This document shows, piece by piece, positions 1 to 64,000 of a stretch of DNA of 64,000 nucleotides; within the stretch, counting starts at the first letter, position 1, and each line of letters starts with the position of its first letter. The DNA comes from Nesterenkonia sandarakina (GTDB lineage: Bacteria > Actinomycetota > Actinomycetes > Actinomycetales > Micrococcaceae): positions 1,798,001 through 1,862,000 of the forward strand of contig NZ_JACCFQ010000001.1 of NCBI RefSeq assembly GCF_013410215.1. The letters run 5' to 3'. The notes beneath the pieces are model-generated. The model worked only from the letters and a program-made list of their open reading frames with translations. It was not told the DNA's origin and made no database searches. The translations under genes were made by a program, and so were the position numbers.

Positions 1-1346
1 ATGGTCGGCAGGTTCGCCGAGGCGGCCACCGCGAAGGCCAGCGCCACCAGGAACGCCACGTTCTGACCCTGTGCCCCGATCCCGCCGAGGATCGCGAGGA
101 TCCCGACCACGATCACGGTCATCTTCGCGGCCTTGACCTCACCGGCGGAGTCGATCTTGCCCTTCTTGATGACCTGGGCGTAGACGTCGTGGGCGAAGGA
201 GGCCGAGGCCGTGATGGTCAGCCCGGCGACCACCGCGAGGATGGTGGCGAAGGCGACGGCGGCGATGAAGCCCAGCAGGAGGGTTCCGCCGAGTTCGTAG
301 GCCAGCAGCGGTGCCGCTGAGTTCTGACCGCCCGGGGCCGCCAGGATCGTCTCGGTGTCCAGCAGGGCTGCTGCGCCGTAGCCCAGCACCAGGGTGAACA
401 GGTAGAACGCGCCGATCAGGGCGATGGCGACCACCACAGACTTGCGTGCGTCCTTGGCGGTGGGCACCGTGTAGAAGCGGATCAGCACGTGCGGCAGGGC
501 GGCGGTGCCCAGCACCAGGGCGATGCCCAGGGACATGAAGTCCAGCTTGGTGAACAGGTCGGCGCCGTACTGCAGGCCCGGTTCGAGCAGAGCAGCCTCG
601 CCGGTGTTCTCCACCGCGCCGCCGAGCAGCTCGGAGAAGTTGAAGCCGTAGAGGGCCAGGACCCAGATGGTCATCACCGCGGAGCCCGCGATCAGCAGGG
701 TGGCCTTGATGATCTGCACCCAGGTGGTGCCCTTCATGCCGCCGATGAAGACGTAGAAGATCATCAGCGCGCCGACCACGGCGATGATCAGTGACTGGCC
801 GACCCCGCTGTCGATGCCCAGCAGCAGCGAGACCAGCGCGCCGGCGCCGGCCATCTGGGCCAGCAGGTAGAAGAGGCAGACCGCCAGGGTGGAGATCGCC
901 GCAGCGATCCGGACCGGCTGCTGGCGCAGACGGAAGCTGAGCACGTCGGCCATCGTGAACTTGCCGGTGTTGCGCATCAGCTCGGCGACCAGCAGCAGGG
1001 CGATCAGCCAGGCCACGAGGAAGCCTATGGAGTAGAGGAAGCCGTCGTATCCGTAGATCGCGATGGCGCCCACGATGCCGAGGAAGGAGGCCGCGGAGAG
1101 GTAGTCCCCGGCGATCGCCGTGCCGTTCTGGGTGCCTGAGAAGGAGCGTCCGCCGGCGTAGTAGTCGGCGGCGGTGCTGGTGTTCTTCGATGCGCGGATC
1201 ACGAAGAACAGCGTGACGCCGACGAAGACCAGGAAGATCGCGATGTTCGCCAGGGGACTGCCCACGTCGGAGCCGGCCTCGGCGGCCGCGGTGGCCAGCG
1301 GCAGCCCGGCCGCCTCGGAGCTGGTTGCGTTGATCAGGGAGTTCAT
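1..1346 (-). CDS. actP: Sodium:solute symporter, acetate permease type (3' part missing)
   Basis: Integral membrane sodium/solute symporter of the SSS family, closest in character to cation/acetate symporters (ActP/MctC). The reading frame is open from the start at 1346 to the window edge, so the C-terminus lies outside. About 448 residues are visible, with many hydrophobic segments and the family-typical stretch SGTQNGTAIAGDYLSAASFLG near residues 50-70, followed by a long series of membrane helices. Its ATG overlaps the TGA of the DUF485 gene (ATGA), the usual yjcH-actP pairing. Likely imports acetate, propionate or pyruvate. The substrate is inferred from family and partner only. Confidence 0.9.
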   Translation of the reverse strand, partial: MNSLINATSSEAAGLPLATAAAEAGSDVGSPLANIAIFLVFVGVTLFFVIRASKNTSTAADYYAGGRSFSGTQNGTAIAGDYLSAASFLGIVGAIAIYGYDGFLYSIGFLVAWLIALLLVAELMRNTGKFTMADVLSFRLRQQPVRIAAAISTLAVCLFYLLAQMAGAGALVSLLLGIDSGVGQSLIIAVVGALMIFYVFIGGMKGTTWVQIIKATLLIAGSAVMTIWVLALYGFNFSELLGGAVENTGEAALLEPGLQYGADLFTKLDFMSLGIALVLGTAALPHVLIRFYTVPTAKDARKSVVVAIALIGAFYLFTLVLGYGAAALLDTETILAAPGGQNSAAPLLAYELGGTLLLGFIAAVAFATILAVVAGLTITASASFAHDVYAQVIKKGKIDSAGEVKAAKMTVIVVGILAILGGIGAQGQNVAFLVALAFAVAASANLPT

Positions 1347-1708
1347 CAGTGCTTGTCCTCCTCAGGAAGGCCCGCGCCCCGGGCTTCGAGCTCGGTGCGC
1401 AGCGCCGAGGATTTGGGGTCCATCTTCGAGTTGCTGAACCAGACGTAGAGACCGGTGATCACGAACGTGGTGAGGAACTGCGCGAGTCCGAGCACCAGGC
1501 CGAGGTTGATGTTCCCCCAGACCGGGATCGCCATCACGTCGGGGAAGAACGCGGCGACCAGCACGAATGCGATGTACCAGATCAGGAAAAACGCGGTCAT
1601 CGGGAAGACGAAGCTCCGATGCGTCCTGCGAAGCTCCTGGAAGTCTTCGCGCGCCTGCACCTCCTGGTAGTCAACAGGCCCCGCATTGGGGGCATCGACC
1701 TGTGTCAT
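1346..1708 (-). CDS. DUF485 family small membrane protein
   Basis: 120-residue protein of the DUF485 (YjcH-like) family that accompanies ActP-type symporters. It has an N-terminal soluble part, the motif ELRRTHRSFVFPMTAFFL near residues 20-37, and two membrane helices (about 31-52 and 67-90). The start chosen is ATG 1708, with AAGGAG five bases upstream. An in-frame ATG at 1756 with GGAGG nine bases upstream would add 16 residues and cannot be excluded. It is translationally coupled to the downstream symporter. Its biochemical role is not established in general; it probably stabilises or modulates the transporter. Confidence 0.85.
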   Translation of the reverse strand: MTQVDAPNAGPVDYQEVQAREDFQELRRTHRSFVFPMTAFFLIWYIAFVLVAAFFPDVMAIPVWGNINLGLVLGLAQFLTTFVITGLYVWFSNSKMDPKSSALRTELEARGAGLPEEDKH

Positions 1709-1779
1709 GACGACTCCTTCGGATTGCGTCGGCACGCCGCAGCGGGCCTCGGTCATGGTGGTGTACCTCCAGAGTGCAG

Positions 1780-1795
1780 TGTGATCCGGGTCACT
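1780..1795. promoter_or_regulatory. CRP/GlxR-like operator
   Basis: The sequence TGTGA-TCCGGG-TCACT matches the TGTGA-N6-TCACA consensus of CRP/GlxR-type regulators at 9 of 10 defined bases. It lies 71 bases upstream of the DUF485-actP start used here, in the divergent region shared with the lytS-type kinase gene. Acetate uptake genes are classical CRP/GlxR targets in actinobacteria, which fits the neighbour. Prediction only. Confidence 0.5.
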
Positions 1796-1817
1796 GTCGC
1801 GCTCGTGGCCGGTCTGT

Positions 1818-1849
1818 GCGATGAGCGGCACCGGATAAGCGATGAGTGG
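1818..1849. promoter_or_regulatory. Direct-repeat pair, candidate LytTR operator
   Basis: Two 11-base direct repeats GCGATGAG[C/T]GG start at 1818 and 1839, exactly 21 bases apart (two helical turns). LytTR response regulators typically bind paired direct repeats with this periodicity. The pair lies between the divergent DUF485-actP and lytS/lytTR operons, and a LytTR regulator is encoded next door. Binding is inferred. Confidence 0.4.
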
Positions 1850-1921
1850 TCGTCCTCGGGTGAGGTGGACCGGCCGTGAGCTGTGCAACAGATCCGCGCG
1901 CGGGCTCATAGGATGAGGGCG

Positions 1922-2830
1922 ATGAACTTCCTGGCAGAGCTCGGCCCCCTGGTGCTTGCCCTGGCCCTGTTGGCTGGGGTGGTGCTGGCTGCCGTCCTGC
2001 TCTACCGCACCCACGACGACGACGCCGGCCCCGCCTCCGCGCGCCAGGCGGTGATCTCTCCAGAGATCCGGGAACAGCTCAGCGAGGCCGAAGAGTCGCT
2101 GCGCCGTCAGCTGGTGGAGGCGGAGCTGCGGTCGCTGCGCGCGCAGATCTCCCCGCATTTCATCTACAACAGCCTCAACGCCATCGCCGCGAGCATCCCC
2201 ACCGACCCGGTCCGGGCCCGCGAGCTGGTGCTCGACTTCGCCGATTTCACCCGGTACAGCCTGCGTGCCGAGGGGGAGTACACGACACTGCGCGAGGAGC
2301 TCACCGCCGTGGAGAGCTATGTGCTCCTGGAGAAGGCCCGCTTCGGGGAGCGGATCCAGGTGAAGCTGCAGATCGCTCCGGAGGTGCTCGGAGTCCAGAT
2401 CCCCTTCCTCGCCGTGCAGCCCCTGGTGGAGAACGCGGTGCGGCACGGAGTCGACTCTGACACCGGCTCCGGGACGGTCTGGCTGCGCGCCGCGGACACC
2501 GCCACCCATGCGGAGATCAGCGTGGAGGATGACGGTCCTGGTGCGGACCCGGAGGCGATCCGCCAGGTGCTCCACGGCGCGGCCGGCAATGCGCACATCG
2601 GGGTGCGCAATGTGGATCTTCGACTGCGTCAGGCCTACGGCGCCGCTGCCGGGCTCGTGGTGGAGACCGCCCCCGGAGCCGGGATGAGGGTCTCTATGCG
2701 GGTCCCGAAGTTCCAGCCCGACCCGGTGCACTCCGACCCGGTGCGGACCGAGTCGCCGAACGTCCAGCGTCAGCCGGTGACACAGTCCCCGCCGGCCCGG
2801 CAGCCAGGCAAGGATCTGGGAGCGTCATGA
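1922..2830 (+). CDS. LytS/YehU-type sensor histidine kinase
   Basis: 302-residue membrane histidine kinase of the His_kinase (PF06580) class. One N-terminal membrane helix (about residues 6-26) is followed by a short linker, the phosphoacceptor region ISPHFIYNSLN with His79, and a HATPase domain with an N-box (LVENAVRHG, about 169-177) and a G-box (DDGPGAD, about 202-208). There is no periplasmic or GAF sensor domain, so input may come through the membrane segment or a partner transporter. Start ATG 1922 sits just after a TAGGAT -10-like hexamer (1909-1914), suggesting a leaderless transcript; ATG 1913 is an alternative. It overlaps the response regulator gene by four bases. Confidence 0.88.
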   Translation: MNFLAELGPLVLALALLAGVVLAAVLLYRTHDDDAGPASARQAVISPEIREQLSEAEESLRRQLVEAELRSLRAQISPHFIYNSLNAIAASIPTDPVRARELVLDFADFTRYSLRAEGEYTTLREELTAVESYVLLEKARFGERIQVKLQIAPEVLGVQIPFLAVQPLVENAVRHGVDSDTGSGTVWLRAADTATHAEISVEDDGPGADPEAIRQVLHGAAGNAHIGVRNVDLRLRQAYGAAAGLVVETAPGAGMRVSMRVPKFQPDPVHSDPVRTESPNVQRQPVTQSPPARQPGKDLGAS

Positions 2831-3588
2831 CAGATGCCGCTATGCGTCCCCCGGGTCTGAGCATCCTGGTGGTGGACGACGAGCCGCTCGCGGTCTCGCA
2901 GATGACGTGGCTGCTTGCCGCCGAGCCGCAGGCCGGGGAGGTCTTCACCGCCACCGATGCGCGCAGCGCCGAACAGGAGCTTCAGCGACGACGCATCGAT
3001 GTGGTGCTGCTGGACATCCATATGCCCGGGATGAGCGGACTCGGCCTGGCCCGGAGGCTGCGGGATCAGCCATCAGCTGCAGTGCAGGCCGGGCCTGGGC
3101 CGCAGGTGATCTTCGTGACCGCAGACGCCCATCCCGCGGTGGAGGCCTTCGAGCTGGAGGCCCGGGACTACCTGCTCAAACCGGTGCGCGCGCAGCGCCT
3201 GGCCGAGGCGCTGCGGCGTGCGACGGCGGCGCGCGAGGCCGCCGAGCAGGAGCGGCAGGAATCCCCCCGGGTCTCGGTGCTCCAGGGTGACTCCACGGTG
3301 CTGATCGCGCTGCAGGACATCCGCTGGGTGCAGGCGCACGGGGACTATGCGCGGCTGCACACCCATGCCGGGGCCTATCTGCTGCGGACGCCGCTGGCCG
3401 AGCTGGCCGAAGCGTGGCAGGAGCACGGGTTCCTGCGCACCCACCGATCCTCCCTGGTCAACGTGGCGCACGTGCAGAAGGTGACCCGCAGACAGGGGCA
3501 CATGATCATCGAAGTCCCCGGCGCTGAGCTGGAGGTCAGTCGACGCCTGATGCCGCAGGTGCGCGAACGCCTGGAAGCCGGTCGCTGA
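2827..3588 (+). CDS. LytTR family response regulator
   Basis: 253-residue two-component response regulator. The N-terminal receiver domain has the acidic pair in VVDDEP (about residues 16-18), phosphoacceptor Asp63 in LLDIHMPGMSG, and Lys in YLLKPV. The C-terminal LytTR DNA-binding domain spans about 150-250 (IRWVQAHGDYARLHT and FLRTHRSSLVNVAHV are typical). It is translationally coupled to the upstream kinase (ATGA) and to the downstream membrane gene (TGATG), so kinase, regulator and transporter form one operon. Probable targets are the adjacent symporter genes, by analogy with BtsSR/YpdAB-type systems controlling carboxylate uptake. Confidence 0.9.
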   Translation: MTDAAMRPPGLSILVVDDEPLAVSQMTWLLAAEPQAGEVFTATDARSAEQELQRRRIDVVLLDIHMPGMSGLGLARRLRDQPSAAVQAGPGPQVIFVTADAHPAVEAFELEARDYLLKPVRAQRLAEALRRATAAREAAEQERQESPRVSVLQGDSTVLIALQDIRWVQAHGDYARLHTHAGAYLLRTPLAELAEAWQEHGFLRTHRSSLVNVAHVQKVTRRQGHMIIEVPGAELEVSRRLMPQVRERLEAGR

Positions 3589-4067
3589 TGCCCCAGCCAA
3601 CCGAGCCACCCCAGACACCCCAGACACCCGCGCCACCCCAGCCACCCCAGCCCCGCACCCCCGGCTCCGCCGTCGGGCGGGTTCCAGTCCACGGTCCGCA
3701 GTCGGTGCCCACGGTCCGGGAAGCCCTGCTGACCCGGGAGCAGGCCGCCGATCACGCGCGCAGCGCAGGACAGGACTCGGATCAGCGCTCCCACGCGGTG
3801 CGCTGCCTGATCCGGGCGCAGCTTCGGCTCGCGCTGACCCTCGGCGTCGGATTCTTCTGCACCGTCGTGCTGATCGCGCTGCTGCTGGTGAGCACCGGCG
3901 TCGGGGAGCTCACGGTCTGGGGCGTCCCGCTGGCCTGGGCAGTCCCTGGAGTCGGATTCTTCCCGGTCCTGCTGGGCCTGGCCTACTGGTATCGCCGGCG
4001 CGCCGAGGCCAACGAACGACTGTGGGCCGAGACGCTCGGACTCCAGGTGAAACAGGCTGGCCGGTGA
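3588..4067 (+). CDS. Two-helix membrane protein, DUF485-like by position
   Basis: 159-residue protein. Residues 1-70 are Pro/Thr/Gln-rich and hydrophilic; two membrane helices follow (about 83-105 and 113-135) and then a charged tail (YRRRAEANERLW). It sits between the LytTR regulator and an SSS symporter, overlapping both (TGATG and GTGA). That is the position a DUF485 partner occupies in the opposite operon. I do not recognise a named family from sequence alone. A role as a symporter accessory protein is an inference from topology and context. Confidence 0.75.
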   Translation: MPQPTEPPQTPQTPAPPQPPQPRTPGSAVGRVPVHGPQSVPTVREALLTREQAADHARSAGQDSDQRSHAVRCLIRAQLRLALTLGVGFFCTVVLIALLLVSTGVGELTVWGVPLAWAVPGVGFFPVLLGLAYWYRRRAEANERLWAETLGLQVKQAGR

Positions 4068-5590
4068 CCGGGGAGCAGATCACCGTGCTGGGCGCCGTCG
4101 CCCTGGTGTGCGCGGTGACCCTTCTGCTGGGCGGGCCGGGATTCTCCCGCAGCACCGGAGACTTCTTCGTGGCCTCACGCCGGGTCCCGCCCTGGATGAA
4201 CGCCTCGGCGATCGCCGGGGAGTTCCTCTCCGCAGCCAGCTTCCTCGGGGTGGGAGGCCTGATCCTGGCGCACGGGACCTACGGACTGTGGTTCCCGGTG
4301 GGCTACACCGCAGGGTTCCTCGTCGTGCTGCTCTTCATGGCCGCGCCGCTGCGCAGATCCGGGGCCTACACGATCCCGGACTTCGTGGTGCTGCGCTTCC
4401 GCTCCGCGCTGATGCGCCGCATGACGGTGATCGTGGTGGTCGCCGCGGGCTGGCTCTACATCGTGCCGCAGCTGCACGGGGCCTCCATCGCGCTCTCCGC
4501 CACCGGCGGGGCACCCGGCTGGGTGGGGCCGCTGCTGGTCGCCCTGGTGGTGCTCTTCGTGGTGCTCACCGGCGGGATGCGCTCGGTGACCCTCGCCCAG
4601 GCGGTGCAGTACTGGGTCAAGCTCACTGCTCTGCTGGTGCCCACGATCTTCATCCTGCTCCAGGTCGGGATCTGGGACCGGCTGGAGCTGCCAGAGTTCC
4701 ATGGCGCCTGGTCGGCGGGGCTGGCGGCAGCCGGGGCGCCCAGCGATGCCTGGGGTGAGCTCTCACGCAGCCTCTCGGTGCTGGTGGCACTGATGATGGG
4801 AACCCTTGGGCTGCCCCACGTGCTGGTCCGCTTCTACACCAACCCCGACGGCGGCGCCGCCCGCCGCACCACCACCTTCCTGCTGGGCCTGCTCGCACTG
4901 TTCTACCTGCTGCCGGTGGTGCTCGGCGTGATCGCCCGGATGGTCTGGGGCACGGCGACGGCGGCCGGTGAGCTCGCCGGGACCGGGGGACTCAGCCACG
5001 ACACCGCCATCCTGAGGCTGCCCTCGGCGGTCTTCGACGGTCTCGCCAGCGATATGCTCACCGCGCTGATCGCCGGGGGAGCCTTCGCCGCGTTCCTCTC
5101 CACGACCTCGGGTCTGGTGGTCTCGGTCTCCGGGGTGCTCTCCCAGGAGTTCTTCTCCGGCACGGTGCGCGGGTTCCGGCTCGGTGCGCTGCTGGCGATC
5201 GCCGTGCCGCTGGTGGTGGGCTCTGCGACCTCCGAGCTTGCCCTGGCCGGCGCGGTGGCGATGGTCTTCACGTTCACCGCCTCGGCGCTGGCTCCGGTGA
5301 TGCTGCTCGGGGTGTGGTGGCGCGGGCTCACCGCCCAGGGCGCGTTCTGGGGCATGCTGGTCGGTGCGCTCAGCGCGCTCCTCGCCCAGGTGCTGGGACT
5401 TGCGCTGGGGGAGGGTCCGGTCCAGGACGGGCCGCTGCAGCTGCTGGTCTCACCGGCGCTGTGGTGCGTCCCGCTGGCCTTCCTGGTGACCGTGCTGGTC
5501 AGCCGGTTCGGACCCGGGCAGCCGCCGGGCCACACCGAGGCGGTCATGCAGCGGCTGCACACCCCGGAGGTCACCGCCCAGCGCAGCTGA
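4064..5590 (+). CDS. Sodium:solute symporter, cation/acetate symporter type
   Basis: 508-residue SSS-family transporter with about 13 hydrophobic segments. GTG start at 4064 overlaps the upstream stop (GTGA); a longer in-frame start at 4022 would sit inside the upstream gene and lacks a ribosome site. Typical motifs include DFFVASRRVPPWMNASAIAGE near residues 30-50 and the SGAYTIPDF segment near 103-111. It is the last gene of the kinase-regulator operon. It is a second ActP-like symporter besides the one at 1-1346, so the system probably tunes uptake of short carboxylates. Substrate not determinable here. Confidence 0.88.
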   Translation: MTGEQITVLGAVALVCAVTLLLGGPGFSRSTGDFFVASRRVPPWMNASAIAGEFLSAASFLGVGGLILAHGTYGLWFPVGYTAGFLVVLLFMAAPLRRSGAYTIPDFVVLRFRSALMRRMTVIVVVAAGWLYIVPQLHGASIALSATGGAPGWVGPLLVALVVLFVVLTGGMRSVTLAQAVQYWVKLTALLVPTIFILLQVGIWDRLELPEFHGAWSAGLAAAGAPSDAWGELSRSLSVLVALMMGTLGLPHVLVRFYTNPDGGAARRTTTFLLGLLALFYLLPVVLGVIARMVWGTATAAGELAGTGGLSHDTAILRLPSAVFDGLASDMLTALIAGGAFAAFLSTTSGLVVSVSGVLSQEFFSGTVRGFRLGALLAIAVPLVVGSATSELALAGAVAMVFTFTASALAPVMLLGVWWRGLTAQGAFWGMLVGALSALLAQVLGLALGEGPVQDGPLQLLVSPALWCVPLAFLVTVLVSRFGPGQPPGHTEAVMQRLHTPEVTAQRS

Positions 5591-5602
5591 GGCGCAGCGC
5601 CA

Positions 5603-5692
5603 GACGAGGCCCGGTCCGGGCCCCGACAGGACGAGACCCGGCCCGGGCCCCCACAGGACGAGGCCCCGCCCGGGCCCCGGGCAAGACGAGAC
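5603..5692. repeat. 27-bp tandem repeat between convergent genes
   Basis: Three consecutive units begin GACGAG at 5603, 5630 and 5657 (27, 27 and 28 bases), followed by a partial unit at 5685. Each unit carries a GC palindrome of the form GCCCGGnCCGGGC and could fold as a hairpin. The array fills the gap between the convergent symporter and oxidoreductase genes, so it may act as a bidirectional transcription barrier. The array is minisatellite-like. Confidence 0.75.
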
Positions 5693-6751
5693 TCAGCGCA
5701 GCCGGGGCTCGCCGGGGTAGCGCAGACCGATCTGCGACCGGATCTCGTCCAGAGTGCCCATGATCCGCACCGAGTCGTCTACGCTGAGCCGCTCTCCGGT
5801 GAGCGCGCCGCGGGTCACATAGTCCTCGGCGGCGAGCGCCTGATGCTGCATGCCCACGCCCTGCCGGGGGGACTCGTAGCGCTCCACGAGTGTGCCGTCG
5901 GCGGCGCGGTGGCTGAAGTCGGCAGAGGTGTACCAGACACCATCGATGTCGATCCGGCCCTCGGAGCCCACGATATGGGCGGTGTTGGGACCCTTCGCGC
6001 GCGAGGAGGTCGTCGTCGTCGAGAGTGCCCCGGAGAGGTGAGTCATCACGGTGGCGACCTCGGTGTCCGCGCCGGTGGCGCCGAAGTGTGCGGCCGCCTG
6101 GATGCTGATCGGCTCACCGAGGATGTCCCAGGCGAAGGAGACCGGGTAGACGCCCAGGTCCAGGAGGGCGCCCCCGCCGAGCTCCAGGGCGTTGATCCGG
6201 TGCTCCGGGTCCGTGGGCAGCGACTGGGTGTGGTCCGCGAACACGGTGCGGACCTCCCCGATGCCCCCGGCATCGATGATCTCGTGGATCCGGCGCATAT
6301 GCGGCAGGTATCGGGTCCACATTGCCTCCATGACCAGCAGCCCCCGGCGCGCGGCGATCTCGCGCAGCTCCACGGCCTCGGCCCGGTTGAGCGTGAACGG
6401 CTTCTCCACGAGCACGTGTTTGCCCGCCTCCAGGGCCATCCCGGCGGTCTCGCGGTGCATCGGGTGCGGAGTGGCCACGTAGACGATGTCCACCTCGGGG
6501 TCCGCCACCAGCGCCTGATAGCTCTCGTGGGCGCGGGGGATCCCGTAGGTGGTGGCGAAGCGCTGCGCGGACTCCAGCGAGCGCGAGCCCACGGCGCGCA
6601 CGTTGAGCCCGGCGAGCAGGGCGTCTGCGGTGAACTGCCCGGCGATGAATCCGGTGGCCAGGATGCCCCAGCGCAGCCCGCTGGGTCGGGTGGTGCCCGT
6701 GCTCTGGGGGAATTCCTCGGTTGCCGGCGGTGTTGTCTGGCTCACAGTCAT
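5693..6751 (-). CDS. Gfo/Idh/MocA family oxidoreductase
   Basis: 352-residue NAD(P)-dependent dehydrogenase of the Gfo/Idh/MocA family. An N-terminal Rossmann fold starts near residue 28 (GILATGFIAGQFTADAL), and the family EKPF motif with the catalytic-type Lys (HVLVEKPFTLN) lies near residue 120. The C-terminal alpha/beta substrate domain includes GGGALLDLGVYPVSFAW. It closely resembles actinobacterial members annotated as dehydrogenases of trans-dihydrodiol or sugar type; the substrate is unknown. It is monocistronic and convergent with the symporter gene across a tandem repeat. Confidence 0.88.
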   Translation of the reverse strand: MTVSQTTPPATEEFPQSTGTTRPSGLRWGILATGFIAGQFTADALLAGLNVRAVGSRSLESAQRFATTYGIPRAHESYQALVADPEVDIVYVATPHPMHRETAGMALEAGKHVLVEKPFTLNRAEAVELREIAARRGLLVMEAMWTRYLPHMRRIHEIIDAGGIGEVRTVFADHTQSLPTDPEHRINALELGGGALLDLGVYPVSFAWDILGEPISIQAAAHFGATGADTEVATVMTHLSGALSTTTTSSRAKGPNTAHIVGSEGRIDIDGVWYTSADFSHRAADGTLVERYESPRQGVGMQHQALAAEDYVTRGALTGERLSVDDSVRIMGTLDEIRSQIGLRYPGEPRLR

Positions 6752-6857
6752 GGGGCCGAGAATACACCGAGCAGGAGTTTTCCTGGGGCAACTAATTCGG
6801 ACATCGGTCCGCCAGTCGGTGAAACCCTAGGGTGGGACCCCAGGGTCGAGCACCGGG

Positions 6858-6877
6858 TATAGACAATAGTCTCTATA
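6858..6877. promoter_or_regulatory. AT-rich imperfect palindrome in divergent promoter region
   Basis: TATAGA (6858-6863) and TCTATA (6872-6877) are inverted arms around an 8-base centre. They form an unusually AT-rich island in the 209-base divergent gap between the oxidoreductase and the glycosyltransferase operon. It could be a -10 region, an operator or both. No regulator can be assigned. Confidence 0.35.
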
Positions 6878-6960
6878 TCGCACCAGGGTCCGCCGGACCG
6901 TTCACCGGCGGACCCACCCTCTTCGCAGGTCCCCCTGCCTGAGCCTGAGGATGTCTCCCC

Positions 6961-9666
6961 ATGTCTGTTCCCCCCAGCTCGGCCCGGTCGACCTCCAGCT
7001 CTCGCTCCTCCCGCCGCGAAGCCGCCGCCGCCTCGGCCGCCGCTTCGAGCTCCGCCGAGGCCGCGAAGAGCCCCCGACGACGACGCCAGCTCGGGGCCGA
7101 ACGTCGCACCGAGCCGCTGCCGGTGGTCCACCCCCGGCCCAGCCTGCGCCGGATCGTGCTGAGCCGGCTGGCGATCCTGACCACCGGCCTGGCCTGGATC
7201 GGCTACGTGGTCAGCACGGTGCTCTGGCAGTTCCTGGAGTACGGCTCGCAGAACTTCCGCTTCACCATGGAGACCGTGGGCTACCTGCTGGTGGTCACGA
7301 TGTTGACCTTCTCCGCCCTGATGTACCTGGTGGCTCGGCACGGTGCGCTGCTGCGCTTCCGCGCACACCGCAGAACCTCGCGGGCCGAGCTGGACGCGCA
7401 CTTCAGCGGGCACAGCGCCGTCTCCCAGCGGTCCGAGAACGATGCCCCGATGGTCGTCCTGGTGCCCTCCTACGCCGAGGAGCCGGGCGTGGTGCGCCAG
7501 ACCCTGTGGTCGGCGGCGCTGCAGGAGTACCCCGAGATCCACGTGGTGCTGCTCATCGACGACGCCCCGGACTCGCAGAGCCCCGCGCTGGAGCAGACCA
7601 GAAGCCTCTCTGCGGAGATCGAAGCCGCTCTGAAGAAGCCTGGGACCCGGATGTCCGACGCCCAGGTCGTCTATGAGATGGGTCTGGCCCAGGGTCAGCA
7701 CGTGAATTCGCTGCAGGTGCTGACCCTGGCCGGGCATTACTCCTGGGGCGGAAGCTGGCTGCGTCAGATGGCCAGCCAGGAATCCCGGGCGGATCACGTG
7801 GACGACTTCTTCTGCGACCAGGTCTTGGGCAGCCTCGCCACCGAGCTGGAGGCCACCGCAGACGCGCTGGTCATGGCGGCGAAGTCCCAGGAGCTCCCCG
7901 CCCCGGAGCGGATGCTGCAGCTGCACCGCCGGCTGGCCTGGATCTTCACCGCGAAGCTCTCCAGCTTCGAGCGCAAGTCCTACACGAACCTCTCCCACGA
8001 GGCGAACAAGGCGATGAACCTCAACGCCTACCTCGGGCTGCTCGGTGGCGAGTACAGGGCGGAGCTGAGCTTCGCCGGCACCGCGCTGCGACCCGTCCAG
8101 CCCGGAGAGACCCCCGACCTCAGCGTGCCGGACGCCGAGTTCGTGCTCACCCTGGACGCGGATTCGCTGCTGCTCCCGGAGTACTGCCTGCGACTGGTGC
8201 ACCTGCTCGAGCAGCCCGGGAACGAACGCATCGCCGTCACGCAGACCCCGTACTCCTCCTTCCGCGGAGCCGGCAGCCGGATCGAGCGCCTGGCCGGGGC
8301 GACCACCGATATCCAGCACCTGCTGCACCAGGGGATGAGCCACGCCGGAGCCACCTTCTGGGTGGGCGCGAACGCAGTGATCCGGACCGCCGCTCTGCAG
8401 GACATCGCGGAGACCAGCTGGGAGAACGGGGTGCTGGTCAAGCGCTTCGTTCAGGACCGCACCGTCATCGAGGACACCGAGTCCAGCATCGACCTCGGCA
8501 CCCACGGCTGGACGCTGATGAACTACCCCGAGCGGCTCTCCTACAGCGCCACCCCGCCCGACTTCGGCTCGCTGGTGGTCCAGCGGCGCCGATGGGCCAA
8601 CGGGGGCCTGCTGATCCTGCCGAAGCTGGCGCGGGAGCTGCGCGCTCGGCGTCGTCGCGGGGAGCAGATCCGGCTGACCGAGGTGCTGCTGCGGCTGAAC
8701 TACATGGCCTCGATCGCGTGGGCCTCACTGGGCCTGATCTTCCTGCTGGCCTACCCCTACGACTCGCGACTGCTCAGCCCGCTGATCCTGCTCGCGGCCG
8801 TGCCCTACTTCCTGACCATGGGGGCGGACCTGCGGGAGTGCGGGTACAAGTTCTCCGACATCTTCCGGATCTACGGGTTCAACCTGATCCTGCTCCCGGT
8901 CAACCTGGCCGGGGTGATCAAGTCGCTGCAGCAGGCGCTGACCGGGGAGAAGATCCCCTTCGCCCGGACCCCTAAGGTCAAGGACCGGACCGCTGCTCCC
9001 TGGCTCTACGCGCTGGCGCCGGTGCTGATAGTGGCGTTCTCGCTGCTCACCCTGTGGCGCGACATCGGCCAGCAGAACTGGGGCAACGCCGCCTTCGCCG
9101 CCTTCAACGCCTTCTGGGGCGCCTGGGCGTTCATCGCCTACATCGGAGCCGTCAACGCGCTGGTGGATGTGGCCCTGGCGATCCGCGGCTGGTTCTACGT
9201 GGAGCAGCCCAAGGCCTCCAAGCGCACCCGGGGAGGCCGTCGCAAGGCCGGCTCCAACGAACCCCAGGAGGAGACCTTGGACTGGCGCGCCGTGCTGGAT
9301 GAGGGCACCCTCGGGGCCAGCTCGGGTTCCCGGCAAGGCGCAGCCTCCGGACACCGGGCACCGGCCTCCCGGGGACGGGCAAGCCTTGGGCCGACGCTGC
9401 GCGGCACCACTCAGCAGGCGACCGCGCAGAAGGCGACCGCTCCGAGGGGGACCGCCCCGAAGGGAGCCGCCAAGTCGGGAGCCGCCGGGAGGACGGCGGC
9501 AGGCAAGGAGGCAGCCAGCATCGCGCTGGCACCGCGCGGCTTCCCCGTCGCGGCCTCCCCGGCGGTGCTGCACCCCTTGACCAGTCACAAACTCACCTTC
9601 CAGCCGCTGTCCGTGGCGACGCCGCCGGCAGATGACCCACGCAGCGCCCAGGAGGCCAAGGCATGA
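6961..9666 (+). CDS. Processive family 2 glycosyltransferase (membrane polysaccharide synthase)
   Basis: 901-residue GT2 enzyme of the cellulose/hyaluronan/chitin synthase type. After a Ser/Arg/Ala-rich cytoplasmic N-terminus come two membrane helices (about 65-90 and 105-130). The catalytic domain carries LIDDAPDS (about 197-204), the DxD motif in LTLDADS (about 395-401), an EDTES acceptor-Asp region (about 503) and the processivity signature QRRRW (541-545). Further membrane helices follow at about 575-750. The C-terminal 140 residues are low-complexity Ala/Thr/Lys/Gly. It is coupled (ATGA) to a secreted GH18 hydrolase, implying synthesis and export of a beta-linked, probably N-acetylhexosamine polymer. 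The polymer identity is inferred. Confidence 0.85.
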   Translation: MSVPPSSARSTSSSRSSRREAAAASAAASSSAEAAKSPRRRRQLGAERRTEPLPVVHPRPSLRRIVLSRLAILTTGLAWIGYVVSTVLWQFLEYGSQNFRFTMETVGYLLVVTMLTFSALMYLVARHGALLRFRAHRRTSRAELDAHFSGHSAVSQRSENDAPMVVLVPSYAEEPGVVRQTLWSAALQEYPEIHVVLLIDDAPDSQSPALEQTRSLSAEIEAALKKPGTRMSDAQVVYEMGLAQGQHVNSLQVLTLAGHYSWGGSWLRQMASQESRADHVDDFFCDQVLGSLATELEATADALVMAAKSQELPAPERMLQLHRRLAWIFTAKLSSFERKSYTNLSHEANKAMNLNAYLGLLGGEYRAELSFAGTALRPVQPGETPDLSVPDAEFVLTLDADSLLLPEYCLRLVHLLEQPGNERIAVTQTPYSSFRGAGSRIERLAGATTDIQHLLHQGMSHAGATFWVGANAVIRTAALQDIAETSWENGVLVKRFVQDRTVIEDTESSIDLGTHGWTLMNYPERLSYSATPPDFGSLVVQRRRWANGGLLILPKLARELRARRRRGEQIRLTEVLLRLNYMASIAWASLGLIFLLAYPYDSRLLSPLILLAAVPYFLTMGADLRECGYKFSDIFRIYGFNLILLPVNLAGVIKSLQQALTGEKIPFARTPKVKDRTAAPWLYALAPVLIVAFSLLTLWRDIGQQNWGNAAFAAFNAFWGAWAFIAYIGAVNALVDVALAIRGWFYVEQPKASKRTRGGRRKAGSNEPQEETLDWRAVLDEGTLGASSGSRQGAASGHRAPASRGRASLGPTLRGTTQQATAQKATAPRGTAPKGAAKSGAAGRTAAGKEAASIALAPRGFPVAASPAVLHPLTSHKLTFQPLSVATPPADDPRSAQEAKA

Positions 9667-11210
9667 GCTCCACCGCACGACTCTCCCCCTGGCGAGTCAG
9701 CTTCGCCGTCATCATCGTCCTGGCCACCGTGGTGGCCGGAGTGCTAGGAGCACGCATGTACGAGGCACGCGCCACCCAGGGACCCGCGCCCGAATGGTTC
9801 GCCGGCTACGTCGATGTCACCGCCACCCCGAGCTACGCCTTCGAAGAGGGCTCGGCCGACTCCGAAGGCCACGTCTCCGACGTCGTGCTCTCCTTCATCG
9901 TGGCCGATGAGGAAGGCACCTGCACGCCCAGCTGGGGCACCTACTACGGCCTGGACGAAGCCGGTGCAGAGCTCGACCTGGACCGCCGGATCCAGCGGCT
10001 GCGCGAACAGGGCGCCGGGGTCGTGGTCTCCTTCGGCGGGGCCCTGAACCAGGAGCTGGCGACGGTGTGCGAGTCCCCCGAGGAGCTCGCCGGAGCCTAC
10101 CGGGAAGTGATCGAGCGCTATGACCTGGACACCATCGACCTGGACATCGAGGGACCCGCGCTGCAGGACCCGGCAAGCGTCAAGCTCCGCGCCCAGGCCG
10201 TGGCGCTGCTCCAGGAGGAGCTCAGCGCCGAGGGCAAGCCGCTCGCGGTCTGGCTCACGCTGCCGGTGATCCCCAGCGGACTCACCAGTGAGGGTCGAGA
10301 GGTGGTGATCGCGATGCTCGAGTCCGGGACGGACCTGGCCGGGGTGAACCTGATGACGATGAACTACGGGCAGGCGCGGGACGCGCGCTCGATGTTCGAT
10401 GCCTCCGCGGCGGCCATGCGCTCCACCCACCGCCAGCTGGGCATCATCTACGAACAGGCGGGCCTGCCGCTGAGCAGCGGCGCACTCTGGGGCAAGCTCG
10501 GCGCGACCCCGATGATCGGGCAGAACGATGTGGTCGATGAGGTCTTCACGCTCGAGGACGCGCGGCGGTTCAACGAGTTCGCCGTGGAGAACGGCATCGG
10601 GCGGGTCTCCATGTGGTCGCTGAACCGCGACGTGACCTGCGGGTCGAACTACCCGGACACCTCGCGGGTCTCGGATGCCTGCAGCGGAGTCGATCAGGGA
10701 GATGTGCGCTTCTCGGAGCTGCTCAGCCAGGGCTACTCCGGACACGCCGCCGAGGCGGCCTCGGCGACGACCGAGCCGGATCCGGCCGCGGCGGCACCGG
10801 CCGAGGATGATCCCGAGACCAGCCCCTACCCGATCTGGAACGAAGAGGCCTCCTACCTCGAAGGCAGCAAGATCGTCTGGCACCGCAACGTCTATGAGGC
10901 GAAGTGGTGGACCCGCGGCGAGCTTCCGGACAACCCCGTCCTGGAGGCCTGGGACACCCCGTGGGAGCTGATCGGTCCGGTGATGCCGGGAGAGACCCCG
11001 ATGCCGGTGTTCACCGTGGAGAAGGGAACCTACCCGGAGTGGAAGGGCTCGTCGGCCTACGAGAAGGGTGACCGGGTGCTCTCCGAAGGAACCCCCTATG
11101 AGGCGAAATGGTGGACCGAAGGGGACAGCCCGGACGCCGCACAGGTCGACCCGGACAGCTCCCCCTGGGTGCCGCTGAGCGCCGAGGACGTCGAGCAGGA
11201 CCTTGAGTAG
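9663..11210 (+). CDS. Membrane-anchored GH18 hydrolase with two CBM5/12 modules
   Basis: 515 residues. An N-terminal signal-anchor helix (about 12-32) leads to a glycoside hydrolase 18 barrel with the catalytic DxxDxDxE motif (DTIDLDIE, residues about 156-163, Glu acid at the end). Then come an Ala/Glu/Pro linker and two chitin-binding type 3 (CBM5/12) modules at about 385-440 and 452-510, each with an AKWWT core. It is translationally coupled to the GT2 synthase. In the family such enzymes cleave beta-1,4-GlcNAc polymers. The pairing suggests a role in trimming or releasing the polymer made by the synthase rather than scavenging chitin. Small hairpins without a U-tract (for example 11250-11264) lie downstream. 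Confidence 0.88.
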   Translation: MSSTARLSPWRVSFAVIIVLATVVAGVLGARMYEARATQGPAPEWFAGYVDVTATPSYAFEEGSADSEGHVSDVVLSFIVADEEGTCTPSWGTYYGLDEAGAELDLDRRIQRLREQGAGVVVSFGGALNQELATVCESPEELAGAYREVIERYDLDTIDLDIEGPALQDPASVKLRAQAVALLQEELSAEGKPLAVWLTLPVIPSGLTSEGREVVIAMLESGTDLAGVNLMTMNYGQARDARSMFDASAAAMRSTHRQLGIIYEQAGLPLSSGALWGKLGATPMIGQNDVVDEVFTLEDARRFNEFAVENGIGRVSMWSLNRDVTCGSNYPDTSRVSDACSGVDQGDVRFSELLSQGYSGHAAEAASATTEPDPAAAAPAEDDPETSPYPIWNEEASYLEGSKIVWHRNVYEAKWWTRGELPDNPVLEAWDTPWELIGPVMPGETPMPVFTVEKGTYPEWKGSSAYEKGDRVLSEGTPYEAKWWTEGDSPDAAQVDPDSSPWVPLSAEDVEQDLE

Positions 11211-11291
11211 GCCCCAGAGCTGACCAGGTGGGCGGCCCACCGGAGAGCTGAACCTCAAAGGTTCATGCACCGCCTGGCAGGAAGCTGCCGC

Positions 11292-13997
11292 TCAAGCCCG
11301 GACGCCGGGGGAGAATCCCGGTGTCTGGGCCGGCGGGCTGGTGCGCTGGGAGGCCACCGCCGCGGCGGTCCAGAGCTCACGCCGGGACTCCATCCCCAGC
11401 TTCGGCAGCAGGTTCGAGACGTGGTACTCCACGGTCTTCTTCGAGACGAACAGGCCCTCGGAGATCTCCTGGTTGGTCCGGCCCTGCGAGATCAGGTGAG
11501 CGATGTCGCGCTCCCGCGGGGTCAGCGAGGCATAGCGGCCGGCCACCGCCAGAAGCCGGCCCTTCACCGCGGTCAGTTCGGGGGAGGCGCCGAGCTGGGC
11601 GAAGATGTCCCGCGCAGCTTCCAGCTGCTCGTCGGCCTCGATATGCTCGCCGCGTTCCCGGTGGGTCACACCGAGCAGGTGGTGCATCCGGGCCCGGGTG
11701 TGCGGGAAGTCGGTGGAGAGCCAGATCGCGGCTCGGTAATCTGCCACCGCGCGCACCAGGTCACCCCGCCGAGCGGCCAGCTTCGCCCGCACCGCCACCG
11801 GGTGGCCGAAGGGCAGCGGCAGCCCGGGGCGCAGCGCCACCTTCTGCGAGAAGGTCTCCAGAAGCCGCTCCGCCTCCGCCAGCTTCGCCGCCGAGAGGTT
11901 CTTCTCGGAGTCCAGGAGGGCATCGAGCTCGAGTGCCCGCCACCCGATGAGCCCCACAGCATCGGACCAGCTGTTCAGCCGGCTGCGCCGGAAGTCCGCG
12001 ATCACCTGCAGCGCGCGCTCATGATCCCCGGACATCCGGGCAGTCCACGCCATCGCGATCATCACGTTGTACAGCGGCAGCGCGCTCGCGGTGGTCACGT
12101 GGTGGGCCAGCCAATCCGTGTGCTCCGCGGCGGCGGTCTCATCGGCGTGGGCGACGGCGACCATGGCCAGCACGGCATGCGAGCTGGCCAGGCCGCGCCA
12201 GTCCTGACTGGTGCGTGCCATCGTGATCACCCGCTCCGCGCGCAGGATCGCGTCGGTCCAGCGTCCCAGCTGGAAATCGATCATGGCCTGCTCCGCCATC
12301 CCGCGCTGCGCCGCGGCCGGGACCACACGGTGGTGCCGGCCAGCCTCGGCCCGCTCCAGGTCATCCAGCGCGGCCGTCACGTGCCCGGCGTAGTAGTGCG
12401 CCCGGCCCCGGAAGTACAGCGCGTCGGTGTGTTCTGCGGTGCCGGCGGCCTCGATCAGGAAGGCGTCCAGCCGGGTGATCGTCTCCTCGATCGCTCCGGT
12501 GTTCCACAGGGCGTAGACCTCATGCATCACCAGCAGTCGGCTGAGCACCCGGTCGATGGGGGAGACCGGTTCGACGTCGAGCCCTCGCAGCTCGGCGACC
12601 GCGGCCTGCGCTGCCTGCTCCTCGGCGGAGGCGATCTCCACGGTGCACAGCAGGATCAGCATCCGCCAGCGGGTGAGGTCTTCGAGGTCTTCCGGCGCGC
12701 CGGGACTGCGCAGCACACCCAGGAGCAGGCGGCGGGCCTGGGCGAGCTCGCCGGTGAAGAACGCCAGCCCGGCTTGGAAGAAAGAGATCAGGATCGGGTC
12801 CTCGAGCAGCTCGATCTCGGCGAAGAGCTCCACGACGCCTCCGGGGTTCTCGGCGATGCCCACGGTGAGGCTGGCCGAGACCATCCGGCGTCGTCGTTCT
12901 TCGCCCTGGCTGACGCTCATGGCAAGAGCCAGGTATTCGGCGCTGGCCGGGTAGTCACCGGCGTCCAGCGCCTGCAGCCCCTGCGCCTCCAGGGCATCAC
13001 CGAGCGTGGGGTCCATCTGGGCAGCGGCGGCGCAGAGGTGCCGGGCGCGCGGCAGCCCGGTGGTGCGCTCCGCCAGGAGCTTGTGCAGCTGCCGCCGGTG
13101 CGCCGGTTCGATCAGCGCCACCGCCGCCTCTCGCCAGGCCTGGTCCGCCAGGTGCACCTCCTGGCCGTTTCCGGAGAGGATCGGGCTCAGCGCCTCGACC
13201 AGGTCACCGGGCTCCGGCGGGGTGAGCAGGTCCAGGCGGGCCGCGCGCAGCGCGAGGATCGCCGCCTCGGCCGCGATCTCGGCTCGGGAGCCCCCGGAGT
13301 CCAGCGCGAGGACCTCCAGGAAGGTGCGCAGGCATGGTTCCAGACCGGTGATCTCCGGTTCCAGATAGGACTGCGGGATCGTGGAGGCCTCGACGGCGGC
13401 CACATCCAGGCCCGCGCTCATCAGGCGCAGCGCGATCCCGGGGTTTCCCGCGGCGCGTCGATGCGTGGCGGAGAGCAGCGGCTCGCTCGGGTGATGTCCG
13501 TGCTGCCCCAGCAGCTTCGCCAGCTCAGGCTGCGGGATCCCGCGCAGCGTGATCCGGGTGCCGGTGTGCGCGGCGAACTTGGCGAGCCGGCGCACCAGGG
13601 GATCGGTGGTCGGGGAGGCTGTGGCCAGCAGCAGCACCGGTGGAACGGCGCCCGGCGCCCGGGAGCCCTGCTCCACCAGCCGATCCAAGGCCTGCTTGGT
13701 CTTCGCCGATGCCCGGTGCAGGTCATCGGCGACCACACAGTACGGCCCGGAGCCGTGCTGCTCCAGGGCTTCGGGCAGATCCAGGGTCGCGGAGAGATCC
13801 GTGACCGAGACAATCCTGAGTCCCGCAGTCTCCGCGCGGCCTCGGGCCTCAGCGGCCAGGGCTGACTTGCCTGAGCCGATCGTGCCTTCGAGCAGGCAGA
13901 CGGCGCTGCGGCCGGAGAGGGTGCTGTAGATCGCGCGCAGCACCTTGGCGCGCTCCGGTTCGCGGCCGAGCACGACCGCCGCGGTTTTGGCTTTCAC
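11292..13997 (-). CDS. LuxR family regulator, LAL/MalT-like ATPase type
   Basis: 901-residue signal-transducing regulator. The N-terminal AAA ATPase has a Walker A (GTIGSGKSALA, about 38-48) and a Walker B-like VVADDLHRA (about 88-96). A long helical TPR-like middle follows, then a C-terminal LuxR helix-turn-helix (LTPRERDIAHLISQGRTNQE, then KKTVEYHVSNLLPKLG, about 830-880). The size and domain order match the LAL group, which usually responds to a small ligand or protein partner. It is convergent with the GT2-GH18 unit, so control of that polymer is possible but unproven. The gap upstream (13998-14137) holds a run of nine G at 14099-14107. Confidence 0.88.
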   Translation of the reverse strand: MKAKTAAVVLGREPERAKVLRAIYSTLSGRSAVCLLEGTIGSGKSALAAEARGRAETAGLRIVSVTDLSATLDLPEALEQHGSGPYCVVADDLHRASAKTKQALDRLVEQGSRAPGAVPPVLLLATASPTTDPLVRRLAKFAAHTGTRITLRGIPQPELAKLLGQHGHHPSEPLLSATHRRAAGNPGIALRLMSAGLDVAAVEASTIPQSYLEPEITGLEPCLRTFLEVLALDSGGSRAEIAAEAAILALRAARLDLLTPPEPGDLVEALSPILSGNGQEVHLADQAWREAAVALIEPAHRRQLHKLLAERTTGLPRARHLCAAAAQMDPTLGDALEAQGLQALDAGDYPASAEYLALAMSVSQGEERRRRMVSASLTVGIAENPGGVVELFAEIELLEDPILISFFQAGLAFFTGELAQARRLLLGVLRSPGAPEDLEDLTRWRMLILLCTVEIASAEEQAAQAAVAELRGLDVEPVSPIDRVLSRLLVMHEVYALWNTGAIEETITRLDAFLIEAAGTAEHTDALYFRGRAHYYAGHVTAALDDLERAEAGRHHRVVPAAAQRGMAEQAMIDFQLGRWTDAILRAERVITMARTSQDWRGLASSHAVLAMVAVAHADETAAAEHTDWLAHHVTTASALPLYNVMIAMAWTARMSGDHERALQVIADFRRSRLNSWSDAVGLIGWRALELDALLDSEKNLSAAKLAEAERLLETFSQKVALRPGLPLPFGHPVAVRAKLAARRGDLVRAVADYRAAIWLSTDFPHTRARMHHLLGVTHRERGEHIEADEQLEAARDIFAQLGASPELTAVKGRLLAVAGRYASLTPRERDIAHLISQGRTNQEISEGLFVSKKTVEYHVSNLLPKLGMESRRELWTAAAVASQRTSPPAQTPGFSPGVRA

Positions 13998-14137
13998 GCG
14001 CGTGACCCCCTGGTGGGTTCAAGACGCCACCGTCAGCGGCGTAGGACACATGATATGCGCAGGTCAGGTCGGCGCCAACGAATGTGTCGAGATAATCGGG
14101 GGGGGGGTGCCCGGGGTGGGGCGCCGCGCGGCGGGGG

Positions 14138-14605
14138 TCAGTCCAGCTGCAGGATCTTCTCCTGCACCACCTTGGCGCGCACGTTGGAGAAGCTGGACTC
14201 CTCGCCGGTCTCGGTGAAGCCCAGGGATTCCAGGATCTTCAGCGTGCCGAGGTTGTCGATCACGACCCGAGCGGTGACCGGGCGCTGCGGGAACTCGGTG
14301 AGGAACTTCTGCACGGCCTCGGTGGTGATGCCCTGGCCCCAGAAGCGCTTCTCGATCCAGAAGGTGATCTCCCGGCTGGCCTCGTCCTCGAAGGCGGCGA
14401 TCGAGCCCACGGGCTGGCCGTCGCTCTCGATGGTGCGCACGATGGTGTCATCGGAGTTCAGCAGCTGACCCCAGTGATGGTCGAAGACGCTGCGGTCCTT
14501 GGGGTTGGTCGAGGCGAATGCTGCCATATGGGCGGCGTCGGCATCCTGCTGGAACACGAAGAACTGCTCCAGGTCCTCGGTCTCCACTGCGCGCAGTGTG
14601 ATCAT
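14138..14605 (-). CDS. GNAT family N-acetyltransferase
   Basis: 155 residues. Start ATG 14605 is set by AAGGAG a few bases upstream (MITLRAVETEDLEQFF). The fold is the RimJ/RimL-like GNAT type, with the acetyl-CoA loop region FWGQGITTEAVQKFL near residues 93-107 and NLGTLKILESLGFTETG near 121-137. Substrate unknown. It is divergent from dxr. Confidence 0.85.
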   Translation of the reverse strand: MITLRAVETEDLEQFFVFQQDADAAHMAAFASTNPKDRSVFDHHWGQLLNSDDTIVRTIESDGQPVGSIAAFEDEASREITFWIEKRFWGQGITTEAVQKFLTEFPQRPVTARVVIDNLGTLKILESLGFTETGEESSFSNVRAKVVQEKILQLD

Positions 14606-14714
14606 CGGTGAGGCTCCTTCATCGGCTTGTGGCCGCATGGGTCTGCAACTGCTGTGCTCCCAGCGTACTGTGCACACCCATCACGGGCGAGCTCGGTGCG
14701 CCATAATGGGGACT

Positions 14715-15986
14715 ATGGCTTCTCCCAAGCGCCGCGTGGCGATTCTCGGTTCCACCGGTTCCATCGGGACCCAGGCGCTGCAGGTCATCGCCGCCCACCC
14801 AGACCGTTTCGAGGTCGTGGCGCTGGCCGGCGGATCCAACGCCGGACTGCTGGCCGAGCAGGTCGCCGCCACCGGCGCCGGGCTTGTCGGGATCGCTGAC
14901 GCCGGCGCGGCGGCTGGGCTGCGGGCCGCGCTGAGCGCCGCCAGCGAGCGTGGGACGCTCACCGCCGGTGAGCCCGAGATCCTCACCGGGGAGCAGGCGG
15001 CGCTGCAGATCGCCGCCGAGTCCGGGGCCGACGTCGTGCTCAACGCCATGACCGGCTCCATCGGGCTGCGCCCCACCCTTGCCGCGCTGCGCTCCGGGGC
15101 CACCCTGGCGCTGGCGAACAAGGAATCTCTGGTGGTCGGCGGGGCGCTGGTGGCCCAGGCCGTGCAGCGACCAGGTCAGATCATCCCGGTGGACTCCGAG
15201 CACTCGGCGCTGGCCCAGGCGCTGAGCTCGGGACGCCACGAGCGCGGGCTCTGCGCGGTCCCTGCCGAGGGCCAGGACCGGCTCAGCGGGGCCTCGGAGG
15301 TCTCCAGCCTGGTGGTCACCGCCTCCGGCGGGCCCTTCCGCGGCTGGGACCCGGCCGCGCTGGCCGAGGTCACCCCCGCCCAGGCGCTGAAACACCCCAA
15401 CTACTCGATGGGACGAGTGGTCACCACCAACTCCGCCACCATGGTCAACAAGGCGCTGGAGGTGATCGAGGCGCATCTGCTCTTCGAGATCGAGCTGGCC
15501 GACATCCAGACCGTGGTGCACCCGCAGCAGTGGATCCACTCCATGGTCCAGTTCCGCGACGGCTCCACCATCGCTCAGGCCGGGCACCCGCGGATGCTGA
15601 TCCCGATCGCGCTGGGACTCTCCTGGCCCGAGCGTCTGGAACAGGTCGATGCCCCCATCGACTGGACCCAGGCGATGCAGTGGGACTTCGAGCCCCTGGA
15701 TGAGCAGGCCTTCCCCGCGGTCGCCCTGGCGAAACAGGCCTGCGCCGCGTCCCCGACGCATATGGCGGTCTACAACGCGGCGAATGAACAGGCGGTGCAG
15801 GCGTTCCACGCCGGAGGCCTGAGCTTCCCCGGCATCCTCGCCACGGTGCAGGCGGTGTTGGAGCGCCACCAGGCCGTGGGCAGCTCCGCGACGCCCACCC
15901 TTGATGAGGTGCTCGACGCCGAGCGCTGGGCCCGCGCCGCCGCCGAGGAGCACATCGGCGCGGCCAAGGTCCAGGTGCGCGCATGA
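14715..15986 (+). CDS. dxr: 1-deoxy-D-xylulose 5-phosphate reductoisomerase
   Basis: Second enzyme of the MEP isoprenoid pathway (DXP to MEP, NADPH and Mn/Mg dependent, cytoplasmic). 423 residues, a little longer than the usual ~390-400. The N-terminal NADPH motif is GSTGSIGTQ (about 10-18), the metal/substrate motif is VDSEHSA (about 160-166), and ATMVNKALEVIEA lies near 240. A short extra segment lies around residues 172-195 (RHERGLCAVPAEGQ). An ATAAT-like element at 14703-14707 about seven bases before ATG 14715 may indicate a leaderless transcript; ATG 14706 is an in-frame alternative. It overlaps rseP by four bases. Confidence 0.95.
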   Translation: MASPKRRVAILGSTGSIGTQALQVIAAHPDRFEVVALAGGSNAGLLAEQVAATGAGLVGIADAGAAAGLRAALSAASERGTLTAGEPEILTGEQAALQIAAESGADVVLNAMTGSIGLRPTLAALRSGATLALANKESLVVGGALVAQAVQRPGQIIPVDSEHSALAQALSSGRHERGLCAVPAEGQDRLSGASEVSSLVVTASGGPFRGWDPAALAEVTPAQALKHPNYSMGRVVTTNSATMVNKALEVIEAHLLFEIELADIQTVVHPQQWIHSMVQFRDGSTIAQAGHPRMLIPIALGLSWPERLEQVDAPIDWTQAMQWDFEPLDEQAFPAVALAKQACAASPTHMAVYNAANEQAVQAFHAGGLSFPGILATVQAVLERHQAVGSSATPTLDEVLDAERWARAAAEEHIGAAKVQVRA

Positions 15987-17557
15987 TCGCGGTGCTGATG
16001 ATCGCGGGCATCGCGCTCGTCGCCCTGGGGATCGCGCTGTCCATCGCGCTGCATGAGATCGGGCACTTGCTGCCCGCCAAGCTCTTCAAGGTCCGGGTCA
16101 CCCAGTACATGGTCGGCTTCGGCCCCACACTGTGGTCCCGGCGCCGGGGGGAGACCGAATACGGGGTCAAGGCGATCCCGCTGGGCGGCTACGTCGCGAT
16201 GATCGGGATGTACCCGCCCCCGGATGAGATCGGGACCATGAACCACCCCGCCGAGGGTGACCATGACTCCGCGGAGAGTTCTGCCAGGACGTCTGCCGGG
16301 AGATCTGCCGGGACGTCTGCGGCCGAGGGGGCCGCACAACAGGATGCCGCCCCAGGGGATCCCTACCTGCGCGAGGTCGGCGCCCAGTACGGGGCTCCCG
16401 CGGCGTCGTCGTCGGCTGGACACTCCACGCCCGACTCCGCCGAGCCTGCAGCCGCCGGGACCACGACCAAGACGGTGCGCTCGCAGTCCACCGGGATCTT
16501 CCAGCAGCTCTCCGCCGACGCCCGCGAGGTCGCGGCCGAGGACCTGCGTCCCGGGGACGAGGACCGGATGTTCTACCGGCTGGCCACCTGGAAGCGGATC
16601 ATCATCATGCTCGGCGGGCCCGCCATGAACGGGCTGATCGCCCTGGCGCTGACCGCCGGGATCATCTCCTTCCACGGCACCAGCGAGCCGAACACCACGG
16701 TGCGTGAGGTCTTCGAATGTGTGGTCTCCGCCGAGGCCGCCGACGCGGGCCAGAGCGAATGCAGCCAGGACGACCCCGCCGGTCCTGCCTTCGAGGCCGG
16801 GCTGCGTCCTGGGGATCAGATCCTGGCCTTCAACGGCCAGCCGGTGGGGACCTGGGATGAGCTCACCGCCCTGATCCGGGAATCCGCCGATCAGTCCAGC
16901 CAGGTCACCTACCTGCGCGATGGGGAGCAGACCACCACCACGCTGACCCCGATCCTCACCGAGCGCCCGATCAGCGACGGGCTGGGCCGGGCCCAGCGCG
17001 ACGACGACGGCGCGTTGATCACCGAACCGGTGGGCTTCATCGGGATGGGAGCGGACCAGGAGATCGTCCAGCAGCCGTTCTGGGAGGCCGGACCGGTGGT
17101 GTGGGAGCAGTCCAAGGCGGTCGGCGCCGTCGTCGCGAACTTGCCGGTGCGTCTCTATGACGTGGCCGTGTCCACCTTCACCTCCGCCGAGCGGGACCCG
17201 GACGGCCCGCTCTCCGTGGTGGGGGTGGGACGGATCGCCGGCGAGCTCTCCGCGCAGGAGGAGATCCCGCTGGAATCCCGCTTCGTCTCGCTGCTCTCCC
17301 TGGTGGCAGGAGTCAACGTGGCGCTGATGGTCTTCAACCTGATCCCGCTGCTGCCGCTGGACGGCGGCCACGTGGCCGGGGCGCTCTATGAGAGCCTGCG
17401 GCGGCGCCTGGCCAAGCTGCTGGGCCGCCCGGACCCAGGGCCCTTCGACATCTCCAAGCTGCTGCCGCTGACCTACGTGGTCGCCGGAATGATGCTGCTG
17501 ATGGGGGTGTTGTTGATCTACGCCGACATCGTGAACCCGATCCGGCTCTTCGATTAG
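15983..17557 (+). CDS. rseP: Site-2 protease RseP/RIP1 (M50 family)
   Basis: 524-residue intramembrane zinc metalloprotease that cleaves anti-sigma factors and other membrane substrates. The zinc site ALHEIGH lies in the first helix (about 24-30), a PDZ domain at about 255-320 (GLRPGDQILAFNGQPV), and the third ligand Asp in PLLPLDGGH near residue 460. Between about residues 91 and 169 there is a low-complexity Ser/Ala/Gly/Asp insertion encoded by short repeats (GACGTCTGCCGGGAG-like), not part of the catalytic core. It is translationally coupled to dxr; the dxr-rseP-ispG order is conserved in actinobacteria. Confidence 0.93.
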   Translation: MIAVLMIAGIALVALGIALSIALHEIGHLLPAKLFKVRVTQYMVGFGPTLWSRRRGETEYGVKAIPLGGYVAMIGMYPPPDEIGTMNHPAEGDHDSAESSARTSAGRSAGTSAAEGAAQQDAAPGDPYLREVGAQYGAPAASSSAGHSTPDSAEPAAAGTTTKTVRSQSTGIFQQLSADAREVAAEDLRPGDEDRMFYRLATWKRIIIMLGGPAMNGLIALALTAGIISFHGTSEPNTTVREVFECVVSAEAADAGQSECSQDDPAGPAFEAGLRPGDQILAFNGQPVGTWDELTALIRESADQSSQVTYLRDGEQTTTTLTPILTERPISDGLGRAQRDDDGALITEPVGFIGMGADQEIVQQPFWEAGPVVWEQSKAVGAVVANLPVRLYDVAVSTFTSAERDPDGPLSVVGVGRIAGELSAQEEIPLESRFVSLLSLVAGVNVALMVFNLIPLLPLDGGHVAGALYESLRRRLAKLLGRPDPGPFDISKLLPLTYVVAGMMLLMGVLLIYADIVNPIRLFD

Positions 17558-17715
17558 CCGCCCCCGTGCCGGGCGGTACCATGGAGGAGGCGGGTGACCC
17601 TCGCCGGTGACCATGAAGAATCGGCGGCGACGTCCACTGCGGACGCCGGGCGCCGAGCCCCCAAGAACCCCGACGTCTCCGTGACGTCCACGCCCAAAAT
17701 GCATCAGGAGAGTCT

Positions 17716-18885
17716 GTGCCCGCGATCAATCTCGGAATGCCCTCCGCGCCGCCGCCAGTGCTGGCGCCGCGCCGGAAGACGCGGAACTTCCAGGTCGGGT
17801 CGGTAGGTGTGGGCAGCGATCACCGGGTCTCGGTGCAGTCCATGACCACCACCAAGACCCACGACATCAACGGCACCTTGCAGCAGATCGCGGAGCTCAC
17901 CGCCTCCGGCTGCGACATCGTCCGGGTGGCCTGCCCGACGGACAAGGACGCCGAGGCGCTGAAGATCATCGCGATGAAGTCGCAGATCCCGGTGATCGCC
18001 GATATCCACTTCCAGCCCAAATACGTCTTCGCCGCCATCGACGCCGGCTGCGGCGCGGTGCGCGTGAACCCTGGCAACATCCGGCAGTTCGATGACAAGG
18101 TCGGAGAGATCGCCAAGGCCGCCAGCGACGCCGGGGTCTCCCTGCGCATCGGGGTCAACGCCGGATCCCTGGACAAGCGGGTCATGGACAAGTACGGCAA
18201 GGCCACTCCGGAGGCGCTGGTGGAATCCGCGGTCTGGGAGGCCTCGCTGTTCGAGGAGCACGGCTTCCACGACTTCAAGATCTCGGTCAAGCACAACGAC
18301 CCGGTGGTCATGGTCCAGGCCTACCAGATGCTCGCCGAGCGCGGGGACTGGCCGCTGCACCTCGGAGTCACCGAGGCAGGCCCGGCCTTCCAGGGCACCA
18401 TCAAGTCCTCCGTGGCGTTCGGCGCGCTGCTCTCCCAGGGCATCGGAGACACCATCCGGGTCTCGCTCTCGGCCCCGCCGGCCGAAGAGGTCAAGGTGGG
18501 CAACCAGCTGCTGGAGTCGCTGAATCTGCGCCCGCGCAAGCTGGAGATCGTCTCCTGCCCCTCCTGTGGACGCGCGCAGGTCGACGTCTACACTCTCGCC
18601 GACGATGTCACCGCTGGGCTCGAAGGCATGACCGTGCCGCTGCGCGTGGCCGTCATGGGCTGCGTGGTCAACGGACCTGGTGAGGCCCGCGACGCGGACC
18701 TCGGCGTGGCCTCGGGCAACGGCAAGGGCCAGATCTTCGTCAAGGGCGAGGTCATCAAGACTGTTCCCGAGGACCAGATCGTAGAGACGCTGATCGCAGA
18801 AGCCAACCGGCTGGCCGAAGAGATGGAACGCGAATCCGATGGAGATGCTCAGGCAGCAAGTGCCCCTGTGGTCTCCGTCAGCTGA
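17716..18885 (+). CDS. ispG: 4-hydroxy-3-methylbut-2-en-1-yl diphosphate synthase (IspG/GcpE)
   Basis: 389-residue [4Fe-4S] enzyme of the MEP pathway converting MEcPP to HMBPP. GTG start at 17716 is preceded by AGGAG. The TIM-barrel part is intact ([24 protein letters not shown]). The cluster ligands are in the C-terminal domain: CPSCGR (two Cys) and [10 protein letters not shown] (third Cys, with the cluster-ligand Glu). The 158-base gap from rseP shows no clear terminator. The 3' end overlaps the next gene by 47 bases. Confidence 0.95.
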
Positions 18886-19753
18886 CGCCACAGCCGCCCG
18901 GGTGCATCGCGCCACCCGCGGCGGCGTCCGCGTGCTCGGACACGGGGACACTCCGGCTCTGGAGCGGCTGCTGGCCACCGACCCGGTGGCCAACGTCTCG
19001 GTCAGCGCCACCATTCGTGCCCGACGATCGGCGGGACCCGGCAAGGGCCGCAACGGCGCCGTGGTGCTGGGCATCGACGGTGAGAACGGGCTGCTCGCCG
19101 CCTGCTGGACCGGCAGCAACATCATCCCGGTCGGGGCCACCCCGGCTCAGGGTGAGCTCTTCGGGGTGGCGGTCGGTGCGATGCGCCGCCGGGTGGCTTC
19201 GATCTACGGCGACGCCGAGGCGGTGCTGGAGATCTTCGACGCCACCGGGTGGACCGGTGCGCGCGATGTCCGGGCCGAGCAGCCGCTGATGGCGATCACC
19301 CAGGCCTCCGGCGTGCAGCCTTTGGCCGGTGCGCGGCTCTCCCGGTCCGGAGACTTCCCCCGGGTGGAGCAGGCCAGTGCCGCGATGTTCACCGAGGAGC
19401 TGGGCTTCTCGCCCTACGCCCAGGGCGCCGGCCAGTACCGGGAGCGGGTGCGCGGCCTCATCAATGCCGGACATTCGATCATCGCGGTGGACCCGGAGAG
19501 CTCGGAGATCATGTTCAAGGCCGAGTTCGGCGCGGTCAGCCCCGAAGTGGTCCAGGTCCAGGGTGTGTGGGTGCGGCCGAGCCACCGCGGACGCGGCCTG
19601 GCCGGGCCGGGGATGGCCGCCGTCGTCGAGCGCGGACTCCAGCTCGCGCCCACCGTGAGCCTCTATGTGAACAGCTATAACACCGCGGCGATTCGGACCT
19701 ACGAGCGTGTTGGATTCACCCAGGTGGGGACCTTCGCGACCATACTGTTCTAG
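18839..19753 (+). CDS. GNAT acetyltransferase with DUF4081 domain
   Basis: 304 residues. An N-terminal DUF4081 region ([25 protein letters not shown], about 30-55) precedes a C-terminal GNAT domain with [20 protein letters not shown] (about 240-260) and [20 protein letters not shown] near the end. This two-domain family regularly follows ispG in actinobacteria. The start is uncertain: ATG 18839 lies inside ispG; ATG 18845 or GTG 18902 are also in frame. Function unknown; the acceptor substrate is not predictable. Confidence 0.85.
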
Positions 19754-20983
19754 ATGACTTTCTTCCCCTTCCCCCGGACGGCGCCGCGTCGCCGCGGTTA
19801 CGCCAGGCCCGCAGCCACCTCAGGCGCCGCGCTCGGCCTCCTCGGGGTGCTCCTGCTCACCAGCTGTGGTGCCTCCACCGCGGAGCAGGCCGGAACCCCG
19901 GCCGCCGAGCCGGGCACCGGGGGTGCCGGCGTGCAGCAGCAGGTCCCGGAACCCGCGGGAAACCAGCTCTCCCACGATGAGATGCGCGAGCAGCTGCAGT
20001 CCCGGTACCCCGACGCTGCGCTGAGCGACACCGAGGATTATTGGGCCGGGCTGCGCGATATCGAGACCGAGCTGCAGCGCCTGGTGGTCGACCCGCCCGA
20101 GTGTAAGCAGTTCGTGATGCGCTCGGCGGTGCCGGTCCCGTCCGGCGCGCTGGTGGCCTATGCCGATGGCACCGTCGAGGCCGGTGATGCGGCTGAGGAT
20201 CCTGGTGAGGGTTCTGGTGGCGGTTCTGAGGAGGGTTCTGAGGGGGATTCCAGCGGGGGTTCCGGCACGGAGACCGAGGGTGAACCGGAGGCCGGAGTGC
20301 TGGAAGCGGCGCCCGAATTCCAGCTCGCCAGCAACCAGGAGCAGCAAGCGCAGGGTGAGGACTCCGAGGGGGAGGGCTCCGAGGGTGCGGACTCTGAGGG
20401 TGCGGACTCTGAGGGTGCGGACTCTGAGGGGGAGAGCTCCGGTGATGGCGCCGAGGGTGACAGCGACTCCGGCAGCGAAGGTTCCGAAGAGAATGACTCC
20501 GGCGGGGAGAGCTCCGGCGACAGCGACTCCGGCGACAGTGACTCCGGTGACGGTGACTCCGGAGGGGATGATTCCGAGGAGGAATCAGAGCCGGTCACGG
20601 TGGATCTCCCGGCGCAGCGTCAGGCCGTGATCTATACCTTCCGCGATTGGCGTGCCGCCGACGCCCACCTCGCCGCAGAGAAGGACGGGCTTGAGTCCTG
20701 CGACTCCTACACCGCCAGCCGCGGCAGCGAGGACTCCCCAGAGGTCTCGACCTCCGTGGACACGGTGGATGTCTCATCCACCGCAGACGACGCCCTGGGC
20801 ACCACGCGGCGGATCAGCTCCGAGGGGGAGCGCGAGCACGACGCCGCGGTCACCCTGCGCAGCGGCTCACACATCGTCACCGTGGCAGTGCCGCTGTCCG
20901 AGGCGCTGTCCGAGGAGGAAGCCGAAGTCGCCGCGGAAGAGCTCCAGGCGGAGGCCGCCGACCTCATCGAGAGCTTCGACTGA
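19754..20983 (+). CDS. Acidic repeat-bearing lipoprotein
   Basis: 409-residue secreted lipoprotein. A twin-Arg-rich signal peptide and lipobox LLTSC (Cys about residue 37) anchor it outside the membrane. A first globular part (about 60-150) is followed by roughly 130 residues of Ser/Glu/Gly/Asp repeats (SEGADSEGAD units, SGDSDSGD units), then a second globular part (about 280-409). The start follows the upstream TAG directly, so it is probably co-transcribed with the GNAT gene. No recognised family. The charged repeat may be a cell-wall-spanning linker that also binds cations. Confidence 0.8.
   Translation: MTFFPFPRTAPRRRGYARPAATSGAALGLLGVLLLTSCGASTAEQAGTPAAEPGTGGAGVQQQVPEPAGNQLSHDEMREQLQSRYPDAALSDTEDYWAGLRDIETELQRLVVDPPECKQFVMRSAVPVPSGALVAYADGTVEAGDAAEDPGEGSGGGSEEGSEGDSSGGSGTETEGEPEAGVLEAAPEFQLASNQEQQAQGEDSEGEGSEGADSEGADSEGADSEGESSGDGAEGDSDSGSEGSEENDSGGESSGDSDSGDSDSGDGDSGGDDSEEESEPVTVDLPAQRQAVIYTFRDWRAADAHLAAEKDGLESCDSYTASRGSEDSPEVSTSVDTVDVSSTADDALGTTRRISSEGEREHDAAVTLRSGSHIVTVAVPLSEALSEEEAEVAAEELQAEAADLIESFD
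20381..20425 (+). repeat. 15-bp tandem repeat inside lipoprotein gene
   Basis: Three perfect copies of GAGGGTGCGGACTCT (20381, 20396, 20411) encode EGADS units. They are embedded in a longer degenerate array (20350-20580) of GAG/GAC/GGT/TCC codons. In-frame copy-number change would alter linker length without a frameshift. Confidence 0.85.
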
Positions 20984-20996
20984 CCCCCCCCCTCCT

Positions 20997-21071
20997 GCGT
21001 TTTACCGGGCTTTAAGTGGCTGACCGGGCCGTCCGTCCGCCCGGTAGTCCTCGTAAGGCCCGGTAAAACGC
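20997..21071. repeat. 75-nt dispersed palindromic element, copy A
   Basis: Starts GCGTTTTACCGGGC and ends GCCCGGTAAAACGC. By eye about 27 of 34 arm positions pair around a 7-nt centre, with an inner arm ACCGGGC/GCCCGGT. It lies between the convergent lipoprotein and TauE genes, preceded by nine C (20984-20992) and followed by TGGGAGGGGG, which extends the symmetry. Same length and layout as copies at 23835, 25255 and 34959. Confidence 0.9.
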
Positions 21072-21121
21072 TGGGAGGGGGTGAGCCCTGCCAGCCCGGC
21101 GCCCAACCGCGGGACGGGCGC

Positions 21122-21886
21122 TCAGCCGAAGAGGTCGACGGCGACGTCGTAGCCCAGCTTGATCACCAGGGCGAAGACGACCACCAGGAACACCACCCGG
21201 ATGAACTTCGATCCCTTGGCGATGGCCATCCGGGCGCCGAGGTAGCCCCCGGCCATGTTCGCCGCGCCAAGGACCAGACCGAGGCCGATGAATACGTGGC
21301 CGGCGGGGAAGAAGTAGAGCAGCGCCCCGAGGTTGGTGGCCACGTTGACCACCTTGGCCTGTGCCGAGGAGTTCAAGAAGTTGTAGCCCAGCACGGTGAC
21401 CAGCGCGATCACCAGAAAGGTTCCGGTCCCGGGGCCGAGCACGCCGTCGTAGAAGCCGATGATCAGCCCAATGGTCACCGCTCGGGCCAGGTGTCCCATC
21501 CCGGCGTGGCGCAGCTTCTCCAGCTGGCCCACGTCGGGCTTGACCGCGGTGAACACGCCCACCCCGATCAGCGCGAGCAGGATCAGCGGCAGGATGATCC
21601 GCTCTGGCAGTGAGGCGGCGACCACTGCGCCGCCGTAGCTGGCCAGCAGGGCGGCGGCCGCCATGGGCAGGGCCGTGGTCATCGAGGGCTTGACTCGTCG
21701 CGCGTAGGTGATCGCCGACGTCGTCGTCCCGAAGATCGACCCGAGCTTATTGGTGGCCAGCGCCTGGACTGGGGTGATCCCCGGGACCATCAGCAGCGCC
21801 GGCAGCTGGAGCAGCCCGCCGCCGCCGACGACGGCGTCCACCCACCCGGCCGCGAAGCCCGCCGCGATCAGCAGCAGCAGGGTCAC
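21122..21886 (-). CDS. TauE/SafE family permease
   Basis: 254-residue membrane protein with about eight helices. The N-terminal signature GWVDAVVGGGGLLQLPALL (about 15-33) and its mirrored second-half counterpart GFYDGVLGPGTGTFLVIAL (about 145-163) define the sulfite exporter TauE/SafE family. GTG start at 21886; no nearby in-frame ATG. The start lies only ten bases past a perfect 14-bp hairpin behind proS, which may separate or attenuate its expression. Probable transport of a sulfur-containing or organic anion; the substrate is unknown. Confidence 0.88.
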   Translation of the reverse strand: MTLLLLIAAGFAAGWVDAVVGGGGLLQLPALLMVPGITPVQALATNKLGSIFGTTTSAITYARRVKPSMTTALPMAAAALLASYGGAVVAASLPERIILPLILLALIGVGVFTAVKPDVGQLEKLRHAGMGHLARAVTIGLIIGFYDGVLGPGTGTFLVIALVTVLGYNFLNSSAQAKVVNVATNLGALLYFFPAGHVFIGLGLVLGAANMAGGYLGARMAIAKGSKFIRVVFLVVVFALVIKLGYDVAVDLFG

Positions 21887-21895
21887 CCAGGTGAT

Positions 21896-21937
21896 CTCGA
21901 GGCCGCCACCGATGAGAAGATCAGTGGCGGCCTCGAG
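21896..21937. terminator. Perfect 14-bp hairpin between proS and the permease gene
   Basis: Arms CTCGAGGCCGCCAC (21896-21909) and GTGGCGGCCTCGAG (21924-21937) are fully complementary around a 14-nt loop. There is no U-tract in either direction. It starts nine bases after the proS stop and ends ten bases before the permease GTG, so it could terminate or attenuate read-through, or stabilise the proS 3' end. Confidence 0.6.
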
Positions 21938-21945
21938 GGTTTCGC

Positions 21946-23769
21946 TCAGCGCGCGCCCTTGGAGTCTTGCAGGTCCCTGACGTGTGCGAGCACCTCTGCC
22001 GCGGCCTCGGCCACCGGGACCTCGCGGGATTCACCGGAGCGGCGATCCTTGAGCTCGATGGTGCCGTTCTTCAGGCCACGGCCCACGGTGACCAGCATCG
22101 GCACGCCGATCAGCTCGGCGTCGCCGAACTTCACGCCGGGGGAGACCTTGGGGCGATCGTCGTAGATGGCGCTCAGACCGGCGTCCTCAAGCTCAGCGAT
22201 CAGCGCCTCGGCCGCGGCGTAGACCTCTTCGCCCTTGCCGGTGGCGACCAGGTGCACGTCGGCCGGGGCGATGGCGGCGGGCCAGATCAGGCCCTTCTCA
22301 TCGTGGGTGGCCTCGGCGATGGCGGCCAGGGCGCGGGTGACGCCGAAGCCGTAGGAGCCCATGGTCACGGTGGCGAGCTTGCCGTTGACGTCGAGGACCT
22401 GCAGGCCCAGCGCCTCGGCGTAGCGGGTGCCCAGGTGGAAGATGTGGCCCATCTCTATGCCGCGGCGGGTGCGCAGCGGCCCGGAGCCGTCCGGGGCCGG
22501 GTCACCGGATTCCACGACGACGGACTCGATGATCCCGTCCCAGCCGAAGTCGCGCCCGGCGACCAGGCCGAACACGTGCTGGTCGGCCTGGTTCGCGCCG
22601 GTGATCCAGCTGGTGCCCGAGACCACGCGGGGATCCACCAGGTAGCTGATCCCGGTGCTGGACTCCGTGCCGAGCACCGGAGCATCCAGGGAGAGGCCGG
22701 GGCCGATGTAGCCGCGCACCAGTCCGGGGTGCTTCTTCAGGTCCGTCTCGTTCGCGGCCTCCAGGGCGACCTCACCGCCGACGCCGAGCAGTCCGCCGAT
22801 GGTGGCCTCGGCGCGCTTGAGGTCCACCTCGCGGTTGCCGGGCACGCCGAGCACCACGATCCGGCGGGTCCCGTCCGGGAGCACCGCGGCGACGACGACG
22901 TTCTTCAGGGTGTCCGCTGCGGTCCAATCCCGGTCCGCGCGGGGCTGGTGGGTGTTTGCGGCGTCGACCAGGGTGGCGATGGTGTCGGTGCCGGGGGTGT
23001 GGTGCACCTGGGCGGCGGGCAGCTCGGAGAAGTCCAGCGGTTCTGGGGCCGGCGTGGTGACGGCCTCGACGTTGGCGCGAAAGCCGCCGTCGGACTCGAC
23101 GAAGGTGTCCTCGCCGATGTCACAGGGGAAGAGGAACTCCTCCGACGCCGAGCCGCCCATCGCGCCGGACTGGGCGTTGACCGGGACCACGGGCAGGCCG
23201 AGCCGATCGAAGATGCGCAGATAGGCCTCGCGGTGCGCGTCATAGGCCGCGCTCTGGTCCTCCTCGGTGAGCGCGAAGGAGTAGGAGTCCTTCATGATGA
23301 ACTCGCGGCCGCGCAGCAGCCCCGCCCGGGGGCGCGCCTCATCGCGGTACTTGGTCTGGATCTGATAGATCGAGAGCGGCAGGTCCTTATACGAGCTGTA
23401 GAGGTCCTTCACCAGCAAGGTGAAGACTTCCTCATGGGTGGGCGCCAAGAGGTAGTCGGCCTCTTTGCGGTCCTTGAGCCGGAAGATCCCGTCCCCATAG
23501 TCGTCCCAGCGCCCGGTGGCCTCATAGGGCTCCTTGGGCAGCAGCGCCGGGAAGTGCACCTCCTGAGCGCCGATCCGGTTCATCTCCTCGCGGACGATCG
23601 CCTCGATCTTCCGCAGCACGGTCAGGCCCAGCGGCAGCCAGGTGTAGACGCCCGGGGCGGCGCGGCGGATATAGCCGGCGCGGACCAGCAGCTGGTGGCT
23701 GGCGACCTCGGCGTCGGCCGGGTTGTCCCGCAGCGTACGGAGGAACAGATGAGACAGGCGGAGCGGCAC
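21946..23769 (-). CDS. proS: Prolyl-tRNA synthetase
   Basis: 607-residue class II aminoacyl-tRNA synthetase of the bacterial (ProS type 1) architecture. Catalytic motifs are in the N-terminal half (motif 1 region [13 protein letters not shown], motif 2 [19 protein letters not shown] at about 135-153). An editing insertion domain of YbaK type lies at about 225-395, motif 3 ([14 protein letters not shown]) near 465, and a C-terminal anticodon-binding domain at about 500-595. Full length and apparently intact. The start at 23769 gives the usual [16 protein letters not shown]-terminus. Confidence 0.97.
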
Positions 23770-23834
23770 AGGTGAACTCGTTTCCGGTAAGGGATCTTCT
23801 ACCGCCCCAAGTCTAAGGGTCGCTCCTCACCTAG

Positions 23835-23909
23835 GCGTTTTACCTGCCCTTGCGTAGATCACCGGGCCGACGGTTAGCCCGGTACTTCACGTCAGACCCG
23901 GTAAAACGC
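23835..23909. repeat. 75-nt dispersed palindromic element, copy B
   Basis: Starts GCGTTTTACC, ends GACCCGGTAAAACGC. The inner arm is ACCGGGC/GCCCGGT, with about 24 of 34 arm positions paired. It lies in the divergent gap between proS and the AbiEi-like gene, so a simple terminator role is unlikely. A G-rich tract follows directly on the right. Confidence 0.9.
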
Positions 23910-23910
23910 C

Positions 23911-23936
23911 GGGTGGGGCGGGTGGGGTGGGTGGGG
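23911..23936 (+). other. Putative G-quadruplex tract
   Basis: Six G3-G4 runs separated by single T or C bases within 26 nt, abutting repeat copy B. This exceeds the usual G3+N1-7 pattern for an intramolecular quadruplex on the + strand. It sits in the promoter region of the AbiEi-like gene. Folding is predicted, not shown. Confidence 0.6.
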
Positions 23937-23957
23937 CGCGCAGGGCGGGTGGGAGGG

Positions 23958-23966
23958 TTATCCACA
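23958..23966. other. Single DnaA-box-like 9-mer
   Basis: TTATCCACA matches the canonical DnaA box exactly. It is isolated, about 50 bases upstream of the AbiEi-like gene. No cluster of boxes or AT-rich unwinding region is nearby, so it is not an origin. It could be a chance match or a regulatory DnaA site. Confidence 0.3.
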
Positions 23967-24016
23967 GTCGGCCCCAGTGATCCCCGGCTCCCGACGGCGC
24001 GGGGCAGGCTTCTGCC

Positions 24017-25324
24017 ATGACCGCACAGACCACGCCGCCGCAGACCCCGCAGACCCCGCAGACCCCGCAGCGAAACCTGCCCCGCAATCGACTCCTGCGC
24101 GCCAAGGACCTCTGGGACGCCTCCGGCTCCTCCGAGCTGACCGGAGGGTTCCTCGAGGTCGACGACATCGGGCGCAGGCTCAGTGCGATGGTCGACGCCG
24201 GGCAACTGCTGCGCGTCCAGCGGGGCGTCTACCTCGAACCCTCCATCTGGCTGCAGACGGCTCCCTGGGAGCGTCATCTGATCGTCGCCGCGGCGGTCAA
24301 CCTGCAGTCACCGAGCACCCGGTTCTGCCGCGCCACCGCCCTGGTGATGCACGGCTTCGGCCTGCTGCGGCCCCCGGAGGCGGTCACCGTGCGCACGGCG
24401 CGCAACGACGCCGTCGGACTGCATCCCGGCACGGCGCTGACCGGCCGCGCCTCCGCCTCCACGATCCAGCGGCTGCTGCACGCCCACCCCGAGGCGCTCG
24501 ACGGCGGCGCCCACGGTCCGGCGGCGCTGCGCACCCTGGGCACTCGGCGCCACCAGTACCCGCGCGCCTTCCGGGATAAGCTGCGCGAAGGACTGGGACA
24601 GGAATGGGATAAGCCCTACCAGTCCGCCCTGGTGCGTCAGCGTTTCCCGATTCCAGAGAGTCTTCCGGCGGCCCTCGTCGCGGGCATGTGGACCTGGCTG
24701 GAGCCGATCGGGCTTGTGCTGGCCGACACCGTGCCCCGAATGAGCTTCGCGGAGGCGGTGGCGGTGCTCGATGCGTATCGGGCCGGACGCTTCGGCGCAC
24801 AGGCTGAGCCGGGTGGGGCGCTCTCCGCCGTCGAACCCTGGCTGTCTCTGGTGGCCTCCGCGCGAGGCAGGGAGCGCTGGAAGGTGGCGTGGGAGTTCTC
24901 CGAGGCCGGCGCGGAATCTGTGGGGGAGTCATGGGCTCGGGTGCGCATCGCTGAACTGGGATTCACGGCACCAGAGCTGCAGCGGCGGTTCCTGCTCCCT
25001 CACGGGGTCACCTGCCGGACCGACTTCTACTGGGAGGATCCAGGAGTCGTGGGTGAGTTCGATGGGCTGCAGAAGTATCGGGCCTCCATGACGCTCTCCG
25101 GGCTCGACCCTGCGCAGGCAGTGATCGCCGAGAAGGAGCGCGAGGACGGGCTGCGCTCGCTGGGGGTCAGAGTGGTGCGTTTCACCTGGGCTGACCTGCA
25201 GGACTCCACTCGACTCCAACGTCTGCTGAGCAATGCAGGAGTTCCCCGTTCCGCGCGTTCTACCGGGGCGGACGTGTTCTACCGAGACAACCGCAGGGCC
25301 GGTAGACCACGCAGAGCCAGGTAA
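24017..25324 (+). CDS. AbiEi-like antitoxin-domain protein with nuclease-like C-terminus
   Basis: 435 residues. After a Thr/Pro/Gln repeat (PQTPQTPQTPQ), residues about 25-190 resemble the winged-helix AbiEi antitoxin region (LRVQRGVYLEPSIW, then ATALVMHGFGLLRPPEAV). The C-terminal part carries GEFDGLQKYR (about 350-359) and EKEREDGLRSLGVRVVRFTW (about 377-396), the PD-(D/E)XK-like pattern of DUF559/Vsr-related domains. No AbiEii-like nucleotidyltransferase partner is adjacent. It sits between proS and rimP, bracketed by repeat copies B and D. Its last ~24 codons lie inside copy D. Probably an accessory defence or regulatory gene; activity unknown. Confidence 0.75.
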   Translation: MTAQTTPPQTPQTPQTPQRNLPRNRLLRAKDLWDASGSSELTGGFLEVDDIGRRLSAMVDAGQLLRVQRGVYLEPSIWLQTAPWERHLIVAAAVNLQSPSTRFCRATALVMHGFGLLRPPEAVTVRTARNDAVGLHPGTALTGRASASTIQRLLHAHPEALDGGAHGPAALRTLGTRRHQYPRAFRDKLREGLGQEWDKPYQSALVRQRFPIPESLPAALVAGMWTWLEPIGLVLADTVPRMSFAEAVAVLDAYRAGRFGAQAEPGGALSAVEPWLSLVASARGRERWKVAWEFSEAGAESVGESWARVRIAELGFTAPELQRRFLLPHGVTCRTDFYWEDPGVVGEFDGLQKYRASMTLSGLDPAQAVIAEKEREDGLRSLGVRVVRFTWADLQDSTRLQRLLSNAGVPRSARSTGADVFYRDNRRAGRPRRAR

Positions 25325-25329
25325 AACGT
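25255..25329. repeat. 75-nt dispersed palindromic element, copy D
   Basis: The most diverged copy: starts GCGTTCTACC, ends CAGGTAAAACGT, about 22 of 34 arm positions paired, inner arms TCTACCG and GGTAGACC. It overlaps the final codons and stop (25322-25324) of the AbiEi-like gene and is followed by eight G at 25333-25340. Confidence 0.75.
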
Positions 25330-25420
25330 CAAGGGGGGGGTGGGCACGGGCAGGTGCAACGAGCGGGGGAGGGTCAGGCACAATGGAGACGCACCGCAGA
25401 CCACCACCGTTAGGACCGTC

Positions 25421-25966
25421 ATGGCCACCGCCCACCGCCCCACCGGCGAGCAGCGCTTCAAGGATCCCCGCGCCGCGAAGATCGCCGAGCTGATCACCCC
25501 CACGATCACCGCGCACGGGCTCTACCTCGAAGACGTCGAGCTCACCGCCACCGGGCCGAGCACCACGCTGAAGGTCTCGGTGGATCTGCTCAGCGGCACC
25601 GGGCAGGTGGACCTGGACACCGTCGCCGAGATCTCCCAGGCGATCTCGGCCCGGTTCGACGAAGAAGATGTGCTGCCCGAGCTCGAGAGCTACGACCTCG
25701 AGGTCTCCACCCCCGGGGCGACCCGTCCGCTGACCGAACCGCGGCACTTCGAGCGAAATGTGGGCCGGTTGTTGGAGATCACACAGGCCGGGCACTCTCC
25801 GATCCTGGCCAGGCTGCAGGCCGTGCAGGAGGGCTCGATCACGGTGATCGAGCAGAAGCCGGCGCCGAAGAAGGGGATGCCGGTCAAGCATGGTGACCCG
25901 ATGGAGATCGGCTTCGCGGCGATCACGCACGCACGAGTGCAGGTAGAGTTTTCCCACACGCAGTAG
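25421..25966 (+). CDS. rimP: Ribosome maturation factor RimP
   Basis: 181-residue 30S assembly factor. The two-domain RimP pattern is visible: LITPTITAHGLYLEDVEL near residues 25-42, then DLEVSTPGATRPL near 92-104, followed by the SH3-like C-terminal domain. Start ATG 25421 is preceded by TAGGA; the frame is open upstream but only into repeat-adjacent DNA. First gene of the rimP-nusA-ylxR-infB block, separated from nusA by 24 bases. Confidence 0.93.
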   Translation: MATAHRPTGEQRFKDPRAAKIAELITPTITAHGLYLEDVELTATGPSTTLKVSVDLLSGTGQVDLDTVAEISQAISARFDEEDVLPELESYDLEVSTPGATRPLTEPRHFERNVGRLLEITQAGHSPILARLQAVQEGSITVIEQKPAPKKGMPVKHGDPMEIGFAAITHARVQVEFSHTQ

Positions 25967-25990
25967 ATACTGGCTTAACCGGAGGCACAA

Positions 25991-26968
25991 GTGGATATCG
26001 ATATGAGCGCACTGCGCATGCTTGTCAAAGAGCGCGAGATCCCGCTGCAGCGGCTGATCCCCGCCATCGAACAGGCGCTGGTGCTGGCTTACCACAAATC
26101 ACCCGGTGCACTGCAGCACGCCCGGGCCGAGATCGATCAGTCCACGGGCCACGTCACGGTATGGGCCAAGGAGCAGGACGAGAACGGCACCTTCATCGGC
26201 GAGTTCGATGACACCCCCCGGGACTTCGGCCGGGTCGCCGCCTCCACCGCCCGCCAGGTGATCATGCAGCGGATCCGCGACGCCGAGGACGATCAGGTCC
26301 TGGGCCAGTTCAAGGGTCGCGAGGGGGAGCTGATCTCCGGCACCATCCAGCAGGGCCGGAACCCGCACATGATCCAGGTGGACCTGGGAAGCGTCGAGGC
26401 GCTGCTGCCCCCGCAGGAGCACGTCCCCGGCGAGGAGTACGTCCACGGGCACCGGATCCGCGCCTACGTCGTCGACGTCCACCGCGGGATGCGCGGGCCC
26501 TCCATCACGCTCTCCCGCTCCCACCCGGGACTGGTGAAGAAGCTCTTCGAACATGAGGTCCCAGAGATCGCCGACGGCTCGGTGGAGATCACCGCGATCG
26601 CCCGCGAGGCCGGGCACCGCACCAAGATCGCGGTGCGCGCCCACCAGTCCGGGATCAACGCCAAGGGCGCCTGCATCGGCTCGATGGGGTCCCGGGTGCG
26701 CGCGGTGATGAACGAGCTCAACGACGAGAAGATCGACATCATCGATCACTCCGATGACCCGGCCGAGTTCATCGCCCACGCGCTCTCACCGTCGAAGGTG
26801 AAGTCGGTGACCATCCTGGATCAGGCCACCCGCAGCGCCCGCGTGGTGGTTCCGGACTACCAGCTCTCCCTGGCGATCGGAAAAGAGGGCCAGAACGCGC
26901 GGCTCGCGGCCAAGCTCACCGGCTGGCGGATCGACATCGTCTCCGACGCGACGCTCGCCGCGTCCTGA
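25991..26968 (+). CDS. nusA: Transcription termination/antitermination protein NusA
   Basis: 325 residues, the short actinobacterial form without C-terminal acidic repeats. N-terminal RNA polymerase-binding region (1-115), S1 domain (about 120-175, with [24 protein letters not shown]), then two KH domains (KH1 around [21 protein letters not shown]2 around [19 protein letters not shown]). GTG start at 25991 has GGAGG seven bases upstream; ATG 26003 would remove only four residues. Confidence 0.95.
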
Positions 26969-27023
26969 GCAGCCGACCGACTCCCACGTTTCTGCTCGAT
27001 CCCGCCGGAAGGGGTAGACTGTC

Positions 27024-27299
27024 ATGGTTCCAGTGCGTACCTGCATCGGCTGTCGCCGTGCGGTCGCTCAGGACACGGCAATAAGGCTCGCACTCACCGC
27101 AGCTCAGACCGCCGAGACCGCACCGCCTCCGGTGGTATGGGACACCGACCGGGCACTGCCCGGACGAGGCGCCTGGCTGCACCCGCAGCGCGAATGCCTC
27201 GAGACCGCGCTCAAGCGCAAGGCCTTCAACCGGGCCTTCCGCCGGAAAGTGGACCCGAGCGCACTTGATCTGCACGACATTATTGGCACCGACGGCTGA
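27024..27299 (+). CDS. ylxR: YlxR (DUF448) RNA-binding protein
   Basis: 91 residues starting MVPVRTCIGCRR, the hallmark YlxR N-terminus, and ending with GRGAWLHPQRECLETALKRKAFNRAF, the conserved basic surface. Small cytoplasmic protein always found between nusA and infB; it binds RNA and in some bacteria influences RNase P activity. 55 bases after nusA. Confidence 0.92.
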   Translation: MVPVRTCIGCRRAVAQDTAIRLALTAAQTAETAPPPVVWDTDRALPGRGAWLHPQRECLETALKRKAFNRAFRRKVDPSALDLHDIIGTDG

Positions 27300-27309
27300 C
27301 GCCGCCTTC

Positions 27310-27325
27310 GCCGCAGCAATGCGGC
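27310..27325. other. GNRA-capped small hairpin in ylxR-infB gap
   Basis: GCCGCA-GCAA-TGCGGC, a perfect 6-bp stem with a GCAA tetraloop, directly after ylxR. A second stem, CCCCGC (27477-27482) with GCGGGG (27491-27496), precedes the infB ribosome site. The rest of the 222-base gap shows no gene. These may be leader structures affecting infB expression. Confidence 0.4.
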
Positions 27326-27521
27326 GGATCAGCGGGGGAGACCAGAAAGCGGGTTCAGAGAGATGGATCCCCGATGAAGACCGACGCATGAGTTCGCAGC
27401 GATGACCCATCACGGCAACTCCGTCAAGGTTTCAGAACAGTTCAAAAGGCCTTCGCCGATGAACCGCTGACATCAGCCCCGCTGGTGCCGGCGGGGAAGC
27501 GTGGGCCAGACAAGGAGAAAT

Positions 27522-30371
27522 GTGGCCAAGGCCCGCGTACACGAGCTCGCCAAAGAGCTCGGCATCACCTCGAAAGAAGCCCTCGCAACTCTGCAGGGCA
27601 TGGGCGAATTTGTGAAGTCGCCCTCCTCCACCGTGGAGCCCCCGGTGGCGAAGAAGCTGCGCCAGGCATTCCCTGACGCCAAGCCCGCCGCCGACGCCTC
27701 CGCGTCCAACGGCGCTGCTCGTCCGGCTCCGAAGAAGTCCGACGGCGCCTCCGCGCCTGCCGCTGAGCGCTCGACCCAGTCAGGATCCAGCTCCTCCGCG
27801 CCGCGCCCCGGCGGCTTCAAGCCCGGCCCCCGGCCCGGCCCGAAGCCTGCTGCCAAGCCCGAACCGGAAGCCCCCGCCGCCAAGGCGCCGGCCCCGAAGG
27901 CCGAAGCCCCCAAGGCTGAAGCGCCCCAGGCGGAGAAGCCGGCTGCGGCCAGCGACGCCCCCGCGGCGAAGCCCGGCTCCAAGCCGGCAGCTCCCGGCGC
28001 GAAGCCCGGTGCTCCCCGCCCAGGCAACAACCCCTACGCCCCGAGCCAGGGGATGGGCGCCGAGCGTGCGGCCCCGCGTCCCGGTGGGACCGGCGGCCCA
28101 CGCCCCGGACCCAAGCCGGCCGGACCACGTCCGGGGAACAACCCGTTCGCACCCCAGCAGGGCATGCGCACCGAGCGCGGCGGCGGACCTCGTCCCCGCG
28201 GCGGTCAGGGAGCACCCGGCGGCGCACCGCGTCCGGGCGCACCCCGCCCGGCAGGCGCTGCCGGCTCACGCCCAGGCGCTCCTGCAGCAGGCGGCGCAGC
28301 GCGTCCCGCTCCCCGTCCGGGTGGTCCCAAGCCCTCGATGATGCCCAGCCAGACCCCGGCACCTGCCGGAGGTCGTCCGGGCGCACCCGCCGGCGGTCCG
28401 CCGCGCGGTGGTCGTGGCGGTGGACCCCGCCGTGGCGGCGCAGCCGGTGCCTTCGGGCGCGGCGGCTCCAAGGCCAAGGCGCGCAAGTCCAAGCGGGCGA
28501 AGCGCCAGGAGATGGAGCAGCGTCAGTCCCGTGAGATCGGCGGCGTGCGCGTTCCCAAGGGTGACGGCAGCGTCACCGTGCGGCTGCGCCGCGGCTCCTC
28601 GCTGGGCGACTTCGCCGAGAAGATCAATGCCGAGCCGGCCGCCATGGTCACCGTGCTGATGAAGCTCGGTGAGATGGCGACCGCCAACCAGTCCCTGGAC
28701 GAAGAGACTTTCCACCTGCTGGGCGAGGAGCTGGGCTACCCGGTCCAGATCGTCTCCCCGGAGGATGAGGATCGCGAGCTGCTCGAGACCTTCGACATCA
28801 ACATCGAAGACGAGCTGGCGGCAGAGGGCTCCGACGAGCTCTCCGCCCGCGCCGCCGTCGTGACCGTCATGGGCCATGTCGACCACGGCAAGACCCGACT
28901 CCTGGACTCCATCCGAAGCGCGAAGGTGACCGAAGGCGAAGCCGGCGGCATCACCCAGCACATCGGTGCCTACCAGGTCCACGTCGAGCACGAGGGCGTG
29001 GAACGCGGCCTGACCTTCATCGATACTCCCGGTCACGAGGCGTTCACCGCCATGCGTGCCCGTGGTGCGAAGGTCACCGACATCGCGGTGCTGGTCGTGG
29101 CCGCCGATGACGGTGTCATGCCGCAGACCATCGAGGCGCTGAACCACGCCAAGGCGGCCGACGTCCCCGTCGTCGTCGCGGTGAACAAGATGGACAAGGA
29201 AGGCGCCTCCCCGGACAAGGTCCGCGGTCAGCTGGCCGAATACGGTCTGGTGCCCGAGGAGTACGGCGGCGACACCATGTTCGTCAACGTCTCCGCGCTG
29301 AAGCACCTGAACATCGACGAGCTCCTGGAGGCTGTGCTGCTCACCGCAGACGCCGCCCTGGAGCTCACCGCGAACCCGAACAAGGCGGCACGCGGTGTGG
29401 CCATCGAAGCGAACCTGGACAAGGGTCGCGGCGCCGTGGCCACTGTGCTGGTCCAGTCGGGCACCCTGCGGGTGGGCGACAACATGGTCGCCGGCACCGC
29501 CCACGGTCGCGTCCGAGCGATGTTCGACGAGCACGGCGAGACCGTCAAGGAGGCTCTGCCCTCCCGTCCGGTGCAGGTGCTGGGCCTGTCCTCGGTGCCC
29601 CGCGCCGGTGACACGTTCCTCTCCACCTCGGATGACCGCACGGCACGTCAGATCGCGGAGAAGCGTGAGGCGGTGGAGCGCAACGCTCAGCTGGCCAAGC
29701 GTCGCAAGCGGATCAGCCTGGAAGACTTCGACCAGGCCGTGGCCGAGGGCAAGATCGACACGCTGAACCTGATCCTCAAGGGCGACGTCTCCGGTGCCGT
29801 GGAGGCCCTGGAAGATGCGCTGTTGAAGATCGATGTGGGCGACGACGTGCAGCTGCGCGTCATCCACCGCGGCGTCGGCGCGATCACCCAGAACGACGTG
29901 AACCTGGCCACCGTGGACAACGCGGTGATCCTGGGCTTCAACGTCCGTCCTGCCGAGCGCGTGAACGACCTCGCCGAGCGCGAGGGCGTGGACATGCGCT
30001 TCTACTCGGTGATCTACGCCGCGATCGACGACATCGAGGCAGCCCTGAAGGGCATGCTGAAGCCGGAGTACGAAGAGGCTTCGCTGGGCACCGCGGAGGT
30101 CCGCGAGGTCTTCCGGTCCTCGAAGTTCGGCAGCATCGCCGGTTCGATCGTCCGCTCCGGGCTCATCCGCCGCAACGCCAAGGCGCGCCTGGTGCGCGAC
30201 GGCAACGTGGTCGCGGAGAACCTCACCATCGAGTCGCTCAAGCGCTTCAAGGACGACGCCACCGAGGTCCGCGACGGCTTCGAGTGTGGCATCGGTCTGG
30301 GATCGTTCAACGACATCCGCGAAGGTGACAGCATCGAGACCTGGGAGATGCGCGAGATTCCGCGCTCCTGA
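27522..30371 (+). CDS. infB: Translation initiation factor IF-2
   Basis: 949-residue GTPase that places initiator tRNA on the 30S subunit. GTG start at 27522 follows AAGGAG and gives the conserved [18 protein letters not shown] helix. Residues ~50-330 are a Pro/Ala/Gly/Lys-rich linker, as in other actinobacteria. The G domain starts near 448 with G1 GHVDHGKT, G3 DTPGHEAF and G4 NKMDKE. The C-terminal domains II-IV are complete. Full length for the group. Confidence 0.96.
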
Positions 30372-30399
30372 CCAGGCCTGCCGGTTCGCCCGGCACGCG

Positions 30400-30434
30400 C
30401 TCCGGGGACCCTGCCAGCGGCGGGGTCCCCGGAG
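30400..30434. terminator. 12-bp hairpin between infB and rbfA
   Basis: CTCCGGGGACCC (30400-30411) pairs perfectly with GGGTCCCCGGAG (30423-30434). No T-run follows, and rbfA continues on the same strand, so this may be an mRNA stability or partial attenuation structure rather than a full terminator. Confidence 0.5.
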
Positions 30435-30514
30435 TCGTCACCAGAGAAGACCCACCTGACCCGCCGCCGCGCGGGACCAGGACAGGGACAAGCACTTTTT
30501 GAGAGGAGCGCATC

Positions 30515-31036
30515 ATGGCAGATCCAGCACGCGCCGCACGACTGGCCCAGCGCATCAAGGTGATCGTGGCCGAGGCGCTGCGTCGCCGGGTCAAGGATGA
30601 GCGCGCAGAACTGATCACGGTCACCGACGCGCGGGTCACCAACGACCTCCAGCACTCCACGGTGTACTACACCGTGATGGCTCCGGACGAAGAGTCCCGC
30701 GCCGGCGCCGAGGCTGTCCTGGCCGCGAACCAGGGCACCCTGCGCTACGAGCTCGGCCGGCAGCTGAACATCCGGCTGACCCCGACCCTGGAGTTCGTGG
30801 CCGATGAGATCCCGGAGTCCGCCGCGCATATGGAGGACCTGCTGCGCAAGGCCCGGGAACAGGACGAACAGGTCGCAGCCCTGCGCAAGGACGCCCAGCC
30901 CGCCTCGGAGGAGAAGCCCTACCGCTGGCAGGTCGAGGAGGAGCCCGCCGAGGACGCGCCCGCCCAGGACGCAGCTTCTCAGGACGCGCCCGCCCAGGAC
31001 GGCGACGCCGACGCCTCCAGCGCCACGGATCGCTGA
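30515..31036 (+). CDS. rbfA: Ribosome-binding factor A
   Basis: 173 residues. The KH-like RbfA core is complete (RLAQRIKVIVAEALRR at 9-24, ITVTDARVTNDLQHSTVYYTV at 36-56, RLTPTLEFVADE near 88-99), followed by a ~50-residue acidic Ala/Glu/Asp tail (repeated AQDA units). Required for 30S maturation, binding 16S rRNA helix 1. Preceded by GAGAGGAG. Confidence 0.94.
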   Translation: MADPARAARLAQRIKVIVAEALRRRVKDERAELITVTDARVTNDLQHSTVYYTVMAPDEESRAGAEAVLAANQGTLRYELGRQLNIRLTPTLEFVADEIPESAAHMEDLLRKAREQDEQVAALRKDAQPASEEKPYRWQVEEEPAEDAPAQDAASQDAPAQDGDADASSATDR

Positions 31037-31063
31037 GCCCGGTCAAGGCACGGCGGGACGCCC

Positions 31064-32083
31064 ATGGGGAAGAAGCAGAAGCCTGAAGAGCTGGAGGTCG
31101 GTTCCGGACTTGTCCTGGTGGACAAGCCGGCCGGCCTGACCAGCCATGACGTGGTGGGTCGGATCCGCAGGCTTGCCGGGACCCGCAAGGTGGGTCACGC
31201 CGGGACGCTGGATCCGATGGCCACCGGGGTCCTGGTGGTCGGGATCAACCGCGCCACCCGGCTGCTCACCCACATCGTCGGGGTGGACAAGACCTACACC
31301 GCCACCGTGCGGCTGGGCCAGTCCACCTCCACCGACGACGCCGAGGGGGAGGTGCTGCAGACCCGGTTCGCCAACGCGGTGACCCCGGAAGCGATCACCG
31401 CCGAGATCGCCACGCTCACCGGGGCGATCCAGCAGGTCCCCGCCACGGTCTCCGCGATCAAGGTCGACGGTCAGCGCGCCCACGCCCGGGCCCGCGCCGG
31501 AGAAGAGGTCGCGCTGCAGGCCCGCGGCGTCACCGTGCATCACTTCGAGGTCTTTGACATCCGACGGATCGACGGCGGCAAGCTCGTCGACGTCGACATC
31601 GAGGTCCGGGTCTCCTCCGGCACCTATGTGCGGGCCCTGGCCCGCGACCTCGGCGAGGCGCTCGAGGTCGGCGGCCACCTCACCGCGCTGCGCCGCACCG
31701 CGGTGGGCTCCTACAGCATCGACCAGACCCTCACCCTGGACCAGCTCGGGGAGGACTTCGGCTACATCGGCCTCGCCGAGGCCGCGCAGCAGCTCTTCCC
31801 GGCACGCCAGCTCACCGCCGAGGAGACCATGAACCTGGGCTACGGGCGGCGGATCACCGCATCCGGCACGGGAGACTCCACGCAGCTCACCGCCGCCTTC
31901 GCCCCCGACGGGGAGCTGGTCGCGCTGCTGACCGACGTGCCCGCCAAGAAGGGCGCCTCCGCCTCTCCCGACGCGGCCCAGGCCGCAGACTCGAACGCCG
32001 TCGACTACCAGGCCAAGCCCGAGCTGGTCTTTGCGACCACGCCGGGATCCGGCGCCGCACAGGCGGGCGGGGACGCCGGATGA
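31064..32083 (+). CDS. truB: tRNA pseudouridine(55) synthase
   Basis: 339 residues. Makes pseudouridine 55 in the T-loop of tRNAs. The catalytic motif HAGTLDPMATGVLVVG with the active Asp lies at about residues 45-60, and the substrate-binding YVRALARDLGE near 190-200; a C-terminal PUA-like part and a low-complexity tail follow. It overlaps the next gene by four bases (ATGA). Confidence 0.95.
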   Translation: MGKKQKPEELEVGSGLVLVDKPAGLTSHDVVGRIRRLAGTRKVGHAGTLDPMATGVLVVGINRATRLLTHIVGVDKTYTATVRLGQSTSTDDAEGEVLQTRFANAVTPEAITAEIATLTGAIQQVPATVSAIKVDGQRAHARARAGEEVALQARGVTVHHFEVFDIRRIDGGKLVDVDIEVRVSSGTYVRALARDLGEALEVGGHLTALRRTAVGSYSIDQTLTLDQLGEDFGYIGLAEAAQQLFPARQLTAEETMNLGYGRRITASGTGDSTQLTAAFAPDGELVALLTDVPAKKGASASPDAAQAADSNAVDYQAKPELVFATTPGSGAAQAGGDAG

Positions 32084-32445
32084 CGGTGATGTTCCTCATA
32101 GGCGCCGTCGTCTGTGGGCTCTCCGTGCTGGTGTGCTGGACGATGACCGCGGTCCGGGACCACCCGGCTGATTCCTCGATCATCTCGCTGGCCGCGATCG
32201 AGCTCTACCTGCTGGCCTACGCCGTCTACGCCGGGATCAGGCAGCTCGGCGGCGCCTCGGTGACCGGGGAGGCCTGGGAGTTCTGGGGTTATATTCTCAC
32301 TGCACTCCTGCTGCCGGTGGGGGTGTTCATCTGGGCCATGATCGACAAGACCCGCTGGTCCAACCTGGTGATGAGCTTCGTCGGGCTCGTCGTGTTCGTG
32401 ATGGTCTACCGTTTGGAGGAGATCTGGTGGGGAAGCGCACTATGA
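32080..32445 (+). CDS. Four-helix membrane protein of unknown function
   Basis: 121 residues, almost entirely hydrophobic, with four predicted helices (about 3-23, 35-57, 67-88, 94-113). It is translationally coupled to truB upstream and to another membrane protein downstream. Similar small pairs occur near truB-ribF in Micrococcaceae from general knowledge. No motif to assign a function. Confidence 0.8.
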   Translation: MTVMFLIGAVVCGLSVLVCWTMTAVRDHPADSSIISLAAIELYLLAYAVYAGIRQLGGASVTGEAWEFWGYILTALLLPVGVFIWAMIDKTRWSNLVMSFVGLVVFVMVYRLEEIWWGSAL

Positions 32446-32897
32446 CCCGATCACCGCAGGACACACCACGCAACGCCTCACCGACCCCGCGCAACCGCGG
32501 GGTGGGGATGCTGATCATCACCGCCTACGGCATCTTCGCGGTCTCCTCCTTCGCCCGGGCGCTGTACCAGATCCTCACCGACTTCGACGCCTCCCCGGTG
32601 TCCTACACACTGAGCGCCTTCGCCGCCGGGGTGTACATCGTGGCCACGATCGCGCTGGCCCGCATCGGTCCGCGCGCCTGGCTGCTCGCGCTGGTCGCGG
32701 TGCTGGTTGAGCTGACCGGGGTGCTCGGCGTCGGCCTGTGGACCTACCTGGACCCAGAGCTGTTCAACGAGGCCACCGTGTGGTCCCACTTCGGCGAGGG
32801 CTACGGATTCGTGCCGCTGGTGCTGCCGTTCATCGGTCTGTTCTGGCTGCTGCGGCACCGTCCCGGCACCGAGGCCGCGCGGGAAGCCCAGGGATGA
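32442..32897 (+). CDS. Integral membrane protein of unknown function
   Basis: 151 residues with ATG 32442 overlapping the preceding stop (ATGA); an earlier in-frame GTG at 32427 is less likely. A polar N-terminus (RSPQDTPRNASPTPRNRG) is followed by four hydrophobic segments (about 22-42, 55-75, 80-102, 120-137). It overlaps the ribF start by four bases, so it is embedded in the truB-ribF operon. Function unknown. Confidence 0.8.
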   Translation: MTRSPQDTPRNASPTPRNRGVGMLIITAYGIFAVSSFARALYQILTDFDASPVSYTLSAFAAGVYIVATIALARIGPRAWLLALVAVLVELTGVLGVGLWTYLDPELFNEATVWSHFGEGYGFVPLVLPFIGLFWLLRHRPGTEAAREAQG

Positions 32898-34033
32898 GCG
32901 ATAGGCTGAGCGACGTGCAGTTCTGGAACGGTCTTGAAGAAGTCCCGCGCGGGCTCGGACCCACCGCAGTGACCATCGGCAACTTCGATGGCGTCCACCT
33001 GGGACACCAGCAGGTCCTGGCCCGCCTGGTCGCGGCCGCCCACGGGCAGGCCGCGGCTGACACTGGCGCCGAGACTGGTGCCGGCGCAGAGACAGGCGAG
33101 CAGGCCGACGACGCCGCCGCGGCCGCCCCGGGCGCAGCGCCTTCGCGCACCCAGCCGCCCACCCACGCTCAGGCGCACACCCAGCCGCGCGCACAGGCTG
33201 TGGCGATCACCTTCGATCCGCACCCGCTGCAGGTCCACCGGCCGGAGGAGTCCCCGGTGATGCTCACCGGCACCGCCGAGAAGCTCCAGCGCCTGGCCGA
33301 GACCGGCATCGACGCGCTGCTGGTGCTGCACTACAACCTCGACCTCGCCGGGCTCACCGCCGAGGAGTTCGTCAAGACCTACTTCGTGGACACCCTGCAT
33401 GCCTCCGTGGTGGTCATCGGACACGATGTGCGCTTCGGCCGCGGGAACTCCGGGAACTTCGAGACCATGGTCGAGCTCGGCCGGCGCTACGGCTTCACGG
33501 TGCTCGGGGTGGATGATTTCGCCCTCTCCGGGCGCTCCGTGGCCGAGACCGAACGCCGCTGCTCCTCCACCTGGGTCCGCGAGGCCCTGGAAGCAGGGGA
33601 TGTGGCCGCCGCCGCCGAGGTGCTGGGCCGGCCCCACGCGGTGCGCGGCGAGGTGGTCCACGGTGCTGCCCGCGGGCGCGGCCTGGGCTTTCCCACCGCG
33701 AACCTGGGCGGGGACTCCGAGGGCATGATCCCCGCCGACGGCGTCTACGCCGGCTGGCTGGTCGACGCCGCCGGTGCCCGCTGGCCCGCCGCGATCTCCG
33801 TGGGCTCGAATCCCACATTCCACGGCGTGGAACGGGTGGTGGAATCCCATGTGATCGACCGGCCCACCGAAGAGGTGGAGGACTTCGACCTCTACGGCCA
33901 GCATGTCCGGGTGGAGTTCGTGCAGCGGCTGCGCGGGATGGTCGCCTACGAGGGCGTGCCCAAGCTGGTGGAGCAGATGTACCAGGACGTGGAGCAGACG
34001 CGTGAGGTCCTCTCCCGGCTGCCCGCCGAGTAG
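32894..34033 (+). CDS. ribF: Bifunctional riboflavin kinase/FAD synthetase
   Basis: 379 residues. Makes FMN then FAD. The N-terminal adenylyltransferase domain has GNFDGVHLGHQQVL (about 27-40, with the HxGH nucleotide site). It is interrupted by a ~50-residue Ala/Glu/Thr/Gln low-complexity insertion (about 52-102) before the strand AITFDPHPLQVH. The C-terminal kinase domain has GRGLGFPTANLGGD (about 259-272). Start ATG 32894 overlaps the upstream stop. The insertion is unusual in such a conserved enzyme. Confidence 0.94.
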   Translation: MSDRLSDVQFWNGLEEVPRGLGPTAVTIGNFDGVHLGHQQVLARLVAAAHGQAAADTGAETGAGAETGEQADDAAAAAPGAAPSRTQPPTHAQAHTQPRAQAVAITFDPHPLQVHRPEESPVMLTGTAEKLQRLAETGIDALLVLHYNLDLAGLTAEEFVKTYFVDTLHASVVVIGHDVRFGRGNSGNFETMVELGRRYGFTVLGVDDFALSGRSVAETERRCSSTWVREALEAGDVAAAAEVLGRPHAVRGEVVHGAARGRGLGFPTANLGGDSEGMIPADGVYAGWLVDAAGARWPAAISVGSNPTFHGVERVVESHVIDRPTEEVEDFDLYGQHVRVEFVQRLRGMVAYEGVPKLVEQMYQDVEQTREVLSRLPAE

Positions 34034-34048
34034 ATCCGGAGTCGGCGC

Positions 34049-34981
34049 GTGCCCTCCCGCCCCAAACCTCGGCCGGCCCAGCAGGCGCTGATCACCGACC
34101 CTGAACGACGCCGCCGTCTGGCCGCCGCCTTCGATGACGACACCACCCTGGAAGCGGCCTGGCGCTACGACGCACTCCGGCCGCGCTATCCCGAGGCCGC
34201 CGTGAAGCAGCTGCTGGCCGCCGCGGCGGGAGACCTGCCCGTGGGGCAGGACGACGTGCTGCAAGATACCTCCGGGCAGGCCACCCCCGGGCCGACCGCC
34301 GGCACGCAGGCGGCCGCGGACGCCGAGGCGCCGGTGATCGCCGATCTCGGCGCCGGGACCGGGATCCTCACCCGGGCGCTGCTGGCCCGCGGCGCATCCG
34401 TGCACGCGGTGGAACCCTCGGCGGCGATGCTGCAGGTGCTGCGCGCCCGCAGCCCGGAGGACCAGCTCGGGCCAGCCCGGCTCCAGCTCCACCAGGCCAC
34501 GGCGGAGGCCACCGGCCTCGGCCAGGCGAGCTGCGACGTCGTCGTCGCCGCCCAGGCCTGGCACTGGTTCGACGATGCCCTGGTCCAGGAGGAGGTGCGC
34601 CGGATCCTGCGCCCACAGGGAGTGCTCGCCGTGGTGGCGAACTACCTGGACACCTCGGTCCCCTGGGTGCACCGGCTGACCCGGATCATGCGCGCCGGCG
34701 ACGTCTACCGCCCGGGTTGGACCCCGCCGGTGGACCCGGCCCGCTTTGACGCCTGGCACACCACGCAGACCCGGTGGGAGCGGGCGATCACCCCGGAGGG
34801 CATCCGCGAGCTCTCCACCACATTGAGCTCCTGGCTCTCCGCCGATGAGCCCGCACGGGCGCGCCGCCGGGCGAACCTGGACTGGTACCTCGACGAGCAC
34901 CTCGGGCTGCCCCCGGGGGAGCCGGTCGCGCTGCCCTACCTCACCGTCCTGCACACCAGCGTTTTACCTGGGCCTGCGTGA
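34049..34981 (+). CDS. Class I SAM-dependent methyltransferase
   Basis: 310 residues, GTG start at 34049. Rossmann-type SAM motif I is ADLGAGTGILTRALL (about 98-112), the acidic end of strand 2 is HAVEPSAAML, and motif post-I/IV is VVVAAQAWHWFDD (about 165-177), the pattern of the Methyltransf_11/25 UbiE-like group. Substrate unknown. Its final residues (about SVLPGPA) and stop are encoded by the left arm of repeat copy C, which suggests the native C-terminus was replaced or extended. Confidence 0.88.
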   Translation: MPSRPKPRPAQQALITDPERRRRLAAAFDDDTTLEAAWRYDALRPRYPEAAVKQLLAAAAGDLPVGQDDVLQDTSGQATPGPTAGTQAAADAEAPVIADLGAGTGILTRALLARGASVHAVEPSAAMLQVLRARSPEDQLGPARLQLHQATAEATGLGQASCDVVVAAQAWHWFDDALVQEEVRRILRPQGVLAVVANYLDTSVPWVHRLTRIMRAGDVYRPGWTPPVDPARFDAWHTTQTRWERAITPEGIRELSTTLSSWLSADEPARARRRANLDWYLDEHLGLPPGEPVALPYLTVLHTSVLPGPA

Positions 34982-35033
34982 GATACCGCGCCAACGGTCG
35001 GGCCGGTAGAGCACGTAAGGCCCGGTAAAACGC
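34959..35033. repeat. 75-nt dispersed palindromic element, copy C
   Basis: Starts GCGTTTTACCTGGGCC, ends GGCCCGGTAAAACGC. The inner arms are TACCG and CGGTA, with CGTG/CACG mid-arms; about 25 of 34 positions pair. The left 23 bases overlap the methyltransferase 3' end. The right flank is TCGGGGGAGGGG. Lies just upstream of the rpsO promoter region. Confidence 0.9.
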
Positions 35034-35072
35034 TCGGGGGAGGGGCCGGTGGCCGTGGGCGAGCGGCTGCTG

Positions 35073-35098
35073 TATCGTAGACAGGTCGCTTCGGCGAC
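35073..35098 (+). promoter_or_regulatory. rpsO promoter -10 and leader hairpin
   Basis: TATCGT at 35073-35078 fits a -10 hexamer. About seven bases later begins a GTCGC-TTCG-GCGAC stem with a stable tetraloop (35085-35098), which would be the 5' end of a ~110-nt rpsO leader. No convincing -35 is visible. Confidence 0.4.
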
Positions 35099-35195
35099 GC
35101 CGTCATGCTGCAGTCCGCGGTGGCTGACACTGGTCCCTGGCCCTCACCGGCAAAGCCCGGTCCTGTTCGCGGTACAACAATAAAGGAGCTCTTCC

Positions 35196-35465
35196 ATGGC
35201 TTTAGATCCCGCTGTCAAGCAGGAGATCATCAAGGAGTACGCGACCGCCGAGGGTGACACCGGTTCACCCGAGGTCCAGGTTGCGGTTCTGACGCGTCGG
35301 ATCTCCGACCTCACCGAGCACCTGAAGGTGCACAAGCATGACCACCACACCCGTCGTGGTCTGATGATCCTGGTGGGTCGCCGTCGTCGTCTGCTGAAGT
35401 ACCTTGCTGCTACGGACATCGAGCGCTACCGTTCGCTGATCAAGCGTCTCGGTATTCGCCGATGA
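35196..35465 (+). CDS. rpsO: 30S ribosomal protein S15
   Basis: 89 residues, standard length. Family-typical [17 protein letters not shown] (about 21-37), [25 protein letters not shown] (about 46-70) and the [12 protein letters not shown] end. Binds the 16S rRNA central domain. Preceded by AAAGGAG. Followed by a strong terminator-like hairpin, then pnp. Confidence 0.97.
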
Positions 35466-35501
35466 GCTTCAGCGTCAAACGCTGATCACCAAGCAACGAA
35501 T

Positions 35502-35550
35502 CAGGCGGCTCCTCACACGGTCTTCATGGCCGTAGGAGCCGCCTGCTTTG
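35502..35550 (+). terminator. Terminator-like hairpin after rpsO
   Basis: CAGGCGGCTCCT (35502-35513) pairs perfectly with AGGAGCCGCCTG (35534-35545), 20-nt loop, followed by CTTTG. Located 36 bases after the rpsO stop; likely ends or attenuates rpsO transcription ahead of pnp. Confidence 0.75.
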
Positions 35551-35577
35551 TATGCGAGACTAGTGGGTGGCGCACCC

Positions 35578-35708
35578 GCCAGTGAGAGGGATCGAACTCA
35601 TATGTTCCGGTCCTCGGTAGTAGCCTCCGGGAGGCACAGCACGTGCCAGGCCCGTGGGCTTCGATCGATGACCGACCATATGCAAGAAGATTCCTTCCTC
35701 TCACTGGC
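35578..35708 (+). promoter_or_regulatory. Long-range stem-loop in the pnp leader
   Basis: GCCAGTGAGAGG (35578-35589) pairs perfectly with CCTCTCACTGGC (35697-35708), enclosing about 107 nt with internal hairpins (GCCTCC/GAGGC at 35622-35634, AGGCCC/GGGCTT at 35648-35661). It ends 38 bases before the pnp start. In E. coli and Streptomyces an RNase III-cut leader stem controls PNPase synthesis; this structure occupies the same place. Confidence 0.6.
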
Positions 35709-35746
35709 TCGCCAGTAATGCACGCAACTGAGAGGAGACACCTGTC

Positions 35747-37981
35747 ATGCAGGGTCCCGAGATTCACTACACCGAAGCCGTGATCGACAACGGATCATTC
35801 GGTACACGCACCATTTCCTTCGAGACCGGCCGCCTCGCCAAGCAGGCCGCCGGTTCCGTCCTGGTCACCATGGACGACGACACCAGCCTGCTCTCGGCCA
35901 CCTCGGTGGGCAAGTCCCCCCGCGAAGGCTTTGACTTCTTCCCGCTGACCGTCGACGTCGAAGAGCGGATGTACGCCGCGGGACGGATCCCCGGCAGCTT
36001 CTTCCGCCGCGAGGGACGCCCCTCCACCGACGCGATCCTGGCCTGCCGCCTGATCGACCGTCCGCTGCGCCCCGCCTTCAAGAAGGGCATCCGCAACGAG
36101 GTCCAGGTCGTGGAGACCGTTCTCTCGATCAACCCGGATGACCTCTACGACGTGGTCGCCATCAACGGCGCCTCGATGTCCACCCAGCTCTCCGGCCTGC
36201 CGTTCGCCGGCCCGATCGGCGCCGTGCGCGTCGCACTGGTCGACAACGGCTCCGGCGCCCAGTGGGTCGCCTTCCCGAAGCACTCCCAGCTCAAGGACGC
36301 CGTGTTCAACATGGTCGTCGCCGGGCGGGTCGTCGAGGACGACATCGCCGTGCTGATGGTCGAGGCTGAGGCCACCGACGACTCCTGGAAGCTGATCAAG
36401 GAGCAGGGCCGCACCGCGCCCACCGAGGACATCGTCGCCGAAGGCCTGGAAGCGGCAAAGCCGTTCATCAAGGTCCTCTGCGATGCCCAGGCCGACCTGG
36501 CAGCTCGCGCCGCGAAGCCCGCCATCGACCTGCCGACCTTCGTGGACTACGAGGACGACGTCCTCGCCGCCGTGGAGTCCTCCGCCACCGAGCGCCTGAG
36601 CAGCATCTACCAGATCGCTGACAAGCAGGAGCGCGACAACGCGGACGCCGAGCTGAAGGCCGAGGTCCGTGAGGAGCTCGCCGGCGAGGGCAAGCCGTTC
36701 GAGGGTCGCGGCGGCGAAGTCGCCAAGGCCATCGGCGCAGTGACCAAGCAGGTCATCCGCCAGCGCATCCTGCGCGACCAGGTCCGCATCGACGGCCGCG
36801 GCCTGACGGACATCCGTCAGCTCACCGCCGAGGTCGAGGTGCTTCCCCGTGTGCACGGCTCGGCGATCTTCGAGCGCGGCGAGACCCAGATCATGGGTGT
36901 CACCACGCTGAACATGCTCAAGCTCGAGCAGAACATCGACAGCCTGTCGCCGGTGAAGACCAAGCGCTACATGCACAACTACAACTTCCCGCCGTACTCG
37001 GTCGGTGAGACCGGCCGCGTGGGTTCGCCCAAGCGCCGCGAGATCGGACATGGTGCCCTCGCCGAGCGCGCCATCACCCCGGTGCTGCCGACCCGCGAGG
37101 AGTTCCCCTACGCGATCCGCCAGGTCTCCGAGGCGCTGGGCTCCAACGGCTCCACCTCGATGGGCTCGGTCTGCGCCTCGACGCTGTCGATGCTCAACGC
37201 CGGTGTCCCGCTGAAGGCCGCTGTGGCCGGCATCGCCATGGGCCTGGTCTCCGACCAGGTCGACGGTGAGACCCGCTACGCCGCGCTGACCGACATCCTC
37301 GGCGCCGAAGATGCCTTCGGCGACATGGACTTCAAGGTCGCAGGCACCTCCGAGTTCGTCACCGCCATCCAGCTGGACACCAAGCTCGACGGCATCCCGG
37401 CCTCGGTGCTCTCCGCAGCACTGAAGCAGGCCCGCGAGGCTCGGCTGCACATCCTCAGCGTCATGGCCGCCGCCATCGACACCCCGGATGAGATGTCCGA
37501 GTTCGCGCCGCGCATCATCTCGGTGATGGTCCCCGTGGACAAGATCGGCGAGGTCATCGGCCCGAAGGGCAAGATGATCAACCAGATCCAGGAGGACACC
37601 GGCACCGACATCTCCATCGAGGATGACGGCACCGTGCTGATCGGCGCGACCAACGGTGAAGCTGCTGAGGCAGCCCGCGCCGCGGTCAACGCGATCGCCA
37701 ACCCGCAGGTCCCTGAGATCGGCGAGCGGTACCTGGGCACCGTGGTCAAGCTGACCACCTTCGGCGCGTTCATCTCGCTGACCCCGGGCAAGGATGGCCT
37801 GCTGCACATCTCCGAGCTGCGCAAGCTCAACGATGGCAAGCGCGTGGACGACGTCGAGGACGTCGTCGGCGTGGGCCAGCGGATCCAGGTCGAGATCTCC
37901 AAGGTCGATGACCGCGGAAAGCTCAGCCTGGCGCCCGTCGTGGAGGAGGACTCCTCCGAGTCTTCCAACGACGACGCCTGA
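35747..37981 (+). CDS. pnp: Polyribonucleotide nucleotidyltransferase
   Basis: 744 residues. Phosphorolytic 3'-5' exoribonuclease (and, in actinobacteria, RNA tailing enzyme and possible pppGpp synthase GPSI). Two RNase PH domains (about 15-230 and 330-560, the second with [17 protein letters not shown]), an all-alpha linker, a KH domain ([18 protein letters not shown], about 600-617) and an S1 domain ([17 protein letters not shown], about 663-679). Preceded by GAGAGGAG and a long structured leader. Confidence 0.97.
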
Positions 37982-38024
37982 TCAGCTCCTGCTGAGATAG
38001 CTTCAGCCCACGGGCTGAGCCACT

Positions 38025-38074
38025 AAGACGGCCGGCGAGGTTCCCTTCCCAGGGGCCTCGCCGGCCGTCTTTGT
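38025..38074 (+). terminator. Rho-independent terminator after pnp
   Basis: A perfect 16-bp stem (arms 38025-38040 and 38056-38071, AAGACGGCCGGCGAGG and its complement) with a 15-nt loop and a T-rich end (CTTTG). A smaller AGCCC/GGGCT hairpin precedes it at 38005-38016. Placed 44 bases after pnp. Confidence 0.88.
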
Positions 38075-38190
38075 GCGTGCGGGCAGGGGCTCTGGGTCGG
38101 GTTTCTGTGCCCCTCGTCCGGTGCGCCTCATCTGGCACGCGGCGTCCTGTGCGCCCCGACGGGTGCGCCACTCGTGGAGTGCCCATCTCG

Positions 38191-38264
38191 CATCCATTGT
38201 GCAATTCTGGGGACGTTTCGCCCGTTTTGCGCCGTGAAACTCCCCAAAATTGCACATTCGATGG
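38191..38264. repeat. Second palindrome family, copy 1
   Basis: Left arm CATCCATTGTGCAATTCTGG with GGA following; the right arm TCCCCAAAATTGCACATTCG ends in ATGG. TGTGCAATT-TGGGGA pairs with one mismatch, and an inner GTTTC/GAAAC step continues the stem. Lies in the 559-base gap between convergent pnp and the MFS gene. Shares the outer arm with copy 2. Confidence 0.75.
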
Positions 38265-38340
38265 CAGGCTCGCAGTGTGCCCTCCGCGAAGCAGCTCACC
38301 GGCGCCAGCGCTTAGAGACCCACTTGGAGGCCCCAGCGCG

Positions 38341-38415
38341 CGTCCATTGTGCAATGTGAACGCTCCCCGGGCCGGAATCTCCGGAAAAACCTGCACAGAT
38401 TGCACAATGGATGCG
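38341..38415. repeat. Second palindrome family, copy 2
   Basis: Left arm CGTCCATTGTGCAAT (38341-38355) pairs with ATTGCACAATGGATG (38399-38413), one mismatch in 15. The centre differs from copy 1 and has its own small hairpin (CCGGA/TCCGG). The conserved outer arm in two tandemly placed elements suggests a repeat family. Confidence 0.75.
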
Positions 38416-38439
38416 ACGGATCAGGAGTCGGGCGGGGAG

Positions 38440-38500
38440 CCGGGGCGTCCCGAGGGGGTGCGGCCGGGTGCCAGGGCGTCCCGAGGGGGGTGGCCGGGTG
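38440..38500. repeat. Two-unit ~30-bp tandem repeat
   Basis: Units of 31 and 30 bases (38440-38470 and 38471-38500) share GGGCGTCCCGAGGGGG and end GGCCGGGTG. They lie just downstream of the MFS gene stop. The remaining gap sequence (38080-38190, 38265-38340) shows no gene. Confidence 0.65.
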
Positions 38501-38540
38501 GGGTCAGTCCTGGCGTGCGACCGGGGGTCAGTGCGGCAGG

Positions 38541-39887
38541 TCAGTCCTGGGAGTAGTCCCTGGCGTTGCTCACCCAGAGGGCGTTGCCGACCGCGGCGAA
38601 GAGGATCAGCAGCGCCGCCACCAGGGGGACGACGGCGGAGGCCTGGGTGCCGAGGTTCTCTGCGATGAACCCGGTGATCGCCGAGGAGGAGGACTGCCCG
38701 ATCACGATCGCGGTGGTCAGCATGGACATCACGGTGGTGGAGCGCCCGCGCGGGCTGCGCTCGGCCACCAGGCTGAACTGGGTGACCAGGGTGGGGCCGA
38801 TGCCCACGCCCATCACCAGCAGGACCAGGATCAGTACCGGCAGGGCCGAGGCGAACTGCAGCCCGATGGTTCCCAGCAGCAGCACGCCGCCGAAGCTGAG
38901 CCAGCGGGCCTGCAGGGTGAAGCTGGCGGGGAACAGGGCGGCGGCGAGGGCGAAGATCGCTGAGCCGATGCCCATCGCCCCGTAGACCAGCCCGGCGCGT
39001 TCGGCATAGCCCAGATCGGCCATGAACGAGGTCAGCGTGGTCAAGGTGGAGCCGAAGATCAGTCCGATGCCCAGCGCGCCGGCCAGCAGGACCAGCAGCC
39101 TCGGGGCGAACAGCGCGGCCACCGGGGCAGGTTCCCGGTGCGTGGCGGCGTTCTTGGGCACCGCCTCGGCAGTGGGGTGCAGCGCGAAGCTGATCAGGAA
39201 GCACAGCGTGAGGACCGCGGCACCGATCATCGGGGCCGCACCGCCCAGGCTGGCCGCGAGCAGGCCCACAATCACTGGGCCGAAGACGAATGTGATCTCA
39301 TCGGCGGCAGACTCATACGCCATTGTCGAGTTCATCGTCATCTGCTGCCTGGCCGGGGGCAGCTGGCGGAAGATCACGCCCACCAGCCGGCTGCGGGACA
39401 TCGGCGGGACCTGCGGGGCGGTGGCCCCGACCAGGAACGCCGAGGCCAGCACGGCCCAGGTGTCCAGCGGGCTGTAGACCACCCAGGCCATCCCCAGCAG
39501 CGAGAGGCTGCTGGCGGAGCCGGCGATCAGCAGCACTCGGCGCTGACCCCAGCGGTCCGCGGCGGCGCCGATGAGCGGGCCGAAGATCGCGGTGCCCAGT
39601 CCCACCATGGCCGAGGTCAGACCGCCCAGGCTGATCGAGTCCCGGGCCGCCACCACCAGGGTCAGCACCCCGACCACCATCATCGCGTAGGGGAAGCGCG
39701 CCAACAGGGCCACCGGGAAGTAGGCCGGGCCGACCGCGCCGCGCAGCGTCAGCCGCGGCTCGGCGTCGGGAAAGCGGGGGGCCGCGGAGCTGGGTTCGGC
39801 CGTCGGGTCCCGATCCGGCGCGGTCTGCGGATCCGTGGCGGGCGGCTGGGCGACGTCGTCGTTCCTCGCGGGCGTGTTCGCGGGCAT
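38541..39887 (-). CDS. MFS transporter
   Basis: 448-residue major facilitator with about 12 helices after a ~50-residue Pro/Ala/Asp-rich N-terminal tail. The loop 2-3 motif GAAADRWGQRRVLLIAG (about 115-131) is the MFS signature; a second-half counterpart is weaker. Probable drug or metabolite exporter, substrate unknown. Start ATG 39887 is preceded by GGAGG. It is divergent from the sulfur operon. Its leader carries a strong hairpin (39934-39968). Confidence 0.88.
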   Translation of the reverse strand: MPANTPARNDDVAQPPATDPQTAPDRDPTAEPSSAAPRFPDAEPRLTLRGAVGPAYFPVALLARFPYAMMVVGVLTLVVAARDSISLGGLTSAMVGLGTAIFGPLIGAAADRWGQRRVLLIAGSASSLSLLGMAWVVYSPLDTWAVLASAFLVGATAPQVPPMSRSRLVGVIFRQLPPARQQMTMNSTMAYESAADEITFVFGPVIVGLLAASLGGAAPMIGAAVLTLCFLISFALHPTAEAVPKNAATHREPAPVAALFAPRLLVLLAGALGIGLIFGSTLTTLTSFMADLGYAERAGLVYGAMGIGSAIFALAAALFPASFTLQARWLSFGGVLLLGTIGLQFASALPVLILVLLVMGVGIGPTLVTQFSLVAERSPRGRSTTVMSMLTTAIVIGQSSSSAITGFIAENLGTQASAVVPLVAALLILFAAVGNALWVSNARDYSQD

Positions 39888-39933
39888 GGTGGTGATCCTC
39901 CGGTGTCGGCTCTGTCGTGCTCAGTGCCGCCTT

Positions 39934-39968
39934 GACCCGCAGCGGCGCCTCGGGGCGCCGGTCGGGTC
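39934..39968 (-). promoter_or_regulatory. Strong hairpin in the MFS gene leader
   Basis: CGGCGCC-TCGG-GGCGCCG (39943-39960) is extended by GACCCG (39934-39939) with CGGGTC (39963-39968). It begins just downstream of the predicted promoter and ends about 47 bases before the MFS ATG, so it would form at the 5' end of the mRNA. May protect the transcript or act in attenuation. Confidence 0.5.
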
Positions 39969-39971
39969 AGG

Positions 39972-40000
39972 TAGATACACAAGATTGCTGCTCGCGTCCA
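39972..40000 (-). promoter_or_regulatory. Predicted MFS gene promoter
   Basis: On the minus strand TGGACG (40000-39995) and TATCTA (39977-39972) are separated by 17 bases, a reasonable -35/-10 pair. The start site would fall at the base of the leader hairpin. Confidence 0.4.
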
Positions 40001-40134
40001 CGCGCGGGCCGCCTGGGGCAGGACCGGGGGAGGGCAGGTCTCCAGCGTACCGGGTGATGTTTCGTCCTCGTGAACTTCGTCTCTCATCTCACACCCGATG
40101 CAGCCAGGACTCGCGTAGAGACTCTCGGATTTGT

Positions 40135-40182
40135 ATACCCCAGGGGGTATGTGTCAGAGTAGCTGCATACCCCCTGGGGTAT
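40135..40182. promoter_or_regulatory. Two CsoR/CstR-type operators
   Basis: ATACCCCAGGGGGTAT (40135-40150) and ATACCCCCTGGGGTAT (40167-40182) are near-perfect palindromes, each the inverse complement of the other, 32 bases apart centre to centre. Their pattern matches the G/C-tract operators of CsoR-family repressors. They lie 32-79 bases before the first sulfur gene, and a CsoR/CstR protein is encoded as the last gene of the operon. Confidence 0.85.
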
Positions 40183-40213
40183 CCGCAGACTTTCAAGGAA
40201 GGGGAGCGATCTC

Positions 40214-41605
40214 ATGCTTCTGGAACGGATCTATGACGAGGACCTGGCGCAGGCCAGCTACTTCATCGGCTGCCAGGCCAAGGGCGAGGCGATCGTGATC
40301 GACGCCCGCCGCGATGTCAGCGAGTACTTCGAGTTGGCCCAGCGTCACGGCATGCGGATCACCGCAGTGGCCGAGACCCACATCCACGCTGACTACCTCT
40401 CCGGCACCCGCGAGCTCGCGGCGGCCGCGAACGCGCAGGCCTGCGTTTCAGGTGAGGGTGGCGAGGACTGGCAGTACGGCTTCGACGCCACCCGGCTGAG
40501 CCACGGAGACACCATTACCCTGGGCAACATCACCATCGAGGCGCGCCACACGCCCGGCCACACCCCGGAGCACCTGGTGTTCCTGGTGACCGACGGTGCG
40601 TTCTCCGACGCGCCCGGCTACATGATCTCCGGGGACTTCGTCTTCGCAGGAGACCTCGGCCGCCCCGACCTGCTCGACGAGGCCGCCGGGGGAGTCGACA
40701 CCCGCTTCGAAGGTGCCAAGCAGCTCTACCGCAGCCTCAAGGAGCAGTTCCTCACGCTGCCCGATCACGTGCTGGTCTACCCCGGACATGGCTCCGGCAG
40801 CGCCTGCGGCAAGGCACTGGGCGCGCTGCCCGCCACCACGGTGGGCTACGAGCGGGCCAACGCATGGTGGTCCAAGCACCTGGCCGCCGACGACGAGCAG
40901 GGCTTCATCGATGAGCTCCTCGACGGTCAGCCCGACGCCCACGCCTACTTCGGTCGGATGAAGCGCGAGAACAAGGAAGGCCCCGCAGTGCTGGGTCCGC
41001 TGGAGACCCTGCCGGTGTTCACCTCGGACCAGGTGCGCAGCGCCCTGGAGGAGGACCGGGCGATCTTCGTCGACACCCGGTCCCACACCGAGGTCAAGCA
41101 GGGCACCGTGGTGGGGGCGCTGAACATCCCCGCCGGTGGCAAGGCCGCCAGCTTCGGCGCCTGGGCCTATGACCCGGAGACCGAGTCCAAGCCGCTGATC
41201 CTGCTGGCGCCTGACCAGGAGACGGCCGAGACCATGCGCCGCCACCTGATGCGGGTGGGCATCGACGCGGTGAAGGGCTACACCATCAGCCTGGCTGATC
41301 TGCCGCAGACCCAGCCGGCCACCATCACCCCCGCGGAGCTTCAGGACTTCGAACCAGCGCTGCTGCTGGATGTGCGCAACAAGTCCGAGCACGCGGAAGG
41401 CCACGTCCCCGGATCCAAGCAGCTCAGCGCCGGCCGGGTGCTCTGGCACCAGGACCAGCTGCCGGCCTCGGGTCCGATCGTCACCTACTGCCAGTCCGGA
41501 GTCCGGAACTCGGTGGCCGCCAGCGCGCTGCGCCGGCAGGGTCACGACGTCCGTGAGCTCGTCGGCAGCTATGCCGGCTGGTCGGACTGGAACACATCAC
41601 ACTGA
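40214..41605 (+). CDS. Persulfide dioxygenase-rhodanese fusion (CstB-like)
   Basis: 463 residues. The N-terminal metallo-beta-lactamase-fold domain has THIHADYLSG (about 56-65) and HTPGHTPEHLVF (about 112-123), the ETHE1/Blh mononuclear iron pattern. It is followed by a rhodanese domain without a catalytic Cys (about 270-365) and a C-terminal rhodanese with active Cys426 in TYCQSGVRNS. This is the layout of CstB-like enzymes, which oxidise low-molecular-weight persulfides and transfer sulfur to give thiosulfate. Preceded by two CsoR/CstR operators. Function is inferred from architecture and operon. Confidence 0.88.
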   Translation: MLLERIYDEDLAQASYFIGCQAKGEAIVIDARRDVSEYFELAQRHGMRITAVAETHIHADYLSGTRELAAAANAQACVSGEGGEDWQYGFDATRLSHGDTITLGNITIEARHTPGHTPEHLVFLVTDGAFSDAPGYMISGDFVFAGDLGRPDLLDEAAGGVDTRFEGAKQLYRSLKEQFLTLPDHVLVYPGHGSGSACGKALGALPATTVGYERANAWWSKHLAADDEQGFIDELLDGQPDAHAYFGRMKRENKEGPAVLGPLETLPVFTSDQVRSALEEDRAIFVDTRSHTEVKQGTVVGALNIPAGGKAASFGAWAYDPETESKPLILLAPDQETAETMRRHLMRVGIDAVKGYTISLADLPQTQPATITPAELQDFEPALLLDVRNKSEHAEGHVPGSKQLSAGRVLWHQDQLPASGPIVTYCQSGVRNSVAASALRRQGHDVRELVGSYAGWSDWNTSH

Positions 41606-41661
41606 CCCGCGTGTTCTGCTCGTAGCAGGACATCCATCTCTTGAGAGGAACCACCCGCCCT

Positions 41662-42333
41662 ATGGCACCGAACACCACCAGCACCCCGAGCCCGACGACG
41701 ACGGCGGCCGCATCCCCGATGAGCCCCACCGAGCTGGCCGAGAAGCTGCGCTCACCGAGCACCCCGCTGCTCGTCGACGTGCGCACCCCCGCGGAGCACG
41801 AATCGCTGCGGGTCCCCGGGTCCCACAACGTTCCCCTGGACCTGCTGCAGAAGAACAAGGAGACCCTGGCCGAGCAGTTCACCGGGGAGATCGTGCTGAT
41901 CTGCCAGACCGGCAACCGCGCCAACCAGGCCCTGCAGCACTTGCGCGCTGCAGGAGTGGACACGGCGCGGGTGCTCGACGGCGGCGTCGTCGCGCTGGAG
42001 GCCTCGCACCGGGACCACACCGAGCGTGGCCGGCAGCGCTGGGCGATGGACCGACAGGTCCGGATGGTCGCCGGTTCGCTGGTGCTCACCGGTTTTCTCG
42101 GCGGCAAACTGATCTCTCCGAGGGTCGGCTACCTGGCCGGGGCCATCGGTGCCGGGCTGACCTTCTCCGCGCTGACCGATTCCTGCGCGATGGCGGCGGC
42201 GCTGAACAAGATGCCGTGGAACAAGGTGGAGGCTGATCCGACCGTGGAGAAGTTGCTCGCCGAGATTCCCCGCTCCACCGCGATTCAGGCCGGCCGCGCC
42301 CAGGGAGCCCAGACTCAGGCGTCGCGGGGGTGA
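41662..42333 (+). CDS. Rhodanese with DUF2892-type membrane tail
   Basis: 223 residues. A Ser/Thr/Pro-rich start, a rhodanese domain (about 20-125) with active Cys81 in LICQTGNRANQ, then a membrane part (about 135-190) with RWAMDRQVRMVAGSLVLTGF, the DUF2892 (YgaP-like) pattern, and a short tail. It probably passes sulfane sulfur at the membrane. ATG 41662 with AGAGGA upstream is preferred over TTG 41641. It overlaps the permease start (GTGA). Confidence 0.85.
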   Translation: MAPNTTSTPSPTTTAAASPMSPTELAEKLRSPSTPLLVDVRTPAEHESLRVPGSHNVPLDLLQKNKETLAEQFTGEIVLICQTGNRANQALQHLRAAGVDTARVLDGGVVALEASHRDHTERGRQRWAMDRQVRMVAGSLVLTGFLGGKLISPRVGYLAGAIGAGLTFSALTDSCAMAAALNKMPWNKVEADPTVEKLLAEIPRSTAIQAGRAQGAQTQASRG

Positions 42334-43172
42334 GCGGGGGCCTGATCCTGGCGATGGTCCTGGCCGTCGGGATCGGCATCTCGCTGGGTCTGCTCGGCGG
42401 CGGCGGCACCATCCTCGCCGTCCCGCTGCTGACCTACGTGGCCGGGATGCCGCCGAAGGAGGCGATCGCCGCGTCGATGTTCATCATCGGGGTGACCTCC
42501 GCGGTGAGCGTGGTGGCTCACGCCAGGCGCGGGAACGTGCAGTGGCGGACCGGCTTCATCTTCGGAGCTGCCGCCATGGCCGGAGCCTTCGGCGGTGGCC
42601 TGTTGGGTAGCCGGCTGCCCAGCGCGGTGCTGATGGTGGCCTTCGGCGTGATGATGGTGGCCACCGCCCTGGCCATGATCCTGGACCGCCGGGCGCAGGC
42701 CGCCGCCGGACCACGGAAGAAGTTGCCGCTGACCAAGATCCTCCTCGAGGGCCTGGTGGTGGGTCTGGTGACCGGCATGGTCGGCGCCGGGGGAGGGTTC
42801 CTGGTGGTCCCGGCGCTGGTGCTGCTGGGCGGGCTGGCGATGCCCGCCGCTGTGGGCACCTCGCTGCTGATCATCTCGATGAAGTCCTTCACCGGACTCG
42901 CCGGGTACCTGACATCGGTGAGCATCGACTGGGGTCCGGTGCTGATGATCACCGGGATCACGGTGATCGGCGCGCTGATCGGCACCGCCTTCGGCAAGCA
43001 CGTTCCCGAGAAGGCGCTGAAGAAGGCCTTCGGATACCTGGTGCTGGCCATGGGAATCGTGGTGTTACTCCAGGAGCTGCCGTTGATCGTGGGACTGGGA
43101 GCAGGCGCGGTGATCCTCGCGCTGCTCGGGACCCTGTTGTACCGCCAGCGCCGAGTGCAGCTGGCATCATAG
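42330..43172 (+). CDS. TauE/SafE sulfite/thiosulfate permease
   Basis: 280 residues, about eight helices, in two pseudo-repeats: GLLGGGGTILAVPLLTYVAG (about 15-34) and GMVGAGGGFLVVPALVLLGG (about 149-168). GTG start overlaps the rhodanese stop. In persulfide operons such permeases are thought to export sulfite or thiosulfate made by the dioxygenase-rhodanese; that role is inferred here from context. Confidence 0.88.
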   Translation: MSGGLILAMVLAVGIGISLGLLGGGGTILAVPLLTYVAGMPPKEAIAASMFIIGVTSAVSVVAHARRGNVQWRTGFIFGAAAMAGAFGGGLLGSRLPSAVLMVAFGVMMVATALAMILDRRAQAAAGPRKKLPLTKILLEGLVVGLVTGMVGAGGGFLVVPALVLLGGLAMPAAVGTSLLIISMKSFTGLAGYLTSVSIDWGPVLMITGITVIGALIGTAFGKHVPEKALKKAFGYLVLAMGIVVLLQELPLIVGLGAGAVILALLGTLLYRQRRVQLAS

Positions 43173-43205
43173 AGATGGACCAGTGCGAGAAGCAGGGAGA
43201 GAGCG

Positions 43206-43484
43206 ATGAGAGAAGCCGATCCGGAGACCCAGCGCAAGATCGTGAACCGACTCAAGCGGGCCCGCGGGCAGCTGGACTCGGTGATCAACGCCGTGGAGAA
43301 CGGCGGCAGCTGCCGCGACGTGGTCACTCAGCTCGCAGCGGTGTCCACCGCCCTGGACCGTGCCGGGTTCAGCGTGGTCTCCTCCGCGATGCAGTTCTGC
43401 GTCACCGAACCTGAACGTGCGGCAGAGACCGAAGACGGACTGACGGTGGAGGAGCTCGAGAAGCTGTTCCTCTCGCTCTCCTGA
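43206..43484 (+). CDS. CsoR/CstR family repressor, persulfide-sensing type
   Basis: 92-residue all-helical DUF156 repressor. Cys36 (NGGSCRDV) and Cys65 (AMQFCV) correspond to the two CsoR cysteines, but the position of the copper-ligand His (four residues before Cys65) is Ala61. Loss of that His with both Cys kept is the CstR pattern, which senses persulfides through a Cys-Cys polysulfide link instead of copper. It is the last gene of the sulfur operon, followed by a strong terminator; it probably represses at 40135-40182. Confidence 0.9.
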   Translation: MREADPETQRKIVNRLKRARGQLDSVINAVENGGSCRDVVTQLAAVSTALDRAGFSVVSSAMQFCVTEPERAAETEDGLTVEELEKLFLSLS

Positions 43485-43525
43485 GCTGAGAAGCGCGCCC
43501 GAGATGCGGGTGAGTGAGCGGTGAG

Positions 43526-43560
43526 AAGGGGGCCCTGGCTGATGCCAGGGCCCCCTTTGT
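43526..43560 (+). terminator. Rho-independent terminator of the sulfur operon
   Basis: A perfect 14-bp stem, AAGGGGGCCCTGGC (43526-43539) with its complement at 43544-43557, four-base loop TGAT, then T. Placed 42 bases after the repressor stop. Confidence 0.92.
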
Positions 43561-43601
43561 CGTGCGTGGCCCCGGTTCGAGCCTGGTGTTGACCTGTGAT
43601 G

Positions 43602-43655
43602 TTGGACACGTGGCACAGATCACGCTACAGTTCGGTTAACCGTTTACAGATAACC
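43602..43655 (+). promoter_or_regulatory. Promoter and palindromic operator of the GntR operon
   Basis: TTGGAC (43602-43607), an 18-base spacer and TACAGT (43626-43631) form a good promoter. Directly after, GGTTA (43634-43638) and TAACC (43651-43655) are inverted arms of a 22-base site across the expected transcription start. A GntR/FCD protein begins at 43672, so autoregulation is likely. Confidence 0.55.
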
Positions 43656-43671
43656 GCGTTGGAGGAGTGAG

Positions 43672-44358
43672 ATGACCGGATACCCAGTTGAGCGAGCTGG
43701 GGCGCTGGGGGACCAGGTCTCAGATGACCTCCGCCGGCGCATCATCACCCGAGAACTGCCCAGTGACACGTTGCTTGTCGAGTCGAAGCTGGCGGAGCAG
43801 TACGACGTCAGCCGAGGGCCCGTGCGAGACGCCATCCGCACGCTGGTGCAGGAGGGTCTCGTGGAGAACCGAGGCCGGAGCGCACGAGTCATTGGCTTGC
43901 ACGCCGACGACGTGGACGAGCTCTTCGCGCTGCGCTCGGCGCTGGAGCACATGGCGCTGGACTTCAGCACCCAGGGCAACCGCGACGAACTCGTCGCCGC
44001 CCTGGAAGAGGCCCTCGAAGAGATGCGGGACGCGGTCCGCCAGAACGATCCACAGGCATTCACCCGCGCAGACATGCGCTTCCACAGCAGCTTCCCCCGC
44101 TCGGCGCACATGCGCCGGATCCACGACATGTGGAGCCAGTTTCAAAGGACCATCGGGGACCTGCTCCTGGTCGCGAACCTGGAGCACAACGACTTAGAAC
44201 CCTCGCTGCGCAAGCACGAGCAGCTGGCCGCCATGATCACCGCAGGCAACGACGCAGCCGCGCTGGCCGAACTCGCCGACCACCTCAATGCCTCCCGTCG
44301 AAGAATCCGTCGGGACTACGCCGGAGCCCCAGACGAGGACGACCTCCTCATCCGCTGA
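43672..44358 (+). CDS. GntR family regulator, FCD (FadR) subfamily
   Basis: 228 residues. N-terminal winged helix (about 15-75, with SKLAEQYDVSRGPVRDAIRTL) and an FCD effector domain (about 85-215, with ADMRFHSSF as metal/ligand motif). Strong GGAGGAG ribosome site. First gene of the TctCBA-lyase-kinase operon; it probably responds to the transported acid or an intermediate. Confidence 0.92.
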   Translation: MTGYPVERAGALGDQVSDDLRRRIITRELPSDTLLVESKLAEQYDVSRGPVRDAIRTLVQEGLVENRGRSARVIGLHADDVDELFALRSALEHMALDFSTQGNRDELVAALEEALEEMRDAVRQNDPQAFTRADMRFHSSFPRSAHMRRIHDMWSQFQRTIGDLLLVANLEHNDLEPSLRKHEQLAAMITAGNDAAALAELADHLNASRRRIRRDYAGAPDEDDLLIR

Positions 44359-44413
44359 GCTTCTGAACGCATCACACCATCACGCACCTGCACCTCACGA
44401 AAGGCATCACCTC

Positions 44414-45382
44414 ATGCGCATGACACTCCGCACTACAGCCGTGCCAGTTTCCGTCGCGGCAGCCTCCATTCTCGCGCTGACCAGCTGCGCGGACCGGGCC
44501 GGAGGCGACGAAGCCGCCGCTTTCCCGACCGAGGACATCACCATGATCGTTCCCTACGACGCCGGTGGGGCCTCGGACCTGTCCGCCCGCACACTCGCGG
44601 CGGAGCTGGAGACGGAACTCGACGTCTCGGTGATCGTGGAGAACCGGTCAGGAGGGGCCGGCTCCGTGGGACTGGACAACCTCGCCAGCCAGGACGCAGA
44701 CGGTTATACCCTGGGCTATCTCCCGGTGGAGACGGTCATGCTCGGTCACCAGGGGTACGAGATCGACCCCGCGGATTTCGACGCGCTGGGACAGATCGTC
44801 TCCGTGCCCGCCACCATCGCGGTCGCTGCCGACAGCGAATACGACACATTGGAAGACCTCTTGGAGGCCGCCGCGTCCGAGGAGCTCTCGGTCTCCAACT
44901 CCGGAACCGGATCGATCTGGCACGCCGCCACTACGGCACTCAACGAGGAAGCCGGCACGCAGCTCTCTCCGGTGCCTTTCGACGGCGGGGCGCCCGCAGT
45001 CAATGCGGCGGTCGGGGGACAGGTCGATGCGGTGGTCGCCGGGGTTTCAGAGACTGCCGTGGCGGCAGAGGACGGACGGCTGCGCGTGCTCGCGATCCTT
45101 GACGACGAGCGGGCCGAGGCGATGCCCGACGTTCCCACCGCCGAAGAGCTGGGCTACGACGTCAACATCGGCGGGTGGGGAGCCATCGGTGCTCCTGCGG
45201 GACTGCCTGAAGAGACACATGAGATCCTTGTCGACGCGATCTCCGCGGCAGCGGAGAGCGACGCGTTCGTGGAACTCATCGAAGACTCCGGAAACATCCC
45301 GGTCAATGTGGGCCCGGAGGAGTTCCAGCCCTTCTATGAAGAGGAGAACTCGCGTTTCGAGTCACTCTTCGCAGAGCAGTGA
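44414..45382 (+). CDS. tctC: Tripartite tricarboxylate transporter substrate-binding protein
   Basis: 322-residue exported lipoprotein of the Bug/TctC family. ATG 44414 gives a signal peptide with lipobox LTSC (Cys about 25). Typical loops: VPYDAGGASDLSARTLA (about 46-62) and VENRSGGAGSVG (about 77-88), which cradle a carboxylate ligand. Followed after six bases by TctB. Captures an organic acid outside the membrane. Confidence 0.92.
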   Translation: MRMTLRTTAVPVSVAAASILALTSCADRAGGDEAAAFPTEDITMIVPYDAGGASDLSARTLAAELETELDVSVIVENRSGGAGSVGLDNLASQDADGYTLGYLPVETVMLGHQGYEIDPADFDALGQIVSVPATIAVAADSEYDTLEDLLEAAASEELSVSNSGTGSIWHAATTALNEEAGTQLSPVPFDGGAPAVNAAVGGQVDAVVAGVSETAVAAEDGRLRVLAILDDERAEAMPDVPTAEELGYDVNIGGWGAIGAPAGLPEETHEILVDAISAAAESDAFVELIEDSGNIPVNVGPEEFQPFYEEENSRFESLFAEQ

Positions 45383-45388
45383 CGCGTC

Positions 45389-45907
45389 ATGGCCTATGAC
45401 GCAGTCTTGGACGGGACTCCCGCTGATCCCGCCCCGATCAGCGCCCAGCCCAGCGAACCCGCATCCGCTTCGTTGCTGTGGCGCCTCGCCGGACCGCTCT
45501 GCGGCATCGCGGTAGGCGCCGCGGTGGTCGGGTTGGCGCAGACCATAGCCCTTCCGGCGATCGAGGGTCAGTTCAGCCCGCGCTGGTGGCCTCAGGTCTC
45601 GGGAGCCGCCATCATCCTCTTCTCCCTGGCGGCTGCTGTGCGGGCTCTCCCCGCCGATGCGCCGATGGAGGAGCTCGAAGCCCGCCAGCCCGGCGGCGTG
45701 GGACGAATCCTAGCAAGCCTGGGGGCCGTGGCGGCCTACGGTGCGCTCTGGCACTGGCTCGATTTCCGTATCGTCACAGTGCTGCTGGTGGCAGGTCTGG
45801 TCGCGATCAGTGGCGGCCGAGGGTGGGCCGGTCTCGTGGTCTTTCCTGTCGTGGTCACCACAGTGTTGTGGGTCTTGTTCAGTCTCTTGCTGCGAGTGCC
45901 CGTATGA
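45389..45907 (+). CDS. tctB: Tripartite tricarboxylate transporter small subunit
   Basis: 172 residues, four membrane helices (about 35-55, 70-88, 108-125, 132-165), TctB/DUF1468 type. The polar N-terminus is Pro/Ala-rich. Overlaps TctA by four bases (ATGA). Confidence 0.88.
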   Translation: MAYDAVLDGTPADPAPISAQPSEPASASLLWRLAGPLCGIAVGAAVVGLAQTIALPAIEGQFSPRWWPQVSGAAIILFSLAAAVRALPADAPMEELEARQPGGVGRILASLGAVAAYGALWHWLDFRIVTVLLVAGLVAISGGRGWAGLVVFPVVVTTVLWVLFSLLLRVPV

Positions 45908-47409
45908 GCGCCGTGGTGGAAGGGCTGACCCAGCTCAGTGATCCGGTCGTGCTGCTGTGCATCCTCATCGGCGCCCTCGCGGGGATGCTCGTTGGAGCCT
46001 TCCCCGGCATCACCGCGACGATGGCGGTGGCCCTGGCCAGCGCCTTCACCCTCACCATGGAACCGGTGCAGGGCCTCGCGGTGCTGCTGACCATCTACGT
46101 GGCGGCGAACTTCGGTGACCGGGTGCCGGCAATCCTGGTGAACACCCCGGGAACTCCGGCCTCAATCGCGACGACCTTCGACGGCTACCCCCTGGCACGT
46201 CAGGGCAAGGCAGGATTGGCGCTGACCACCTCCGCCTTCGGCGCGGCGTTCGGCACCTTCGCAGGTCTGCTGGTGCTGATCTTCGCGGCCATCCCGCTGT
46301 CTCGGGTGGCGCTGAACTTCGGACCGGCCGAGATCTTCGCCCTGGTCGTCTTCGGGCTCACCATGATCGTCAGCGTCGCAGGCAGCAACCTGCTCAAGGG
46401 CCTGGCAGCGGCAGGATTCGGGCTTGCGCTCTCCACGGTGGGACGAGACCCCATCGTGGGCACCGAGCGGATGACCTTCGGCGTCCTGGAACTCTCCGAT
46501 GGACTGCCGTTCATCGCAGTCATCATCGGTCTCTTCGGCATCGCGGATGTCCTTGACCAGATGCTCACCCACCACGCCGCGACGGCCAAGCCGATTCAGA
46601 GTTTCGGACGATGGATGCCGAACCGGACCGAGCGACGCAAGATGTGGAAGCCGATGGCGATCGGCTCCGGCGTCGGCGCCGTGGTGGGTGCGGTTCCTGC
46701 GGCTGGTGGCGACATCGCCGGGCTGACGGCATGGTCTGTCTCGCGGCGTTCATCGGAACACCCGGAGGAGTATGGCAAGGGTTCGCTCGAGGGTCTGACC
46801 GCCGGAGACACCGCGTCCAACGCGACGCTGGGTCCCTCTGTGAGCACTACGTTGGCGCTCGGAGTCCCGGGAGACTCGGTCATGGCTGTGTTGATGGGGT
46901 CCCTGGTCATCTGGGGATTCAATCCGGGTCCGGGGCTCTTCGCCGCCCAGCCGGATCTCGTCTACACGATCGCCGGCATCATGGTCATCGCCACGGTCCT
47001 CACGTTCGGGCTGAGCCTGCTCCGGATGCGTGGGGTGACCAAGCTGCTCGAACTGCCGCCACACTATCTCTGGACCGTCGTCATCGTCTTCTGCCTGGTG
47101 GGTACCTATGCGGTGAACAACTCCACAGTCGACGTGCTGGTGATGATCGTCTTCGGCGTCGTCGGACTGTTCATGCGGCGCCTTGGGTTCCCTCCGGGGC
47201 CGGTGGTCCTCGGACTCATCCTGGGCAGCATGGCTGAGGCGAATCTTCGGAGGGCGTTGGAGATCGGTGGGATCTCGAACGTGCTCACCAGTCCGATCGC
47301 CGTCGGTTTTCTGCTCGTCGCTCTCGCCTCGGTCGCGCTGCCGCCGCTGCTGCGCAGCTGGAAGACCCATCGTGCTGGCCGTCGGCACACGCACACCGTC
47401 AACCACTAA
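45904..47409 (+). CDS. tctA: Tripartite tricarboxylate transporter large subunit
   Basis: 501 residues, about 11-12 helices. The TctA signature LVGAFPGITATMAVALAS lies at about 28-45, and a second conserved loop at about 260-275 (VVGAVPAAGGDIAGL). ATG 45904 is chosen because it overlaps the tctB stop; the frame is open further upstream but only antisense or out of frame with tctB. Completes a full TTT system for uptake of an organic acid. Confidence 0.93.
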   Translation: MSAVVEGLTQLSDPVVLLCILIGALAGMLVGAFPGITATMAVALASAFTLTMEPVQGLAVLLTIYVAANFGDRVPAILVNTPGTPASIATTFDGYPLARQGKAGLALTTSAFGAAFGTFAGLLVLIFAAIPLSRVALNFGPAEIFALVVFGLTMIVSVAGSNLLKGLAAAGFGLALSTVGRDPIVGTERMTFGVLELSDGLPFIAVIIGLFGIADVLDQMLTHHAATAKPIQSFGRWMPNRTERRKMWKPMAIGSGVGAVVGAVPAAGGDIAGLTAWSVSRRSSEHPEEYGKGSLEGLTAGDTASNATLGPSVSTTLALGVPGDSVMAVLMGSLVIWGFNPGPGLFAAQPDLVYTIAGIMVIATVLTFGLSLLRMRGVTKLLELPPHYLWTVVIVFCLVGTYAVNNSTVDVLVMIVFGVVGLFMRRLGFPPGPVVLGLILGSMAEANLRRALEIGGISNVLTSPIAVGFLLVALASVALPPLLRSWKTHRAGRRHTHTVNH

Positions 47410-47457
47410 TTCGTCTACGAACTACGATCCGTTGCGGATCACGTGAAAAGGAATCTC

Positions 47458-48330
47458 ATGACTCACCCTGTTGTCATCACTGCCACCCCGACCTTGTTCC
47501 TCGACTCCGGGGACTTGAACATCGGCGGGATGCGGGAACACCTGACTTGGCTGGAGAACGCCGGAGTCGATGCGATCTTCGCGGCCGGCACGACCGGGGA
47601 GTTCCCTACGCTCACGGACGATGAAAAGCTCGCGGTGCTCGATGTCTCCCTGGAGATCTTCGGCCCGGAGCGGACCTACTTCCATGTGGGAGCTCCGTCT
47701 GCGCGGCAGGCGGGAGAGCTTGCGGCGGAATCCGTTCGCCGAGGGGCGCGGAGGCTGGCGGCTGTGACCCCCTACTACCAGTCCTCGCCCGAGGCTGAGA
47801 CGCTGCGGTACTACGACGACGTCGCCCAGTCATCCACCGGAGCTGCACTCTTCGCGTACCTCTTCGAGGCACGCACCTCAACCCAATCAACTCCTTCGAT
47901 CCTGGCTCCGCTGGCGGAGGCAGGTCTCGCCGGTGTCAAGATCAGCGGCGAGGCGGATGCGACGGTCGCCGATTATCTGGCGCACCGACCTGAAGGCTTC
48001 ACCGTGTTCTCCGGGAACGACGTGTCCTTCGAATGGTTCAGCTCGGCGGGGGGTGACGGGATCATCTCTGGGGTGTCCTCGGTGTATCCGGAACCCTTCG
48101 TCGCGCTGCGTGACGCGTTGATCGCAGCCGACTCCGACGCGGTCCGAACCGCCCAGCAGGACGTGGAGCAGGCTGTGGCTGCCGTGAACGCCGGGAGCCT
48201 GACACATCTGAAGGCGGGTGTCAGCGCGCGCGGCTTCGCCGGGGGCCCGGTCCGTTCCGCAGTCGCGCCGGCGGCCGAGGCAGACCGGTCCTCGATCAAA
48301 GCCCTCGCCGCAGTATTCTCAGCAGCCTGA
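47458..48330 (+). CDS. DHDPS/NAL family class I aldolase or dehydratase
   Basis: 290 residues, full-length family TIM barrel. GTTGE (about 45-49) binds the keto-acid carboxylate, TPYYQ (about 107-111) contains the catalytic Tyr, and Lys161 in GVKISGEA is the Schiff-base residue. ATG 47458 has AAGGA seven bases upstream. Context (acid importer plus two kinases) argues for a catabolic aldolase or dehydratase acting on a 2-keto-3-deoxy sugar acid rather than lysine biosynthesis. The exact reaction is unknown. Confidence 0.85.
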   Translation: MTHPVVITATPTLFLDSGDLNIGGMREHLTWLENAGVDAIFAAGTTGEFPTLTDDEKLAVLDVSLEIFGPERTYFHVGAPSARQAGELAAESVRRGARRLAAVTPYYQSSPEAETLRYYDDVAQSSTGAALFAYLFEARTSTQSTPSILAPLAEAGLAGVKISGEADATVADYLAHRPEGFTVFSGNDVSFEWFSSAGGDGIISGVSSVYPEPFVALRDALIAADSDAVRTAQQDVEQAVAAVNAGSLTHLKAGVSARGFAGGPVRSAVAPAAEADRSSIKALAAVFSAA

Positions 48331-48345
48331 GTCCGGGAGGGCCAC

Positions 48346-50019
48346 ATGCGAAAGATCATCAACCAGCCCACGGACTTCGTCGATGAGGTGCTCGACGGCA
48401 TCTACCATGCCCATGGCGAACGCCTCCGACCCGCCGATCCTGCAGGGCGCGCCATAGTGCGAGCAGACGCGCCGAAGGAAGGCCGGGTCTCGATCGTGAC
48501 CGGTGGGGGATCGGGGCATCTGCCGCTCTTCCTCGGCTACGTCGGCCCGGGGTTATGCTCCGCTGCCGCCGTCGGGAATGTCTTCTCTTCGCCTTCATCG
48601 AGCCAGATCTACCAGGCAGCGCGCGAATCCGAAGGCGGCGCAGGAGTGCTCTTCCTCTATGGAAACTATGGCGGGGACATCTATAACTTTGATCTCGCCG
48701 GTGACCTCCTGGAGACCGAAGGCGTCGCCACCCGCACCGTGATCGGCACCGACGACATCCTTTCGGCCCCGCTCGATCAACAAGAGCGCCGTCGCGGGAT
48801 CGCAGGGCTGGTCCTCGTGTACAAGGCCGCCGGGGCGGCTGCCGAGGACGGGCTCCCATTGGACGAGGTGGCCCGAGTGGCTCACAAGGCCGTGGCGAAC
48901 TGCCGCACCATGGGTGTAGGCCTTGCCCCGACTATTCTTCCGGCTGCCGGTGAACCCACGTTCACCCTTGAGCCCGGCGAGATGGAGGTCGGCATCGGAA
49001 TCCACGGGGAGCAAGGCACCCACCGTGGACCGCTGGAGTCTGCGGACCGGATCACGGAGCGGTTCCTGGACCAGCTGCGCCAGGAGCTCCCATTGGAAGA
49101 AGGCAGCCGCGTAGCACTCCTGGTCAACGGACTGGGCGCCACCCCTCTGGAGGAGCTCTACCTGATCTACCGGCGTGCGGCGCAGATCCTGGAGCAGACC
49201 GGCGTAGAGGTCGCACATCGCTTCGTCGGAAACTATGTGACCAGCCTCGAGATGGCCGGAGCCTCTGTCAGCATCCTTCTCCTTGACGAAGAGTTGGACG
49301 CCTTCATGGGCGCTCGCGCCGAGACGCCGTTCTTCAAGGCCGGGTCCAGCGGCCCCACGAACTGGCAGCTCGGCGGCGCTGAAGACGTCACACCGGTGCG
49401 GAAGGTGACTCAGACCGGGCAGCGCAGCGAACTTCGGTCGGTGCTCCTTGCTGTGATGCCGCAGATGGCCCAGTACGAGGAGCAGCTGCGCGACCTCGAT
49501 GCCGTGATCGGCGACGGTGACCTGGGCATCACCGTCGCCTCCGGTGCCGCAGCCGTCTCACAGGCGTTGCAGCGGCTCCCGGAAGACGTCACCGACAGAG
49601 ACGCCCTGATCGTGGCCGCGCAGGTGTTCGCCGAGACGAATCCGTCCACCTTCGCGGCGCTGACCGGGGCAGGGGCACTCGCGGCTGCCGAGAAGCTGCG
49701 TGATCGCTCGGTCACTGGTGCTGGTCCGGAGATTCTCCGGGCCTTCGTTGACCGTGTCGCGGAGCGCGGCGGAGCCACTCGTGGCGACAAGACTCTGCTG
49801 GACGTGCTGATACCGCTGCTGGATGGAGAAGCGGACCGTCCAATGTCGGCGTTGGCAGCACAGGCGCAGGAGCTCCTGGAAGAGTCCGACGGCTGGGAGA
49901 ACCGCAAGGGTCGTGCATCCTGGCAGGGAGGCAGAACAGTGGGCCAACGAGATCCAGGCAGTGCGGCTGCCGTCCACTTTCTCCACGAACTCGCCAAAGC
50001 ACTGGAGGGACCAGCATGA
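48346..50019 (+). CDS. DhaK-DhaL fusion kinase (dihydroxyacetone/erythrulose kinase family)
   Basis: 557 residues. The DhaK part (about 1-330) has GGGSGHLPLFLGYVG (about 48-62), NYGGDIYNFD, and His220 in GIGIHGEQG, the residue that forms a covalent hemiaminal with the ketose or aldose. The DhaL part (about 355-557) has the Mg-ATP loop VIGDGDLGIT and GDKTLLDVL. Single-chain ATP-dependent members phosphorylate dihydroxyacetone, glyceraldehyde or tetruloses. Here it may phosphorylate the aldehyde or ketone released by the adjacent lyase. Overlaps the PfkB kinase gene by four bases. Confidence 0.9.
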   Translation: MRKIINQPTDFVDEVLDGIYHAHGERLRPADPAGRAIVRADAPKEGRVSIVTGGGSGHLPLFLGYVGPGLCSAAAVGNVFSSPSSSQIYQAARESEGGAGVLFLYGNYGGDIYNFDLAGDLLETEGVATRTVIGTDDILSAPLDQQERRRGIAGLVLVYKAAGAAAEDGLPLDEVARVAHKAVANCRTMGVGLAPTILPAAGEPTFTLEPGEMEVGIGIHGEQGTHRGPLESADRITERFLDQLRQELPLEEGSRVALLVNGLGATPLEELYLIYRRAAQILEQTGVEVAHRFVGNYVTSLEMAGASVSILLLDEELDAFMGARAETPFFKAGSSGPTNWQLGGAEDVTPVRKVTQTGQRSELRSVLLAVMPQMAQYEEQLRDLDAVIGDGDLGITVASGAAAVSQALQRLPEDVTDRDALIVAAQVFAETNPSTFAALTGAGALAAAEKLRDRSVTGAGPEILRAFVDRVAERGGATRGDKTLLDVLIPLLDGEADRPMSALAAQAQELLEESDGWENRKGRASWQGGRTVGQRDPGSAAAVHFLHELAKALEGPA

Positions 50020-51017
50020 CGCTGCTCATCATGGGATCGGTGAACCGGGACATCACCGTCCGGCTGCCTGAGTTCCCGGCCCCGGGTCAGACCCTTCTGG
50101 CCTCGACCTCGGAGACCGCGACCGGGGGCAAGAGCGCGAACCAGGCGGTGGCCGCCGCTCTGGTTGGGGCGCCGGCGCACCTGATCGCGCGCTGCGGTTC
50201 CGACGCCGCCGGAGCGGAGGCCGTCCGTTCGCTGCGCGAGGCGGGCGTGCATGTGGACGCCGTCACCCCAGGCCGCGGCGCGCAGGGGATGGCCTTCATC
50301 AGCGTGCGCGCCGATGGAGAGAACACCATCGTGGTGGTCCCGGGCGCGAACACGGAGCTCCAGGCCGAGGACTGCCCGGCGGAGCTGCTGGCTGACGCCG
50401 AATGGATGCTGCTGAGTCTGGAGGTCCCTCTGCAGACGGTGCATGAGGCCGCTGCCCGCGCGCATGCCTCGGGGACCAGGGTCGCGTTGAACGCCTCACC
50501 GCTGAGCGGGGAGCCGGTGGATCTGCGCCACGTGGACCTGGTGATCGTCAACGAGGGTGAAGCCGCAGAGCTGCTCGCCGGGGTCACCGGGAACACCAAC
50601 GGCCCCGGGCATACCGGGCCAGCCGGGGGCACCAGGGTCACTGAGGCATTCGAGGTCACTGGGGCTGCCGACGACGCAGCGAGTACCAAGGACACCGGCG
50701 CTCCCGACGGCCCGCCACGCTCGGCCGCTGCAGATCCTGCCCAGGCGCTGGGCGTGCAGACCCTGATCGTGACCCGTGGAGCCGAGGGCGCGAGCATCCA
50801 CACCGCGGGCCAGGACCCGGTCCATGTGCCCAGCGTCCCGGTGCAGGCGGTGGACACCAGCGGCGCCGGTGACGCCTTCGCGGGCGCCCTGTTGGGCCGG
50901 CTGACCTGCGGGGACAGCCTGGAGGACGCGGCGGGGATCGCCGCGCGGTTCGCCGCCTCCGCCACCACCGGAGTGGGCGCCCAGTCCTCCTACCCGCGGA
51001 ACTTCAGCCTCGGCTGA
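50016..51017 (+). CDS. rbsK: PfkB/ribokinase family sugar kinase
   Basis: 333 residues. N-terminal GSVNRDITVRLPEFPAPGQT (about 7-26) and GGKSANQAVAAA (about 36-47), and the C-terminal active site DTSGAGDAFAGALLG (catalytic Asp, about 285-299). Closest to ribokinase, but with a ~55-residue Gly/Thr/Ala low-complexity insertion (about 190-245) after NEGEAAELL. Last gene of the operon; the 3' end overlaps the convergent gene by 14 bases. The symbol is given by family only; the substrate may differ. Confidence 0.82.
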   Translation: MTLLIMGSVNRDITVRLPEFPAPGQTLLASTSETATGGKSANQAVAAALVGAPAHLIARCGSDAAGAEAVRSLREAGVHVDAVTPGRGAQGMAFISVRADGENTIVVVPGANTELQAEDCPAELLADAEWMLLSLEVPLQTVHEAAARAHASGTRVALNASPLSGEPVDLRHVDLVIVNEGEAAELLAGVTGNTNGPGHTGPAGGTRVTEAFEVTGAADDAASTKDTGAPDGPPRSAAADPAQALGVQTLIVTRGAEGASIHTAGQDPVHVPSVPVQAVDTSGAGDAFAGALLGRLTCGDSLEDAAGIAARFAASATTGVGAQSSYPRNFSLG

Positions 51018-52734
51018 GGTTCGTGACCGCGGGGCCCTCCAGGAGTTCGCCATCGGCGGCGAAGCGCGAGCCATGCAGCGGGCAGTCCCAGGACAGGGCG
51101 GCGTCGTTCCACTTCAGGATCCCGCCCAGGTGCGGACAGACGGCGGAGACCTTGCAGGTCTGGCCGTCCACGGTGGAGACCCCGACGGGCTTCCCGTGCT
51201 CACGTCCCACCGCACCCTCGCCCTCGGCGGGGGCGTCCTGGGGCACTGCCCGGACCTCGGCGCCGACCCAGCCGGCCACCATGGTCCCGCCGACTTCGAT
51301 GTTGTCCTTGATCCCGGTGAACACGTCGGAAGGGGTGACCATCCGGGCGCTGAGGGTCTCGGCCCAGGCCATATGCCCACCCAGGATCTGCGCGGAGATC
51401 GCCAGGGACGCGGCCACCGCGTTGGACATGCCCCACTTGTTGTACCCGGTGGCCAGGTAGATCCGCCCGCCTCCGCGCGGCAGGGTGCCGAAGAAGGGGA
51501 CGTACTGGGCGGCGCGGTAGTCCTGAGCGGACCAGACGTGGGTGCGCTCTGCGCCGGGGAAGTGCTGCTGCGCCCACGCCTCGAGGTCCTCCACGGCGGC
51601 GCGTTCCGAGGCAGACCGACCCACACCGTGATCGTTGCCGCCGATCAGCAGCAGCTCTTCGCCGTTGATCGGGACGGTGCGCAGAGTCCGGCCCGGAGTG
51701 TCGGCGCTGAGATACATCCCCTTGGGGATGCGCCCCGCGCCCCGCGGGACCCGGTAGGTCATCGCGTAGGACCGGTTGGGTTTGAGCTTGGCGAAATAAC
51801 CCCCGCGGTCCAACACTGGAACCCCGGTGGCAAGCATCAGCCGGCCCGCGGTCACCTGGCCCTGGGAGGTCTCGATGCGCAGCGCCGGCTCATCGACCGC
51901 CGGGTCGTCGATCGCCGGGCTATCGACCGCCGGGCTATCGACCGCCGGGTTCAGGGGCGAGCCTTCGGTGTCGTCCTCGGTGGAGGCCCGCGGGGTGCCT
52001 TCGGAGGTGCTGGCGGCCGCACCTGTTCCGGGATGGTGGCCTGATCTGCTGGAAGCGGAGTCGCCACCGGCTCCGGCAGTATTCGAGGTTGCTCCAGTGA
52101 CGCGGACCCCCTCGATGAGCTCACCTCCGCGTTCCCGCAGCTCAGCTGCGAGTGCGGCGAGGATATCCATGGGGTGGAACTGGATCTGGTCGGCCAGCGC
52201 CACGGCGCCGCTGACTGGGAAGGGAAGGTCCGTCTGGTCGGTCCAGGTGACCGGCAGCCCGGCCTGCTGGCAGGCCTCGAACTCCTGCTGCACGGCAGAG
52301 AGCCCGGACTCGGTGGTGGCGTAGGTGTAGGCGGTGCGCTGCTGAAAGGGCACCCCATGTTCCTGCATGTAGCGCACCAGCCAGGAGACGCCCTCCTGGT
52401 TGCCGTCCACATAGGCCTGGAGCACCTCGTCGGAGTGGTGCTTGCGGATGCTGGAGAGCGTGGTGCCCTGGAGCAGTGAGAGCTTTGCGGTGGTGTTCCC
52501 GGTGGCGACGGCGCCCACGCTCCTTGCCTCCAGCACGGCGACCTTATGCCCGGCCCGGGCCAGCAGCACCGCAGTGGTGAGCCCGGTCAGCCCCGCCCCG
52601 GCGACGACGGTGTCATAGTGGGCGCTCTCGGTGAAGGTGTCGGCAGGGATGGACACGGTCGCGTAGCTGTCCAGCCAGATGGATCGGTGCGTGGTCGAGG
52701 GCTCCGGGGTGGTGTGCGCGGCGTCGGAATTCAT
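51004..52734 (-). CDS. FAD-dependent oxidoreductase with C-terminal Rieske domain
   Basis: 576 residues. A DAO/glycine-oxidase-type FAD domain (GAGLTGLTTAVLLARAG at about 46-62) covers most of the protein. A C-terminal Rieske [2Fe-2S] domain carries CPHLGG and CPLHGS (C-x-H and C-x2-H, about 518-540). Residues ~215-281 are a Ser/Thr/Asp/Pro insertion containing VDSPA repeats. This fusion family is widespread in soil bacteria; the physiological substrate is unknown. The tail overlaps the PfkB gene on the other strand by 14 bases. Confidence 0.87.
   Translation of the reverse strand: MNSDAAHTTPEPSTTHRSIWLDSYATVSIPADTFTESAHYDTVVAGAGLTGLTTAVLLARAGHKVAVLEARSVGAVATGNTTAKLSLLQGTTLSSIRKHHSDEVLQAYVDGNQEGVSWLVRYMQEHGVPFQQRTAYTYATTESGLSAVQQEFEACQQAGLPVTWTDQTDLPFPVSGAVALADQIQFHPMDILAALAAELRERGGELIEGVRVTGATSNTAGAGGDSASSRSGHHPGTGAAASTSEGTPRASTEDDTEGSPLNPAVDSPAVDSPAIDDPAVDEPALRIETSQGQVTAGRLMLATGVPVLDRGGYFAKLKPNRSYAMTYRVPRGAGRIPKGMYLSADTPGRTLRTVPINGEELLLIGGNDHGVGRSASERAAVEDLEAWAQQHFPGAERTHVWSAQDYRAAQYVPFFGTLPRGGGRIYLATGYNKWGMSNAVAASLAISAQILGGHMAWAETLSARMVTPSDVFTGIKDNIEVGGTMVAGWVGAEVRAVPQDAPAEGEGAVGREHGKPVGVSTVDGQTCKVSAVCPHLGGILKWNDAALSWDCPLHGSRFAADGELLEGPAVTNLSRG
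51892..51952 (-). repeat. 15-bp tandem repeat inside the oxidoreductase gene
   Basis: GGGCTATCGACCGCC-type units (four near-copies) encode AVDSP/AIDDP/AVDEP repeats in the low-complexity insertion of the FAD-Rieske protein. In-frame, so copy-number change would be tolerated. Confidence 0.7.
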
Positions 52735-52911
52735 CGGGGCGGATCATCCTTCCTCAGGGTGTTGCCGGGGGTAGAAGCTGTGCTGGCGCTTCGGTCCTCA
52801 TCCTGCGGGCTGGAGCTGGGAGTATCCAGCATTCACGCCCATACCCCGTCCTGACCGGCCCTGATCCGCTACGCTCGGTGCTGTTTCGCGCCTCCACGTC
52901 TTGTCCCCGGC

Positions 52912-55101
<2,190 letters not shown>

Positions 55102-55176
55102 ATGACCACTCTGTCACAGGGGTAGGACACCGATCCCGGGCTGCGAACCAGCGTGAGGCACAGCCTCAGGCCCGGA

Positions 55177-55533
55177 TCAGCTCGCGGCGTCCTCCGAGCG
55201 CAGCGCCCGTGTGATCTGAACCCACTGCCGCAGGAACGCGGGCTCGTCCAGGCGGCGTCGTCGCATCCAGGAGGTGACCTCGTCGTTGGACTTGCTCGCG
55301 TTGCAGGATCCGCAGGCCGGGACGACGTTCTCCATCGTGTAGCGGCCGCCGCGGGAGATCGGGGAGACGCAGTCCTTCTGCAGCGCAGCTCCGTCGGCCC
55401 CGCAGTAGGCGCAGCGTGACCAGGCCTGCAGGATGCGGAACCACTGCTCCTGCGTCAGGTCGCTTCCGGAGGCGGCGACGCGGCGGGTGCGGCGCCGCGC
55501 GGCGCGGGCGCGACGAGTCTGGCGAACCGGCAT
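55177..55533 (-). CDS. HNH endonuclease family protein
   Basis: 118 residues. An Arg-rich N-terminus (1-18) is followed by an HNH zinc-finger core: Cys41-x2-Cys44, ISRGGRYTMENVVPAC, Cys74-x2-Cys77, then NASK. The usual DH dipeptide holding the catalytic His is Asp54-Cys55 here, while Asn69 and Asn78 are kept. It may be a variant subfamily or a DNA-binding protein without cleavage activity. 75 bases downstream of recQ on the same strand. Confidence 0.8.
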   Translation of the reverse strand: MPVRQTRRARAARRRTRRVAASGSDLTQEQWFRILQAWSRCAYCGADGAALQKDCVSPISRGGRYTMENVVPACGSCNASKSNDEVTSWMRRRRLDEPAFLRQWVQITRALRSEDAAS

Positions 55534-55728
55534 GGGCTGAGATTAGCACCGCCGAGGCCTGCCCGACTCGGCCACGCCGACCCAAGCACCCAGCTCTGAG
55601 TCCACAGCCTGCAGTGTGAAGCAGGCCACGGAACTCAGTAGAACTACCGATGCGCCTGCAGGTGTCCTGGCGCAGGCTCGGAGAAGCCGGACACCGGCGC
55701 CCCGACATCATTCGAGAGGAACAGCCCC

Positions 55729-56847
55729 ATGACCTCGAACACCGGCTATATCTGGAACACCCTCTATGGCTGGACCGACACCGGAAGCGGCGGACTGCTG
55801 CCTCCGAGCGTGGAGTCCCTGACCCAGCCGATCGGTCACCACGTGGCCCACCCAGACACGAAACGCCGTCTGCATGAACTGATCTCCGCGTCGGGCCTCA
55901 TCGACTCTTTGGAGCAGATCGATGCCCAGCCCGCCACCGAGGCTGATGTCCTGCGGGTCCACGACAAGGCGCACTATGACCGGATCCTCGCCGAGAGCGC
56001 GCTGCCCAAAGGCGGCGACGCCGGCGACGGCGTGTCACCGTTTGGTCATGGCGGGCACCAGATCGCGCTGCTCGCCGCGGGAGGCGCCATCGAGGCGGTC
56101 CGCGCAGTGGTGGCAGGGCAGGTGAGCAACGCCTATGCGCTGATCAACCCGCCCGGGCACCATGCCGAGAGAAGCACCGGCCGGGGGTTCTGCACCTTCA
56201 ACAACGGGGCCATCGCCGCCGCCTACGCCGTGGAGGTGCTGGGGCTGAAGCGAGTGGCCATCGTGGACTGGGACGTCCACCACGGCAACGGAGCCCAGGA
56301 CATCTTCGGTGATTCGGCTGAGGTGCTGAACATCTCGGTGCACCAGGACCGCTGCTTCCCCTCAGATTCCGGCTTCCGGGAGGAGCGTGGCGCGGGAGAG
56401 GGCCACGGGTACACGCTCAACGTCCCGCTGCCCCCGGGTGGAGGAAGCGGCGCGTATGACTACGCGTTCGACACTGTCGTGCTGCCCGCTCTGCGCGCCT
56501 ATAAGCCCGAGCTGATCATCGTGGCGAGTGGTTTCGACGCGTCCATCATGGATCCGCTGGCGCGGATGATGATGCGCAGCGAGGGCTTCCGGGGACTCGC
56601 CCGCAAGCTCATGGACTGCGCCGCGGAGGTCTCGCAGGGACGGCTCGTCTGCCTGCAGGAGGGTGGCTACAGTCCGATCTATGTTCCGTTCTGCGGACTC
56701 GCGGTGATCGAGGAGCTGGCAGGGGTGAGCACCGGAACCGCCGATGCCTACACCCCGATCCTGGGTGCCATGGGCGGGGATGCGTTGCTGGACCACGAAC
56801 GTGACGCCATCGATCTGGCCGCGGCGCTGGTGGCAGATATCCGCTAG
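55729..56847 (+). CDS. Class II histone deacetylase/acetylpolyamine amidohydrolase
   Basis: 372 residues. A zinc amidohydrolase of the arginase/deacetylase fold: PPGHHAERSTGRGFCTFNN (catalytic His pair, about 143-161), VDWDVHHGNGAQ (zinc Asp and His, about 180-191), ASGFDASIMDPL (third zinc ligand Asp, about 265-276), GGYS near 309. Bacterial members deacetylate acetylpolyamines or other small amides. GAGAGGAAC ribosome site. Overlaps the convergent LuxR gene by four bases. Confidence 0.92.
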   Translation: MTSNTGYIWNTLYGWTDTGSGGLLPPSVESLTQPIGHHVAHPDTKRRLHELISASGLIDSLEQIDAQPATEADVLRVHDKAHYDRILAESALPKGGDAGDGVSPFGHGGHQIALLAAGGAIEAVRAVVAGQVSNAYALINPPGHHAERSTGRGFCTFNNGAIAAAYAVEVLGLKRVAIVDWDVHHGNGAQDIFGDSAEVLNISVHQDRCFPSDSGFREERGAGEGHGYTLNVPLPPGGGSGAYDYAFDTVVLPALRAYKPELIIVASGFDASIMDPLARMMMRSEGFRGLARKLMDCAAEVSQGRLVCLQEGGYSPIYVPFCGLAVIEELAGVSTGTADAYTPILGAMGGDALLDHERDAIDLAAALVADIR

Positions 56848-57860
56848 CCGACTCCGCGGAAGACCTGGACCAGGTCGGGCATCGGCGCCGTGACCGGGCC
56901 CGGGATCACGATGGAGGCCGCCGCGGCTCGCGCGGCGGCCTCCGCGCGTCTGGTGACCTGCAGCTTCCGGCGGATGCTGGTCATATGAGAATGCACGGTG
57001 CGTTCGCTCAGCGTGAGAGCTCTCGCGATCTCAGCGTCGGTCCGCCCGATCACCAGCCCGCTGAGCACCCGCAGCTCCTGCAGGCTCAGCTGCCACAGGT
57101 CCGTCCGGCTCACCTGTTCCGTGCGCACCGCGAGGTCGTTGAACTCGGAGCGCCTGGACAAGGTCACGCGCAGCCAGCCGGTCTCCTGGGGCCAGAGATG
57201 CCGCAGCGTGTCCAGCGGGGACTCCATGAAATCCGTCAAGACCCGTGCGAAGCCGGGATCCTGGAGCAGCGGCAGGTTCCCGCGTGCCGTCTCGTCCGGC
57301 GCTGCGTCCGGCCACCGCAGATGCACGGTCCCCGCGGAGGAAGACGCTGCGGAGGAAGACGCTGCGAAAGGGGAGGCTGCGGCGTTGGCACGCAGTCCCA
57401 GCGCCAGCAGGCTGGACAGGCTCTGCGCCAGCGCCCGTTGGGCGGGTCGGAACGTGTCGGGGCGTCGCGAGGAGAAGTGCACAAGTCCCAGGTACACCTG
57501 CTCATCGAAGAGTTCCAGGCTCATCCCGTCCCGGTAGCCTTCGCTGCCGAGATACCGGCGGAACAGCGGCGTTCGAATGAACTGCTCGCGCAGGTCGGCG
57601 CCCACATCACTGATCGACGGCGGCAGGTGGTGTTCCGGATCGAGCCGGTGCGTGAAGCCGATCTCGTAGCTCAATGGAAACAGGTTCTGCAGGGCCCACG
57701 CGGCGGAGCTGCTGTACCCGAGCCGGGTGACCACCTGGGAGCGTCCACGGGAGGGCTGATGGATCACCAGCGCAGAGTCGAAGTTCACGTGACGCTGCAG
57801 CTGGCCAAGCGCCACCGTCAGCCCCTGCCCCGGGGGAGGTTCACTCGGCAGGCCTCTCAT
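56844..57860 (-). CDS. LuxR family transcriptional regulator
   Basis: 338 residues. The N-terminal ~230 residues resemble a GAF-like sensor (no motif is decisive). The C-terminal LuxR helix-turn-helix is clear: LQELRVLSGLVIGRTDAEIA and LTLSERTVHSHMTSIRRKLQ (about 262-305). A Ser/Ala repeat (AASSSAASSS) interrupts at about 168-178. Adjacent to the deacetylase on the opposite strand, so it may control it. Confidence 0.85.
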   Translation of the reverse strand: MRGLPSEPPPGQGLTVALGQLQRHVNFDSALVIHQPSRGRSQVVTRLGYSSSAAWALQNLFPLSYEIGFTHRLDPEHHLPPSISDVGADLREQFIRTPLFRRYLGSEGYRDGMSLELFDEQVYLGLVHFSSRRPDTFRPAQRALAQSLSSLLALGLRANAAASPFAASSSAASSSAGTVHLRWPDAAPDETARGNLPLLQDPGFARVLTDFMESPLDTLRHLWPQETGWLRVTLSRRSEFNDLAVRTEQVSRTDLWQLSLQELRVLSGLVIGRTDAEIARALTLSERTVHSHMTSIRRKLQVTRRAEAAARAAAASIVIPGPVTAPMPDLVQVFRGVG

Positions 57861-57974
57861 AGGAAGAGGCTAGATCCGTCTGGGTGGCTTGCCAAGCAGT
57901 GCTTCCCAGACACCGGGCAGTACCGCCTGGTAGCGTTCCGGCTAAGCTGCCGCGCCAGTCCTACAGGAGGCAAT

Positions 57975-59501
57975 ATGCCGATCTTCGAGTACGAGACCCA
58001 CCTGCCCTTCTCCCGTGAAGACGTCTTCGACTGGTACGCCCGCCCCGGTGCGCTGGTGCGGCTGCACCCGCCCTTCGCCGGTCGAGTGATCGAGGAGCCC
58101 AGCAACGGCCTGCAGGACGGGTCCGAGTCGGTGCTCGGGATCAACATGCCCAGCCTGTTCGGCACCACGCTGGCCGGGCTGATGGATATGGCCGGCTCCG
58201 CCAGCTCGCTGCCGATGCGCGGCTACACCAAATGGCGCTCGCGGCACACCAATTTCAAGCCCGGACACGGCTTCTCCGATGAGATGATCTCCGGTCCTGC
58301 GAAGTCCTGGCGGCATGACCGCAGCTTCGAAGACGACGGCGCCGGCATGGTCCTGCGCGAAAAGGTCACCTACGAACTGCCCCTGATGGACAAGCTCCCG
58401 GTCCCGGCGAAGAAGCTGGTGGCGCGCCAGTTCGAGGCCGAGCTGAACCGGATCTTCGCCTACCGCGCACGGCAGAGCAGCGACGACCTCGCCTTCCACC
58501 AGTCCCACGGACGCCTGGCCTCCCAGCAGGGCCAAGACTCCCACCACGTACCCGAGGCCGCCCCGATCAAGGTGGTCGCGGTCAGCGGCGCCTCGGGGCT
58601 GATCGGGCGTCAGATCTGCGCCCTGCTCGGCGGTGCCGGGATCGAGGTCCGCCGGATGGTCCGCGGCGGGTCCGGCTCCTCGGCGGCCAAGGCCGGGGAG
58701 ATCACCTGGGACCCGGAGGCGGGCACCCTGGATCCGGAGTCGCTGCGCGATGTGGACGCCGTTATCCACCTGGCGGGGCACCCGCTGGCCTCCCGCTTCA
58801 CCGAGGAGCACAAGCAGAAGGTGCTGGACTCCCGGGTGGAGGGCACCTCGCTGATCGCGACCACCCTGGCGCACCTGGAGGAGGCGGACCAGCGCGGACG
58901 CGTGCTGATCAGCAGCTCCGCCATCGGCTACTACGGGGCGACGCCGGCGGATCGGGCGCTGCGCAGCGCCATCCTCACCGAGGACTCACCGGCCGGCACG
59001 GACTTCCTCGCCGAAGTCTGCAAGAAGTGGGAAGAGAGCACCGCACCGGCGAAGAAGGCCGGTGTGCGGGTCGGGATCGTGCGCACCGGAATCGTGCAGA
59101 CCCCCGCCGGAGGTGCGCTGTCCCAGCTGCTCCCGCTCTACACCGTGGGTGCCGGCGGGCCGCTGGGAGACAAGGAGTGGCAGAGCTGGATCAGCATCGA
59201 TGACATCGCCTCGCTCTTCGTGCACCTGGCGCTGAACCCGCATGCCGAAGGCCCGGTCAACGGGGTGGGCCCGGAGCCAGTCACCGCCAAGCAGTACTCC
59301 AAGACCCTGGCCGCGGTCATGCGACGCCCCTCGGCGATCCCGGTCCCGGCCTTCGGCCCGAAGCTGGTGCTCGGGGAGCAGGGTGCCAAGGAGATCGTCG
59401 GCGCGGATCAGCAGGTCACCTCGGTGAAGGCCCAGTCGCTGGGCTACGCGTTCCGCCACCACACCCTGCAGGAAGCCCTGGAGCACGTACTCGGCAGCTG
59501 A
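57975..59501 (+). CDS. SRPBCC-SDR39U1 (TIGR01777) fusion protein
   Basis: 508 residues. The N-terminal ~160 residues are a START/SRPBCC-type domain (FEYETHLPFSREDVFDWYARPGAL). The C-terminal ~300 residues are a TIGR01777 NAD-dependent epimerase-like domain (VVAVSGASGLIGRQICALL at about 198-216, SSSAIGYYG at about 315-323). Start ATG 57975 is fixed by AGGAGG five bases upstream; the open frame extends far upstream but antisense to the LuxR gene. Such fusions are common in actinobacteria; substrate unknown. Confidence 0.9.
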   Translation: MPIFEYETHLPFSREDVFDWYARPGALVRLHPPFAGRVIEEPSNGLQDGSESVLGINMPSLFGTTLAGLMDMAGSASSLPMRGYTKWRSRHTNFKPGHGFSDEMISGPAKSWRHDRSFEDDGAGMVLREKVTYELPLMDKLPVPAKKLVARQFEAELNRIFAYRARQSSDDLAFHQSHGRLASQQGQDSHHVPEAAPIKVVAVSGASGLIGRQICALLGGAGIEVRRMVRGGSGSSAAKAGEITWDPEAGTLDPESLRDVDAVIHLAGHPLASRFTEEHKQKVLDSRVEGTSLIATTLAHLEEADQRGRVLISSSAIGYYGATPADRALRSAILTEDSPAGTDFLAEVCKKWEESTAPAKKAGVRVGIVRTGIVQTPAGGALSQLLPLYTVGAGGPLGDKEWQSWISIDDIASLFVHLALNPHAEGPVNGVGPEPVTAKQYSKTLAAVMRRPSAIPVPAFGPKLVLGEQGAKEIVGADQQVTSVKAQSLGYAFRHHTLQEALEHVLGS

Positions 59502-59508
59502 GACCGCA

Positions 59509-59525
59509 GCACGGCAGGGCCGTGC
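59509..59525 (+). other. Short hairpin before the glutaredoxin gene
   Basis: GCACGGC-AGG-GCCGTGC, a 7-bp perfect stem directly after the SDR39U1 gene; no T-run. A second GGCCGTGC lies at 59542. Weak evidence for a terminator. Confidence 0.35.
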
Positions 59526-59569
59526 CGGAACAACCGCATGGCAGGCCGTGCGTGAGAAGGAGAACTTAG

Positions 59570-59830
59570 ATGACAGAGCAGACGAAGATCCGCATGTTCG
59601 GCGCCGACTGGTGCCGGGACTGCCGGCGCACCAAGGCCCAGCTGGACGCGCTGGAGATCGACTATGACTACATCGATCTCGCGCAGGACGCCGCCGCCGC
59701 GCAGGTGGCCGAGGACATCTCAGGGCGCAAGCAGATTCCGGTGGTTCTCTACCCGGACGGCTCCCACCAGGTGGAGCCCTCCAATGCCGACGTCGAGGCG
59801 AAGCTGCGCGAGCTGGTGCTCGCGGACTGA
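59570..59830 (+). CDS. Glutaredoxin/mycoredoxin-like protein
   Basis: 86 residues, thioredoxin fold. Active site C15-R-D-C18 in ADWCRDCRRTK, cis-Pro in KQIPVVLYPDGS (about 54-65). The CxxC loop differs from the CGYC of Mrx1-type mycoredoxin; it fits the glutaredoxin-domain NrdH-like small proteins of actinobacteria. Electron donor probably mycothiol or thioredoxin reductase. Preceded by AAGGAG. Confidence 0.88.
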   Translation: MTEQTKIRMFGADWCRDCRRTKAQLDALEIDYDYIDLAQDAAAAQVAEDISGRKQIPVVLYPDGSHQVEPSNADVEAKLRELVLAD

Positions 59831-59929
59831 CGCCGCACCTGGCAGCTGATGAGCCCGACTCGGCAGTTGCTGAGCCGCCGAACGGCAGCCCAGCCGCGCC
59901 GTCGGACGCGGGACTGAGACTCTGCTGCT

Positions 59930-60475
59930 CTAGTTCATCAGCGCGATGTAGAAGTTCAGCGTGGAGGCGTAGAGCGTCCAGGCCAGGTACGGCAGCAGCA
60001 GGTAGGCGCCCAGCCGGGAGATCGGCCAGAACCGCCAGATGGTCAGCGCGATCGCCACGATCAGCACGGCGATCAGCACCATGGCGGCCCAGAGTGCGGC
60101 GGTGCCGAAGATCGGGTAACCGCCGAAGAACAGCGGGGACCAGATGCTGTTGAGCACCAGCTGGCCCACGAACAGCGCCAGGGCCGGGGTGGCGTTGACG
60201 CTGTGCCGGCGTCGCCAGAGCAGCCAGGCGCCCACGCCCATCAGCAGGTACAGCACGGTCCAGACTGGTCCGAACACCGCGTCCGGCGGGGTCCAGGCGG
60301 CCTTGTCGGCCTCGGCGTACCAGCCGTCGGTCTGATCCGAGGTGAGCATGCTGCCGAGGAATCCGACGGCCTGCGGGATGCCCACGAAGAGGATCAGCGC
60401 GATGAGCTGCTTCAGCGTGGAATCCGGGGTCTGATCAGGGTCGTACCCGGTGGTGGCGTGCGTGCGCTGAGTCAT
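59930..60475 (-). CDS. TspO/MBR family protein
   Basis: 181 residues, five predicted helices. Typical TspO elements: WYAEADKAAWTPPDAVFGPVW (about 52-72), LYLLMGVGAWL, and FVGQLVLNSIWSPLFFG (about 101-117). Binds porphyrins and is linked to stress and tetrapyrrole handling. ATG 60475 has AAGGA upstream. Divergent from the next gene. Confidence 0.92.
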   Translation of the reverse strand: MTQRTHATTGYDPDQTPDSTLKQLIALILFVGIPQAVGFLGSMLTSDQTDGWYAEADKAAWTPPDAVFGPVWTVLYLLMGVGAWLLWRRRHSVNATPALALFVGQLVLNSIWSPLFFGGYPIFGTAALWAAMVLIAVLIVAIALTIWRFWPISRLGAYLLLPYLAWTLYASTLNFYIALMN

Positions 60476-60530
60476 CTCGATGGTCCTTCCCGTACCCAAA
60501 AGTGTTGCCCCCGACCCTACACTTGGGCCT

Positions 60531-61136
60531 ATGACCTCCACAGCCTCCGAGCAGCGCCAGGCCTTGGCCGCGGCCCTGCGCAGCGTGCCCGCCGACGCCC
60601 CGACGCTCTGCGAAGGATGGGCGGCTGAAGATCTGGCGCTGCACATCGTGGTCCGGGACTCCCGCCCGGACCTGATCGTCGGCCCCATGCTGCCGGTGGT
60701 CGGGGAACGCGCCCGTGCCGCGCTGAAGACGCTGCGCAGCACCGGGTACGAGTCGCTGGTGGATCGAGCGGAGGCCGGCCCTCCGGCGTATTTCCCGCAG
60801 AACCTTCCGGTGCTCGATGACCTGATGAACAACGCCGAGTTCTACATCCACACCGAGGATGTGCTGCGCGCACAGCCCGACTTCGATCCCAAGCACCCGC
60901 GCGGCATCCCCGAGAAGCTGCGCCGCCGGCTCTGGAAGCAGGGCAGCTCCGCGATGTTCGCGCTGGGCGCGCGCAAGGCGAAGCGCCGGATCACCTTCAC
61001 CAGCCCCGGTTACGGGACGACGACGTGCGGCCCATCCTCCGCGGCGCCGCTGAGCGTCCAGGGTGCCCCCGAGGAGCTGCTGCTCTGGGCTTCCGGCCGT
61101 GAGGAGAAGGCCCAGGTCAGCATCAGCGAAAGCTGA
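60531..61136 (+). CDS. TIGR03085 family metal-binding protein
   Basis: 201 residues, DinB-like four-helix protein of the mycothiol-associated group. LCEGWAAEDLALHIVVRDSRPD (about 24-45) holds the first His, NNAEFYIHTEDVLRAQP (about 103-119) the others. Members are restricted mainly to actinobacteria; the reaction is unknown, possibly mycothiol-dependent. A second -10-like element is not clear. Confidence 0.87.
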   Translation: MTSTASEQRQALAAALRSVPADAPTLCEGWAAEDLALHIVVRDSRPDLIVGPMLPVVGERARAALKTLRSTGYESLVDRAEAGPPAYFPQNLPVLDDLMNNAEFYIHTEDVLRAQPDFDPKHPRGIPEKLRRRLWKQGSSAMFALGARKAKRRITFTSPGYGTTTCGPSSAAPLSVQGAPEELLLWASGREEKAQVSISES

Positions 61137-61224
61137 GCGCCTGCCCACGGGGCCGCCTGCTGGGCCGGACACCGACCCCGCAGGCGAGCCCTCGGGCCCC
61201 CGCAGCTGAGCCCGCAGGCGCGGC

Positions 61225-62709
61225 TCAGAACGGGTAGGGCGCGATCTCCGAGCGCATGGTCAGCCACTGCGTCTCGGTGAAGGACTCGATGTTCGCGCTC
61301 GCACCGCCGACCCGTGAGCCGGTCCCGGAGTCACCGACTCCGCCGAAGGGCGCATTGGCCTCATCGCCCACGGTCTGTTCGTTGATGTGCACCTTTCCGG
61401 AGTTGACCTGATCCGCGACCTGCATCGCCAGCCCGACGTCGCCGAGCACGCCCACGGAGAGCCCGTACTGGCTGCTGTTGATGATCTCCACCGCCTCTTC
61501 GATGGTGGAGAAGGAGATCACCGGGGCGACCGGTCCGAAGATCTCCTCGGTCCAGGCCGGGTTGTCCGCGGTGATCCCTGCGATCACGGTGGGGGAGTAG
61601 AAGAGATCGGTGAACTCTCCGCCGGCCTCCACGGTGCCGCCCTGAGCGGCGGAATCTTGGACGATCGAGTGGATCCGGTCGCGCTGCTTGGCGTCGATGA
61701 TCGGGCCGATCGCGATGCCGTCCTCGGCCGGGTTGCCGACGGGAAGGTGCTTCGCCTTCTGGCTCAGCTTCGCGATGTATTCGTCCTTCAGGGACTCGTG
61801 CACCAGGTGGCGCCCGGTGGTCATGCAGATCTGTCCCTGGTGCAGGAAGGAGCCGAATGCTCCGGCCGAGGCGGCCTTGTCCAGATCGGCGCCGGGCAGG
61901 ATGACCAGGGCGTTGTTCCCGCCGAGCTCCAGGTGGGCGCGCTTGAGCAGCCGGCCGGCGGTCTCACCGACCAGGCGTCCGGCCGCGGTGGAACCGGTGA
62001 AGGAGATGATGCGCACCTCCTCGGCCTCGGTGAGTGCCTTGCCCACGTCCCCGCCGCCGGGCAGCAGGTGCAGCACGCCGGCGGGGAGCCCGGCCTCCTC
62101 GAAGATCCGGGTGATGGCCACGCCGCCGGAGACGGTGGTGCGCGGATCCGGCTTCAGCAGCACGGCATTGCCCAGAGCGAGAGCTGGGGCCACGGACCGG
62201 ATGGAGAGGATCAGCGGGAAGTTGAACGGGGATATCACCGAGACGACGCCGGCCGGGCGGCGCCGGGCGAAGGACCAGCGCGGCTGTTCAGTGGCCAGCA
62301 CCTCACCGGACGGCGCCGAGGGCAGTGCGGCGGCCTCGAAGCACTCGGCCGCTGCGACGTGGGTCTCCAAGGCGGCCTTGGTCGGCACGCCGCCGGTCTC
62401 CCGCACGATCCAGGTCTCGATCTCCTTGGCGTGTTCTTCGAAGAGGATTCCGGCGCGGCGCAGCACTGCGGCACGCTCGGAGTGCTTCATCGCGGCCCAC
62501 TGCTTCTGGGCGGCGGCAGCGGCGGTGGCGGAATGCTCGACGTCGGCCACGGAGGCGCCGCCGGCGGTGCCGAGGCTCTCGCCTGTGGCGGGCTCGGTGA
62601 TCGGGATCAGCTCGCCGCCGCCGGTCTGCCACTGTCCGGTGAAGATGTTGCTCTCCCAGCGGGAGTCGTCGAGGAGGGTGGTGGTGTCAAGAGCGGAGAT
62701 GGTGGACAT
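61225..62709 (-). CDS. Aldehyde dehydrogenase, benzaldehyde dehydrogenase-like
   Basis: 494 residues, NAD(P)-dependent. The catalytic Glu motif LELGGNNAL lies near 255-263, the catalytic Cys in GQICMTTGR near 292-300, and the Rossmann motif FTGSTAAGR near 233-241. The N-terminal region and overall pattern match benzaldehyde/vanillin dehydrogenases (XylC/Vdh-like). A perfect palindrome (62768-62782) precedes it and may be its operator. Substrate by similarity only. Confidence 0.9.
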   Translation of the reverse strand: MSTISALDTTTLLDDSRWESNIFTGQWQTGGGELIPITEPATGESLGTAGGASVADVEHSATAAAAAQKQWAAMKHSERAAVLRRAGILFEEHAKEIETWIVRETGGVPTKAALETHVAAAECFEAAALPSAPSGEVLATEQPRWSFARRRPAGVVSVISPFNFPLILSIRSVAPALALGNAVLLKPDPRTTVSGGVAITRIFEEAGLPAGVLHLLPGGGDVGKALTEAEEVRIISFTGSTAAGRLVGETAGRLLKRAHLELGGNNALVILPGADLDKAASAGAFGSFLHQGQICMTTGRHLVHESLKDEYIAKLSQKAKHLPVGNPAEDGIAIGPIIDAKQRDRIHSIVQDSAAQGGTVEAGGEFTDLFYSPTVIAGITADNPAWTEEIFGPVAPVISFSTIEEAVEIINSSQYGLSVGVLGDVGLAMQVADQVNSGKVHINEQTVGDEANAPFGGVGDSGTGSRVGGASANIESFTETQWLTMRSEIAPYPF

Positions 62710-62757
62710 GGGTGTGACCTCTCAGGATGGTGAAGGCTGCACGGCACAATTGCCTAT

Positions 62758-63123
62758 CTACATAGTGATCTGTGACACAGATTTACTCAAGTCTCGCGGA
62801 CGAATATGTCGATGCGCGCGGTCGGGGCGGGCCCGAAGGATTCGGGTGGAGATGACGCAGATCAGGGCCGCCAAAACGAGCGCCACGAGACTGATGACCT
62901 GCGCCACCGGCCCCTTGGGCCATGACCGGCCCGTAAGCAAAGTTCCGAGAGTCTGGGACAACAGGGACCATAGGAGCACGAAGCCAAGGGTGAGCCCGAT
63001 CGCTCGGGCCCACCGGCGGGAACCGCGATGGGTGGCTGCGCGCGTGGTCGAGGCAGCTGGAGTGGGAATGCGTGGCAACGGCCTGCCCTCCATCTGGCAC
63101 GGCAAGCACTTGACTGGCCGCAC
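62758..63123 (-). CDS. Small two-helix membrane protein, hypothetical
   Basis: 121 residues starting MRPVKCLPCQMEG (a CxxC pair near the N-terminus), with an Arg/Thr-rich stretch, two hydrophobic helices (about 42-62 and 74-92) and a basic tail ending SVSQITM. It lies directly upstream of the aldehyde dehydrogenase. The 3' end contains the palindrome at 62768-62782, so part of the coding region may double as a promoter. No recognised family; moderate certainty that it is a gene. Confidence 0.55.
   Translation of the reverse strand: MRPVKCLPCQMEGRPLPRIPTPAASTTRAATHRGSRRWARAIGLTLGFVLLWSLLSQTLGTLLTGRSWPKGPVAQVISLVALVLAALICVISTRILRARPDRAHRHIRPRDLSKSVSQITM
62768..62782. promoter_or_regulatory. 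Perfect 15-bp palindrome before aldehyde dehydrogenase
   Basis: ATCTGTG-A-CACAGAT is fully symmetric. On the minus strand it is followed by TATGTA/TAGATA, which could be a -10, about 60 bases before the dehydrogenase ATG. Looks like a repressor or activator site; the regulator is not adjacent. Confidence 0.5.
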
Positions 63124-63292
63124 ATCGTAGTTAACTTGAGGCCCACCGAGACAGGTCTCTTAGGTGGAACGATAGCTCCTGGTCCCGATCTTTGGCTCTG
63201 GAGCCGACGTCGGCCGCTGGGTGGGCCCGAGCCCTGGTGCTCGACCGGGTGGATCCGGTTGCCCGGACCCCCCGGTGTTCTCGAGACTGGGC

Positions 63293-63940
63293 CTACTGAC
63301 GAACCCAGTCCCCGCAGCGGCTGGTCTCGAAGGCCATGTCCGTCGGGGCGATGGTGACGTACGCGGATCCGCTGACGTTGTCGTTGGCCAGGATGTCGCC
63401 CAATGTGCCCGAGAAACCGGAGAGCCGCGCCCAGTAGCATCTGTCTCCTTCTGATCTGTAGGTTCCAGGCTGGATGTCCTCACCGACCATGTACACGCCC
63501 GAGCCTGGAATGGTGTTCTCCTCGATCTCGGTCTCCGAGGTGCTGATGCTTTCCTCGCGCTGATCAAGTTCCTCCTCCCGGGTGTCGAGATCGGAGGTGC
63601 GCTGCGCGAGCTCTTCACCGAGCTCATCGTTCTCTTCCTCGGCTGCGGTGATGGCCTCGCGGCGCCCCTCGAGATCCGCCGGTTCGACTTCTACCTCCAC
63701 CTCGACTTCCTCCGTGATCGTCTCGGTGACGACCTCCGGTTCTTCCTCTCCGCTGCTGCCGATCCCAACCCCAGCGAGCAGCGCTACGATGATCCCAGCG
63801 ATCCAAGGCCAGCGCCGTCGCTTCTTGGCTGGTGCTTCCGCGCCAGCCGCGGCGGGCGGGTAAGGCTGATACTGATCGTGGGCATACTGCGTATTCGGAT
63901 ACTGGTCTGCGGGGTGCTGATCCTGGTGCGAGTGATTCAT
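63293..63940 (-). CDS. Membrane-anchored coiled-coil protein with C-terminal secreted domain
   Basis: 215 residues. N-terminal Gln/Tyr/Pro/His-rich cytoplasmic part (1-40), one helix (about 46-63), a long acidic coiled coil (about 70-135, Glu/Asp heptads) and a C-terminal extracellular domain beginning IPGSGVYMVGEDIQPGTYRS (about 143-162) with two Cys (CYWARLS and SRCGDW) that could form a disulfide. The C-terminal module recurs in many actinobacterial secreted proteins, function unknown. GAGGGAC ribosome site. The 169 bases between it and the preceding gene show no feature. Confidence 0.82.
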   Translation of the reverse strand: MNHSHQDQHPADQYPNTQYAHDQYQPYPPAAAGAEAPAKKRRRWPWIAGIIVALLAGVGIGSSGEEEPEVVTETITEEVEVEVEVEPADLEGRREAITAAEEENDELGEELAQRTSDLDTREEELDQREESISTSETEIEENTIPGSGVYMVGEDIQPGTYRSEGDRCYWARLSGFSGTLGDILANDNVSGSAYVTIAPTDMAFETSRCGDWVRQ

Positions 63941-64000
63941 GGTGTCCCTCTATCTCGAGTGATTCCCTGGTCTATCCAGAATCTGACACGTCGAGAACGA

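Follow-up and report, generated by a model that had tools for sequence, protein, structure and literature searches.

A chromosomal AbiEi-like/Vsr-like nuclease gene and its bracketing 75-bp palindromes as a probable gene-plus-site system in Nesterenkonia

The window analyzed here (a 64,000-nt stretch of the Nesterenkonia sandarakina chromosome) contains, at 24017–25324 on the + strand, an ORF of 435 aa that is predicted to join an AbiEi-like DNA reader to a Vsr-like nuclease and that is bracketed by two copies of a 75-nt palindrome. We consider it probable that gene and palindromes form one gene-plus-site system, in which the protein would bind and cut the sites, and the gene looks like the owner of the palindromes rather than their cargo. 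That the two form one unit had already been proposed in an original prediction, and this proposal is upheld by the present analysis.

The gene lies between proS (21946–23769, − strand) and rimP (about 25423–25966, + strand). The upstream palindrome, B (23835–23909), lies in the gap from which proS and the 435-aa gene diverge, 107 nt before the ATG of the latter. It has the same position in all six gene-bearing genomes and is a candidate operator as well as a candidate recognition site. The downstream palindrome (25255–25329, i.e. copy D of the original prediction) overlaps the 3′ end of the gene, whose last 22 codons and TAA stop (25322–25324) it encodes, and it is read in the same frame in six out of six orthologues. 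The predicted placement of the gene between two 75-nt palindromes at proS-rimP is exact to the end points (23835 and 25329). Copies B and D do flank the gene, but the statement that they share an orientation is uninformative, since the palindromy of the element runs to its centre (an ACSGT core). Among the ORFs at the locus there is no transposase between the two flanking repeats and, with proS and rimP as neighbours, no AbiEii nucleotidyltransferase next to the gene, which stands here without a partner gene.

The conserved columns of this palindrome (family 1) comprise GCGTTTTACC, CGTGnnnTACC, and ACSGT together with their mirror images. Each 75-bp dyad carries four half-sites, the outer GCGTTTTACC and the inner CGTGnnnTACC, which are 19 bp apart within an arm. 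Allowing at most one mismatch, GCGTTTTACC occurs 11 times in the window, compared with a mean of 0.74 and a maximum of 4 in 100 shuffled windows, none of which reached 11. Two dispersed copies are found in the window as well: copy A (20997–21071), between convergent genes for a serine-rich protein and a tauE-like protein, and a copy at 34959–35033, which overlaps the 3′ end of an upstream + strand ORF and supplies its stop (TGA, 34979–34981). An Rfam search of positions 18000–38000 returned only the Actino-pnp RNA (RF01688, 57.3 bits; 35606–35676), just downstream of the latter copy.

In total, the genome of N. sandarakina (G000) contains 14 copies of the family-1 palindrome. A single-end search gave 21 exact matches, all within 13 copies of exactly 75 nt; the 14th copy is the one overlapping the gene. 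When the adjacent ORFs were read by eye, six copies lay in convergent gaps, three in divergent gaps, and five between tandem genes, and a promoter-type regulon was rejected because it does not fit this gene context. Eleven of the 14 copies appear to cluster around the gene, at 1.28–1.93 Mb of the 2.91-Mb contig; the palindromes of a second family (family 2, see below) show no comparable clustering around it. The surroundings of family-1 palindromes are C-rich on the left and G-rich on the right, by eye also for many family-2 copies, and these tracts are mostly missing (by eye) at empty loci. Several congeners (five loci and others) carry the tauE-proS segment in inverted orientation; in the window (20997–23909), two palindromes mark its exact ends. 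As the inverted genomes carry other palindromes, or none were found in them, the inversion could not be tied to the palindromes.

The structure of the protein was modeled with a pLDDT of 87.7 and a pTM of 0.86. Its N-terminal part includes a predicted winged-helix region (residues 20–80; 24074–24256, + strand), within which residues 28–74 match Pfam AbiEi_4 with 21 bits, below the Pfam cut-off of 25; 26 of 64 homologues match this family at E ≤ 0.01. Residues 16–296 match AbiEi (6y8q; Z 8.5 over 186 residues, rmsd 6.5) and, by Foldseek, Rv2827c (1zel; probability 0.99, E 2.3 × 10−3), and the best E-value for AbiEi in PADLOC was 3.3 × 10−7. Based on fold and invariant residues, residues 297–412 (24905–25252, + strand) are predicted to form a PD-(D/E)XK/Vsr-like nuclease domain. 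Here, residues 299–411 match the catalytic domain of I-Bth0305I (3r3p_A; Z 11.1, rmsd 2.7, 94 residues), NGO0050 (Z 10.0), and Vsr (Z 9.7). The corresponding Foldseek match, 3r3p_B, had E 0.29 and probability 0.96, and no Foldseek match reached E 0.001. I-Bth0305I presumably belongs with the EDxHD family. Invariant in the 64 homologues are E304, Q322, D336, W339, E347, D349, G350, K353, R375, R388, and L404; no His is found among the invariant or nearly invariant columns, and a Pfam scan of the same homologues detected no Y1 transposase family. Searches with the family profile against PDB sequences and searches of NCBIfam gave no match, and PHROGs gave one weak match (E 0.056). Further structure matches were obtained for Toxoplasma gondii mitoribosome proteins with the nuclease part (Z 9.0 and 8.9), and for MenT/TglT toxins (Z 6–7) and TnsA (Z 6.6). 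Overall, the predicted fold resembles AbiEi combined with a nuclease of the Vsr/I-Bth0305I type, and the earlier assignment of an AbiEi-like and a nuclease-like part agrees with fold matches, Pfam, and PADLOC.

An orthologue of the gene is present in six of 30 congeneric (Nesterenkonia) genomes; as anticipated, the genus as a whole does not share the unit. Using a two-ended pattern with up to three mismatches, 14, 16, 18, 15, 16, and 2 matches were counted in the six orthologue-bearing genomes, one of the 14 being a chance match in coding sequence. The other 24 genomes have no copy beyond two unrelated matches, i.e. a different palindrome in G014 and, in G019, the same coding sequence that gives the chance match; a reversed control pattern matched once in each of three genomes. 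Absence is weaker for four genomes because they are less than 90% complete, and among the 26 others six are with and 20 without. In the tree, the genomes with the gene all fall into a single clade of nine, three members of which have lost it; the number of independent events is therefore smaller than it seems, and co-occurrence by itself carries little weight (1 in 84 by counting). G021, which fits the favoured system least well, has an intact gene with its catalytic residues and only the two flanking palindrome copies; therefore, the dispersed copies are not needed for the gene.

For ten copies, the locus is common to G000, G022, and G027; with one-sided matches left out, 11 of the 14 copies of N. 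sandarakina recur at their locus in at least one of the other two genomes. In 11 orthologous pairs from G022 and G027, only 4 of 352 contact columns (defined on three other genomes) had changed, compared with 97 of 209 free columns; the synonymous difference (pS) of the gene is 0.375. Because the contact columns are frozen and the free columns have drifted, selection acts on each copy individually; relics of a decaying transposon and homogenisation by gene conversion were dismissed since neither would give this pattern. Strong constraint per site at fixed loci is, however, also what functional binding sites give, and a possible, though rather doubtful, alternative is that the AbiEi part represses its own gene via the flanking pair (perhaps by looping), that the dispersed copies make up a small regulon or help to organise the nucleoid, and that the nuclease acts elsewhere, e.g. 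on phage DNA. The position of B 107 nt before the ATG would agree with this, and so would the family background: the promoters of AbiEi and Rv2827c contain two and four 23-bp inverted repeats, respectively, to which these proteins themselves bind (PMC7319586). The four-half-site palindrome upstream of the gene fits this habit of the AbiEi family. Operator function alone is harder to reconcile with (i) the convergent, divergent, and tandem contexts of the 14 copies, which do not form a promoter pattern; (ii) the duplication of a bare palindrome unit, which in G022 was copied 3.1 kb away, the two copies differing at 5 of 75 positions and their flanks being similar over no more than 3–4 nt; and (iii) G021, which lost the dispersed copies and keeps the gene.

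In other lineages, many homologues (identity mostly 28–46%) are bracketed by palindromes of other sequence. Taking a flank similarity score of at least 20 (direct and inverted) as a match, matched palindromes were found in both flanks for 45 of 91 homologues, compared with 6 of 600 mismatched flank pairs, of which five came from a single orthogroup. The gene places total roughly 100, of which this first set covers 91; some ten matches that were weak or partial did not enter it, and one of 92 places was dropped for its short flank. The 46 homologues without a matched pair at this threshold are an upper bound, because the upstream search window lay inside the gene for nine of them. In a second set, flanks matched at 14 of 30 loci from another genus of the same family (34 places) and at 10 of 25 from another family (25 places), compared with 3 of 400 mismatched pairs; without the four genes already counted among the 91 (L244, L265, L274, and L290), the values are 12 of 28 and 9 of 23. 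Three of these four loci were positive, and L274 was negative in the first set because of the search window. A test for the same cargo plus repeats at other loci, as suggested in the original prediction, was positive in an unexpected way: the gene family does recur, but with different palindromes.

At an offset of 19 bp within the arm, identity was 46.3%, compared with 21.6–33.6% at other offsets from 8 to 31. The 21 loci new to this layout test gave 40.4% at 19 bp, compared with 19.3–36.0%, and all 24 loci gave 40.6%. The palindromes differ in spelling and share the 19-bp repeat, so their common feature is layout, not sequence. In one orthogroup (two loci, with a third similar), the upstream palindrome is a short TCGTAGAGCTATAGCGCTACGA-type element. 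Exact or one-mismatch searches in the other lineages found few copies beyond the flanking pair; thus, the bracketing pair rather than a dispersed population may be the core of the system. Over all pairs, palindrome similarity did not follow winged-helix identity (Spearman 0.01; 438 of 999 permutations as high), and co-variation of reader and site was rejected at this level as not significant; the partial correlation with palindrome similarity was 0.467 for the nuclease part and 0.275 for the winged helix. At E ≤ 1 × 10−40, the family occurs in 15 of 15 genomes of another genus and in 14 of 61 of another family, and it seems to turn over quickly. According to an ORF scan, the reading frame looks broken in eight homologues, five of which still lie between matched palindromes.

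A second palindrome family (TTGAGTTCTCCGG...) occurs in the genus, with 18 arm matches in G000, 16 in G018, 12 in G019, 9 in G027, and none in 20 genomes. It brackets an AbiEi-nuclease gene in G000, G018, G019, and G027, the frame being broken in G027 by ORF scan. G022 and G021 have the family-2 gene and only three exact arm matches each, and G012 and G016 have five and three arm matches without a family-2 gene among the homologues found. Besides an AbiEi-nuclease gene (as in L122), family 2 often brackets single unrelated genes (three loci each in G000 and G018, two in G019, and one in G027), which by eye we take to encode, for example, a RibD-like reductase, an SDR, a small membrane protein, and an Excalibur-like protein. 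Family-2 positions are mostly common to several species.

The original prediction interpreted the locus as a composite mobile unit, with the palindromes as element ends and a defence-type gene as cargo, a reading that we now regard as improbable. It would be consistent with the bracketing of the gene by two sites in many lineages and with the ispG-nusA neighbourhood, where a homologue was found in 17 of 28 genomes with enough sequence, in five gaps and in both orientations. Likewise, a different gene, which in G000 and G018 lies between two palindromes of family 2, is missing from G019, where one hybrid palindrome remains; this loss is, however, explicable by recombination between repeats. G027 has lost a copy present in G022 and G011, which a 3-nt microhomology could explain, and some palindromes lie at one-sided synteny matches. 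A composite transposon was rejected because no transposase lies between the repeats and no target duplication was seen at the sites compared (the empty loci, the G022 copy, and the G019 and G027 losses). None of 50,697 phage records and only one of 72,556 plasmid records (a weak, partial match) matched the gene, which is chromosomal in the collections searched. Gene and both sites occupy the same junction in six of six orthologues with a mostly vertical signal, and the orthologues are under purifying selection (dN/dS 0.185–0.325 in five pairs). Among the ispG-nusA homologues intact enough for a tree, 15 of 16 group together, with two other genes (support 0.99 for the main part of the joint node), and 6 of the 11 non-orthologous ones have matched palindromes of other sequence. 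A chromosomal gene without a partner, with purifying selection and this grouping, does not support the idea of passive cargo moved by its bounding palindromes. A look for an empty proS-rimP site had been suggested as a check. In the three clade members without the gene (G012, G018, and G019), the junction is filled by other sequence of about 4.3 kb, which in G012 and G019 includes a long ORF that by eye is presumably MalT/LuxR-like. Between proS and rimP, only a short gap is present in the more distant G029, G006, and G023.

Gene-less relatives are without the family-1 palindrome, and the nearest gene-less alleles carry other genes. At 12 loci compared in G012, G018, and G019 (gene lost) and in G021 (gene kept), no intact copy was found; 44 of the 48 comparisons were two-sided, and for the other four, which were one-sided, absence is taken from the genome-wide pattern. 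At the empty loci, mostly a short spacer is left. By eye, decayed remnants are visible at llm in all four genomes, at GT and icd in G021, and at bioD in G019; likewise by eye, the GT locus of G012, G018, and G019 retains some 14 nt from the right end. At the menF locus, G021 and G018 have about 620–650 nt of other sequence, alike near its start. The sites are deleted or decayed in the gene-less relatives, and likewise in the gene-keeping G021. Constraint on sites while the gene is present and their loss where it is gone would also be expected under addiction by titration, i.e. if the palindromes parked a toxic nuclease and loss of a site freed the enzyme, so that each site is kept. We regard this as a distinctly unlikely explanation, since G021 combines an intact ORF, catalytic residues included, with two sites only.

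In an alignment of 73 copies (including only 8 of the 16 copies of G011), 780 of 1533 cases at 21 variable column pairs were complementary, compared with 772.9 ± 14.2 after shuffling. Because the arms do not covary, the palindrome is best read as a double-strand site. An RNA or single-strand hairpin element (bidirectional terminator, mRNA stabiliser, or REP-type hairpin) is highly improbable and was rejected on covariation, although two of the four window copies (A and 34959–35033) fold far better than shuffled sequences (z −5.05 and −5.78) and several copies sit after stop codons: for B and the copy that overlaps the gene, folding exceeds that of shuffles only modestly (z −1.88 and −1.03, with 10 and 31 of 200 shuffles folding as well), the palindromic centre is needed by a double-strand dyad and not by a loop, B lies between divergent genes, and the palindromes have no Rfam match.

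In the gene-plus-site system that we favour, the protein would read double-stranded DNA via its AbiEi-like winged-helix part, beside which it would carry a nuclease domain of the Vsr/homing-endonuclease type, with a role that we infer. Its cognate site would be the 75-bp dyad with four half-sites around the ACSGT core. Two such palindromes bracket the gene, the upstream one at the position expected of an AbiEi-type autorepressor operator. Further ones, which for this family were seen solely in gene-bearing genomes, occupy fixed loci in the gaps between other genes or at their 3′ ends. The protein may bind the palindromes and nick or cut them, causing rare copying and rearrangement. In this sense of binding, cutting, and copying, the system would be a REPIN-RAYT-like partnership built of unrelated parts.

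RAYTs are Y1/HUH transposases, with an HUH (His-x-His) motif plus a Tyr. REP/REPIN-RAYT systems resemble the present one in a dedicated chromosomal enzyme gene flanked by palindromes (here in the window and the five other orthologues), in a dispersed intergenic palindrome population (here families 1 and 2, weak or absent in other lineages), and in the lineage-specificity of the palindromes. In contrast, the present protein has an AbiEi plus Vsr-like predicted fold without a conserved His motif and is not a Y1/HUH transposase, copy numbers are low (2–18), and the site is a fixed 75-bp four-half-site dyad, palindromic to its centre and without hairpin covariation. Membership in REPIN-RAYT was rejected on the HUH motif and the hairpin tests. 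With the AbiE type IV toxin-antitoxin systems (AbiEi/Rv2827c), the present system shares the N-terminal fold and inverted repeats before the gene, for Rv2827c also the number of four repeats (PMC7319586); it differs in having a fused nuclease domain and no AbiEii nucleotidyltransferase beside the gene, and in that sites are also found at the 3′ end of the gene and elsewhere in the genome. The homing endonuclease I-Bth0305I and Vsr are alike in the predicted fold of the catalytic domain (Z 11.1 and 9.7), whereas the DNA-reading part is different here, no intron or intein context was seen, and the gene lies between two whole palindromes and does not appear to interrupt one. What is new here is that a second copy is present at the 3′ end of the gene and others are dispersed, that a nuclease is fused to the reader, and that the sites are re-coded lineage by lineage. 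Among the matches listed in a search of open-access literature, no paper linked AbiEi/DUF559 nucleases to palindromes, and no described role for the AbiEi-nuclease family was found.

Taken more broadly, and here we are evenly divided, the family may represent a widespread actinobacterial class: an AbiEi-type reader fused to a homing-endonuclease-like nuclease, bracketed by its own four-half-site palindrome, which in some lineages seeds conserved intergenic sites and promotes rearrangement there, and in which reader and sites have repeatedly been re-coded together in one neighbourhood. Such joint re-coding can be likened to that of PRDM9 and its hotspots. Genes of the AbiEi-nuclease family are common. 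If each bracketed gene is tied to its own palindrome, their function would be directly testable, because the DNA site could be read from the flanks. The question posed by REP/RAYT, namely what maintains a population of palindromes on a bacterial chromosome, would then have a second and independent answer, in which a reader of double-stranded DNA takes the place of the single-strand transposase. The system would also offer dozens of natural reader/site pairs for studies of specificity.
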